From Bacteroidota bacterium (lineage in GTDB: Bacteria; Bacteroidota; Ignavibacteria; Kapaibacteriales; NICIL-2), in the NCBI GenBank assembly GCA_019695345.1, contig JAIBAE010000039.1:1-38630 (forward strand): a stretch of 38,630 bases of DNA, read 5' to 3'. The translations under genes and the position numbers were made by a program. Under the pieces are notes generated by a model that saw only the letters and a program-made list of their open reading frames with translations, did no database searches and was not told the origin of the DNA. Positions 1 through 38,630 of the stretch are shown piece by piece (position 1 is the stretch's first letter; every line of letters starts with the position of its first letter).

Positions 1-2
1 TT

Positions 3-542
3 TTTAAAACAATTGAACAACAATGGGGAAAAGTGGATATTCTGGTGAATAACGTTGGTACAAACATCCGTAAGAAAACAATGGAATACACCCAAGAGGA
101 ATACGAGAAGTTATTCGCAACAAATCTTACATCGTGTTTTGAGATGTGCCGCCTATTTTATCCATTGCTAAAAGAATCCGGCAGTGCTGCTATTGTAAAT
201 GTTGCTTCTACTAACGGGTTAACCTTTGCACGCACGGGGTCGCCGTATTCAATGACCAAAGCTGCAATGATTCATGGTACAAAGTACCTTGCTGTAGAAT
301 GGGCAAAAGAAAACATCCGTGTAAACGTTGTTGCCCCCTGGTATATCAGAACACCACTTACGGAAGGCGTTTTGGCAAATAAGGAGTATTACAACGAAGT
401 ATTGGAACGAACACCAATGAATAGGGTTGGAAACCCGGAAGAAGTAGCTGCTGCCATTGCATTTTTATGTATGCCGGCATCATCATTTATCACCGGCGAG
501 TGTATCGCCATAGACGGAGGATTTACAAAGTATGGCTTTTAA
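3..542 (+). CDS. SDR-family oxidoreductase, C-terminal part (5' end outside window)
   Basis: Short-chain dehydrogenase/reductase, an NAD(P)-dependent Rossmann-fold enzyme; tropinone-reductase-like members are the closest in feel. The reading frame is open to the first base of the window, so the N-terminal cofactor loop (TGxxxGxG) lies upstream and the GTG at 33 is only an internal codon. Visible family motifs are NNVG (the NNAG motif), the catalytic Ser in NVAST, YSMTK (YxxxK catalytic pair, near 245-259), the APWYIRTP segment after beta-6, and the C-terminal GECIAIDGG strand. The substrate cannot be read from the sequence. Its stop overlaps the start of the downstream TPR gene by 11 nt, which suggests co-transcription. 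Confidence 0.9.
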
Positions 543-1626
543 AGGCAAGAACTTACCTACAACACTTGTTATACTTTTTATAAGTACAATAACGCTTTTA
601 GCGCAGAACGAGAAACCAACTGCCGCCCAGATTAATGCTGCAAAAGCAATGCAGGCATTCGAGAAAAAAGACTACGATGGCGCTATAACTTTTTTTAAGA
701 AGGCATTGGAGACCGATAAAAACAATCCGGATTACATGTACGAAATCGGTTTGGCGTACGTAATGAAAAAAGATTTTGAAAAGGCAATTACCCAGCTAAA
801 AAGTATTACGGATTTATCTACCGCTCGCGATAACTACTATCAGTTACTGGGAAACCTTTATGCTGAACGCGATGACTCTGTAAAAGCACGCGAAACGTAC
901 CAAGCCGGCTTAAAACGATTCCCAAAATCGGGTCGCCTGCGGATGGAACTTGCGTTACTGCATTTGCAACACCGAATGTTAGACGAAGCATTAGATGAAC
1001 TTGAAGAAGGAATCCAAACCGACCCCACATTTCCGCTCAATTACTATTGGGCAGCACAAACATATAAAGGCACAAACGAAAAAATCTGGTGCGCGTTATA
1101 TGGGGAACTGTTTGAAAATCTCGATCCAAACTCCGTTCGTTCCGATAAAATGCACCTGTTGGTGTACGATATTTTCCGCGTTGTGTTTGAGGATTTTGAA
1201 CAAAGTAAAAAGATGACCTTTAGCAAAGTACAGAAGGGTTCAACCGATGCCTCATCAACCGGACCTTCGTTTGAGGATAAATACAACGAAATCATGACAG
1301 CAAGCGCAAATGGGTTGCTGTTTAACCGCGATTTTGAAATTCCAATTGCAAGTATTGATACCATCCGCACGCGTTTTATTACAACATGGTATAAACAAAA
1401 ACTCAACGAAAAATTTCCGAATGCTGTTTTTGAACGCCAAAAACAAATTGCCGATAATGGTTTAATGCGCCCCTACACGTATTACATATTTGGCCATGCT
1501 AAACCACTTGAGTTTGAAGACTATCTAAAAAAGAACAAGAAGGAATACGACAAATTGTTAGAGTGGATAAAAGCTCATCCATTCACTATTACCGATAAAA
1601 ACAAGTTCTCTCGGTTCTTTTATTAG
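532..1626 (+). CDS. Secreted/periplasmic TPR-repeat protein
   Basis: 364-residue protein with an N-terminal hydrophobic export signal (residues about 8-24, ending LLAQ). It is followed by about four tetratricopeptide repeats: residues 33-64, 67-97, 102-133 and 135-166, each with the A..F..KDY..AI..F..AL pattern. The C-terminal half (about 180-364) is not recognisable. TPR arrays bind partner proteins, and exported ones of this kind are common in Bacteroidota, but no specific partner is evident. The ATG overlaps the end of the SDR gene, so the two probably share a transcript. A strong hairpin follows the stop. Function beyond a scaffold role is not claimed. Confidence 0.85.
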
Positions 1627-1628
1627 GA

Positions 1629-1690
1629 TTTGCTAACGCAATCCGCTCCGAGCATGTAACAAGAAACTCTCCTGCCTGTGCGGGAGGGTT
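1629..1690 (+). repeat. Dispersed hairpin repeat, copy 1
   Basis: Starts with TTTGCTAACGCA three bases after the TPR stop codon and ends with TGCGGGAGG. It has the same architecture as copies at 3759, 12182, 19402, 22963, 24739, 25804 and 36462: a TTGCTAnCGCA head, a (C/G)CGC core, a variable middle, and a GCGGGA or GCCGGA tail. In this copy the tail is built into the terminator hairpin. Confidence 0.55.
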
Positions 1691-1700
1691 TCTTTGTTTA
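1661..1700 (+). terminator. Rho-independent terminator after the TPR gene
   Basis: A 15-bp stem (AAGAAACTCTCCTGC against GCGGGAGGGTTTCTT, two G-T wobbles) with a CTGT loop is followed by a T-rich stretch. It sits 35 nt after the stop of the TPR gene and ends the SDR-TPR unit. Confidence 0.8.
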
Positions 1701-1750
1701 TAAAAGAACGTTTATCGTAAAACTGATTCCGATAAGCATAAAATTGCGAA

Positions 1751-1803
1751 GCTGTAACGGTGGTTACCGACCGGGTTGCGGCGCAGAAGGATAGCTTCGG
1801 CAG
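1751..1803 (+). repeat. 53-bp intergenic repeat, subfamily B, copy 1
   Basis: Begins GCTGTAACGGT and ends CGGCGCAGAAGGATAGCTTC plus GGCAG. The last 25 bases match the reverse complement of 7036-7060 at 24 of 25 positions, and the head matches the reverse complement of 7078-7088 with identical spacing. It lies in the gap between the TPR gene and the DCC-family gene. Confidence 0.7.
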
Positions 1804-1937
1804 TTGTCGGTTCCTAAAAATTCTTCCCCTAAATGACAATTCCTGGAGTACGCTGTCATTACCTGCAATTACATTGTGCATGGTAGAACAAGGTTCGAGT
1901 GCGTATTTTAGAACTCGTTTTACAATAATGTACTGTA

Positions 1938-2342
1938 ATGATGACGGATAATCCTGTGTTACTGTTTGATGGAGTGTGTAATCTGTGCAATAGTGTGGTT
2001 CAGTTTGTAATACGCCACGACCACAAAAAACAGATTCGATTTGCTTCGCTTCAGTCTGGAATTGGAATACAATTACAACAACAATACGGTCACAACGTAG
2101 GCAATTTGGATACTGTTGTGCTGATAATAAACAACACAATGTTAACCGAGAGTACTGCAATATTACGTATCCTTCGTTTACTTGGTTTCCCGTGGAGTTT
2201 GATGTATGGTTGTATGGTAATTCCAAAAGTATTGCGGGATATTGGGTATAGGTACATAGCTAAAAATAGATACGTGTGGTTTGGCAAACAAGAATCGTGT
2301 ATGATACCTACACCGGAACTTCGAAAATTATTTCTTGAGTAA
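1938..2342 (+). CDS. DCC-family thiol-disulfide oxidoreductase (DUF393)
   Basis: 134-residue protein of the DUF393/DCC family (PF04134), small thioredoxin-related proteins predicted to act in thiol-disulfide exchange. The signature LLFDGVCNLCN is at residues 8-18, with a CxxC pair. It is followed by an IRFASLQS strand and the ..STAILRILRLLG helix typical of the family. The length is normal. ATG at 1938 is followed directly by a second ATG at 1941, and no strong ribosome-binding site is visible. The natural substrate is unknown. Confidence 0.9.
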   Translation: MMTDNPVLLFDGVCNLCNSVVQFVIRHDHKKQIRFASLQSGIGIQLQQQYGHNVGNLDTVVLIINNTMLTESTAILRILRLLGFPWSLMYGCMVIPKVLRDIGYRYIAKNRYVWFGKQESCMIPTPELRKLFLE

Positions 2343-2370
2343 TTGTTTACAAACAACTTTTGGAGGTTTA

Positions 2371-3702
2371 ATGATACGTTCTTTACTTAGCACACGATTA
2401 TTACGGTTAAGTGCAATAGTACTACTGGTTAGTGCATCTACAACGTTTGCACAGTTAATGCTTACTGTTGCACCGGCTAATATGGGGTTTGGTGTAGTTA
2501 GCATTGGTAATACAAAAACCATGACGATGATTTACAAAAATATATCTAACCAAGATATTACTATTTCCAGTTTTTCATCGTTAGCTAATACATACTTTGC
2601 TGTTGCGGCAAATGCTCAGTTGCCAATAACATTGGCTCCTAATCAATCGCTTGCTATTGCAGCATCGTTTTCTCCGCAAACAGCAGGAGCACAAACAGCA
2701 ACGTTACTTGCAACAACATCTCCGGCTAACCAAGCACCTGCTGTAATGTTTACCGGTACTACAGGTGTACCGCAAATAACATACAGCACAAGAACACTTA
2801 ACTTTGGCGATGTAAAAATCAACACAACGGCAACACTTTCCTTAACACTAAACAACGTTGGTAATACGAACGTTACATTTTATACCGCACGTGTTGGTAA
2901 TAATCAACCACCGGTAATCTTTACAGTAGGTACCAACTTCCCACTTACAATAAACGCTGGTGCCACGGTAACACTACCAATTTTATGTTCACCTGTTGCA
3001 TTAGGCACAGAAGATGAGCTCTTATATTTATCGTACGGGGCTCAGGGTCTAGTAATTACCGATACATTTACCGTATCCTGCAATGGTATACAAAAAATTG
3101 CACGCTCAGGTGATGCTTCCGGCTTAGTTGTTCGCCAGCCCGAAAAAACAAACACTAACATATCAGTTGGCAAAGCAACGGCTATGAACTTTGTTTTAGA
3201 TAATGAAACAGATAACACCATTACTATTACAAACGCAACATTTAGCGGCACAGATGCAAGTGTATTTACACTAAGCATGGCATTACCATTTACTGTTAGT
3301 GCACATAGTAAAGGCGATTTGAAAGTTCTTTGCACCCCAACATCGTCGGGTGATATTAAAGCACAGTTAGATATTACAACATCACAAGAAGCATCCGGAG
3401 CAATTCCGTTTGCGTTACGTTCATCATCAACTTCAGGAGTACAGGATATTCAGCTTTCAACAACTGCAATGTATCCTAATCCTGTTACATCGGTGTTGAA
3501 TTTGAATTTACCGGAGAACTCCAGTAAGGCAGAAATATGGAGTATAAATGGCGCATTACTTTCCACAGTATCAACCATCAATCAAACTCAATTACAGTGG
3601 AATCTTGAATCTCAAAACGGCGAGAAAGTATCTACCGGTTTATATATTGTACGTGTATATACTCCGTCCGGAATCTACTCTGGAACAATTGTAGTTCAGT
3701 AA
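2371..3702 (+). CDS. T9SS-sorted Ig-like (choice-of-anchor D/ASH-type) surface protein
   Basis: 443 residues from the ATG at 2371, which follows a good TTGGAGG ribosome-binding site; the in-frame codons back to 2335 precede that site and are probably untranslated. Residues 1-27 are a signal peptide ending STTFA. Two to three beta-sandwich repeats of the ASH/choice-of-anchor-D type follow, with the pattern (N)FG.V.IG.T.T....NN.GN and a later FSP/CSP..G turn. The last ~75 residues, with YPNPV near the beginning and LSTGLYIV-type strands (here VSTGLYIVRV), form a type A T9SS sorting domain. The protein is expected to cross the outer membrane by the type IX system and be released or surface-anchored. 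Ligand unknown. Confidence 0.9.
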   Translation: MIRSLLSTRLLRLSAIVLLVSASTTFAQLMLTVAPANMGFGVVSIGNTKTMTMIYKNISNQDITISSFSSLANTYFAVAANAQLPITLAPNQSLAIAASFSPQTAGAQTATLLATTSPANQAPAVMFTGTTGVPQITYSTRTLNFGDVKINTTATLSLTLNNVGNTNVTFYTARVGNNQPPVIFTVGTNFPLTINAGATVTLPILCSPVALGTEDELLYLSYGAQGLVITDTFTVSCNGIQKIARSGDASGLVVRQPEKTNTNISVGKATAMNFVLDNETDNTITITNATFSGTDASVFTLSMALPFTVSAHSKGDLKVLCTPTSSGDIKAQLDITTSQEASGAIPFALRSSSTSGVQDIQLSTTAMYPNPVTSVLNLNLPENSSKAEIWSINGALLSTVSTINQTQLQWNLESQNGEKVSTGLYIVRVYTPSGIYSGTIVVQ

Positions 3703-3719
3703 GCCATATCCACCAAAAG

Positions 3720-3756
3720 AAAAGTCCCGCTGTTCATAACAACGGGACTTTTTTTA
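3720..3756. terminator. Bidirectional-capable terminator between convergent genes
   Basis: AAAAGTCCCGCTGTT pairs with AACAACGGGACTTTT (one mismatch) around a CAT loop and is followed by a seven-T run on the plus strand. It ends the T9SS-sorted protein gene. The A-run on the left arm would give a T-run on the minus strand for the convergent gene. Confidence 0.85.
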
Positions 3757-3758
3757 TT

Positions 3759-3823
3759 CTGCTACCGCAAGACCGCACCAACCCTTGTACAACTTGCTGG
3801 TAATCTTCTGCGGGAAGTAAACT
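3759..3823 (+). repeat. Dispersed hairpin repeat, copy 2
   Basis: Begins CTGCTACCGCAAGACCGCAC and ends CTGCGGGAAGTAAACT. The CCGCA/TGCGG stem replaces the CGGCA/TGCCG stem of other copies. It lies just after a terminator and five bases from the stop codon of the convergent minus-strand gene. Confidence 0.6.
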
Positions 3824-3827
3824 CAGC

Positions 3828-6800
3828 TTAGAAATAATCTCCAATGGAAATAAGATAGCGCGTATCTATAAAGTTACCATTTAAGTACGGCTTTACAATG
3901 TCAAACCGCATGTCTAATCCTAAAAAGTTAAACGACATACTAATACCTAAGCTTTTCAGAACGGTACCTCTTTTAATTTGTGTACGTTGGTATGGATACT
4001 GAAAGATTGGAATTGTATCCATATCACGGTAAGCAATTTCACCTGAGGAATTAAAAGCAGTACCCATATCAAAGTATAAACTTGCCATTGATGTAGGTGA
4101 AGTTAAACTCCAAAGTTGCGGATAAAGTATTAGCATTGCACGTAAAGGATTTAAGAATGGGAACCGTAACTCCAACGTACCAACAGCATAACTTTTTCCA
4201 CTAATTTCAGCAATATTATATCCTCGCATATTCTGGCGCTGATTAAACACCATATCTTGTAACGATGAATACAACATTCCATTATTATTCATATTATCCT
4301 GTTGCAAAGCTAGCCAACCATCTACCCCTCCTACATGAAAATTCAGGGCATCATTCCCAAAACTACTACCTACAGCAAATCTTGCCATAAAACCAAAAGT
4401 ATCATGGAAAATTGAAAAATACTTTCTCAAATCGGCTGTTATATAACCAAAGTCTGCACCACCTTCACTTATTTTAGGCGAGAGTCTGAACTTTAATCTT
4501 GAATATGTACCTGATTGTCCGGACATACTTTCTCTTCGCCAAGTGTTAAACGTATACACAACATCAAACGTTGTATACATGGCAGATGTATCTTTAGTGC
4601 GAGTAAACTCTGGATTATTATTATTGATTATAACTCTACTTTCAGATGCAGAAATTAAGGTTAAACCACTTGATATTTTAGAGTTCTCGCTAAAAATGTG
4701 GCTTACATCTATCTTAGCTCCCGCCTCTTGCAGATTATGAGGAAATGTATATGCTAAATGGTAAACACCCGCATAATAATCAAGTAGGTATTTTTTATAC
4801 TCATAAGAAGCACCTATATAGTATCCAAAATCGCCGGCAAAATCGCTAAACCCCATACGCGTATAAGATACATTTCCAAACAATCCCCAAGAGTGGTTAC
4901 CTGCAACATCAGTAAAATACATGTTGGCATTTAATGTGGGCGACATTCTGATATCATCGTAATCAACAAAGATATTATCATCATAAAAGTTAAAACCTGG
5001 TTTATATTCGCCTGCTCGTTTAGAAGATACCATACTAAACTGCTGTAAGGTAAAACTATCGAGTTTCACGTTTGTAAGTTTTCTACCGTATATGGAATTG
5101 ATTGCTATACGTTCTTTATCTACGGTAAACATTAATAGCGAATCCTGCTTATTTGTAGTATCCCGTTTATCAAAGTACCGATTGTTATCCAGAAAAATTC
5201 TGCATGTGGTATTAACTAATGTATCTGTTCCGCATTTATACTCCATTGGTTTATTAAGAGTAAATATATCAGAACCTGAATTATTCATGGCTACAAAAGC
5301 CAGCGTTTTAAGAGAATTATCAAAACAGTACGAGTATATCCCACTAGCAGAATTAGTAAGATGTTTTACTCTCTTCTTATCAAGATCATGCACGTAAATA
5401 TTGTTAATTCCATTCTTATCGCTTAAATACACTATAGAATTTTGATTAGGTAGAAACTTGATTTCACTTTTATGATACGTTGGTTCATTGGTCAATCGTT
5501 CAATGTTCTTGGTGGTAACATCAATTGAGTAAATATCTGAATGATTATAATTTATAAACCAATTATCCTTTGCATTAAACTCACTTGTAGATGTTAAAAC
5601 AGAGTCTCTATCCGATACAAAAAACAGCTTTGTATAATCAGCATTCCAACAAAGTGAAGACTCCAGATATATATCGTTAGTTATTTGCGTTAATGACTTA
5701 TCCGAAAGCCTTGCAACAAAAATATCGGCATGTTGGTTTTGTACGGCTGAAATCGCGAGAAACTTTCCATCCTTACCCCATACAACATCCCGTATAGTTT
5801 GGAAAGGTAGTTTAATTGGTTCTGTTGTAGCAGATGCTACATCATATATATATATCAAATCAAGGCCATCAGACTTAGCTACAAATAACAACTTCTTACC
5901 GTCTGGACTCCAGGATAGGTTATTATTACCAATAAGCAGTTCCTGAAAATCACCATCGTCCCACCCGCGAATAATCAATTTAGACTCGAAGTCTAACGGG
6001 TAGTCTCGTAAATAAATACCAAATTCTTCGCTGTCATTTCCTATATATGCTAACTTAGTTCCATCGGGTGATAACGTTACAGAACTACAATAACTACCAA
6101 CATCTTTACTAACCGGACGTACCAGCATTTCGGCAAATCCATCCGGTAGTTTGAAGTATGAACTTTCTTTTCTGTACATCTTTTTTAGATCTTCGGTAAA
6201 GTCAGCCATTGTTATCTTATATCCTGAACCAATAGCAGAACGAAACGCCGCATCTATTGAACTACGTGTAGCTAACTGGCGTACTAGTATTCCAATTATA
6301 TCATCACCCTCTTTATGTTTCAGCCAGGTGTAAAAAGCCTGTCCTACATTATAACGAGCTATTCCACCCTCTTCTTCTAACAGCTTAGAATCATTCCCTA
6401 ATAAATAACTTCTGGCGTACATATCAGAGGCACAATCCAAATCACCTTCACTAAGGTACGACGCCAATCCCTCATTCATCCACGAAGGCATGTATCTTCT
6501 ACCCATTGGGAAACTTGCCATCTGTTCAAAATATTGATTAAGAAATGCATGGACAAGCTCGTGATGGATTGTAATTCTGAAATAATTATAGTCTCCCTCA
6601 AATGGTAGCAATACCCGGTTTAAGTATCCTTCTGTTAAACCCTTAATACTTTCACTGATATTTATACCAACAACATTGGTTTGTTGAAATGTATTATGCG
6701 AGCCATACACAAACAAATTTAGATGGGCTGTAAAGGGCAACGAGAGCTCTCGCCGGATGGATTTAATAAAATTCTCACCATTCTGTGCAGTAAACTCAGC

Positions 6801-6950
6801 AACATACTCTTGTCCATCAACATAATGAACCGTTAAATTTTGAGTCTGAAGAACTTTCCAATCAAAAACCTCATATTGTTTTTTATAATGTCCGTACTGT
6901 CCAAAAACAGAATATGTTGAAAGTAGCAAGAAAAGCAGTGTTATACGCAT
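3828..6950 (-). CDS. Exported gluzincin-type metallopeptidase fused to TolB-like propeller and outer-membrane beta-barrel
   Basis: 1040 residues. Residues 1-17 form a signal peptide (MRITLLF...SVFGQ). An N-terminal peptidase-MA-like domain carries HELVH at 130-134 and a likely third zinc ligand Glu160 in MNEGLASY. About residues 270-600 hold repeated LSPDGTKLAYIG / WSPDGKKLLFVA-type blades of a TolB/PD40 beta-propeller. The C-terminal ~350 residues are rich in aromatic-ended alternating strands and include a conserved MRGY motif, resembling BamA/D15-family surface barrels, and the protein ends in an aromatic residue (GDYF). It is therefore likely an outer-membrane protein with a surface or periplasmic protease head. 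It stands alone, convergent with the T9SS gene. Proteins with this architecture are known as uncharacterised families in the FCB group; the substrate is unknown. Confidence 0.85.
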   Translation of the reverse strand: MRITLLFLLLSTYSVFGQYGHYKKQYEVFDWKVLQTQNLTVHYVDGQEYVAEFTAQNGENFIKSIRRELSLPFTAHLNLFVYGSHNTFQQTNVVGINISESIKGLTEGYLNRVLLPFEGDYNYFRITIHHELVHAFLNQYFEQMASFPMGRRYMPSWMNEGLASYLSEGDLDCASDMYARSYLLGNDSKLLEEEGGIARYNVGQAFYTWLKHKEGDDIIGILVRQLATRSSIDAAFRSAIGSGYKITMADFTEDLKKMYRKESSYFKLPDGFAEMLVRPVSKDVGSYCSSVTLSPDGTKLAYIGNDSEEFGIYLRDYPLDFESKLIIRGWDDGDFQELLIGNNNLSWSPDGKKLLFVAKSDGLDLIYIYDVASATTEPIKLPFQTIRDVVWGKDGKFLAISAVQNQHADIFVARLSDKSLTQITNDIYLESSLCWNADYTKLFFVSDRDSVLTSTSEFNAKDNWFINYNHSDIYSIDVTTKNIERLTNEPTYHKSEIKFLPNQNSIVYLSDKNGINNIYVHDLDKKRVKHLTNSASGIYSYCFDNSLKTLAFVAMNNSGSDIFTLNKPMEYKCGTDTLVNTTCRIFLDNNRYFDKRDTTNKQDSLLMFTVDKERIAINSIYGRKLTNVKLDSFTLQQFSMVSSKRAGEYKPGFNFYDDNIFVDYDDIRMSPTLNANMYFTDVAGNHSWGLFGNVSYTRMGFSDFAGDFGYYIGASYEYKKYLLDYYAGVYHLAYTFPHNLQEAGAKIDVSHIFSENSKISSGLTLISASESRVIINNNNPEFTRTKDTSAMYTTFDVVYTFNTWRRESMSGQSGTYSRLKFRLSPKISEGGADFGYITADLRKYFSIFHDTFGFMARFAVGSSFGNDALNFHVGGVDGWLALQQDNMNNNGMLYSSLQDMVFNQRQNMRGYNIAEISGKSYAVGTLELRFPFLNPLRAMLILYPQLWSLTSPTSMASLYFDMGTAFNSSGEIAYRDMDTIPIFQYPYQRTQIKRGTVLKSLGISMSFNFLGLDMRFDIVKPYLNGNFIDTRYLISIGDYF

Positions 6951-7035
6951 GGGAAAAAATAATTAGTCAAACATTACTACAAGAAATATACGGAATGTAC
7001 TTCTGTGAGATACAAGAAATATTGCATCCCCACAT

Positions 7036-7088
7036 CTGCCGAAGCTAACCTTCTGCGCCGTCACACAGGCGGAGCCAACCGTTACAGC
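7036..7088 (-). repeat. 53-bp intergenic repeat, subfamily B, copy 2
   Basis: The reverse complement reads GCTGTAACGGTTGGCTCCGC through CGGCGCAGAAGGTTAGCTTC, nearly identical at both ends to 1751-1803. It lies in the divergent gap between the metallopeptidase gene and dxs and faces away from copy 3. Confidence 0.7.
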
Positions 7089-7129
7089 ATCGCAGGTAAT
7101 AATGTGAATTACCTTATCTAAAACGCGAC

Positions 7130-7181
7130 GCTGAAGGGTTGGAGCGGACAGGGTTGCCGCGCTGAAGAAATGCTTCGGCAG
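7130..7181 (+). repeat. 53-bp intergenic repeat, subfamily B, copy 3 (diverged)
   Basis: Begins GCTGAAGGGTTGGAGCGGAC and ends GCTGAAGAAATGCTTCGGCA plus G. It aligns end to end with the other subfamily B copies but with more mismatches, and it is inverted relative to the copy 40 bp upstream. The in-frame extension of dxs runs through this repeat and is not coding. Confidence 0.5.
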
Positions 7182-7301
7182 ACGTGCGGTGCTCCTAAAG
7201 AAGAATTTCAAACTCAGCTCAAACCCTATTTTTTTGTGAAAACAGTTAATTTCTGCAAAACAAGTTCAGAAATTTTTGGGTATTACGTCGTACACTACAA
7301 C

Positions 7302-7309
7302 TATTTTTG
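7302..7309 (+). promoter_or_regulatory. Possible Bacteroidota-type -7 element of the dxs promoter
   Basis: TATTTTTG followed by CGC fits TAnnTTTG and is the same octamer followed by the same GCGCT as in the tRNA-Lys promoter. It lies 46 nt before the dxs start. The nearest upstream TTTTTGG is 23 nt away, slightly longer than usual, so the -33 assignment is weak. Confidence 0.45.
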
Positions 7310-7355
7310 CGCTTTGTGTGTTATACACAACATTATTTACCACGACTGTACTGTA

Positions 7356-9284
7356 ATGAATAACGATTTTCAATACAAACATCTGTTTGGAATTAACTCT
7401 CCTGCCGATTTACGTAAGTTACCGGAATCCGAGCTTAAGCAAGTCTCCGATGAAGTACGAGAATATATGGTTGATACAATCACCCAAATTGGCGGACACT
7501 TTGGTGCCGGCTTGGGAATGGTTGAACTAAGTGTTGCTTTACATTATGTGTTTAATACTCCCAAAGATAAAATTGTAATTGATACAGGACATCAGGGATA
7601 CCCACACAAAATACTTACCGGTCGCAGAGATGAACTGCATACTATACGCCAGTACGGCGGGTTATCGGGGTTCTTGAAAAGAACAGAAAGCGAATACGAT
7701 AACTTTGGCGCAGGTCATGCCACAACAAGCATCAGCGCCGCATTAGGTATTGCCACCGCCAGAGATTTAAATAACGATGATTACAAAGTTGTAGCAGTTA
7801 TTGGCGATGGAGCCATGACCGGCGGACTTGCCTACGAAGCCATGAATAATTGTGGTGTTCAGAAACGTAATATGATTGTTATTCTCAACGATAACAATAT
7901 GTCGATTGCTCCGAATGTTTGGGCATTATCTAATTACTTTACAGAAGTATTTACAAAACCAACTGCCATGAAACTGCGCCGTAACTTTAAAGAAGTTACT
8001 AACCACATGTCTGGGCTTGGCGACAGGATTCGCTTTGCAGTTGGAAAAATTGAAGACGGATTTAAGGCGGTTATTACACCCGGAATGTTGTTTGAATCGC
8101 TTGGGTTTAAGTACTTCGGTCCGATTAACGGACACAACGTAATGCAGTTGGTGCGGATTCTGAAGCAGATTAAAGATAGTAATGGTCCGGTATTACTCCA
8201 TATCATGACCCAAAAAGGTAAGGGATACTTACCTGCCGAAAACGATAAGCAGTTTTTACATGCAATCGGTAAGATTGATAAAATCACCGGAAAGTCTTTA
8301 TCTAAAAAACCGGAAGTTCCTCCGCCGCCAACATATCAAAAAGTGTTTGGTGATGCGTTAACGGAAATCATGAGCAAACACCCGAAAGTAGTTGGAATTA
8401 CAGCCGCAATGCCCGATGGTACAGGCTTAGATATAGTACAGCGTACTTACCCGAAACGAGTATTCGATGTAGGTATTGCAGAAGGTCATGCTGTTACTTT
8501 TGCCGCCGGTTTGGCAACAGAAGGAATTGTACCAGTGTGCGCAATTTATTCATCGTTCTTACAACGCGCATTTGATATGGTTGTACACGATTGTGCATTA
8601 CAACATCTGCACGTTGTTTTTGCTTTAGACCGTTCTGGCTTAGTTGGTGCCGATGGTCCTACGCATCATGGCGTTCTGGATATTGGGTATTTACGCATAA
8701 TACAAGGCATGGTGGTAATGGCACCTAAAGATGAGCAAGAATTGCGGAACATGTTGTATTCCGCAGTGTATGACTTCAAATCCGGACCGGTTTCCATTCG
8801 TTACCCTCGTGGAAATGCTATTGGGATTCCTACAGGAGCTATGGAATCAATACCACTTGGTAAAATGGAGGTTGTACGCAAAGGAGAAGATATAGCAATT
8901 ATTGGATTTGGCACTATTGTAAACCCGGCATTGCAAGCAGCGGAGTTACTGGATGAAGAAGGAATTAGCGTTGAAGTAATTAATGCGCGGTTTGCAAAAC
9001 CACTTGATGAAGAGTTATTGGACTCCCTAACATCACGATTTAATAAAATCATTACTGTGGAAGATGGGCAAATACAAGGTGGTTTTGGAAGTGCAGTTGC
9101 TGAGTATCTTGCAACCAAACAACACAACACCACGTTATTGTTACACGGCATCCCGGATGTTTACGTAGATCACGGTACACAAGATGAATTATACCGCGAT
9201 ACTAAGCTCGATGCCAATGGCATTGCCTCTACTATTCGGGAATTTCTTACAGCCGACACTTTAACAGGAGTACTTCATGGATAA
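7356..9284 (+). CDS. dxs: 1-deoxy-D-xylulose-5-phosphate synthase
   Basis: DXS condenses pyruvate and glyceraldehyde-3-phosphate to DXP, the first step of the MEP isoprenoid pathway; it needs thiamine diphosphate and Mg2+. From the ATG at 7356 the protein has 642 residues, normal for the family. Hallmarks: GGHFGAGLG at 46-54 with His48, His79 in DTGHQGYPHK, GRRDEL and ESEYDNFGAGH (111-121), the TPP/Mg motif GDGAMTGG at 150-157 with its downstream NDNNMSI, and the pyrimidine-domain segment VGIAEGHAV..AAGLA with catalytic Glu. It ends with a normal transketolase C-terminal domain. One small departure is GHFGAGLG where most family members have GHLGxxLG. The last bases overlap the start of the SdpI-like gene by 8 nt. 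Confidence 0.96.
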   Translation: MNNDFQYKHLFGINSPADLRKLPESELKQVSDEVREYMVDTITQIGGHFGAGLGMVELSVALHYVFNTPKDKIVIDTGHQGYPHKILTGRRDELHTIRQYGGLSGFLKRTESEYDNFGAGHATTSISAALGIATARDLNNDDYKVVAVIGDGAMTGGLAYEAMNNCGVQKRNMIVILNDNNMSIAPNVWALSNYFTEVFTKPTAMKLRRNFKEVTNHMSGLGDRIRFAVGKIEDGFKAVITPGMLFESLGFKYFGPINGHNVMQLVRILKQIKDSNGPVLLHIMTQKGKGYLPAENDKQFLHAIGKIDKITGKSLSKKPEVPPPPTYQKVFGDALTEIMSKHPKVVGITAAMPDGTGLDIVQRTYPKRVFDVGIAEGHAVTFAAGLATEGIVPVCAIYSSFLQRAFDMVVHDCALQHLHVVFALDRSGLVGADGPTHHGVLDIGYLRIIQGMVVMAPKDEQELRNMLYSAVYDFKSGPVSIRYPRGNAIGIPTGAMESIPLGKMEVVRKGEDIAIIGFGTIVNPALQAAELLDEEGISVEVINARFAKPLDEELLDSLTSRFNKIITVEDGQIQGGFGSAVAEYLATKQHNTTLLLHGIPDVYVDHGTQDELYRDTKLDANGIASTIREFLTADTLTGVLHG

Positions 9285-9636
9285 TGAATACATTTGGATA
9301 CTACGTATATTACCTGCATTACCCGGCGTAATATTTATTGTAACAGGATATATTACTCTCAAGTTCCCACCTAAATCGGTGAATTGGTGGTATGGTTACC
9401 GTACAACCAATTCAATGCGTTCGCAGGAAATCTGGGAATATGCTCAACATTTCTCATCTGTTGAATTTATGCGTTTAGGCGGCATACAGGCAGTACTTGG
9501 AATATTAGTTGGTTTTACCGTAGCTAACGAAATATTCCCTGTTGCATATCTGTTAGTTTCGTGTATTGCATGCGCAATCGCGGGGTTTATCAGAACAGAA
9601 TCCGAGCTCCGCAACAAGTTCCCCGAGGCACACTAA
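9277..9636 (+). CDS. SdpI/DUF1648-family small membrane protein
   Basis: 119 residues with about three membrane segments (roughly 10-28, 65-84 and 86-104) and the family signature WWYGYRTTNSMRSQEIW near residues 38-54, as in the SdpI/YfhL C-terminal domain (PF13630). Bacillus SdpI gives immunity to the SDP toxin, but most homologues have no known role and no toxin gene is adjacent here. Translational coupling with dxs is likely from the 8-nt overlap. I claim membrane localisation and family membership only. Confidence 0.8.
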   Translation: MDNEYIWILRILPALPGVIFIVTGYITLKFPPKSVNWWYGYRTTNSMRSQEIWEYAQHFSSVEFMRLGGIQAVLGILVGFTVANEIFPVAYLLVSCIACAIAGFIRTESELRNKFPEAH

Positions 9637-9658
9637 GAATTTATTTTTATCAAAATGC

Positions 9659-9688
9659 TTGTGTATTCAAGTACAAGCCGTATTTTTG
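9659..9688 (+). promoter_or_regulatory. Bacteroidota-type promoter for tRNA-Lys
   Basis: TTG at 9659-9661 and TATTTTTG at 9681-9688 are separated by 19 nt, matching the -33 TTTG and -7 TAnnTTTG of the Bacteroidota housekeeping sigma factor. The tRNA starts 33 nt further on. Confidence 0.6.
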
Positions 9689-9721
9689 CGCTCTGTTTTT
9701 ATAAAACAGTGCTCAAAAGGA

Positions 9722-9793
9722 GATCCCGTAGCTCAGTGGTAGAGCATCTGACTTTTAATCAGAGGGCCGTAGGTTCAAGTCCTACCGGGATCA
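9722..9793 (+). tRNA. tRNA-Lys(UUU)
   Basis: A full cloverleaf: acceptor stem GATCCCG/CGGGATC with discriminator A, D-arm GCTC-AGTGGTA-GAGC, anticodon arm TCTGA-CTTTTAA-TCAGA with anticodon TTT, five-base variable loop, and T-arm GTAGG-TTCAAGT-CCTAC. CCA is not encoded. Accessory genes begin immediately downstream, so its 3' end is a possible integration site; I found no second copy of the tRNA 3' end in the window. Confidence 0.96.
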
Positions 9794-9804
9794 CTTTCAT
9801 ATCG

Positions 9805-9843
9805 AAGCAAGTCTCTGTAAATTCATTGACTTGCTTTATTTTT
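9805..9843 (+). terminator. Terminator after tRNA-Lys
   Basis: AAGCAAGTC pairs perfectly with GACTTGCTT over a 14-nt loop and is followed by TATTTTT. It starts 12 nt after the tRNA. Confidence 0.7.
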
Positions 9844-9956
9844 AAATACCCCTCTATCACACTTAGCTTCACACTTTTCATACTACTCTTAAATTAGTAT
9901 TCAGTTTCGTTTACATTCTCAAAGTTATTCTTAATAAAAGTTTTGACATCTTAATT

Positions 9957-10490
9957 CTACATAGTAGGCATCTGTTTATCTATTTCATGAAACACCTCTG
10001 GATATAAATGTTGTATTCGATTAAGCTGTAACTCTAAATCGGCTTGTATAGCCTTTAACCTTTCAATTTCTTTTTTTAATGATAAGTAATCTTCATTAAA
10101 AGACTTCATCGAATTTTCATATCTTTTTCTTTCTTCCATTTTACCATCCGTAAATCCCTCTTTTTGATATTGCTTTATTTTGCTTTGAAGTTCAGATTTT
10201 GTTAAACAAACGATACCACAATCAGTTAACTTTTCTAATTGTTCTTTTTCGGGAAAAAAAAGATTCATTTTGAATTCTGATTTCTGATACTTTTGCCAAC
10301 TTCCAAACTTAATCCAAAACTCTGCATTTTTCGCTTGTACTGCTGTAAAATTCTGAGCACGTAACTCGATATAAATTCTTTCTATTTTTTCAGATATATC
10401 GACATTAAGTGTTTCCATTAAATATATCGCAATGTCACTAATCCAAGTTTTTAGTTCCAAACTGCTCAAGGCGTTTTCTAAAGTCTTCAT
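9957..10490 (-). CDS. Coiled-coil protein of unknown function
   Basis: 177 residues with no recognised domain. About residues 105-160 form a charged heptad-rich coiled coil (around ERKRYENSMKSFNEDYLSLK and following). The start is well supported: AAAGGAG lies six bases before the ATG at 10490, even though this places the start inside the upstream gene, a 53-nt overlap in another frame. Such overlap plus the strong ribosome-binding site indicates co-translation with the replication-like protein. It could be an accessory replication or partition factor of a mobile element; that is inference from position only. Confidence 0.7.
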   Translation of the reverse strand: MKTLENALSSLELKTWISDIAIYLMETLNVDISEKIERIYIELRAQNFTAVQAKNAEFWIKFGSWQKYQKSEFKMNLFFPEKEQLEKLTDCGIVCLTKSELQSKIKQYQKEGFTDGKMEERKRYENSMKSFNEDYLSLKKEIERLKAIQADLELQLNRIQHLYPEVFHEIDKQMPTM

Positions 10491-11169
10491 TAATTTCTCC
10501 TTTACTGTTTATAGTTTTATCTACAATGTTTATATCATCACTTAAAATTGGTTTCTTTCTTCTTACCCAATTATCCAATGAAAGTGTCCAGTTTTGGATT
10601 GGCTTGGAATCAGTCTTTGTCTTCCAATTTCGTTTACTATAGTAATTAAAAAACTCTACTCCTTTTAAAGGTGGGTACCTTTTTAACTCACAATAAGTTT
10701 GAACTTCTTCAATTGTAGGTATATGAAATATTGTTTTATCTTTTTCTTTAAAACTATTTTTATTAATATGTTGTTGAAATGGATTGTTAAGGGGCTGTTC
10801 GCAAGTTGTGCTATCTTCATTTTTGTTAGCAGAACGTGAGATTTCTGGTTGTTTGTTGGTTGAATTCACGTTGAAATTAGTTTTCGGTTTTCCCCATGAT
10901 GGAGGTTTATCCTCGACTCCATATCTTATAAACAAACTACGTACTTTTCCGGGTGTCCATTTCCACCGCTTAACATAATATCCCTTAGAATATAGTTTGC
11001 ATTGCCCTACCCAGTATAACATATCCATAACCGCCATTTCTTCACTAAATGGTTCTGTTTTTATGGCTTGGCATTGTAGAATATTATATAACAGGACATC
11101 AGGAACTTTACTCCATCTTTCATTACCTAACAAGTTCTGCTTTACAATATCATAATCAATTTGCTTCAT
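10438..11169 (-). CDS. DnaD-like / phage-type replication protein
   Basis: 243 residues from the ATG at 11169, which has GGAGTAAT before it; a GTG 24 nt upstream is less likely. The N-terminal half suggests a winged-helix region (YYVKRWKWTPGKVRSLFIRY, about 65-85). After a low-complexity Asn/Ser linker, residues about 160-205 match the C-terminal motif of DnaD/phage replisome organisers: IPTIEEVQTYCELK...GVEFFNYYSKRNWKT...IQNWTLSLDNWVRR. Such proteins load helicase at phage or plasmid origins. It lies directly after an excisionase-type gene, so this is probably a replication module of an integrated element. I am confident of the C-terminal similarity, less so of the exact role. Confidence 0.7.
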   Translation of the reverse strand: MKQIDYDIVKQNLLGNERWSKVPDVLLYNILQCQAIKTEPFSEEMAVMDMLYWVGQCKLYSKGYYVKRWKWTPGKVRSLFIRYGVEDKPPSWGKPKTNFNVNSTNKQPEISRSANKNEDSTTCEQPLNNPFQQHINKNSFKEKDKTIFHIPTIEEVQTYCELKRYPPLKGVEFFNYYSKRNWKTKTDSKPIQNWTLSLDNWVRRKKPILSDDINIVDKTINSKGEINEDFRKRLEQFGTKNLD

Positions 11170-11205
11170 ATTACTCCATGATAATTTAAACACTTAATAA
11201 TCGAG

Positions 11206-11487
11206 TCATTTTACTGTTAACAAAGCGGTTACATCACTCTCCTTATAATAAACTTTGCGCCCAATCTTTACTACCGGAAGTATTCCATCCTTACTCCAGC
11301 GTATCAAAGTTTGCTTGGTTACTTTTAAGAGCGCAGCAACTTCATCTTGCGATAACAACTTGCCAATGTGCTCTTCATGTAACTTGTTCTTCTGAGTTTG
11401 ATGATTTTGCAATTCGGTCTGAATTGCCTCACCTATAACACCGCGCAACTCGTCCACGGTCATACTAAACAGGACGTGCTTGTCCAT
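11206..11487 (-). CDS. Excisionase-family (HTH_17/MerR-like) DNA-binding protein
   Basis: 93 residues. The C-terminal half is a typical helix-turn-helix of the excisionase family: LLSQDEVAALLKVTKQTLIR followed by WSKDGILPVVKIGRKVYYKESDV, where the wing contacts DNA. The N-terminal ~40 residues form a predicted helix or coiled coil. Proteins of this type act as recombination directionality factors or regulators on integrated mobile elements, especially in Bacteroidota. A strong AGGAGG precedes the ATG at 11487. It is the first gene of the minus-strand trio 11487-9957. No integrase is in the window, so a role in excision is not demonstrated. Confidence 0.88.
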   Translation of the reverse strand: MDKHVLFSMTVDELRGVIGEAIQTELQNHQTQKNKLHEEHIGKLLSQDEVAALLKVTKQTLIRWSKDGILPVVKIGRKVYYKESDVTALLTVK

Positions 11488-12386
11488 ACGTTACCTCCTA
11501 TAATTATTGATAATACCTCAATGGTTTTAATTTCTTTCCGCGCTTTAATCTTTAAACATTAGTATTAACTAAATGCTTTTTGCGAACCTAAAGTACAAAG
11601 CCAAAAAGTGGATTTTTATTGGCAACATTTTTTCACGCCGGAATCAAGAAAAGCACTGAAACAGAGGAGTATTTCAATCAAAAAAATTTTACATCATAAC
11701 AACCAAGCTGATAATTAGTAAGTAGATTTCAACCCAAATAGAGATACGTTATATATACAACAGCTATGAAAGTTATTCATCAGAAAATTCACAACATACT
11801 CTAATAGCTACACTTACAGCATTACAAGTATTAAATTGTGTATTTCTCTTGTGTTTACAAAAAAATTTAAAATGTTGCCAATAACAGGTGGGTTTACTTT
11901 TCAACATACACGTAAAACTCTGGGGAAAAAAACTTATGTACAACAAAGGCTATTCTTCACATCTCGGTTGACTGGTATCATATCACAAAACTGTTGTTGT
12001 TCGATGTATGGTTACATGGTTATGGGTAATACAAAGCAAAACATGGGCTATTGTAGTAATCAATAACTCAAATCTTACTTCTTGTTATACCTGTTGTTGT
12101 TTAGTTATATAATCCGCACTTTACTTGTTCCTTTCCTACACGAAGAATCGTATTACGGGGAAGTTGTGACAAGGACGAGTATTTGCTAACGCAGGACGGC
12201 ACCGAGCGGCGTGGTATGACAGAACAATGGTGTGCCGGAAAAATGGGCGTAAAATATTGGCAGGATGCCTTACATAGTATCAAGAAATCCTGCCATAACT
12301 AAAAAAATGGAAGTATGCCGGGAAGAAGGTATATTATTGACAAAGCACGTTTTACGGACGAAAGAAATCCTACTAAGAATTAATAA
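11488..12386. other. ~900-bp A+T-rich region without a convincing gene
   Basis: The short open frames here (for example 11836-12066) lack family resemblance and good starts. The stretch upstream of the excisionase gene probably holds its promoter, and a replication origin for the adjacent DnaD-like gene could lie here, though I see no clear iteron array. It contains a dispersed hairpin repeat at 12182 and a perfect 8-bp stem (GGCAGGAT/ATCCTGCC) at 12259-12294. Confidence 0.6.
12182..12242 (+). repeat. Dispersed hairpin repeat, copy 3
   Basis: Begins TTTGCTAACGCAGGACGGCA and ends GTGTGCCGGAAA. The first twelve bases are identical to those of copy 1. The stem is GGCAC/GTGCC. Confidence 0.6.
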
Positions 12387-12455
12387 AACCTGCTTCTCAA
12401 AACACCGGAGCTTAACAACTACTCGCTTAAACAATGGGGTGAGTTATTAAAAGAG

Positions 12456-12707
12456 TTGGCAACTGTTGTATGTAGTAACGGTGATAACTTAACTCGCAGT
12501 TTGTTTGAAATGAATGCCGAAAAGAACACACAAATTGTATTGCGCTCAACGGCAAACTTGCTTACCCTTGCAGGCACTGCACAGTTTGCCGCACAACGCA
12601 TTATCAACATGCTACACGCCGAAGGACACGAAGTTGTTATCACCTACGATGCCAATAACATGATGCAGATAACAACAAAACAAGTTGGAAAAGTAGTTGA
12701 TGAATAA
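12456..12707 (+). CDS. Small protein, probably a 5'-truncated phage-type gene fragment
   Basis: 83 codons from TTG at 12456. The frame is open, with plausible amino-acid composition (ELNNYSLKQWGELLKEL), back to a stop at 12384, but there is no ATG until 12510 and no ribosome-binding site. I infer a gene that has lost its 5' end. The conserved-looking body (LRSTANLLTLAGTAQFAAQR...) is not a family I can name. It lies next to a Mu gpG-like gene in the same orientation, consistent with a prophage remnant. If the ATG at 12510 is used, the product would be 65 residues. Confidence 0.45.
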   Translation: MATVVCSNGDNLTRSLFEMNAEKNTQIVLRSTANLLTLAGTAQFAAQRIINMLHAEGHEVVITYDANNMMQITTKQVGKVVDE

Positions 12708-12711
12708 CAAC

Positions 12712-13248
12712 CTATACCTTTGGATTTAATGTTTGATAGGTGTTAATCCAAACATTTTCTGATAGCTTGATGGTCTTTACATCCTTTATAACTCTATGTG
12801 TGAGGACACTACCTGTTTGGTCACCTTCCACGAATATTAAACTATCAGACAAAGAATCCAATAGGGTTAAGTCATGAGTCAGATAAGTAAGATGCAAAGT
12901 TAGGTAGTCAATGTTATTCTCATCTCTATGCCAGTCAACAACATCTACACGTACTTCTTTTGCAACATAATTGAAATTTGTACTAATTGTATCGTCCAAC
13001 AAAATACGAACAGGTGTGTTTGCAGTGAATATTTTAGGTCTATGGGCAACGGTATTGAAAATTTTATTCCGTGCATCAGATGGGATTTCACTTAGTTGAG
13101 TAATATGTGTTTTGAACATTTCCTCAACCATGTCGACTTCACTAAGCAAGTCGTTAAGGCAGTCGCTATGCAATCTTTTTAGTATTGCATCTTGTTCAGA
13201 TTCATCAAGCGTACGCTTGATATTCAAGCTAATAATAGCAGGATTCAT
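12712..13248 (-). CDS. Hypothetical protein, 178 residues
   Basis: No recognised domain. An N-terminal helical part (to about residue 70) precedes a beta-rich C-terminal half with regular V-x-V alternation, suggesting a cytosolic alpha/beta protein. There is no signal peptide or membrane segment. The start at 13248 is supported by AAGGATCT before the ATG. It ends 4 nt from the end of the convergent gene fragment and is inverted relative to the phage-type genes around it, so it may be a later cargo insertion. Confidence 0.6.
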   Translation of the reverse strand: MNPAIISLNIKRTLDESEQDAILKRLHSDCLNDLLSEVDMVEEMFKTHITQLSEIPSDARNKIFNTVAHRPKIFTANTPVRILLDDTISTNFNYVAKEVRVDVVDWHRDENNIDYLTLHLTYLTHDLTLLDSLSDSLIFVEGDQTGSVLTHRVIKDVKTIKLSENVWINTYQTLNPKV

Positions 13249-13410
13249 ATAGATCCTTTAGTTAGTAAAACAAAAAAAATGTGTCATAAACTACACCCTG
13301 AATTTTCAATTGCAAAGGAAAACTTTGGTACGAAAAAAAATGCTTTTTTGCCAACGATTTGATTTTATTTTTCTGTTTTTGAACACCGTATCTCACAACA
13401 ACTTACTACT

Positions 13411-13890
13411 ATGGAAATCCAAATAGACCCCAACACCGAACAAACTATCCGCGAGGCATTGAACCAACGCATTGCGCGCACCATGCGAAACGTTATGCCC
13501 GATATTGGCGAGATAATCCTAACCAGTATAGAAGACCGCTTTGATGCCCAAAGTGCCGAAACACCGGTGTTCCCGCTAAACACACCTGCCGGAGCGTGGA
13601 AGGAGTTACAACCAAGCACCCTACACCGCAAGAAAGGTGGTAAGATATTAATGGGTGGGCAAAACGCCGAGCTTCGCAAACAATTTAGTTACAGGCAGGA
13701 TGGCAACACCCTGCACATTACCAACAGCCGCACCGTTGGAGGGCACAGCTTGTTTTTAATTCACCAGTTTGGTGCCGAAGCAGGCAAAGACGGCAAAAGC
13801 ATAATCCCTGCCCGCCCAATGCTTGCCCTGCAACAAGAGGAAATAGAAGAGATTATTGATGTGATTAGAGAGGGGTTGAGTGAACCATGA
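13411..13890 (+). CDS. Phage virion morphogenesis protein (Mu gpG / P2 gpS-like)
   Basis: 159 residues. The family (PF05069) assists tail completion in Mu- and P2-like phages. Recognisable features are the N-terminal helix leading to DIGEIILTSIEDRFDAQ, the segment WKELQPSTLHRKKGGKIL, the LRKQFSYRQDGNTLHITNS beta region, and the diagnostic HQFGAEAG...IPARPMLAL near 112-133. Length is normal, so the gene seems intact, yet no capsid, portal, terminase or tail-tube gene is nearby. It is therefore a relic of a prophage or a gene kept for another use. The ATG follows an A+T-rich leader, and it overlaps the next gene by 4 nt (ATGA). Confidence 0.85.
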   Translation: MEIQIDPNTEQTIREALNQRIARTMRNVMPDIGEIILTSIEDRFDAQSAETPVFPLNTPAGAWKELQPSTLHRKKGGKILMGGQNAELRKQFSYRQDGNTLHITNSRTVGGHSLFLIHQFGAEAGKDGKSIIPARPMLALQQEEIEEIIDVIREGLSEP

Positions 13891-14192
13891 GCGTACTACA
13901 GCAATTAGATGCCATCTTATCAGAGCTACAAACGTTTGTACAGTCATGCAATACTATGACGGGAGTTCAATTCATACAATTTGTAATCTATGCCTCACAG
14001 AAATATGAATTGCAATCTCACCACATCACTTCCGAAATTATCTACCGGCAGATATTTACCGACCGCAGAACTATCCACGACATCCACCGTAAATTCAAAG
14101 AGTCAACACACGATGAGATATTAATGATGCTTCATGTGAATGATGAGGCAGTGATAGTACCAAAGATGAAACATCGTATTAAGTTGTTTTAA
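13887..14192 (+). CDS. Hypothetical protein translationally coupled to the gpG-like gene
   Basis: 101 residues, mostly helical (LQQLDAILSELQTFVQSCNT), no known domain. The start codon overlaps the gpG-like stop in an ATGA, a standard sign of coupling, so it probably belonged to the same phage operon. Its role is not known. Confidence 0.65.
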   Translation: MSVLQQLDAILSELQTFVQSCNTMTGVQFIQFVIYASQKYELQSHHITSEIIYRQIFTDRRTIHDIHRKFKESTHDEILMMLHVNDEAVIVPKMKHRIKLF

Positions 14193-14254
14193 ACTAAAAC
14201 ATTAACTTCTACTTCTTACAAGCAAACAATTTGTTTAACTGTACCCCATATTTT

Positions 14255-14512
14255 ATGAGTAAAGTTAGTGTATATAGGTTACTCGACAGTAATCGGAAGA
14301 TACTGTACTATGGCATGACAAACAATGTCAAGCGCCGCACAGGAGAGCACAAACGAGATGGCAAAAAGTTTTCTGCCATTGAAGTAGTATCAACACATGC
14401 CTCAAGGCAAGCCGCTAAAAAAGCAGAAGGTGCTCGGATGACAAAATTCAAGCAGCTTAAAGGCAGACGACCAAGATATAACAAAACTAATCTTGGAGAT
14501 AAACTCGGTTAA
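14255..14512 (+). CDS. GIY-YIG domain protein
   Basis: 85 residues from the ATG at 14255; an upstream TTG at 14231 would add eight residues without support. A single compact GIY-YIG nuclease fold: VYRLL replaces GIY, LYYGMTNNVKRRTGEH is the YIG strand with the Arg-containing helix, Glu58 in KAEGARM matches the catalytic glutamate, and RYN (about 74-76) is the conserved terminal motif. It resembles stand-alone UPF0213/endonuclease-like proteins and phage-encoded homing-type nucleases. It stands between phage-type genes and a terminator. Nuclease activity is probable but unproven. Confidence 0.8.
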   Translation: MSKVSVYRLLDSNRKILYYGMTNNVKRRTGEHKRDGKKFSAIEVVSTHASRQAAKKAEGARMTKFKQLKGRRPRYNKTNLGDKLG

Positions 14513-14544
14513 AATAAAAGGCAGGTTTCTCCTGCCTTTTATTT
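14513..14544. terminator. Bidirectional terminator
   Basis: AATAAAAGGCAGG pairs perfectly with CCTGCCTTTTATT around a five-base loop, with A- and T-rich flanks on both sides. It lies between the convergent GIY-YIG gene and the minus-strand gene ending at 14547. Confidence 0.85.
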
Positions 14545-14546
14545 AC

Positions 14547-14798
14547 TTAGTTAGATTCACTGTGTTCGGGTTGAGGATTTTTGTTTTTAACATCTTCATA
14601 GCAATTGATTAATTCCTTTAAAAGTGTGTCACGAAATTTTGTTGAAAACAGCATGTTATGCGTAGTATAAATTTGCAATTTAGTACGTCTTAATTTTGAT
14701 TTCTTGACAAACTCAGGGCATTTTAATTCATGTACTGTTACCGCTATCGGTCTTAGTATCAACTCTTTAAAATATTCAAGTGTACACCAATAACTAAA
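14547..14798 (-). pseudogene. C-terminal part of a frameshifted membrane protein gene
   Basis: The frame encodes SYWCTLEYFKELILRPIAVT followed by VHELKCPEFVKK and a charged tail. It has no ATG of its own. It continues exactly from the upstream frame (14794-15192) if one base is removed from the six-A run at 14796-14801 (six T on the coding strand): DNLF would read straight on into SYWCTLEYF. The joined protein would be about 214 residues. Either the gene is broken, the run was misread, or slippage occurs. Confidence 0.6.
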
Positions 14799-15192
14799 AA
14801 AGATTATCGTGGTTATTTACTTCATGGCTTAATATTAATGACGACTGGCTGAACCCAGGTGGGATATTACTATCTTGCATAAAATTAATCTGATTTAATC
14901 CTTTTTTTTGATTGCGATTCCACCAAAACTTATTACTTAAAAAAGGTACTTGTATATAAAAGTAGGAGATTGAAGTATTAACTGGATTCAACATCTGTAC
15001 CCCAACATTAAACATATCAATTTGTCCAATAAAAACATTGGCTTCGATTCTTACAACATTTGTTGTTACGACAAGTTCAGGTTTACCTGCCTTGCGTGCT
15101 AACCACAAAGAAACAATTACTGCTGCCAATGTAAAAACAGCCGCAAAAGATTGGATAATCAAGTTCCAAAGGTTATAATCTTCAGTAGTCAT
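14794..15192 (-). CDS. Single-pass membrane protein, N-terminal part of a frameshifted gene
   Basis: 132 residues with one N-terminal membrane helix (about 8-29, IIQSFAAVFTLAAVIVSLWL) and a cytosolic or periplasmic beta-rich domain. This looks like the many small phage- or defence-associated proteins that share this topology, but I cannot name the family. It ends prematurely at a TAG inside a homopolymer run, and the rest of the protein is encoded in the next frame downstream. No ribosome-binding site is visible before the ATG at 15192. Confidence 0.6.
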   Translation of the reverse strand: MTTEDYNLWNLIIQSFAAVFTLAAVIVSLWLARKAGKPELVVTTNVVRIEANVFIGQIDMFNVGVQMLNPVNTSISYFYIQVPFLSNKFWWNRNQKKGLNQINFMQDSNIPPGFSQSSLILSHEVNNHDNLF

Positions 15193-15246
15193 AAAACATG
15201 CGTTAAGAGCTTACAGTTTGTTGTAAACTAATCAGTTGCTACAAAT

Positions 15247-15918
15247 CTACTTAAGTAGATTTGTAAAAAAAGTCTGCACAAGATTAAGTATCTGATTCCC
15301 GGTATTTTTGTCTATTGAAAGTGCTTGTAATAGATTGAAGATTGTACCTATAAAAAAGCTCCGCCAATCAAACTTGTTCATTTGAGATAGTTGTTCTATG
15401 ACAGTATCAAGTTTGTTATCAATGAGTTCAAATTTTTCTGTATCAGAGACTAATTCCCGACATTTACTTTTTAGCTCTAATACCTTTACTTGCAGTATTT
15501 CGATTTCTTTCTCTGTAAAATCACCATTGAAAAATTCTGTACCGTTGAAATTTGATGTAGAACCATCATACCATTCATTCCACAGCTGCATTGCGTTAAC
15601 TTCCTCGGTCAGATAGTCAATCCATATTTCAAAATAAGTCAGTATCTCCTCAAAATCTATACAGTTATTTGTTTCAGAATATTTATCTTCCGCAGGTGTA
15701 TAGCTTACGAAAAACACTTCCTGAAAATGACGAATTGTCTTTATTCTTTTAAGAGAAATATAAAACGTATACTCATGAATAGGCCTGTAGCGAATCTTAA
15801 AAAAATCCTGTTCGCTATTACTGGCTTCGCTTTCCTCAAATTCAAACATACTACCAGGCAAACCCTTACTTTCTACTACATCTTTAAAAGCAAGTTTTTG
15901 AGAATATTTCATTTTCAT
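15247..15918 (-). CDS. Hypothetical protein with C-terminal membrane-associated tail
   Basis: 223 residues. The N-terminal ~100 residues form an alpha/beta region, residues about 130-175 are a charged coiled-coil helix, and the end (MNKFDWRSFFIGTIFNLLQA onward) is an amphipathic or membrane-inserting segment. This tail pattern is frequent in orphan genes of defence islands; I do not recognise the N-terminal domain and assign no function. Two start ATGs (15918 and 15912) are possible and neither has a clear ribosome-binding site. A GCATGAGTT-type repeat lies 36 nt upstream. Confidence 0.65.
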   Translation of the reverse strand: MKMKYSQKLAFKDVVESKGLPGSMFEFEESEASNSEQDFFKIRYRPIHEYTFYISLKRIKTIRHFQEVFFVSYTPAEDKYSETNNCIDFEEILTYFEIWIDYLTEEVNAMQLWNEWYDGSTSNFNGTEFFNGDFTEKEIEILQVKVLELKSKCRELVSDTEKFELIDNKLDTVIEQLSQMNKFDWRSFFIGTIFNLLQALSIDKNTGNQILNLVQTFFTNLLK

Positions 15919-15953
15919 AAAAAAACACTTACATCAGTTAATTTAATGTTATA

Positions 15954-15990
15954 GCATGAGTTTATCATAGTGTCTTATACTGATTTGACA
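15954..15990. repeat. GCATGAGTT repeat, copy 1
   Basis: Begins GCATGAGTTTATCATAGTGT and continues CTTATACTGATT. It aligns with copies at 16398 and 16765 (shared GCATGAGTT, AGTG, CTTAT, CGATT/TGATT positions). It is placed between two minus-strand orphan genes. No right inverted arm is evident in this copy. Confidence 0.55.
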
Positions 15991-16030
15991 ACATAATGTG
16001 ATACGTACACTCCAGAAGTCCTATCAAAAC

Positions 16031-16354
16031 TCAGTTAAAAAAACCAGTAATATCTGTGTCTGAATTTAGCGGAAAAAAGTCTTGTACACGTGCTCTTTGT
16101 GCAAAGTAATCAAGATGACTTCTTTTTGTTGATTCAAGTAAATCATCCCATGTGAAATTAGAATAATTATTCTCGTTATTTACCAAATCCAACCAATCTT
16201 TAACTTCATGGATGTTTAATTTAGTTTCAACTGATGCCATTGTTTTATTATCAGAATTTCGTATTGCCACCGACGAAATTAACAATTCATGCCAACTTAC
16301 GTTCTTAACTACAAATCTAAAGGTATAGTCGTTTTTAAAAGTTGAGAATGTCAT
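16031..16354 (-). CDS. Hypothetical protein, 107 residues
   Basis: The true start is the ATG at 16354, which has a strong GGAGGAAT site; the frame is open 108 nt further upstream, but that part is the translated GCATGAGTT repeat. The product has a beta-rich N-terminus (TFRFVVKNVSWHELLISSVA) and a C-terminal helical part ending FFPLNSDTDITGFFN. No known domain, signal peptide or membrane segment. The strong Shine-Dalgarno sequence is unlike most genes further downstream and suggests a foreign origin. Confidence 0.6.
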   Translation of the reverse strand: MTFSTFKNDYTFRFVVKNVSWHELLISSVAIRNSDNKTMASVETKLNIHEVKDWLDLVNNENNYSNFTWDDLLESTKRSHLDYFAQRARVQDFFPLNSDTDITGFFN

Positions 16355-16397
16355 ATATTCCTCCAAAAAATAAATAAAAAGAATTTTTAATATCAAA

Positions 16398-16460
16398 GCA
16401 TGAGTTAAACGTAGTGCCTCTTGCCGATTGGTTAGCTGGACGCTTATTACAAACTCATGC
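16398..16460. repeat. GCATGAGTT repeat, copy 2, with inverted arms
   Basis: The left arm GCATGAGTT (16398-16406) pairs perfectly with AACTCATGC (16452-16460), enclosing a 45-nt imperfectly paired interior. The core TGAGTTAAACGTAGTGCCTC is followed by TTGCCGATTG. The 63-bp span with near-palindromic ends looks like a recombination or hairpin element. Confidence 0.65.
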
Positions 16461-16491
16461 ATTTATTTCAAGACAAGGTTTTAGTGTTTCA

Positions 16492-16713
16492 TTATATCAA
16501 TTCCAATTGCTTTAATGCATCAATACCTTGTTGGGTAATAGTCCAACCATTACATGAGTAGTCCTCAAACACATTTACTCCTATCGGATTATGTGTTACA
16601 AGTCCCAATTTTATGAGTCCATCCCCAACATCTGGCATAATAGAGTTCTTGTTATTGCGATAAACACTTAATAGCGATTGTTTTTCTATTTCAGACAGCG
16701 ATGTTTTATTCAT
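16492..16713 (-). CDS. Small hypothetical protein, winged-helix-like
   Basis: 73 residues. The pattern ..GDGLIKLGLVTHN....GWTITQQGIDALKQLE resembles the recognition helix and wing of small winged-helix proteins in which the final helix reads T..G..AL. It is too short and degenerate to assign a DNA-binding role firmly. Start ATG at 16713. It is separated from each neighbour by a GCATGAGTT repeat, as if it were one cassette. Confidence 0.5.
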   Translation of the reverse strand: MNKTSLSEIEKQSLLSVYRNNKNSIMPDVGDGLIKLGLVTHNPIGVNVFEDYSCNGWTITQQGIDALKQLELI

Positions 16714-16764
16714 GGTATTGTTAATTAATTCGAGAGTAAATTGTTAAAGAAATTTTATTGTCAC

Positions 16765-16837
16765 GGCATGAGTTAAGCAAAGTGGCTTATGCCGATTGAT
16801 TGGTATGATACCCCTCGCTTGCTCAAGAAGCCATGCC
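16765..16837. repeat. GCATGAGTT repeat, copy 3, with inverted arms
   Basis: GGCATG (16765-16770) and CATGCC (16832-16837) are the outer arms. The core TGAGTTAAGCAAAGTGGCTT then ATGCCGATTG matches copy 2 closely. It sits between the 73-residue gene and the small lipoprotein gene. Confidence 0.65.
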
Positions 16838-16855
16838 AAAACTTTGAACAGTTTA

Positions 16856-17098
16856 TCATTTTGTATTCTTTCTATCTTTGTCATTCAATCGTTTTCTTAA
16901 ATTTAGATTATTGTTAATCAATGTTGTAAGAAGTACAACAACAACTAATATTAAAATCCAAGTCCACCCTCCAAAAGCACTATCAATACTACGTATTAAA
17001 TCTACAATATTTCCTGTAAATGATGGCTCTCCGGGTGGGGTGTTTTGTAACCCGCATCCCATTGTTGACATCAGCAAAACAATGCTAATATTTTTCAT
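16856..17098 (-). CDS. Small putative lipoprotein with C-terminal membrane segment
   Basis: 80 residues from the ATG at 17098, which is preceded by TGAGGATATT; a start four codons upstream is less likely. Residues 1-14 look like a short lipoprotein signal ending STMGC, followed by a Pro-rich stretch and a strongly hydrophobic helix (about 48-66, WILILVVVVLLTTLI) with a basic tail. It may be an envelope protein or a holin/spanin-like lysis accessory, which would fit the nearby phage gene; the latter is only a guess. Confidence 0.55.
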   Translation of the reverse strand: MKNISIVLLMSTMGCGLQNTPPGEPSFTGNIVDLIRSIDSAFGGWTWILILVVVVLLTTLINNNLNLRKRLNDKDRKNTK

Positions 17099-17151
17099 AA
17101 TATCCTCAGTCACATTGGTAAAATTTTACTTTAAGTTCATGCAAGGATTTA

Positions 17152-18243
17152 CTATTCACTTACCGTATTCGGTTCTGCAACAAACCTCTGTGCAGTTGCT
17201 TTGATTGCATCAGCATGTTTGTACAAGTCATTCAAACTCTCAATCTGAGTTTTCACTTCGTTCTTTTGCTCATCAAACATTGAGATAAACTTCTTCTTGT
17301 CAGAATTCAAATACAATCTGCAAATGGTTTTGCGAATTGTATCATCAAGCAGGATATTCAAGTAGCTCATTGTATCTCGCATATAGATTCTCTCCGGTGC
17401 AACCACTTCACGGAGTATTGATTTCACAATCATGTATCCTTCAATTTCCTCTTGCGTTGTTTCTGTGGTTGGCTTTGCATCAGCTTGAATAGGTTCCGGC
17501 TGTTGTTCTTGTACTGCAACTGGTGGCTCGGTAGCCATAGCCGATTTCAAACGCTCGTTAATCTTATCGTTAACAAACTGATTAAAAGCACGCTTGGTTA
17601 TGTCCTTAAATCGGTCAATCATTTTTTGTGTGCGCGTTCCTGTATATGCAACACTCATAACATACTTCACAAAGTCATCAGATGGGTCATCCAAGTTTTG
17701 CTGAAGAACTCTGCGAATTTCCTTTGCGTACTTCAGCTCACTTGCGGCAGACATAATCTCCTCTAAGTTAAACGCTGACTTTGTTAGCTTCTTCAATTCG
17801 TTTACAAGGTTATCCTGAATATCCAACATGTTGAACTCAAGGAATGGCTTGGTGTCCATTACATTGCTGTTTTCCAAATCGCTGTAAAATTGGTATGTAA
17901 CTCCATTAGTCAGGATGCCAATACGCAACGAAGTATGAGTGCCAAAATATCGGTACAACTGAGAGGTTTGTGCATTACCTAAGTCTGCTCCGGCTTTCTT
18001 ACATTCAAAGAACATGATTGGTTGCCCGTCGCGCATAATAGCGTAGTCCACCTTTTCACCTTTCTTTGTTCCAAGGTCTGCAACATATTCAGGCACAACC
18101 TCAGTTGGGTCGAATACATCATAACCAAGTGATGCAATAAAAGGCATAATGAAAGCATTCTTTGTTGCTTCTTCTGTTTGAATTAGTTCTTTCTGGCGCG
18201 ATATTTTTACAGCCAGATTTTTGAGTTGGTCAATAAAGTCCAT
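17152..18243 (-). CDS. Stand-alone type I restriction enzyme HsdR N-terminal-domain nuclease
   Basis: 363 residues, a common orphan family (HSDR_N, PF13588-like). The N-terminal domain carries a PD-(D/E)xK nuclease core: GEKVDYAIMRDGQPIMFFEC plus KK, giving Asp66, Glu80 and Lys82, after a conserved ..FIMPFIASLGYDVFDPTEVVPE. The C-terminal half is helical with a TTETTQEEIEGYMIVKSILR segment typical of this family. No HsdM or HsdS gene is nearby, so it is not a complete type I system. Such proteins are abundant on prophages and islands; the target is unknown. ATG at 18243 has a GAGGTG site. Confidence 0.85.
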   Translation of the reverse strand: MDFIDQLKNLAVKISRQKELIQTEEATKNAFIMPFIASLGYDVFDPTEVVPEYVADLGTKKGEKVDYAIMRDGQPIMFFECKKAGADLGNAQTSQLYRYFGTHTSLRIGILTNGVTYQFYSDLENSNVMDTKPFLEFNMLDIQDNLVNELKKLTKSAFNLEEIMSAASELKYAKEIRRVLQQNLDDPSDDFVKYVMSVAYTGTRTQKMIDRFKDITKRAFNQFVNDKINERLKSAMATEPPVAVQEQQPEPIQADAKPTTETTQEEIEGYMIVKSILREVVAPERIYMRDTMSYLNILLDDTIRKTICRLYLNSDKKKFISMFDEQKNEVKTQIESLNDLYKHADAIKATAQRFVAEPNTVSE

Positions 18244-18345
18244 GTTTCACCTCAAGGTTAGTTAAAAATTATCAGGTACTAATGTTCACGTTTAGATTTT
18301 TTTCAGGTAGCATTCTACGGTAGAATACTTGCACTATCACATATA

Positions 18346-18942
18346 TTATTTTTTCGTTGTCACCAAGCGTACAACGGTGTCGTCGGGGTTTACATATAAT
18401 ACAAGCTGTGGGCGTTTATTTGTTCCTGCATAGGTAGCAGATAACAGGTATACTTCCTCTTGTATTTTATCAATTATATCATTTGCTGATTCACGCTCTA
18501 ACACAAACTTTTTGGAGTAATCGGATTCGTTTTTTGGTTTCCCGATTATTGTACTTAATGCCGAACGTAGCTGAAGATACTTAGTTAGTCGGTTTAGTTT
18601 ACTTTGGTTGGTTTCTGTTCCTACCCATTCCAGCAATATATTGGATAACAAAAACTCAGTTTTATTTTTTGCAAACAGCATGTGCGCAATACAACTCAGC
18701 GAATCACCAATAGCCGGATATACTCGTACATCTACTCTAACAATACTACCTTGCGAGTATGGTATATCTTCCAGAGAGAATACAAAATCGTGTGCTGTAA
18801 GTGTATCCTTCATCTCCGGCATTGAGTATGCACGCCAGTTAGTAAGTAACGAGATAAAGAATTCGGCTTTATCGGCTGCGTGAGTGGAAGTTGTTGTAGC
18901 AACAAAAGCTACACATAGCATTATAGGGAGCAAGGTTTTCAT
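18346..18942 (-). CDS. Secreted hypothetical protein
   Basis: 198 residues with a clear signal peptide (1-22, ending STHAA). The mature part is alpha/beta without a recognised domain; no lipobox, sorting domain or membrane anchor is seen, so it is probably periplasmic. It is monocistronic, with a 535-bp gap before the next gene. It is the only protein with a canonical signal peptide between 16.9 and 36 kb, which sets it apart from the cluster downstream. Its codon use looks like that of the 1-9 kb region. Confidence 0.65.
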   Translation of the reverse strand: MKTLLPIMLCVAFVATTTSTHAADKAEFFISLLTNWRAYSMPEMKDTLTAHDFVFSLEDIPYSQGSIVRVDVRVYPAIGDSLSCIAHMLFAKNKTEFLLSNILLEWVGTETNQSKLNRLTKYLQLRSALSTIIGKPKNESDYSKKFVLERESANDIIDKIQEEVYLLSATYAGTNKRPQLVLYVNPDDTVVRLVTTKK

Positions 18943-19131
18943 AGTTCAATCAATTCGTTTATTTATATAGTTAACATACGTATCAATTTCAATGTTTCTT
19001 TTTGTTCTAACGACATAACCGTTGAGTATAGGCACACCAGAGGTGCGGTATAGCGACACCCCAATACCAATTTCTAAGATTAATCCCAATGCAATAATCC
19101 GTAACTCAAGGTAATAAATTTTTTAAATGTA

Positions 19132-19194
19132 GGCGGTACTCATTTTCTACGGTGGTGGTACTCATTTTCTACGGTGGTGGTACTCTTTTTCTAC
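19132..19194 (+). repeat. Three tandem 22-bp GTACTCATTTTCTAC units
   Basis: GTACTC starts at 19136, 19158 and 19180, an exact 22-bp period with the spacer GGTGGTG; the third unit has CTTTTTCTAC. The array begins TGTAGGCGG. Multiple short repeats behind a terminal TG are typical of IS21-family ends, but no transposase is present. Confidence 0.8.
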
Positions 19195-19401
19195 GCTACG
19201 GTGTACACTGTGTTTTTTATTAACGCTCCGTAAGCACTTGTATTTTGGTTAGTTAGTGAGTACTCTAATGGCACTCTAATGGTACTCAATTGCCACCAAG
19301 TCAGCACACAGAAAATTCTTGATATATATCTCAAGAATGGAGCTACTCTATTCTTATTTAACTTCAGTTTTACACGCTTCAGGTACTTACCAAAGGTACC
19401 T

Positions 19402-19464
19402 TTTTCTCTCCCGCACGCTGTGGGTGTTTATTGTATACCATTCGGTGCGGTCACGCGATAGCAT
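19402..19464 (-). repeat. Dispersed hairpin repeat, copy 4
   Basis: On the minus strand it begins TATGCTATCGCGTGACCGCA and ends GTGCGGGAGAGAAAAA. The stem is CCGCAC/GTGCGG. It starts 13 nt after the stop of the 475-residue gene in the same orientation. The remainder of 18943-19476 contains no convincing gene. Confidence 0.6.
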
Positions 19465-19476
19465 AACAACTATACA

Positions 19477-20904
19477 CTACAACGAATTTACCGGAGCTAA
19501 CGGTGGCATCACTTTAGAAATAAATGCTATGATTTGCATACCGGGAATTTCCAACGTGTTTTGATTGAGCGAGCCGTTACGAATATCAAACGGACCAAAT
19601 GCTACACCGTTGTTGATATTAGCTTTATCTTCTGCCGACCAATTAGCTGTTATCCGAAGATTCTTAACTACTATAAACGAAGTTGGTAACAAGGGAAATG
19701 TTCCGGGATTATCGGTTGCGGAACCATTAGAAAACAGAAAGGCATTTGAGCCATAACAATACCAGTTGGGCATACTTAGTACAGCAAGGTTCATCCAAGG
19801 TCTATCAATGTTTACCCGGCAATAGTTAAACGATATACTAAATCCATTGGTAGCTTCGGAACTACCTGTAGTAGGTATAGAATTAATTGCAATGCCATCC
19901 AACAACATACGGTGCTTAAACGATAACGATGAATTTAAGAATAGACTTTTGCCTAAGGTTTTAGGTATTGCACTGCGTAACAATTCTTGATGTCTGTTAA
20001 GTGCATTTACCGGCAATGATGCTTGGATAGGTTCCTTGGCTAAATTATTTATAAGTTCTGTTTTGAAACTTGCAGCTAATAGGTCATCCTTCGAGAAATT
20101 TTTATTTACTTTTAATGTTAAAGCTGTGGTAGCAAGTTTAGCATTAAGCGGTGCGCTTGTTGTGGTTGCTGCTTTGCCCAGCATCGGAGCCGGACTTACT
20201 GCTGTTTTATTCGTTGCAAGTAGAGGTGATGTTTTCTTTACTACATATTTTGCTTGTAACGTAGATTGATTTGTGCTTTGCAATGCTAACCTGTTGTTAA
20301 GTGCATTTTGAAATTTCGTTGCATAGTTGGCAATGGTATTCACTTTCCATACACCTTTATCTACTACGCTTAAACCATTATTCTTTACAAATAGAGATGT
20401 ACCGGTAGCGGGTTTAACATCGCCTGATTTAATATCAATTTTTGGCCAGAATTGCGCCGCTTGCTCATCGTACCAATTACCAGGAGTAGATTTACTTGGG
20501 TGGTAAAAAAAGTTAGGGTCGTTAAGCGTACCTTTTTCCATCCTCATGTATTCGTACAACGCATCGGCAAACATTTTAAACATAGGGTTGTTAGTTATGT
20601 CGGGGTCGGTAGTTCCTGCGGGTCGGGCACTTTGCAGAATTATCTGATACATATCATCTACATTAAATGCAGAGTCCTCGAACTTTGTTTTGTTGAACAC
20701 AGGTACTATGTTAGATATATCGGAAAACACTTCTTCTGCCAATCCGGTATCATACATGCCCGATGCATTCTTAAAATCTGTACTACTAATAGGAATTCCT
20801 GGCCATGCCATCTGTAAGAATAAAGTTGGCGGTGCAGTTGAGAAGTTAAAAACTTCTGCAAGGGTATCATATACCGATGCAATAAAATCTGTAGTTGAAT
20901 TCAT
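19477..20904 (-). CDS. Cluster protein with C-terminal RPWM/PGMQII domain (paralogue B)
   Basis: 475 residues from the ATG at 20904 (GGAACG seven bases before it). Frame codons up to 20958 run through an inverted repeat and are not counted. The N-terminal ~200 residues are helical, then comes an Ala/Thr/Lys-rich linker, and the last ~150 residues match the C-terminal domain of the gene just upstream (21000-22403): IDRPWMNLAVL, FPLLPTSFIVVKNLRITANW, VAFGPFDI and IPGMQIIAFISKVMPPLAP. There is no signal peptide or membrane helix. Related C-terminal domains occur in uncharacterised proteins elsewhere as far as I recall; I assign no function. Likely co-transcribed with its paralogue. Confidence 0.8.
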   Translation of the reverse strand: MNSTTDFIASVYDTLAEVFNFSTAPPTLFLQMAWPGIPISSTDFKNASGMYDTGLAEEVFSDISNIVPVFNKTKFEDSAFNVDDMYQIILQSARPAGTTDPDITNNPMFKMFADALYEYMRMEKGTLNDPNFFYHPSKSTPGNWYDEQAAQFWPKIDIKSGDVKPATGTSLFVKNNGLSVVDKGVWKVNTIANYATKFQNALNNRLALQSTNQSTLQAKYVVKKTSPLLATNKTAVSPAPMLGKAATTTSAPLNAKLATTALTLKVNKNFSKDDLLAASFKTELINNLAKEPIQASLPVNALNRHQELLRSAIPKTLGKSLFLNSSLSFKHRMLLDGIAINSIPTTGSSEATNGFSISFNYCRVNIDRPWMNLAVLSMPNWYCYGSNAFLFSNGSATDNPGTFPLLPTSFIVVKNLRITANWSAEDKANINNGVAFGPFDIRNGSLNQNTLEIPGMQIIAFISKVMPPLAPVNSL

Positions 20905-20931
20905 ATTCGTTCCATAGCAAAGTAAATAAAT

Positions 20932-20988
20932 GAGAGTACTCTGTGCATTGAACGCCACACGCAGTACAACACAACTCAGAGCACTCTC
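20932..20988. other. Inverted repeat between the two RPWM-domain genes
   Basis: GAGAGTACTCTG (20932-20943) pairs with CAGAGCACTCTC (20977-20988) at 11 of 12 positions over a 33-nt loop. It fills the intergenic space and includes an AGAGTA core like the upstream regulatory boxes. It could act as an attenuator, an mRNA processing hairpin, or a palindromic operator. Confidence 0.55.
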
Positions 20989-20999
20989 TTAGGTTCATG

Positions 21000-22403
21000 T
21001 TAAGGCATATCTTCCGGTGCGCAATACGGTACTACGGCGTTCATCCAACCTATAATCTGAACTCCCGGTACGGTAATCTCACCGTTTGCAAAAGCAGACT
21101 TCCATGTTTCGCTGGAGTGGGATTGGCTATAACTACCACCAATGGAAAACGGACCAATACCAACTTGACCGCCTGCACTTAATGCCGACTGCATTTTATC
21201 CCAATCGGACTTTGCCCAAGTAGCTTTTATCTTTACACCTTTAACCACAACAAATCCTGTTGGCATAAGTGGCCACATGGTCTTCTGTTGTGTTTTAGTA
21301 CCATTGGAGATACCACCTTTTTTAGGCGAGAAATTCCCAAGGTTCCATGTTTTAGTATCAAGCAAATGGAAGCTCATCCACGGGCGGCGGATGCCAACAA
21401 ACTTGAAGCTGAACTCGATGCTGAGATTATTTGTTTCCGAGCTAAAATGTTGCGAGCTCCAACTGCCACCGGCTTTGGCACCAACACTCCATATACCCAA
21501 GCTGAATCCTGCCGATGCACCAAACGATTTGTAATCCGATGAAGCATTGGCAATACTGTTGCCTGCCGATACTTTAACGGTTGTCCAACCTGTGGTATCG
21601 CTACTGCTGTACCAGTTAGATGGTATTAAACTAACGCGTTCAATCTTGGGCGAGAGTCCGCCACCGGAATCATCCAACGTAACACCATACCCTTCAAAAA
21701 TCTCTTTTGCTTTGTTGAACGCTTTCTGCAAAGAATTTTGCGAGCTGGTAGCAAGTATGGCTAAGTTCTGTTCTACTTTATCCGCAAAGTTTGCACGCCA
21801 TTTATCCCACGCTTGTTTTACAGGAATCTGCATTGTAGGTGCAACAAGTGGCCAGGTGTTCTTTCCCTGTGGCGTTTCCTGTGCGGCTAAGTATGCTCCA
21901 ACGTATGCTAACCGTGCGTTTTGGTACGCCGACTGGTTATCTAAGTAATCTCTGTACACAGCGGATTCAATTGTTTTAGGTGTAACCGCACCGGTATCGG
22001 GGTCGGTTTGGTTTACAATACGGAACAAGTAATTCCATGCTGCATCAATTTGTGCATCTAATGCCGCGTCTTTTTTCTGAACAGGAATCGAAACGCTGTT
22101 TAGTATATCACCATATACTTGTGTTACTGTTTTACCACTATCCTCGTACAGCGAGTTAGCGTTTGGTATTACATCAACTAAACGTGCAGTGTTTACTGCT
22201 GCGTCCTGGCTTCCGGAAGTGTTGCCCGGGGTCCACGGGTTGCGGTAATCGTTAGGGTTTATTGCCATGCCGGGTTTCATTAAGGTCAGCATGGTTTTGG
22301 CAGTATTTGCCAATGGTTTGCCACCGGGTTCTGCTTTTGTTGCAGAATCGAAAATACGGTCGTATATGCCTTGCACTAAGGCATTCATTTGTTCTGCTGT
22401 CAT
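21000..22403 (-). CDS. Cluster protein with C-terminal RPWM/PGVQII domain (paralogue A)
   Basis: 467 residues. Residues 1-240 are mostly helical. Residues about 273-335 are a Ser/Gly-rich run of alternating strands (SFGASAGFSLGIWSVGAKAG then SSETNNLSIEFSF), the style of a beta-hairpin-forming or pore-type segment and also reminiscent of the DUF2589 proteins in this cluster. The C-terminal domain has RPWM (340-343), PLMPTGFVVVKG (378-389), GIGPF (415-419) and VPGVQIIGW (445-453), shared with the next gene. No signal peptide. Two TACTCT-type boxes lie in its leader. Function unknown; a membrane-acting role is a hypothesis only. Confidence 0.8.
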   Translation of the reverse strand: MTAEQMNALVQGIYDRIFDSATKAEPGGKPLANTAKTMLTLMKPGMAINPNDYRNPWTPGNTSGSQDAAVNTARLVDVIPNANSLYEDSGKTVTQVYGDILNSVSIPVQKKDAALDAQIDAAWNYLFRIVNQTDPDTGAVTPKTIESAVYRDYLDNQSAYQNARLAYVGAYLAAQETPQGKNTWPLVAPTMQIPVKQAWDKWRANFADKVEQNLAILATSSQNSLQKAFNKAKEIFEGYGVTLDDSGGGLSPKIERVSLIPSNWYSSSDTTGWTTVKVSAGNSIANASSDYKSFGASAGFSLGIWSVGAKAGGSWSSQHFSSETNNLSIEFSFKFVGIRRPWMSFHLLDTKTWNLGNFSPKKGGISNGTKTQQKTMWPLMPTGFVVVKGVKIKATWAKSDWDKMQSALSAGGQVGIGPFSIGGSYSQSHSSETWKSAFANGEITVPGVQIIGWMNAVVPYCAPEDMP

Positions 22404-22429
22404 TGTATTATTCCTTTTGGTATAATGCT

Positions 22430-22480
22430 TACTCTATTCAGTTTTCAGCACACCTGTCCTACTCTGTTTAGGGTTTTCGG
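22430..22480 (-). promoter_or_regulatory. Tandem GAAAAC...AGAGTA boxes upstream of paralogue A
   Basis: On the minus strand CCGAAAACCCTAAACAGAGT + A (22480-22460) and CTGAAAACTGAATAGAGTAA (22448-22429) are two copies of one element. The second lies 26 nt before the ATG and continues GCATTATA, matching the block before 33282. It may be a promoter core or an operator. Confidence 0.6.
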
Positions 22481-22684
22481 AAAACTCCCGTCAGGAATTC
22501 ATCTTTGCAAAGAATTGAAAACGTGATGTTCTCAGTTGTATGTTTGGTTCCCCTGTACCGTATCGTAACACAACTGTGTGGAGCTTGATATACTACGTGC
22601 TGTCTAAACAATTTTCTTTATGCCGACCGAGTGTGTACACCATGCATATTGTGCGTTACAAAACACGGTAAATACTGGAACATA

Positions 22685-22726
22685 GGCGGTACTCATTTTC
22701 TACGGTGGTGGTACTCATTTTCTACA
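22685..22726 (+). repeat. Two 22-bp GTACTCATTTTCTAC units
   Basis: Units at 22689 and 22711, preceded by CATAGGCG. They are the same sequence and phase as at 19132. The 22.5-23.3 kb stretch holds this, a second pair at 22914, a terminator-like hairpin and a hairpin repeat, but no convincing gene. Confidence 0.8.
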
Positions 22727-22807
22727 CTGTACTATTACAGATATATCGAACGTATTATCCAACTCAACTATAACAATTACAGTGCTCAACAACACGGTTG
22801 GGTACCG

Positions 22808-22852
22808 TATAACAAAACAAAACGCCCCCGTACCATGATTAGGAGGCGTTTA
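22808..22852 (-). terminator. Terminator-like hairpin, minus strand
   Basis: AAACGCCTCC pairs with GGGGGCGTTT (one mismatch) around an 11-nt loop, and on the minus strand TTGTTTTGTT follows. It lies 450 nt after the DUF4062 stop and shields paralogue A from read-through. Confidence 0.6.
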
Positions 22853-22910
22853 AAGGAGAAATGGAGATACTATGAGTATCACTGCAAGTAACAACAAAAC
22901 TTTTACATAG

Positions 22911-22945
22911 GTGGTACTCATTTTCTACGGTGGTGGTACTTTTTT
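22911..22945 (+). repeat. Two 22-bp GTACTCATTTTCTAC units (second truncated)
   Basis: Units start at 22914 and 22936; the second continues only as GTACTTTTTTTT. It is preceded by ACATAGGTG, close to the ACATAGGCG before the copy at 22685. Confidence 0.75.
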
Positions 22946-22962
22946 TTCACTAAAAATATCTG

Positions 22963-23026
22963 TTGCTATCGCATGGCGGCACCGAACCACACAAAAAATA
23001 AATCGTTGTTTTGCCGGAGAGAAACT
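22963..23026 (+). repeat. Dispersed hairpin repeat, copy 5
   Basis: Begins TTGCTATCGCATGGCGGCAC and ends TTTTGCCGGAGAGAAACT. The stem is CGGCA/TGCCG. The tail is identical to that of copy 6 at 36500. It starts 18 nt after a 22-bp-unit array, and copy 6 also lies near such an array. Confidence 0.65.
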
Positions 23027-23297
23027 ACATTTATTTATTGGTATAAGAAGTTATTACAATTTTTACAACCTATGTTAGAATTACTTAAAGATACTTTGAC
23101 ATTTGATTATTATCTACACATTTATTAAACAATTCAATGCTTAGTTGTTACATACGCAGCTACAACTATGCAATAATTGAAATCCTTAGTCGGATTTTAA
23201 ATACTACTTACCTTTAATGGAAATTTTTTATTCTAATAAATCATGCATTCCAATTCTAATATTGTTTTCTGTAAAATATACGCTTTTGGTTGAAGAG

Positions 23298-24416
23298 TTA
23301 TACAAGAAGTTCAATTTCATTTTGTATTCTTGCAATGAGTTGCTCCTTTTCTTCATCAGTCTTAATAAATGGAGCAACTTTATAGTTGTATATTGCATTT
23401 ATTCTATACCCTTCAACCCTTGAAAACTTAACAGGAATATCTTTAGCAAGTAATAACGCATTGAGCTTCTCGGTCATTTGCTCTGTTATTTCCATCATCC
23501 ATTTATTCATAGACTTTCTATTTTCTTTGTCAGGCATTTTTAATGTTTCTTTTAAAACTACTTCATAAATGGCTCTTGAAATCTGCAACTTTTGCTGGTC
23601 AGACACTTCGCCCTGTATTTCTTGAACATCCATCATGATATAAAGTTGATCGCAGAAAAAGTCAATAATCATTGCAAACTGTCTCTTGATCACACTTTCA
23701 TATTCTTCGTTTTCATTGCCTAATATTTTTTTACCTACACTATTCAACATTTCATTCATACGTAATGAGACATTATTCAATTCTGTAACGGTATCTAATA
23801 CCTTGTTAACTTCTTGTTGTTTTTGTAAGCTATCAAGATACAAATAGAATAGTCCTGCAAGCTGATTCTGAAGGTAATTTTCAATTTCTTCTACTCTGTC
23901 AAATGTTTTAATCGGCTTGGATTTTATTGCATCAACAAACCGAAATACATTAGAACTGTCAACATGTGCGAATTTAAACTTAACATTTTTGCTTGCTCCA
24001 CTACTTTTATAAGTTTCATTGTTATCAAAGAAATCTTGGTTTTCTTTATAAGTTTGATACTCAGAATAAACATTTTTGTCAATGAATATGAATACAGGAA
24101 TATTTCTTTTTACTGCTGTTTCAAATTCTTTTCGAGTTATTGAGACATATTCGCTTTCATATTTTTTCTGATCTTCTATAGGGCTAACACTGGTGGCTGT
24201 AGTCCCATACCTACCACCAACTATTAATACCATTAAGTGACAAAGTGTTACTTCGTTATATGCTGAATCGTCAATGGGTTTTCCATGTTCATAGGTTATT
24301 TTATCACTCTCAAACAAAACGGATTCAAATCCATAATTATCAATGAACTTCTCAATCCTTTCCCGAACATGTTTTAGATCGTAGTAAGTTGAGCTTACGA
24401 ATACTCTTGGTTTCAT
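23298..24416 (-). CDS. DUF4062-domain protein
   Basis: 372 residues. The N-terminal ~95 residues are a DUF4062 domain (PF13271): MKPRVFVSSTYYDLKHVRER, then a Rossmann-like alternation with a conserved acidic/His position and LMVLIVGGRYGT. DUF4062 is structurally related to TIR/deoxyribosyltransferase-like folds and often sits at the N-terminus of STAND-type signalling or defence proteins. Residues about 100-145 extend this fold and the C-terminal 200 residues are helical with no ATPase motif, so it is not a STAND protein. It is flanked by non-coding repeats on both sides and interrupts the surrounding cluster, so it may be inserted cargo. Confidence 0.85.
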   Translation of the reverse strand: MKPRVFVSSTYYDLKHVRERIEKFIDNYGFESVLFESDKITYEHGKPIDDSAYNEVTLCHLMVLIVGGRYGTTATSVSPIEDQKKYESEYVSITRKEFETAVKRNIPVFIFIDKNVYSEYQTYKENQDFFDNNETYKSSGASKNVKFKFAHVDSSNVFRFVDAIKSKPIKTFDRVEEIENYLQNQLAGLFYLYLDSLQKQQEVNKVLDTVTELNNVSLRMNEMLNSVGKKILGNENEEYESVIKRQFAMIIDFFCDQLYIMMDVQEIQGEVSDQQKLQISRAIYEVVLKETLKMPDKENRKSMNKWMMEITEQMTEKLNALLLAKDIPVKFSRVEGYRINAIYNYKVAPFIKTDEEKEQLIARIQNEIELLV

Positions 24417-24738
24417 TTTACATTCTATTTGTTTTGAATTTTTATTAAATATTACTCAGTTTAAAGTTATTTCAGTCCTGATATAGTAGCATCTTACTGA
24501 ATGCGAATCGCAAAGAGGAAGTGTTTCTGTACATCAGTTGTATGAGGCCTTTTTTCAGTTAAACACAAAGAAGTCTCAAAGAGACATATAATCACCGCAT
24601 TAATCATAGCCCAACAGACTGAAGAGGTTCCTGCAAATATTAACTGAGATTATGCTTTTGTGTTAAACACTATAATTCGAATCAAAAGTTTACAGCTTAA
24701 TCCATTCCACTTTAACTGCAATGTTTTTAACTACATAT

Positions 24739-24793
24739 TCTGCACCGCAGCACATAGCCCATAAAATGCAGGTAGTACGGCGCAGTATTTGCC
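24739..24793 (-). repeat. Dispersed hairpin repeat, copy 8
   Basis: The minus strand runs from AAATACTGCGCCGTACTACC through GCTATGTGCTGCGGTGCAGA. It matches copy 7 over about 75 bp, including sequence beyond the tail (AAACATTGC). It lies 120 nt after the 209-residue gene on the same strand. Confidence 0.6.
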
Positions 24794-24803
24794 CTAACAC
24801 AAT

Positions 24804-24874
24804 ACATAAAAACTATATTACTACAGCGCACTATACAGCGTATACAAAAGCTTAAGTAGTTGTGTAATAGCTAC
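24804..24874 (-). repeat. 70-bp downstream element, copy 1
   Basis: Shares a 25-base block with 36709-36733 (minus strand CGCTGTAGTAATATAGTTTT plus TATGT) and a second block ACAACTAC..TAAG at the same distance. It is placed 38 nt after the stop of the 209-residue gene, as its partner lies directly after the TIR-like gene. The rest of 24417-24912 has no convincing gene. Confidence 0.75.
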
Positions 24875-24912
24875 CGATGTTGGCGGTAGTGCTATTTTTC
24901 ATTAATTGATAG

Positions 24913-25542
24913 TTATTTCTTAATAGTCTCGTATTTTATTCCTTGGAAATTTTCAAATACAAACTTGTCCTCCTTACTCAGTAGATTTTCATCAAAGGCA
25001 ACTATCTTTCCATCTTTAAGAACTTTGTAGTCAACAGATTTAATTTCAGCATTTTCAGGAATAAACGAACTCATATAGCGACTATGTGCTTTGGTGCGGA
25101 ACTCTTGTCTATGTTGAAGAAAATATGCTAAGTCCAAATGACCTACCATAAACACTATGCTAAAATCTTTTCTGGCAGCAATATCCCACTTCCACATTGG
25201 ATGAAATTTTTTTCTTATTGCTTGGTCAGATTCCCACAATGCTGTTTTTAAGTTCTCAAAATCTTGCTCAGTTCTTATGTCAAACTCACAGATTGTTAAA
25301 TAATTAATGAACTTTTCACCGAATACTAGACTTGAACCAAGAGTGAAAATTTCATAGTCACGATATTTCTCTTTGAAAAAGTCAAGTTCATCTAAGAACC
25401 ATGCCTCAAGTGGACGTCTAATACTCTTGCCATATACATATCGCATAGTGTCAGGTTTATAATCAAACCCTTCTGTTGTGCAGGTAAGTTTATGATAACT
25501 GTCTTCTGCAACTGTAATTACTTTTTTGTTGGAATTTTCCAT
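24913..25542 (-). CDS. Hypothetical protein, 209 residues
   Basis: No family recognised. The middle (LDELDFFKEKYRDYEIFTLG to YLTICEFDI) and a MWKWDIAARKDFSIVF segment suggest a soluble alpha/beta enzyme-like or adaptor domain; there is no signal peptide or membrane helix. It is flanked on both sides by members of two dispersed repeat families and lies beside the DUF4062 gene, so I infer accessory cargo, perhaps defence-related. No ribosome-binding site is visible before the ATG at 25542. Confidence 0.65.
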   Translation of the reverse strand: MENSNKKVITVAEDSYHKLTCTTEGFDYKPDTMRYVYGKSIRRPLEAWFLDELDFFKEKYRDYEIFTLGSSLVFGEKFINYLTICEFDIRTEQDFENLKTALWESDQAIRKKFHPMWKWDIAARKDFSIVFMVGHLDLAYFLQHRQEFRTKAHSRYMSSFIPENAEIKSVDYKVLKDGKIVAFDENLLSKEDKFVFENFQGIKYETIKK

Positions 25543-25803
25543 TGTATATTAGTTTATGTGGTAAATAATTTATTGAGCTATTGTGTAACCAAAGCATTGC
25601 CTCTAACTTAGAGGTATAGGAAGTTTTTCTTTCAATAACTACCTACAATTTCCCGTATATGGGTAATAGGAGGAAGTTCCGTTAGCAATTCATTGTTCAC
25701 TATATAGTGTTTATGTATTTGTAAATGCTACAACCACACTTCAGTTATTAGGCAATACCCTTAACTCTATTTACAATGGGCAATGTTTTGTTATAATTGT
25801 ATG

Positions 25804-25864
25804 TTCTGTCCCGCAACGCATAGACCTAACAATGCAGGCGGTACGGTACGGTCTGCGGTAGCAA
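25804..25864 (-). repeat. Dispersed hairpin repeat, copy 7
   Basis: The minus strand begins TTTGCTACCGCAGACCGTAC and ends TGCGTTGCGGGACAGAAC. The stem is CCGCA/TGCGG. It lies 78 nt after the stop of the metalloprotease gene in the same orientation. Confidence 0.65.
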
Positions 25865-25910
25865 ATACATTTACAAGTACTTGGTACAAATAAAATACAT
25901 GTTGGTAAAA

Positions 25911-25987
25911 AAATCACTACTCATTTTCTACAGTGGTGGTACTCATTTAGTACACGGTTGGCAGTGTACCGGGTGTGGAAAACTTTG
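25911..25987 (+). repeat. 22-bp unit array with extended block, overlapping a stop codon
   Basis: AAATCACTACTCATTTTCTA + CAGTGGT is identical to 36325-36351, and TGTGGAAAACT recurs further on at both sites. The second unit starts at 25939; its TCA provides the TGA stop of the metalloprotease gene. Confidence 0.8.
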
Positions 25988-26767
25988 TTTAACGCAGGGG
26001 TAAGTTTCATTTAACTTTCTTTTGTAACCATTGAAATGCGTAGTATTCTGCATCACTTTTTGAGGTATTGAACAACAACGGGAGGGTTGCACCACAACCT
26101 GATACAAATCCTGAACTATGTTCATACCCAACCAATACCCGCCTCGGTTATATAAGGGGGAGCCATCTGCATAATAGAACAATTCGTTAGTAAGCGCATG
26201 ATGGAAGTTATCTAAACAAAACCTACACATATCTTTCTTGGAAACATGGCACTGTTGTAGCCAGTTATTATACTGTGCATTGGTGTACACATCAGCCCAA
26301 AGGATTTGTTGTGTGGGTAGCGTTGTTATAATGCTACTACAAAAGGTAGCAACACCTTCGCAAAGGAGATTTCTGCTTAAAAGGGATTGCTCAGTTTGAT
26401 TGTGGAAATAATATTCGGGTTGAATTGTGTAGTGGTAGGCATGTAGCAGTTCATGTAAAACAAACACATCTGCATACATTGTTGTTGCGTAATGTTCTAC
26501 GCAATAAAATGGATAGGCACTGGAGTTATAAAAGAATGCGTGTCCGTTAGTACCAAAATCGCCAATAGTGGTAATACATTGATTAGAAGCAAGTGGAAGG
26601 TTAATCGCACTAAATACTGAGAGATACTTCTGAAACGTTTGTTGAACTATTGTAAAGTTTTTACTCCAGTCCTTTGTTTGATTATCTATAAGTACCTCTT
26701 TGTTGTTCAAGTAATACTCACGATAATGTTCTTTAAACGAAAGCAGTATATTTTCCCAGTTATCCAT
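25943..26767 (-). CDS. HELLH zinc metalloprotease (gluzincin-like)
   Basis: 274 residues. HELLH at 105-109 within VFVLHELLHAYHY, with Glu137 (LLCEGVATF) 28 residues later as probable third zinc ligand, fits the gluzincin pattern. There is no signal peptide, so it should act in the cytoplasm or on co-released proteins. The C-terminal ~30 residues are Cys/His/Pro-rich (RCCSIPQ...HPVHCQPCTK) and the last codons lie in a repeat, so the true C-terminus may have been changed by insertion of that repeat. A terminator separates it from the MANIT genes upstream. Substrate unknown; other proteins of the cluster are candidates. Confidence 0.8.
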   Translation of the reverse strand: MDNWENILLSFKEHYREYYLNNKEVLIDNQTKDWSKNFTIVQQTFQKYLSVFSAINLPLASNQCITTIGDFGTNGHAFFYNSSAYPFYCVEHYATTMYADVFVLHELLHAYHYTIQPEYYFHNQTEQSLLSRNLLCEGVATFCSSIITTLPTQQILWADVYTNAQYNNWLQQCHVSKKDMCRFCLDNFHHALTNELFYYADGSPLYNRGGYWLGMNIVQDLYQVVVQPSRCCSIPQKVMQNTTHFNGYKRKLNETYPCVKQSFPHPVHCQPCTK

Positions 26768-26810
26768 ACAATTGAAAAATGTAGAAGAACATCACGTTGA
26801 ATAATATACA

Positions 26811-26849
26811 AAAAAAATCATGGAGGTGCTCCAATGCGGCTCACCTCCA
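26811..26849 (-). terminator. Terminator of the MANIT gene pair
   Basis: TGGAGGTG pairs perfectly with CACCTCCA over a 13-nt loop, and on the minus strand TGATTTTTTTTG follows. It lies 67 nt after the stop at 26916 and before the metalloprotease start. Confidence 0.85.
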
Positions 26850-26915
26850 CTACAGAATCGGGGAATTCAAAAGTAACAGTTATACTAACTGCTTGAACTT
26901 ACTACTGCGAGTACA

Positions 26916-28019
26916 TTAAGTGCCACTCTTTTCTATCATATAGGAACCGACTGAAAGTACAGTTGTACCATCGGATAATGTGATGTTAATTGTCTCGGCA
27001 ACAACATCATCACCTGTATATGTAATAGTAAATTTAATACCCTCATCATTCCAGGTGCCTGGAGTTATAGTAACTCCATTTGTTGTTGGTGATACTGTTA
27101 AATTAGATTTACCGGCAACATTGGTTCCAAGAAATTCCCCAAAGATTACATAACTAGTACCGCTTTTCAAGTTTCCACCACCGGGTATCGGTATTGGATC
27201 TCCTTGTGTTGGAATTTCATACACTCCGTCAACAGTAGGTGTTCTTTCTACTAAACTTTCCAGTTCCATTATTAGCTTTAGATATGCGGGATCGTTCATG
27301 ATTGAACTTAAATCACCAGCATACTGTTTAATAAATGCAGGTGTTACAAACATATAGGTGTCCTTATGAACCGTCATTGTTGTACTTGAAGACTGTTCTT
27401 TAAAACAAGGACCAAGAGTAACGGTTTGAGCTACTGTTTGGGCATCGGCTGTAACCACTATTGCGCTTACCACTGGCATTCCAAGCAAGTACTCGCATAC
27501 AAATATGATATTGGCAACCTGACTTGTTAACGATGAAGATTGACCAGAGATATTTACGCCTTCCTTGCCCATTGTATTTATCATAGCAGATGCAAATCCT
27601 AACTCACCTGCACCGGTAGCCAACCCCAGAATTGCCTCAATCAACTCTTGGCTAAAGTTTGCTCCCCAACTGGAAGTTGTATACGATACGTCTTCTTCAT
27701 TGATATGCACAAAATATCCTGAACCATCTATTACAGCTTCAAGTGCATCATAATTATAGAGACTGTAATTTGGTAACTGTCCTGTTGTTTTATCCGGGGT
27801 ACCATTTGGATTGGTACTTTGAGAAATTGCTTTCGTCATTGCTGCAAAAAAAACAGATACTTCAGCAAAGACATCTCGTACTGATTGCTGTATGGTATCG
27901 CTCTTTTCATCTGTGGAAACTAACATAATGTTTCCCGTCTCGTTAAAGACATAACGCTTCACAGCCTGGATGTTAAATGGATCGGGCTGAGGTAGCGAGA
28001 GTTGGGTAATATTTGCCAT
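26916..28019 (-). CDS. Cluster protein MANIT-2, with C-terminal Ig-like domain
   Basis: 367 residues starting MANITQLSLP. About residues 110-250 form a conserved-looking globular part (SWGANFSQELIEAILGLATG ... LGMPVVSAIVVT ... TYMFVTPAFIKQYAGDL). The last ~100 residues, after a Gly/Pro hinge (IPIPGGGNLKSG), alternate as in an Ig/IPT-like beta sandwich. No signal peptide or sorting domain. It follows the other MANIT-starting protein by 83 nt on the same transcript, ending at a terminator. I do not recognise the family; the identical first five residues of the two proteins may be a shared targeting signal or coincidence. Confidence 0.75.
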   Translation of the reverse strand: MANITQLSLPQPDPFNIQAVKRYVFNETGNIMLVSTDEKSDTIQQSVRDVFAEVSVFFAAMTKAISQSTNPNGTPDKTTGQLPNYSLYNYDALEAVIDGSGYFVHINEEDVSYTTSSWGANFSQELIEAILGLATGAGELGFASAMINTMGKEGVNISGQSSSLTSQVANIIFVCEYLLGMPVVSAIVVTADAQTVAQTVTLGPCFKEQSSSTTMTVHKDTYMFVTPAFIKQYAGDLSSIMNDPAYLKLIMELESLVERTPTVDGVYEIPTQGDPIPIPGGGNLKSGTSYVIFGEFLGTNVAGKSNLTVSPTTNGVTITPGTWNDEGIKFTITYTGDDVVAETINITLSDGTTVLSVGSYMIEKSGT

Positions 28020-28102
28020 GTAATAATTAAGTAAAATGTTTTAAAAATGATATTGATGGACTATACCATTCAACATCTGTGTTATTATCAAACTGACCGG
28101 AA

Positions 28103-29056
28103 TTATAGATTGTAATTTTTTAATACAACACCTACCGGATTATAGCGCATTGACATATAGATGTTATCGTTGTTGTTGTGAGGCACACATATTGGGAATA
28201 TATACACGGTGCTACCATTAGGCATATACTTGGCTGTAGTTCCCGGTATTACATGCCCGCCAACAAATGATGAACTACACGAGAACCCGGACTTACCATT
28301 TGCATAATTATACGATGAACATAATGTTGGATAGCCACCACTATTACATTTATCTGCCCATAGTTGAATCCACGAACTATATCCATATGGCTTGGGGTCG
28401 TTTGTTGAGCCAATCACGTTTGCAAACGAATAGTTTAACGACCATGTAATAGTACCACCGTAGGTAGAGAATACAATTGATTGAACTTCCGTGATGTCTG
28501 TTAACGAAGGTTGAAGCGTATCGGGCTTATCGGGAGCAAACATTGCTTTGTAATCCAGATAGTTTTCGGGCGTAACCACTGGTGCAGGTCCGGTTTGTAT
28601 AACACCCTGAACACCGGCATCAAGAAGTTGTTGAACAAGTGCATCGATAGCATACCGAACAGACTTCTGAATTACAAGTTTTACTTCGGGCGTGGACTCG
28701 ATAAATGATGTTAAAAGATTGGGAGTACCTTGCGTAGTAGCAAAAGTGTTTAGCACACGTGCATCGGTAATGTGTGGATGTTGCTCTAAGCTTGTTAGAA
28801 TTGATACCTGCTTATCACTACCATCATCTTTCCCTGCAATTGTAACAAACTGAGTTTCGGGGTCGTAGCTATAGGGAATAGATAATTGCGCAAATACTTT
28901 ATAGTGATAATATTCACCAACTTCTACAGGTTCGCTAATAAACGTGTGCTCACCTTCGGTAAGCTCTATATCAACCGTAACAAATTGTTCGTTGGTTGAT
29001 AACAAACCTTTAGTAAGAGAATTGAAAATTGGTAGTTTGAATGTAATGTTTGCCAT
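28103..29056 (-). CDS. Cluster protein MANIT-1, with C-terminal Cys/His motif domain
   Basis: 317 residues starting MANITFKLPI. Beta-rich N-terminal ~90 residues, helical centre (about 110-150), and a C-terminal domain from about 195 with SSWIQLWADKCN, three further Cys, GGHVIPG (His268) and YIFPICVPHN (Cys290, His293). The spaced His and Cys residues could bind a metal or form a catalytic site, but I cannot name the family. No signal peptide. Its leader has an ATAGAGTA element 23 nt before the ATG. First gene of a two-gene unit. Confidence 0.75.
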   Translation of the reverse strand: MANITFKLPIFNSLTKGLLSTNEQFVTVDIELTEGEHTFISEPVEVGEYYHYKVFAQLSIPYSYDPETQFVTIAGKDDGSDKQVSILTSLEQHPHITDARVLNTFATTQGTPNLLTSFIESTPEVKLVIQKSVRYAIDALVQQLLDAGVQGVIQTGPAPVVTPENYLDYKAMFAPDKPDTLQPSLTDITEVQSIVFSTYGGTITWSLNYSFANVIGSTNDPKPYGYSSWIQLWADKCNSGGYPTLCSSYNYANGKSGFSCSSSFVGGHVIPGTTAKYMPNGSTVYIFPICVPHNNNDNIYMSMRYNPVGVVLKNYNL

Positions 29057-29079
29057 TGATTTCTTTCTTTGATAAGTAA

Positions 29080-29100
29080 TACTCTATGTTATTCAAGTTG
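29080..29100 (-). promoter_or_regulatory. ATAGAGTA element before MANIT-1
   Basis: The minus strand reads CAACTTGAATAACATAGAGT + A, 23 nt before the start codon. The position matches the elements before 33282 and 22403; the upstream GAAAAC half is degenerate here (CTTGAATAAC). Confidence 0.5.
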
Positions 29101-29163
29101 TTTGGGTGCAAACTCAATCTTTGACTTTTAGCAATAAGAACCTAATTGCAAAAAAGTGCTCTA

Positions 29164-30009
29164 TCAGAATTTCAGATGCTCGGCATATACCATACTGCCG
29201 GTGTATTCTTCTTGGTTTGGAAACTTCTGATAGGTATAACAGCCATCGCCGGACTTTTTCCAATCATCATTAATTCCTTCAGAACCACCTGTTAATATCC
29301 CAACCACATTTCCTGTTTTACGACTAAGAACCGGACTACCCGAATTACCGGGAAAGAGTGTGATATACCCTTTGAATTCCGATAAGTCTGCTTCTGTATC
29401 TGCTACTATTCCTTCGCTGAATTTCATTGTTTGCCCCAATGGATACCCCGCCATCATAATTGCGTCGTTGGTTCTTAAGGAACGCTGTTCCGTAATGGGA
29501 GCAAGGTTATAAAGGAGCTTACCGTTTTTAACGGATTGTTTGGTTGTGATTTTACAAATGTCTTTATCGGGATGATAGGTAATAGCCGTAACATCATACA
29601 TAACAAAAGTAAATGGAGAAGTAGGCGAGCTTTTTCTAAAAAATCCCGACATCAGTTTAAGCTTTGAAGCATCATTGGGCTTGGCATCTACTTCGGCTAA
29701 TACATCCTGAACTACGTGTGCGGCAGTCATAAATGTTTTCGATTCAATCGCAAATGCTGTCCCGGTCATCCATACCGCTGTTTCGCCTGCAATTGCATCG
29801 CATAACTTACCATTACCGCCGTACGGATACATTGGTTGGTTATTATAATAATACCCACTTGTTTTGGTTTTAAGTGTTGCTTTAGGTACATCCAAAAATG
29901 GCTGACCTACAGCACACACAATACATGTTGATGTTGCTTTGTCTCTAATGTCAACAGGCGTTTGTTTTGAAAAATACTCTTGCGGATAAAAGTCATTAAA
30001 AATTGCCAT
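29164..30009 (-). CDS. Trypsin-like serine protease without signal peptide
   Basis: 281 residues, chymotrypsin/trypsin fold, closest in style to V8/Glu-specific-type peptidases (Trypsin_2). Catalytic triad: His98 in FMTAAHVV, Asp150 in HPDKDICKI, Ser223 in FPGNSGSPVL; GTAF before the His strand and VVGILTGG near the end are also typical. The N-terminal ~75 residues precede the fold and may be a propeptide or partner-binding region, but no export signal is seen. It is the last gene of a unit that begins with the DUF2589 genes. Processing of a cluster protein is a reasonable inference; the specificity is unknown. Confidence 0.88.
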   Translation of the reverse strand: MAIFNDFYPQEYFSKQTPVDIRDKATSTCIVCAVGQPFLDVPKATLKTKTSGYYYNNQPMYPYGGNGKLCDAIAGETAVWMTGTAFAIESKTFMTAAHVVQDVLAEVDAKPNDASKLKLMSGFFRKSSPTSPFTFVMYDVTAITYHPDKDICKITTKQSVKNGKLLYNLAPITEQRSLRTNDAIMMAGYPLGQTMKFSEGIVADTEADLSEFKGYITLFPGNSGSPVLSRKTGNVVGILTGGSEGINDDWKKSGDGCYTYQKFPNQEEYTGSMVYAEHLKF

Positions 30010-30055
30010 AGTTGTTTTGTGGTTATGTTTTTAAAAAAATTCTGTACAGGTTTTG

Positions 30056-30451
30056 TTATGCGTTAATAAGGATTGTTATTTCCGAGCCGTAGCTAAACTT
30101 ATCGGAATGTTTACTACTTGTACCATCCGGCTCCACGATTATCTCTATGGGTATATAACCCACAGCCATATACTTTGATAAATCACTCGTTCCAATTAAT
30201 CTTTTTTCTTCTGAATAAAAGGAAACCAGTACATCGGTATCACTACCCGGTCTATCTTTTATACTATAATATTCACTTTGATTACGTAACCGGGCAAAGT
30301 AGTTTTCAAAATCTTTTGTTGTATAATAAATGTTGTATAGTGCGGTTGATTCTATTCCATCAGAATAAACATGATGAACGGAATCAGGGCTAACATCATA
30401 AAAGTCATTTGTTAGAGTATGAAACGAGCAGGGTATATTAGTTTGAAACAT
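30056..30451 (-). CDS. Small beta-rich cluster protein, tandem paralogue 2
   Basis: 131 residues. It aligns with the next gene upstream (30496-30879): both start M-x-x-x-NIPCSF-x-T, share NIYY, then SFY.E...IGTS and KYM.VGYIPIE against ERYVTIGHYPID. Strands dominate, with no signal peptide or membrane segment. A tandem duplication with strong divergence indicates two different partners or roles. 46-nt gap to the protease gene on the same strand suggests co-transcription. Function unknown. Confidence 0.75.
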   Translation of the reverse strand: MFQTNIPCSFHTLTNDFYDVSPDSVHHVYSDGIESTALYNIYYTTKDFENYFARLRNQSEYYSIKDRPGSDTDVLVSFYSEEKRLIGTSDLSKYMAVGYIPIEIIVEPDGTSSKHSDKFSYGSEITILINA

Positions 30452-30495
30452 AGTAATAGTGTTTGGTTGTTTTTAATAAAAAGATTACATCACAG

Positions 30496-30879
30496 CTACA
30501 GAATTTCAATAATAGTATGCCCATGATGAAAACGGTCTCTCCCTTTTACTCCAATACCTTCCTCACTTAACAACATATCAATTGGATAGTGCCCTATTGT
30601 TACATATCGTTCAACTACGCATGTTCCAATCCGGACTCCGTCTTCATTAAAAAATGTGATGGATGCCTGAACTTCACTGATATGATCAACTCTATATGAA
30701 GTACATTCATGATGAAGCTGAACACAGGTATTTTTAGTCTCTAGATTGGCATAGTATATATTCTTGGGATTTTCATGATGAGTTCCATCGAATTTGTAAC
30801 GAATAACCAATCTTTCTTGAATTACATATCTACTTCCATGTTCAGTTCTGAAGGAACAAGGGATATTTACATCATACAT
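30496..30879 (-). CDS. Small beta-rich cluster protein, tandem paralogue 1
   Basis: 127 residues, His-rich compared with its paralogue (HHENP, LHHEC, HHGHT). The N-terminal VNIPCSFRT and the central IGTCVVERYVTIGHYPID mark it as a duplicate of the next gene. The start at 30879 has a GGAGAACAAA leader. It lies 45 nt after the DUF2589-like gene. Function unknown. Confidence 0.75.
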   Translation of the reverse strand: MYDVNIPCSFRTEHGSRYVIQERLVIRYKFDGTHHENPKNIYYANLETKNTCVQLHHECTSYRVDHISEVQASITFFNEDGVRIGTCVVERYVTIGHYPIDMLLSEEGIGVKGRDRFHHGHTIIEIL

Positions 30880-30924
30880 TTTGTTCTCCTGAATGTGTAT
30901 TTGTAATGAGTACTGTTATTTCTT

Positions 30925-31563
30925 TTAATTAGGAATCTGGCTTCGCAATGCTCTTTCATATCCTTCAATCATTTTCTTTAATCCTTCTGAGCTTTCCTGA
31001 GGAGTTAATGTAATCTCGATAGATGCTGTATGTGCACTCGGTACCGTTGTTCCTGTTGATTCCGTATATGAAGGTGTTGATGCGGGTGTAGGAAATGCTA
31101 CTTTCAAATCGTTACCATCAATTGAGAGTTCCAGATTGGTTTTGAATTTTACTTCGGCAACCTTTGTCATATTCACCGGTATAAGAGTTATTAAGGGTAC
31201 CTCAACATTGCGCATGATAGTGCCGGAACTTGTTTGGTCGGGGTATTGTAGTGTTACCGTTTTTGCACGCAAGCTATCAAGTGACTTCGATGCACCTTCT
31301 TGCTTACCTTCATCTTGCAATGCACTCTTGGCATTAAGGAATGCTTCTCTGGTATGTTCAATTACCTCTTTGGTTGGTCTGGTATGGAACATAAAATTTT
31401 CTATGGATTCCAGTGCATCATCTAACGACTGACGAATTTCATCGGTGTTAGAAGAGGATTCAAAATATGTATCTAACAAGCGTAGATTTTCTTGCATGAG
31501 TGCATCATTAGCCGATAGAACCGCACCATGAATGACGTTGATAAGTTGTTCAAATGCTATCAT
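30925..31563 (-). CDS. DUF2589-related protein
   Basis: 212 residues. The core VEVPLITLIPVNMTKVAEVK then FKTNLELSI is the middle strand pair of DUF2589 (PF11655), and the end (SIEITLTPQESSEGLKKMIE) matches its C-terminal strand plus helix. The N-terminal ~100 residues are a helical region (TRPTKEVIEHTREAFLNAKS) replacing the short GLPxxxLIGAPL helix of the other two. It starts 2 nt after the zinc-ribbon gene stop, so translation is coupled. DUF2589 has no established function. Confidence 0.8.
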   Translation of the reverse strand: MIAFEQLINVIHGAVLSANDALMQENLRLLDTYFESSSNTDEIRQSLDDALESIENFMFHTRPTKEVIEHTREAFLNAKSALQDEGKQEGASKSLDSLRAKTVTLQYPDQTSSGTIMRNVEVPLITLIPVNMTKVAEVKFKTNLELSIDGNDLKVAFPTPASTPSYTESTGTTVPSAHTASIEITLTPQESSEGLKKMIEGYERALRSQIPN

Positions 31564-31565
31564 AG

Positions 31566-31820
31566 TTATAATGTACTATTTGTGATTTGGTTTTGTTTAT
31601 TACCTTTACGTTGCTTTTTGTTTTTTGAGCTAAACTTACTTTTGCTTAACTCTTTAAATTCTTCAAACACCGTAGTGGCTTGCTCTACACTCTCCTGGGC
31701 TATCCCTATAACTGCAAAACACGATGGACATGAAAACTTATGTCCGCGTATTAATGCTTGTGCATCAAACGGAATCTTTGTTTGGCAAATTGGGCATGGT
31801 ATTTTTTGTTCGTTAATCAT
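31566..31820 (-). CDS. Zinc-ribbon small protein
   Basis: 84 residues. CPICQTKIPFDAQ...HKFSCPSC gives two CPxC knuckles (Cys9/12 and Cys30/33) of a single zinc ribbon at the N-terminus, followed by a helix and a very basic Lys/Ser/Asn-rich tail. Such ribbons mediate protein or nucleic-acid contacts. It is embedded between two DUF2589-type genes (23-nt and 2-nt gaps), so it probably works with them. Confidence 0.8.
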   Translation of the reverse strand: MINEQKIPCPICQTKIPFDAQALIRGHKFSCPSCFAVIGIAQESVEQATTVFEEFKELSKSKFSSKNKKQRKGNKQNQITNSTL

Positions 31821-31843
31821 AATATGATACTTTCAATAGAATG

Positions 31844-32494
31844 TTAATCTTTTTTGGAGGATAAAGGTATTTCATCATCATTGGGAACAAGGTCAACAAC
31901 ATTGATAGCATTGGTGTATATATCAATTATCTCGAGTAGACCTTTTGTTAAAGGCAAAGTGCCTGCCTCAACACTAATTTGAAACGAGCTACTTATATCA
32001 CGCTCGTACTTTTTACTTACAGAAACATCTTTAGGTGATGAAGTACCTTTACCAATACGACCTAACAATTCAACATTTTTGCTTTTAGTTGTACTTGATT
32101 TTTTGGATGTGACATCGTCGGTTTCCTCGGATATAGAATACTGCGATGTAAACTCAATATCAAAATTGATGTCGGCATTTTCTATTCCAAGACTATTTAT
32201 GGGAATAATAGTAAGAATAGGAAGTGAGAAATATGCTGTTACTTGTTTCACCACCGGCTCATCATCCAGATTGCTACCGGGCTCTACAATGCTACGAGTA
32301 ACAACCATCGTAATCATTATAGGTTCATAAACATTGTCTCTACGGTAAAAGCAATTGTTTAGCAGTGATTGCATTTGCTCTTTAGCCATTGCCGATTGTG
32401 CTTTTGCAATGGCAAGCAATGGTTTACCAATTATATCATAAATCGGTAATCCGGTAAAATGATAGTTACTACGTTGTGCTTTATCTTTTGCCAT
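31844..32494 (-). CDS. DUF2589 protein b
   Basis: 216 residues. N-terminal FTGLPIYDIIGKPLLAIAKA helix, the strand ITAYFSLPILTIIPINSLGI (here VTAYFSLPIL...) with ENADINFDIEF, a Ser/Lys-rich middle, and a C-terminal ISSSFQISVEAGTLPLTKGL motif all fit DUF2589 (PF11655). Paralogue of the next gene upstream, with about equal length. No signal peptide. The 137-nt gap upstream could hold an additional promoter. Family function is unknown; the alternating Ser-rich strands suggest a beta-layer protein that self-assembles or contacts membranes, which is inference. Confidence 0.85.
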   Translation of the reverse strand: MAKDKAQRSNYHFTGLPIYDIIGKPLLAIAKAQSAMAKEQMQSLLNNCFYRRDNVYEPIMITMVVTRSIVEPGSNLDDEPVVKQVTAYFSLPILTIIPINSLGIENADINFDIEFTSQYSISEETDDVTSKKSSTTKSKNVELLGRIGKGTSSPKDVSVSKKYERDISSSFQISVEAGTLPLTKGLLEIIDIYTNAINVVDLVPNDDEIPLSSKKD

Positions 32495-32631
32495 GGTAGT
32501 TTTTAATATTAATAGTTAACAAAGTAAATAACCGGAATAGTGTACGTAACAATAGTTGAGGGAACCTGATACCTCACTATCCCGATTATTACTACTACGT
32601 ACGTTTAGGAATGCACTACTTTTCTATTGGT

Positions 32632-33282
32632 TTATTTTTTCTCAGCAGGCATTTCGTATGGTTGTATTGCCAATGTAAAGGCTGTTATGATTGTATCAAC
32701 GCCCTTAGGTAAAGGTAACTGACCTGCATGAACATGTACGGTGTACTTGGCAGAATTACTTTTTTCGTAATGGCTGTTGAAACTTGATGAGTCTTTGCTA
32801 TCGTAGCTTGCATTACCTTTTATGGAGGCACTTATCGGACCCCAACCGGCTTTTACTTCCCATTCGGTAGAAACGGCAACTTCAGTTTCTTGCTTTTTAC
32901 TGGTTTCTTCTCCGTAGCTTGATTTTACTTCCATTTCAAAGTTGATATCAACTTCGTCTACCGCTAAAGAATTTAATGGTATGATAGTAAGTATTGGTAA
33001 ATCAAACTTTGTTTCAAATGTGCTCATAGTTGGTGGGTCTTCCGGTTTTGCTCCGGGAACTAACACACCTCTTGTTAACGACATCTTAATCATTATTGGT
33101 GTGTAATTCTTATTGGTTGCATCGTACGAAAAACATGTATTCAACATGAATTGCGTTTGTGTGAGTGCCATTGCTGCGTTAGCTTTTGCCGCAGCATTTA
33201 ATGGCGCTCCTATTAAATCATCCATTGGCAAACCTGTAAAGGCTTGCGCCATGGACACGAGTTCCGGGCTATCACTTGCCAT
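32632..33282 (-). CDS. DUF2589 protein a
   Basis: 216 residues: FTGLPMDDLIGAPLNAAAKA (about 15-34) is the best match to the DUF2589 N-terminal motif. FDLPILTIIPLNSLAVDEVD and INFEMEVKSS form the central strands, followed by a Ser/Lys-rich beta region (AGWGPISASIKGNASYDSK) and the terminal KYTVHVHAGQLPLPKGVDTI. It heads the unit DUF2589a - DUF2589b - zinc ribbon - DUF2589-like - two small paralogues - trypsin-like protease, preceded by a clear ATAGAGTA block. No signal peptide. Confidence 0.88.
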   Translation of the reverse strand: MASDSPELVSMAQAFTGLPMDDLIGAPLNAAAKANAAMALTQTQFMLNTCFSYDATNKNYTPIMIKMSLTRGVLVPGAKPEDPPTMSTFETKFDLPILTIIPLNSLAVDEVDINFEMEVKSSYGEETSKKQETEVAVSTEWEVKAGWGPISASIKGNASYDSKDSSSFNSHYEKSNSAKYTVHVHAGQLPLPKGVDTIITAFTLAIQPYEMPAEKK

Positions 33283-33301
33283 AATTATTCTGTATTGATT
33301 A

Positions 33302-33325
33302 ATGCCTACTCTATAAGGTTTTCGG
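33302..33325 (-). promoter_or_regulatory. GAAAAC...ATAGAGTA box before DUF2589a
   Basis: The minus strand reads CCGAAAACCTTATAGAGTAG + GCATT, 24 nt before the ATG. It aligns without gaps to the box before 22403 (CTGAAAACTGAATAGAGTAA + GCATT). Conservation over about 25 nt at the same distance marks a shared promoter or operator. Confidence 0.65.
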
Positions 33326-33867
33326 CATCCCCTTCTATACCATCGGTTGGATATTGCCTGTTACCTATCATTACATTTTCTAATGAGGCGAAGCATTATG
33401 AATATGATTGATAGATGTACTACAGATATTACCGCATGAGTTTACGTTCCCTACTCTATTGTTGGCTTTTCGGTACCGCCATCGCCTATACTTTATCACA
33501 ATACTTTCTGCAGAAAAGTACTCCGGTAACGTATTCGTTATTGATTCTTTAACTCTATACTTTTTAGTGATGGCATATATCCGTTGCAGACATTCAATCA
33601 CTTTATTGATAATTCCCCTTAGTGCTGCTTAGGTAGGAATAGCGTTATTATTGATGCTAATTTCGTAGGCGAAACTACGCCATTCAAGAGGCGGCGTCAA
33701 CCCATATAAAACACTCTATTTTCCGGTATGTAGTATATCATTGTTTAGGTAGGTACCCCATCAAAAACACTCTCATTGTAGCTAATTGGGGTGACTAAAA
33801 ATCTATCTGTATGTGAATACCGTAATGCAACTCAATGACACAATCAAGTTGAGTATGACAGGATACA
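33326..33867. other. Non-coding region with additional TACTCTATT boxes
   Basis: No convincing gene. Two more box-like sites are present in plus-strand orientation: TACTCTATTGTTGGCTTTTC + GG at 33452-33473 and CACTCTATTTTCCGG at 33711-33725; a weaker ACTCTATAC lies at 33551. The density of such sites before the DUF2589 operon and beside the regulator gene suggests a control region. Confidence 0.5.
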
Positions 33868-35814
33868 CTACGATGCTATCGAATCAGTATGCAGCAACAC
33901 ATGTATTAAGTTGGCATCCCTCTCCAATCCTAATTTCTTCCGGAGTTTTACACGATGATTTTCTACGGCTTTTACACTGATATGTAACAGATTGGCAATT
34001 TCTTTAGAGCGTAGATTCATTCGTAACAACGAGCATACCTTTAGCTCACTTGCAGAAAGGGTGGGATATTTCCTACTCATTGTCTGTATAAAGTCATTAT
34101 GCATTCTGTTAAACTGCATTTGGAATAATTGCCACTCTTCTTTCACTACTAACGATTCGGAGCGAACGTTACGCAATAACTCTAAAATGATTTTATGTTT
34201 GTGATCAGGTTCAGCCTGTATAGCTCTTTCCAAGCCATGCTCTATTGTATCAAGGTATTCTTGCTTTTCAACTAAATGTAAAGCAAAATTGTTTAGTTCT
34301 TGGGTCTTAGCTTTTAGCTCTTGGGTAGCAGATTCTAATCCTGACTTTGCCTCTTCTGCCAACCGCTTATGTTTTTCAACTTCGTAAAGCAGTATAAGAT
34401 TTTTCTCATTTCTATCGGAGAACTCGTTATACAGTTCACGGTTTATCTTTTCATACTCTATAAAATGTAAGAGTGCTTGTTCAAACAAGTGTTGTTTTTG
34501 GTAACACTCACTTAACGACTTATGGATAGAAGCAGTTTCATTCCTGTATTGGTACTTTACCGCTAATGCTAATGCAATGGATAGTTGTTCAACACTTTTG
34601 CCATAACTTGTTTTCTCTAAATACAACAAACCAAGTTCGTAATAGACTTGTACTTCTTGCATCCTTGCTTGTAGTTTCTTTATAGTAGGAAGTATTGCTT
34701 TAAACAGAGTTGTAGCTTTACTATACTGTTGGCTTGTTCTATAAAGTACGGCAAGATTAAATTGTGCGGTTATCATGCCGTATATGTCGTTCACTCCGGA
34801 AAAAAAGGAAAGCGATGTTTGCATTAACTGGATTGCTTCGGTATGTAAACCCATTAGCGACTTTATATCTGCCACATTAATTACAATATATCCCAGTGTA
34901 CTCGAACCTTTAGAACTTTGAAGTAATTGCATTCCTTTTTCAAAGTACTCAAGTGCTTTTGGTAAATTCTGTTTCTGTTTAAACAGCATCCCAAGTTCAT
35001 TACAACAATAGGCAATCCCATGAGTTTCATTCAGTCTCTCTTTTATGTCCAAGGCATGAAGCAGATGTTCAATAGCCGAGTTAAAATCCGATAAGTTTCT
35101 ATAAGCAACTCCAACATTATAGTACGCATCTGCAAGTACGGTTTCATCTTTTATACGTACTCTGTGATACCTGCCAAATGCATAGTTCATCCATCCACAC
35201 TCCAAAGCATTCTCCATATCAAGTTCTTTGTGATACTGAACCTTTGTTTTTATGGCATCGCTACCAAATATTACTGCATCAGCCCATTTGCCTTCGTGCA
35301 TGTAACAACTACAAATGTTCAGTAGTATATCACCACGCTCTTTATCATCTTTATACAGGGAAATATGCGATAATGCTCTGTAAAAATGTTCACGGGCTGT
35401 ATCAAACTCTCCTTTAAGTATGTTTATCCTACCAAATTGGAATTCAATTTTAACACAAGCAGGAGTATCATCACTATCTAATGCTATACGTAATGCATCG
35501 GTTGCATACTTCATTGCAATTTCAAGTTCACCAATGTGCACCTGTAGTATACAGTTAGACAACAACATATAACAGATGTGTTGCACATTGCCAAAGGTCT
35601 GTGCATTGCGCAAAGATTTCTCTGCCACCTCTAGTGCATCTTTATATAATCCTTGCCGGGTTAGTAATCGTACTTGTAAATATTCTTTATCAAGTTGAAT
35701 CTCGGGGTCGGTTGTTATACCAATTCCGGCGGAAAGTTCAATAGCTTTTGAAACATCAAAAAACGACAATGTATAGGTTTCTTGTAGTGTAGAATACTCC
35801 TGCGTAGAAATCAT
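33868..35814 (-). CDS. TPR-repeat transcriptional regulator with C-terminal LuxR HTH
   Basis: 648 residues. About 60-450 are a solenoid of TPR repeats (for example ADAYYNVGVAYRNLSDFNSA and IAYCCNELGMLFKQKQNLPK), then a coiled coil (about 475-540), and residues 586-648 are a LuxR/GerE helix-turn-helix (LSASELKVCSLLRMNLRSKE, IANLLHISVKAVENHRVKLR). No receiver domain or membrane segment, so it probably senses a cytosolic protein or peptide through the TPRs. This architecture is common in Bacteroidota. It is coupled to the 136-residue gene upstream (33-nt gap) and lies next to the DUF2589 operon, making it the likely local regulator. Confidence 0.9.
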   Translation of the reverse strand: MISTQEYSTLQETYTLSFFDVSKAIELSAGIGITTDPEIQLDKEYLQVRLLTRQGLYKDALEVAEKSLRNAQTFGNVQHICYMLLSNCILQVHIGELEIAMKYATDALRIALDSDDTPACVKIEFQFGRINILKGEFDTAREHFYRALSHISLYKDDKERGDILLNICSCYMHEGKWADAVIFGSDAIKTKVQYHKELDMENALECGWMNYAFGRYHRVRIKDETVLADAYYNVGVAYRNLSDFNSAIEHLLHALDIKERLNETHGIAYCCNELGMLFKQKQNLPKALEYFEKGMQLLQSSKGSSTLGYIVINVADIKSLMGLHTEAIQLMQTSLSFFSGVNDIYGMITAQFNLAVLYRTSQQYSKATTLFKAILPTIKKLQARMQEVQVYYELGLLYLEKTSYGKSVEQLSIALALAVKYQYRNETASIHKSLSECYQKQHLFEQALLHFIEYEKINRELYNEFSDRNEKNLILLYEVEKHKRLAEEAKSGLESATQELKAKTQELNNFALHLVEKQEYLDTIEHGLERAIQAEPDHKHKIILELLRNVRSESLVVKEEWQLFQMQFNRMHNDFIQTMSRKYPTLSASELKVCSLLRMNLRSKEIANLLHISVKAVENHRVKLRKKLGLERDANLIHVLLHTDSIAS

Positions 35815-35847
35815 AAGGTCAAGAGATAGGTGGATAAATCGTTACAA

Positions 35848-36258
35848 TCAAGATTCCAATATTTCATTATGTATTATCACATTAATGGTCTCATTGTCCT
35901 GTGTAAACGTGTGGCTAAAACACCCTCCGGCTTTTTCTGTTGGGGCTGTAGCAAAGGCATACAGCAAATAGGGTTTTCCTTGGTCTAACGTAAATGTTGC
36001 ATTATAGGTTGGCGCACCCGTTGGGTTACTGTTTAGTACATTGCAGTTTTGCGTGTTTACGGTACTGGTATTTACAACCGAAAGTGTTGCTAATTCCATA
36101 GCCCCTATTGTTACCGGACCGGTATATCCTGTACTATCAACCGTAACAATAATAGATGCACAGGTTGTAGTAGCAAACGGATTATCAGACGTCACATCAC
36201 TCTCGGAATTATAAACATCAGGAAGCCTTAGCAGGTCGTCGTTGTTTATCATTATCAT
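35848..36258 (-). CDS. Small beta-rich protein in the regulator operon
   Basis: 136 residues. Alternating Thr/Val strands (CASIIVTVDSTGYTGPVTIG, NATFTLDQGKPYLLYAFATA) suggest a single beta-sandwich domain; three Cys; no signal peptide. The ATG at 36258 has AGGAG six bases upstream and is followed by a second ATG at 36252. Being first in the operon with the TPR-LuxR gene, it could be the ligand or co-factor sensed by the TPR region, or another effector of the cluster. No family recognised. Confidence 0.65.
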   Translation of the reverse strand: MIMINNDDLLRLPDVYNSESDVTSDNPFATTTCASIIVTVDSTGYTGPVTIGAMELATLSVVNTSTVNTQNCNVLNSNPTGAPTYNATFTLDQGKPYLLYAFATAPTEKAGGCFSHTFTQDNETINVIIHNEILES

Positions 36259-36323
36259 AAAGTACTCCTATATAGTATAAAATGAGACATAAATTCTACA
36301 ACAATTTATACTTATCTTAAAGT

Positions 36324-36390
36324 AAAATCACTACTCATTTTCTACAGTGGTCGGTACACAGGTAACCGTGTACTGCATGTGGAAAACTCT
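36324..36390 (+). repeat. 22-bp unit array with extended block, copy 2
   Basis: Identical to the array at 25911 over 27 bases, then GGTAC and a shared TGTGGAAAACTCT tail after a variable middle. It lies 66 nt upstream of the regulator operon start on the opposite strand. Confidence 0.75.
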
Positions 36391-36461
36391 ACAAATCACA
36401 AACACACACCATCAATACAGGTATATTGAATTGGGATGGATTAAGTTATATTTTGCTACCG

Positions 36462-36516
36462 CATGACGGCACCGTACCGCTCACATCTAACACCCCCACT
36501 TTGCCGGAGAGAAACT
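36462..36516 (+). repeat. Dispersed hairpin repeat, copy 6
   Basis: Begins TTTGCTACCGCATGACGGCA and ends TTTGCCGGAGAGAAACT. The stem is CGGCA/TGCCG. It is the best match to copy 5. The 36.26-36.78 kb gap holds only repeats. Confidence 0.65.
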
Positions 36517-36708
36517 GCAATTTTCCAGAGTAGAGTACAGGAAACACTCATCAACTTTAGTGAAATGCGAAGAATATTGACACGATGTAAAGAATAGGCA
36601 AACAAAATAGTGCTTGCAGTATCAACAGCATACAACCTAAAAAGTGGTTAAGATTCTCACGAAAAAAGCAGAGGCAGTGGTGAAGTGTGCCGTGAGCAAC
36701 ACCACGCA

Positions 36709-36778
36709 ACATAAAAACTATATTACTACAGCGTACAATACTGACAACGTAAACCTTATGTAGTTGTGCATCAGCTAC
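36709..36778 (-). repeat. 70-bp downstream element, copy 2
   Basis: Shares a 25-base identical block and a second ACAACTAC block with 24804-24874. It begins 6 nt after the TIR-like gene stop, in the same orientation relative to the gene as copy 1. Confidence 0.75.
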
Positions 36779-36783
36779 AGCTG

Positions 36784-38268
36784 TTACCTGCCTCTCTTCT
36801 CTGTCAATGGTAACCACTTTATTTTTAATGCAAATTGTTCATCTGGTAAAATGTTTTTCCATGTCGCTGATACAGAATTATTCTTGCTTACTGAATTTTC
36901 ATCTAAATTATAAAAAGCGTCTTTATCGTCATTAACGTTTGTTTTTCCAGTTGTCAATGTATGAAATGCTGCACCTGAAATTTGTTGAAGTTTGATGTCA
37001 TGTGAGGACCATATCATTGTGAGCTTCCCAATAACATCTTCCTCATTTGGATAAATCCAAAGGTCTTCGTTTGATGCCAACATGTAATCTCTAAATGGGC
37101 TAAAACGATTGTCTTTTAGAGGAAACGTATAATAAAAGTCAGCCCCAGTCATCATTGTAATACTTTCCCCTTTTTTACACTCAAAGTGAACATAAAAAGT
37201 TGATTCATTTCCCATGTGTAATAACTTTTCTCTTTCATTTCCAAACCACCTTTCAACTTTGAATGCAACGTTAGATGAATAACCTTCCTTAAAAATATTT
37301 TCGGCCTTCGCTATGTCTTGTAAGGCTAGAATGTCATAGATAATTCTTTCTTTAATCACCAAAGTATCTTTGGCTTTACCGATTAACTCAGCATCATAAG
37401 TCTGAACAATAGATTTTAGAACATATTTCTTTTTCAACTCAGTTCCTTTTGCAAGACAAAAACTTACAAGTTGGTCAGAAGAATTTTCACTTGTCTGTGA
37501 AATTATATTTTGTCCAGTAGGATTAAAAGCCATAGAAACTTTACCATCAATAATATCAAATTTTAATAACCCTGTAAAAATTAAAATTAATAATATTATA
37601 GCCACTCCAACAAGGGTTGATACAACAATTGTTGGCTTTTTAGTAAACAGATTACCAAGCAAATCCCAAATCGTTTTGCCAACTGTTTCAATCTCTTTTG
37701 TTTTTGGTAATTCTGCATTCGTCAATGAAGCTTTATTGTCACCATTTTTATCTAAGTGGTTAAGACTTTTTTTTGCGTTATAGTCCTCAACCTTTTTTTT
37801 CCAACTTGATAAAACTCCATTAAATTCATTGGTTGTTAATACACTTACTTCAGGCTTTACGCTCATTACATACCAATCATACCCTTTTTCTAAAAGGCCT
37901 TCGCTTTTAAGTCCCTCTTCAATTATTACTAAAATAGGTTGCTCTTTGGAGTAGGCCAATGCGGCTTCAATTTGATTCCATGATGTTGCATACTTAATAT
38001 CATTTAATGTTTTTTCCTTAACACCCCCTCTTCTCTCTACTCCATGCGGAAAATAGGTCCTTTCTAAAGCAACGATGATTGTTCCAGAACATTCATTCAT
38101 TAATTCAATAACAGTTTTTAGAGGGGAATCAGCACTAAACTTATTTCTTCCAACTGTATTCGGAACTAAATTCTCACTTTTAAGTCTATTTTCAATAGCC
38201 GTAATAAAGGTCTCTTGGCTTTCAGTAGAAGTCGTTCCTGCACTTATAAAAACATTGATATTGCTCAT
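36784..38268 (-). CDS. TIR/deoxyribosyltransferase-like single-pass membrane protein
   Basis: 494 residues. Residues 1-140 form a Rossmann-like nucleotide-processing domain: INVFISAG at the first strand, TIIVALER, and WNQIEAALAYSKEQPILVII with Glu101 in the position of the catalytic Glu of TIR and nucleoside-deoxyribosyltransferase folds. A linker and one membrane helix (213-236, TIVVSTLVGVAIILLILIFTG) follow, then a ~250-residue C-terminal domain I do not recognise. Sensor domain, membrane anchor and nucleotide-acting domain is a usual layout for bacterial defence effectors, so NAD+ or nucleotide depletion is a testable inference. No partner gene is recognisable. Followed by a repeat shared with the 209-residue gene. 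Confidence 0.75.
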   Translation of the reverse strand: MSNINVFISAGTTSTESQETFITAIENRLKSENLVPNTVGRNKFSADSPLKTVIELMNECSGTIIVALERTYFPHGVERRGGVKEKTLNDIKYATSWNQIEAALAYSKEQPILVIIEEGLKSEGLLEKGYDWYVMSVKPEVSVLTTNEFNGVLSSWKKKVEDYNAKKSLNHLDKNGDNKASLTNAELPKTKEIETVGKTIWDLLGNLFTKKPTIVVSTLVGVAIILLILIFTGLLKFDIIDGKVSMAFNPTGQNIISQTSENSSDQLVSFCLAKGTELKKKYVLKSIVQTYDAELIGKAKDTLVIKERIIYDILALQDIAKAENIFKEGYSSNVAFKVERWFGNEREKLLHMGNESTFYVHFECKKGESITMMTGADFYYTFPLKDNRFSPFRDYMLASNEDLWIYPNEEDVIGKLTMIWSSHDIKLQQISGAAFHTLTTGKTNVNDDKDAFYNLDENSVSKNNSVSATWKNILPDEQFALKIKWLPLTEKRGR

Positions 38269-38396
38269 TGATATTGGTTTTATATTGTCCTGTTAAAGTT
38301 ATAATTTATTTAATTTTTGATGTTGTCTTTCCATTAGTCTAAATTGCTTATTACAGAAATTCAATGTCAATACAGTCGCCCAGAGTTGCAGGTAAC

Positions 38397-38510
38397 GGTT
38401 TGGCGCTTGGCGCAGTGGCGGATTTCGAAGCACAAAGCTGTTAATACACCACAAAAGTTGATGCGAAGTAGAATGCTCAATTAACCACTTCACCCGCCAT
38501 TGAGCCAAAC
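38397..38510. repeat. Long imperfect palindrome beyond the TIR-like gene
   Basis: Outer arms GTTTGGC (38398-38404) and GCCAAAC (38504-38510), inner arms TGGCGG (38416-38421) and CCGCCA (38494-38499), unequal internal loops and a 72-nt centre. Layout and outer-arm sequence are attC-like, but the arms (GTTTGGC) miss the GTTRRRY core at one position. No convincing gene in 38269-38630. Confidence 0.55.
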
Positions 38511-38630
38511 GCCTGTGCATGTTGCACAACTACAATTTAAAGACTAACTATGATATAACAACGTCAACCAATCAAAGAAGTACAATGCAGGCACAATACA
38601 ATGCAAGGTCGTCATCCCCCACAACACAAA

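Follow-up and report, generated by a model that had tools for sequence, protein, structure and literature searches.

The DNA analysed here (contig C45 in its whole length of 38,630 nucleotides, hereafter the window, to which the minus-strand motif counts below refer) raises the question of what a short sequence repeated in front of several minus-strand genes is, and at which level of gene expression it acts. A sequence-only reading had described it as a GAAAAC-n-ATAGAGTA element that precedes three transcription units, with further copies nearby, and had proposed either the −10-like box of a dedicated sigma factor or an operator of a TPR-LuxR protein. On sequence comparison, the repeat is part of the Rfam family DUF805b RNA, a predicted pseudoknot of ~35 nt, and not a promoter box. 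GAAAAC corresponds to the loop of this RNA and ATAGAGTA to its tail, and the element is longer (~35 nt) than the motif first described. That a shared regulatory element lies at constant distance 5′ of start codons was recognized rightly, and the spacings given before 22403, 29056 and 33282 (26, 23 and 24 nt) are correct.

The count of the motif itself separates members of the element from background. ATAGAGTA occurs six times in the window, each time on the minus strand (19344, 22430, 29080, 33307, 33452, and 34454), compared with ~1.3 copies expected from shuffles and ~1.6 predicted by the genome as a whole (194 copies over 4.56 Mb, with 137 for a reversed control pattern; the genome background was estimated from pattern counts and 1.08 Mb of stretches). 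The repetition is thus real and enriched. Only the sites at 22430, 33307, and 33452, together with the C-variant ACAGAGTA at 22460, are part of the element. GAAAACnnnATAGAGTA has exactly two sites in the whole 4.56-Mb genome, 22430 and 33307. Once the three true copies are subtracted, three occurrences are left in the window (19344, 29080, and 34454), which matches the background, so that the copy before the 29056 gene (29080..29087, minus strand) is best read as a probable chance occurrence. Indeed, the sites at 29080 and 33711 have neither GAAAA nor the stems P1 and P2 described below and do not score with either covariance model used (RF02914 and R1), for 29080 even with filters off. The three transcription units therefore become two, those starting at 22403 and 33282, and among the additional copies that had been pointed out, 22460 and 33452 belong to the element but 33711 does not.

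The assignment to DUF805b (RF02914) rests on two models. An Rfam scan of the window placed the family at 33335-33303 and 33482-33448 of the minus strand with 43.8 and 41.2 bits, which exceeds the gathering score of 35.6 bits and makes both copies members, and gave a third match at 22491-22456 with 30.8 bits, below the gathering score. R1, a covariance model built from 61 sequences that all lie outside the window, two of them being the copies on contigs C7 and C92 of the same genome, matched the window at 33336-33303 (45.9 bits), 22459-22426 (32.1 bits), 33483-33448 (28.9 bits), and 22489-22460 (20.6 bits), with the next-best match at 9.2 bits. In the whole 4.56-Mb genome there are six copies, the four on the window contig together with C7:6206-6173 and C92:11376-11343; in the genome search with R1 the true copies scored at least 28.9 bits versus 15.3 bits for the next match, and the 20.6-bit window copy is not listed there. 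Four of the six copies thus lie in the window cluster. The idea of a regulon should be shifted from DNA to RNA.

The window copies are arranged as two pairs, all on the minus strand. Copy 1 (33303..33336; RF02914 E = 2.2e-9, R1 E = 4e-15) is located 5′ of a gene for a 216-amino acid DUF2589 protein (32632..33282, minus strand; Pfam PF11655, E = 2.6e-29), the first gene after it. Its P1 is formed by AAGG (33334-33331) and CCUU (33318-33315), and its P2 by GCC (33326-33324) and GGC (33306-33304), extendable to AUGCC/GGCAU; the GAAAA and AGAGUA loops are present and 21 nt separate P2 from the AUG. Copy 2 (33448..33483), placed 111 nt 5′ of copy 1, has the P1 UGGC/GCCA and a weak P2 (CC/GG plus an A-G mismatch), and is followed directly not by a long ORF but by AUG CGG UAA. 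Copy 3 (22426..22459; R1 E = 6e-10) precedes the gene of a 467-amino acid protein (21000..22403, minus strand) without a Pfam match, at 23 nt from P2 to the AUG, and combines the P1 CAG/CUG with a compensated P2, GCU/AGC; it gave no RF02914 match even at E values up to 5. Copy 4 (22456..22491 in the Rfam scan, 22489-22460 with R1) is back to back with copy 3, a tandem arrangement that the sequence-only reading had missed (22489-22460 abuts 22459-22426), and has the P1 GGG/CCC and again a compensated P2, UCC/GGA. The four copies carry four different P1 stems. A role as recombination site was considered and rejected, since neighbouring copies within one locus (L162 as well as the window) have different, compensated P1 stems.

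To what extent the two helices are conserved was assessed on 256 instances, which came from Rfam matches in the same class and from scans of GTDB genomes (by pattern) and of viral contigs. The covariation, strong in both helices, supports a predicted H-type pseudoknot, in which P1 (4 bp) and P2 are joined by the invariant GAAAA and AGAGUA. In P1 the bases upstream of the core pair with those after GAAAA over four positions, clearly above shuffles and in the right register only. Among 61 distinct sequences 91.3% of the cells are paired (69.7% in shuffles) and 92 cells are changed on both sides (26 in shuffles), and the covariation score of 0.568 was reached in none of 500 shuffles (0.165 in shuffles), falling to 0.105 or less when the strands are slid. 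Taken singly, P1 is paired in 86.5% of the cells with both-side changes in all four pairs. P2, the pairing of the loop GCC with the GGC 3′ of AGAGUA, is paired in 97.8%, with pairs of the types GC, CG, UA, GU, and AU and both-side changes in two of its three pairs, and collapses when slid. Of 63 sequences, 57 show standard pairing at its outer pair (at most 51 in shuffles) and 61 at its inner pair (at most 59 in shuffles), with the types GC, UA, CG, and GU. This set was chosen by a covariance model that, as printed, contains no P2 pairing; part of the P2 statistics is drawn from sequences picked for their resemblance to the consensus. The window pairs GCC/GGC, GCU/AGC, and UCC/GGA fit the pseudoknot, the copy at 33448 being weak. 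A Shine-Dalgarno (SD)-like role of GGAGG in P1 was rejected, as P1 covaries away from it (CAGGG, CCCGG) and is located ~50 nt from the AUG. With 4 and 3 bp both helices are short, and the fold may need a partner.

With respect to the RF02914 family, the window element agrees in sequence, hairpin P1, the loop GCCGAAAA, the 3′ AGAGUAGGC, and the position 5′ of genes. The Rfam model (clan CL00115) as printed consists of the 4-bp hairpin only, whereas the present analysis supports a second, pseudoknotted helix, and the window genes that follow the element encode DUF2589 and families without assignment, not DUF805. RF02913 had been guessed to be a sister family, DUF805, which was wrong, as RF02913 is pemK.

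The position of the element is tied to the start codon. In the 237 instances with a gene, the element lies 5′ of it and ends a median of 23 nt before the ATG, with 193 of 237 within 15–29 nt. The region between element and ATG is rich in A, most markedly at −3, −6, −12, and −13, and depleted in G. This is the SD-less (Kozak-like) initiation signature reported for Flavobacterium johnsoniae, where −20 to +20 is a region of low structure (PMC6847099), and Bacteroidota use an SD-less initiation region of this kind. What differs is that the pseudoknot forms an extra module directly upstream of this region, in a small set of genes only. On the upstream side the context varies: a fixed Bacteroidetes −7 box was sought upstream of the element and none was found at a constant position; TAnnTTTG boxes are spread over 20–200 nt upstream (53, compared with 22 for the reversed control and 44 for the reverse complement); and, of the 201 copies that could be assessed, 17 overlap the end of an upstream gene on the same strand or are at most 30 nt away from it. 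An early impression from few loci that the element marks the mRNA 5′ end (TATATTTG lies just upstream of it in locus L087) failed in the full set. AUG-tied spacing together with a variable upstream context indicates that the element takes its position from the start codon rather than from a promoter.

This bears on the −10-like box of a dedicated sigma factor, which the constant spacing to the start codon and the enrichment over background had made attractive. No box was found at a fixed upstream place, and some copies, which abut upstream stop codons, have no promoter-sized gap to the upstream gene. TAnnTTTG reaches about twice the reversed control and barely exceeds the reverse complement, so that the distance between the element and a promoter, where there is one, is not constant. 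Moreover, the sequence taken for the box covaries as part of a pseudoknot, with P1 upstream of it and P2 flanking it. We therefore consider a sigma factor box extremely improbable. An operator bound by the TPR-LuxR protein, or by one of its GerE relatives, fares little better and is judged very unlikely, even though the gene neighbourhood behind the idea is real in this clade. The TPR-LuxR gene of the window (33868..35814, minus strand; Pfam GerE, E = 3.7e-7, and TPR_12) ends 385 nt upstream of copy 2 on the same strand, and in 8 of the 14 loci that make up family f19, from the same class, the element is preceded on its own strand by a small GerE gene that ends 68–330 nt away, with two more loci having a GerE gene 1.5–2 kb upstream, compared with a chance of ~0.13% per locus calculated from the GerE density of the f19 genomes. 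The adjacency is, however, absent outside this clade: the 118 loci from other Bacteroidota yielded just one or two same-strand upstream GerE genes, which is no excess, and no GerE gene neighbours the copies on C7 and C92. A general LuxR association across Bacteroidota was consequently dropped, as it holds in f19 and the window only. The element is also fixed to the AUG and covaries as a pseudoknot, and the adjacency is compatible with a LuxR protein that acts on the promoter of the same gene. Thus, the link stands as a gene neighbourhood, with LuxR genes accompanying the RNA in the clade of the window and f19, but a general role of the RNA as a LuxR operator is not supported.

The genes downstream of the element are diverse. 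The 225 downstream proteins fall into 162 clusters and include DUF2589, TRL-like lipoproteins, DUF6520, class I lanthipeptide and pinensin precursors, LRR proteins, T9SS-sorted proteins, one DUF805 protein, as well as phage HTH and crAss-like proteins. By a simple rule, a signal peptide-like start is present at 49% of the GTDB loci compared with 25% of neighbouring genes. The element is found throughout the Bacteroidota, with 1–25 copies per carrier genome, and on 57 viral contigs. Both types of window gene recur, in that DUF2589-related genes of a Kordia locus (L118) and of locus L200 likewise carry the motif, and a homologue of the 467-amino acid protein in another genome (G140, locus L296) is likewise preceded by a DUF805b element.

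Family membership, pseudoknot geometry, the AUG-fixed and upstream-variable position and the diversity of the genes together lead us to favour, as the probable reading, that the DUF805b element of the window is a cis-regulatory RNA pseudoknot in the mRNA 5′ leader that acts on translation. With its 3′ end ~23 nt from the AUG, the ~35-nt pseudoknot would border the SD-less initiation region on the upstream side and act post-transcriptionally by gating access of the 30S subunit (or through survival of the mRNA). As hosts and their phages have the element in common, the factor or small molecule that might stabilize or release the weak pseudoknot would be one present generally in Bacteroidota. In the window, two operons of the DUF2589 cluster would carry the same RNA control, while their transcription may separately be governed by the neighbouring TPR-LuxR protein. 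As the downstream genes have no common pathway, neither a ligand nor the direction of regulation (on or off) can be assigned.

The main rival is a structure for mRNA stability or processing, which would protect the transcript or guide an RNase instead of switching translation. Such a structure would be kept in leaders and between cistrons, and a general device of this kind would serve very diverse genes, both of which is seen; stabilization or processing would in fact leave the same sequence traces as translational control. It would not require the tight spacing to the AUG, however, and the invariant loop bases imply specific recognition, so that we regard it as unlikely. Still less probable is a classical metabolite riboswitch with a small H-type pseudoknot aptamer. 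The preQ1-I riboswitch is such a structure, an mRNA leader pseudoknot of the H type that is ~34 nt long and has short helices and loops rich in A, and DUF805b resembles it in size, fold, helix length, loops and leader position, its A-rich loops being invariant and its copies occasionally in tandem. By contrast, there is no sequence match between the two (Rfam reports only DUF805b), and the 162 unrelated downstream clusters, phage genes included, do not belong to one pathway. Furthermore, P2 of DUF805b lies ~23 nt before the AUG, where it neither overlaps the ribosome-binding sequence nor occludes an SD sequence, unlike in preQ1-I.

As an extension of the translational reading, speculative and on balance doubtful, DUF805b could be a phylum-wide translational module that relies on a single conserved factor, either ribosome-associated or RNA-binding, acting at the 5′ border of the SD-less region, and is common to peptide precursors, secreted proteins and phage genes, and which in one clade forms a two-part unit with the small GerE protein encoded directly upstream. 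If translational control holds true, the element would give a phylum that does without SD pairing a widespread means of control.

The RNA family is already in Rfam, and the window adds members before DUF2589 and unassigned genes. DUF805b is said to have been described by Weinberg in 2017, we know of no function assigned to it, and full-text literature searches found no paper on DUF805b RNA. Within the literature searched, the pseudoknot, the placement beside the SD-less region and the clade-specific GerE neighbourhood are additions, although the original description may already draw the pseudoknot. The pseudoknot model, the AUG-proximal place, the intercistronic copies and the target types (peptide precursors, lipoproteins, DUF2589 and phage genes) make the function of DUF805b directly testable. 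Elsewhere in the window, a hint that the DNA comes from Bacteroidota or a close relative is given by the protein encoded at 2335-3702, which ends, as judged by eye, in a T9SS-type sorting tail.

The DUF2589 cluster of the window (19477-33282) is encoded entirely on the minus strand and lies behind the TPR-LuxR gene. It comprises genes for DUF2589 proteins at 32632-33282 and 30925-31563, a further one at 31844-32494 that was assigned by eye, and a trypsin-like protease (29164-30009), as well as several proteins for which a Pfam search gave no match. The 467-aa protein of the cluster (21000-22403, minus strand) has a homologue in another genome (G140, locus L296) whose gene is likewise preceded by DUF805b. 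The TPR-LuxR gene is separated from the DUF2589 gene by a 0.6-kb gap (33337-33868), which contains the second DUF805b copy of the window (33448-33483, minus strand). This copy is followed by a frame of only two codons, perhaps the remnant of a small gene that has since been lost.

The other strong DUF805b copy of the source genome is located on contig C7 (L009), upstream of an N-acetylmuramidase gene. By eye, one gene of the same run (4155-10507) looks like a glycerophosphodiester phosphodiesterase and a further one like a papain-like protease/hydrolase fusion, and this run may be another cluster like that of the window.

DUF805b also precedes phage genes on 57 viral contigs (L215-L271, from the viral contig scan), some of which carry multiple copies (L221, L230, L237). 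Peptide precursor genes are preceded by the element as well, in arrays often with one copy per gene; these precursors are of the GG-leader, class I lanthipeptide type at L161 and L147, and look like nitrile-hydratase-leader peptides, judged by eye only, at L314 and L323. In the related family f19 (L312-L321), the DUF805b-bearing genes are directly preceded by genes for small GerE proteins of ~110-200 aa, whose N-terminal part has no assigned domain and whose GerE domain is C-terminal.
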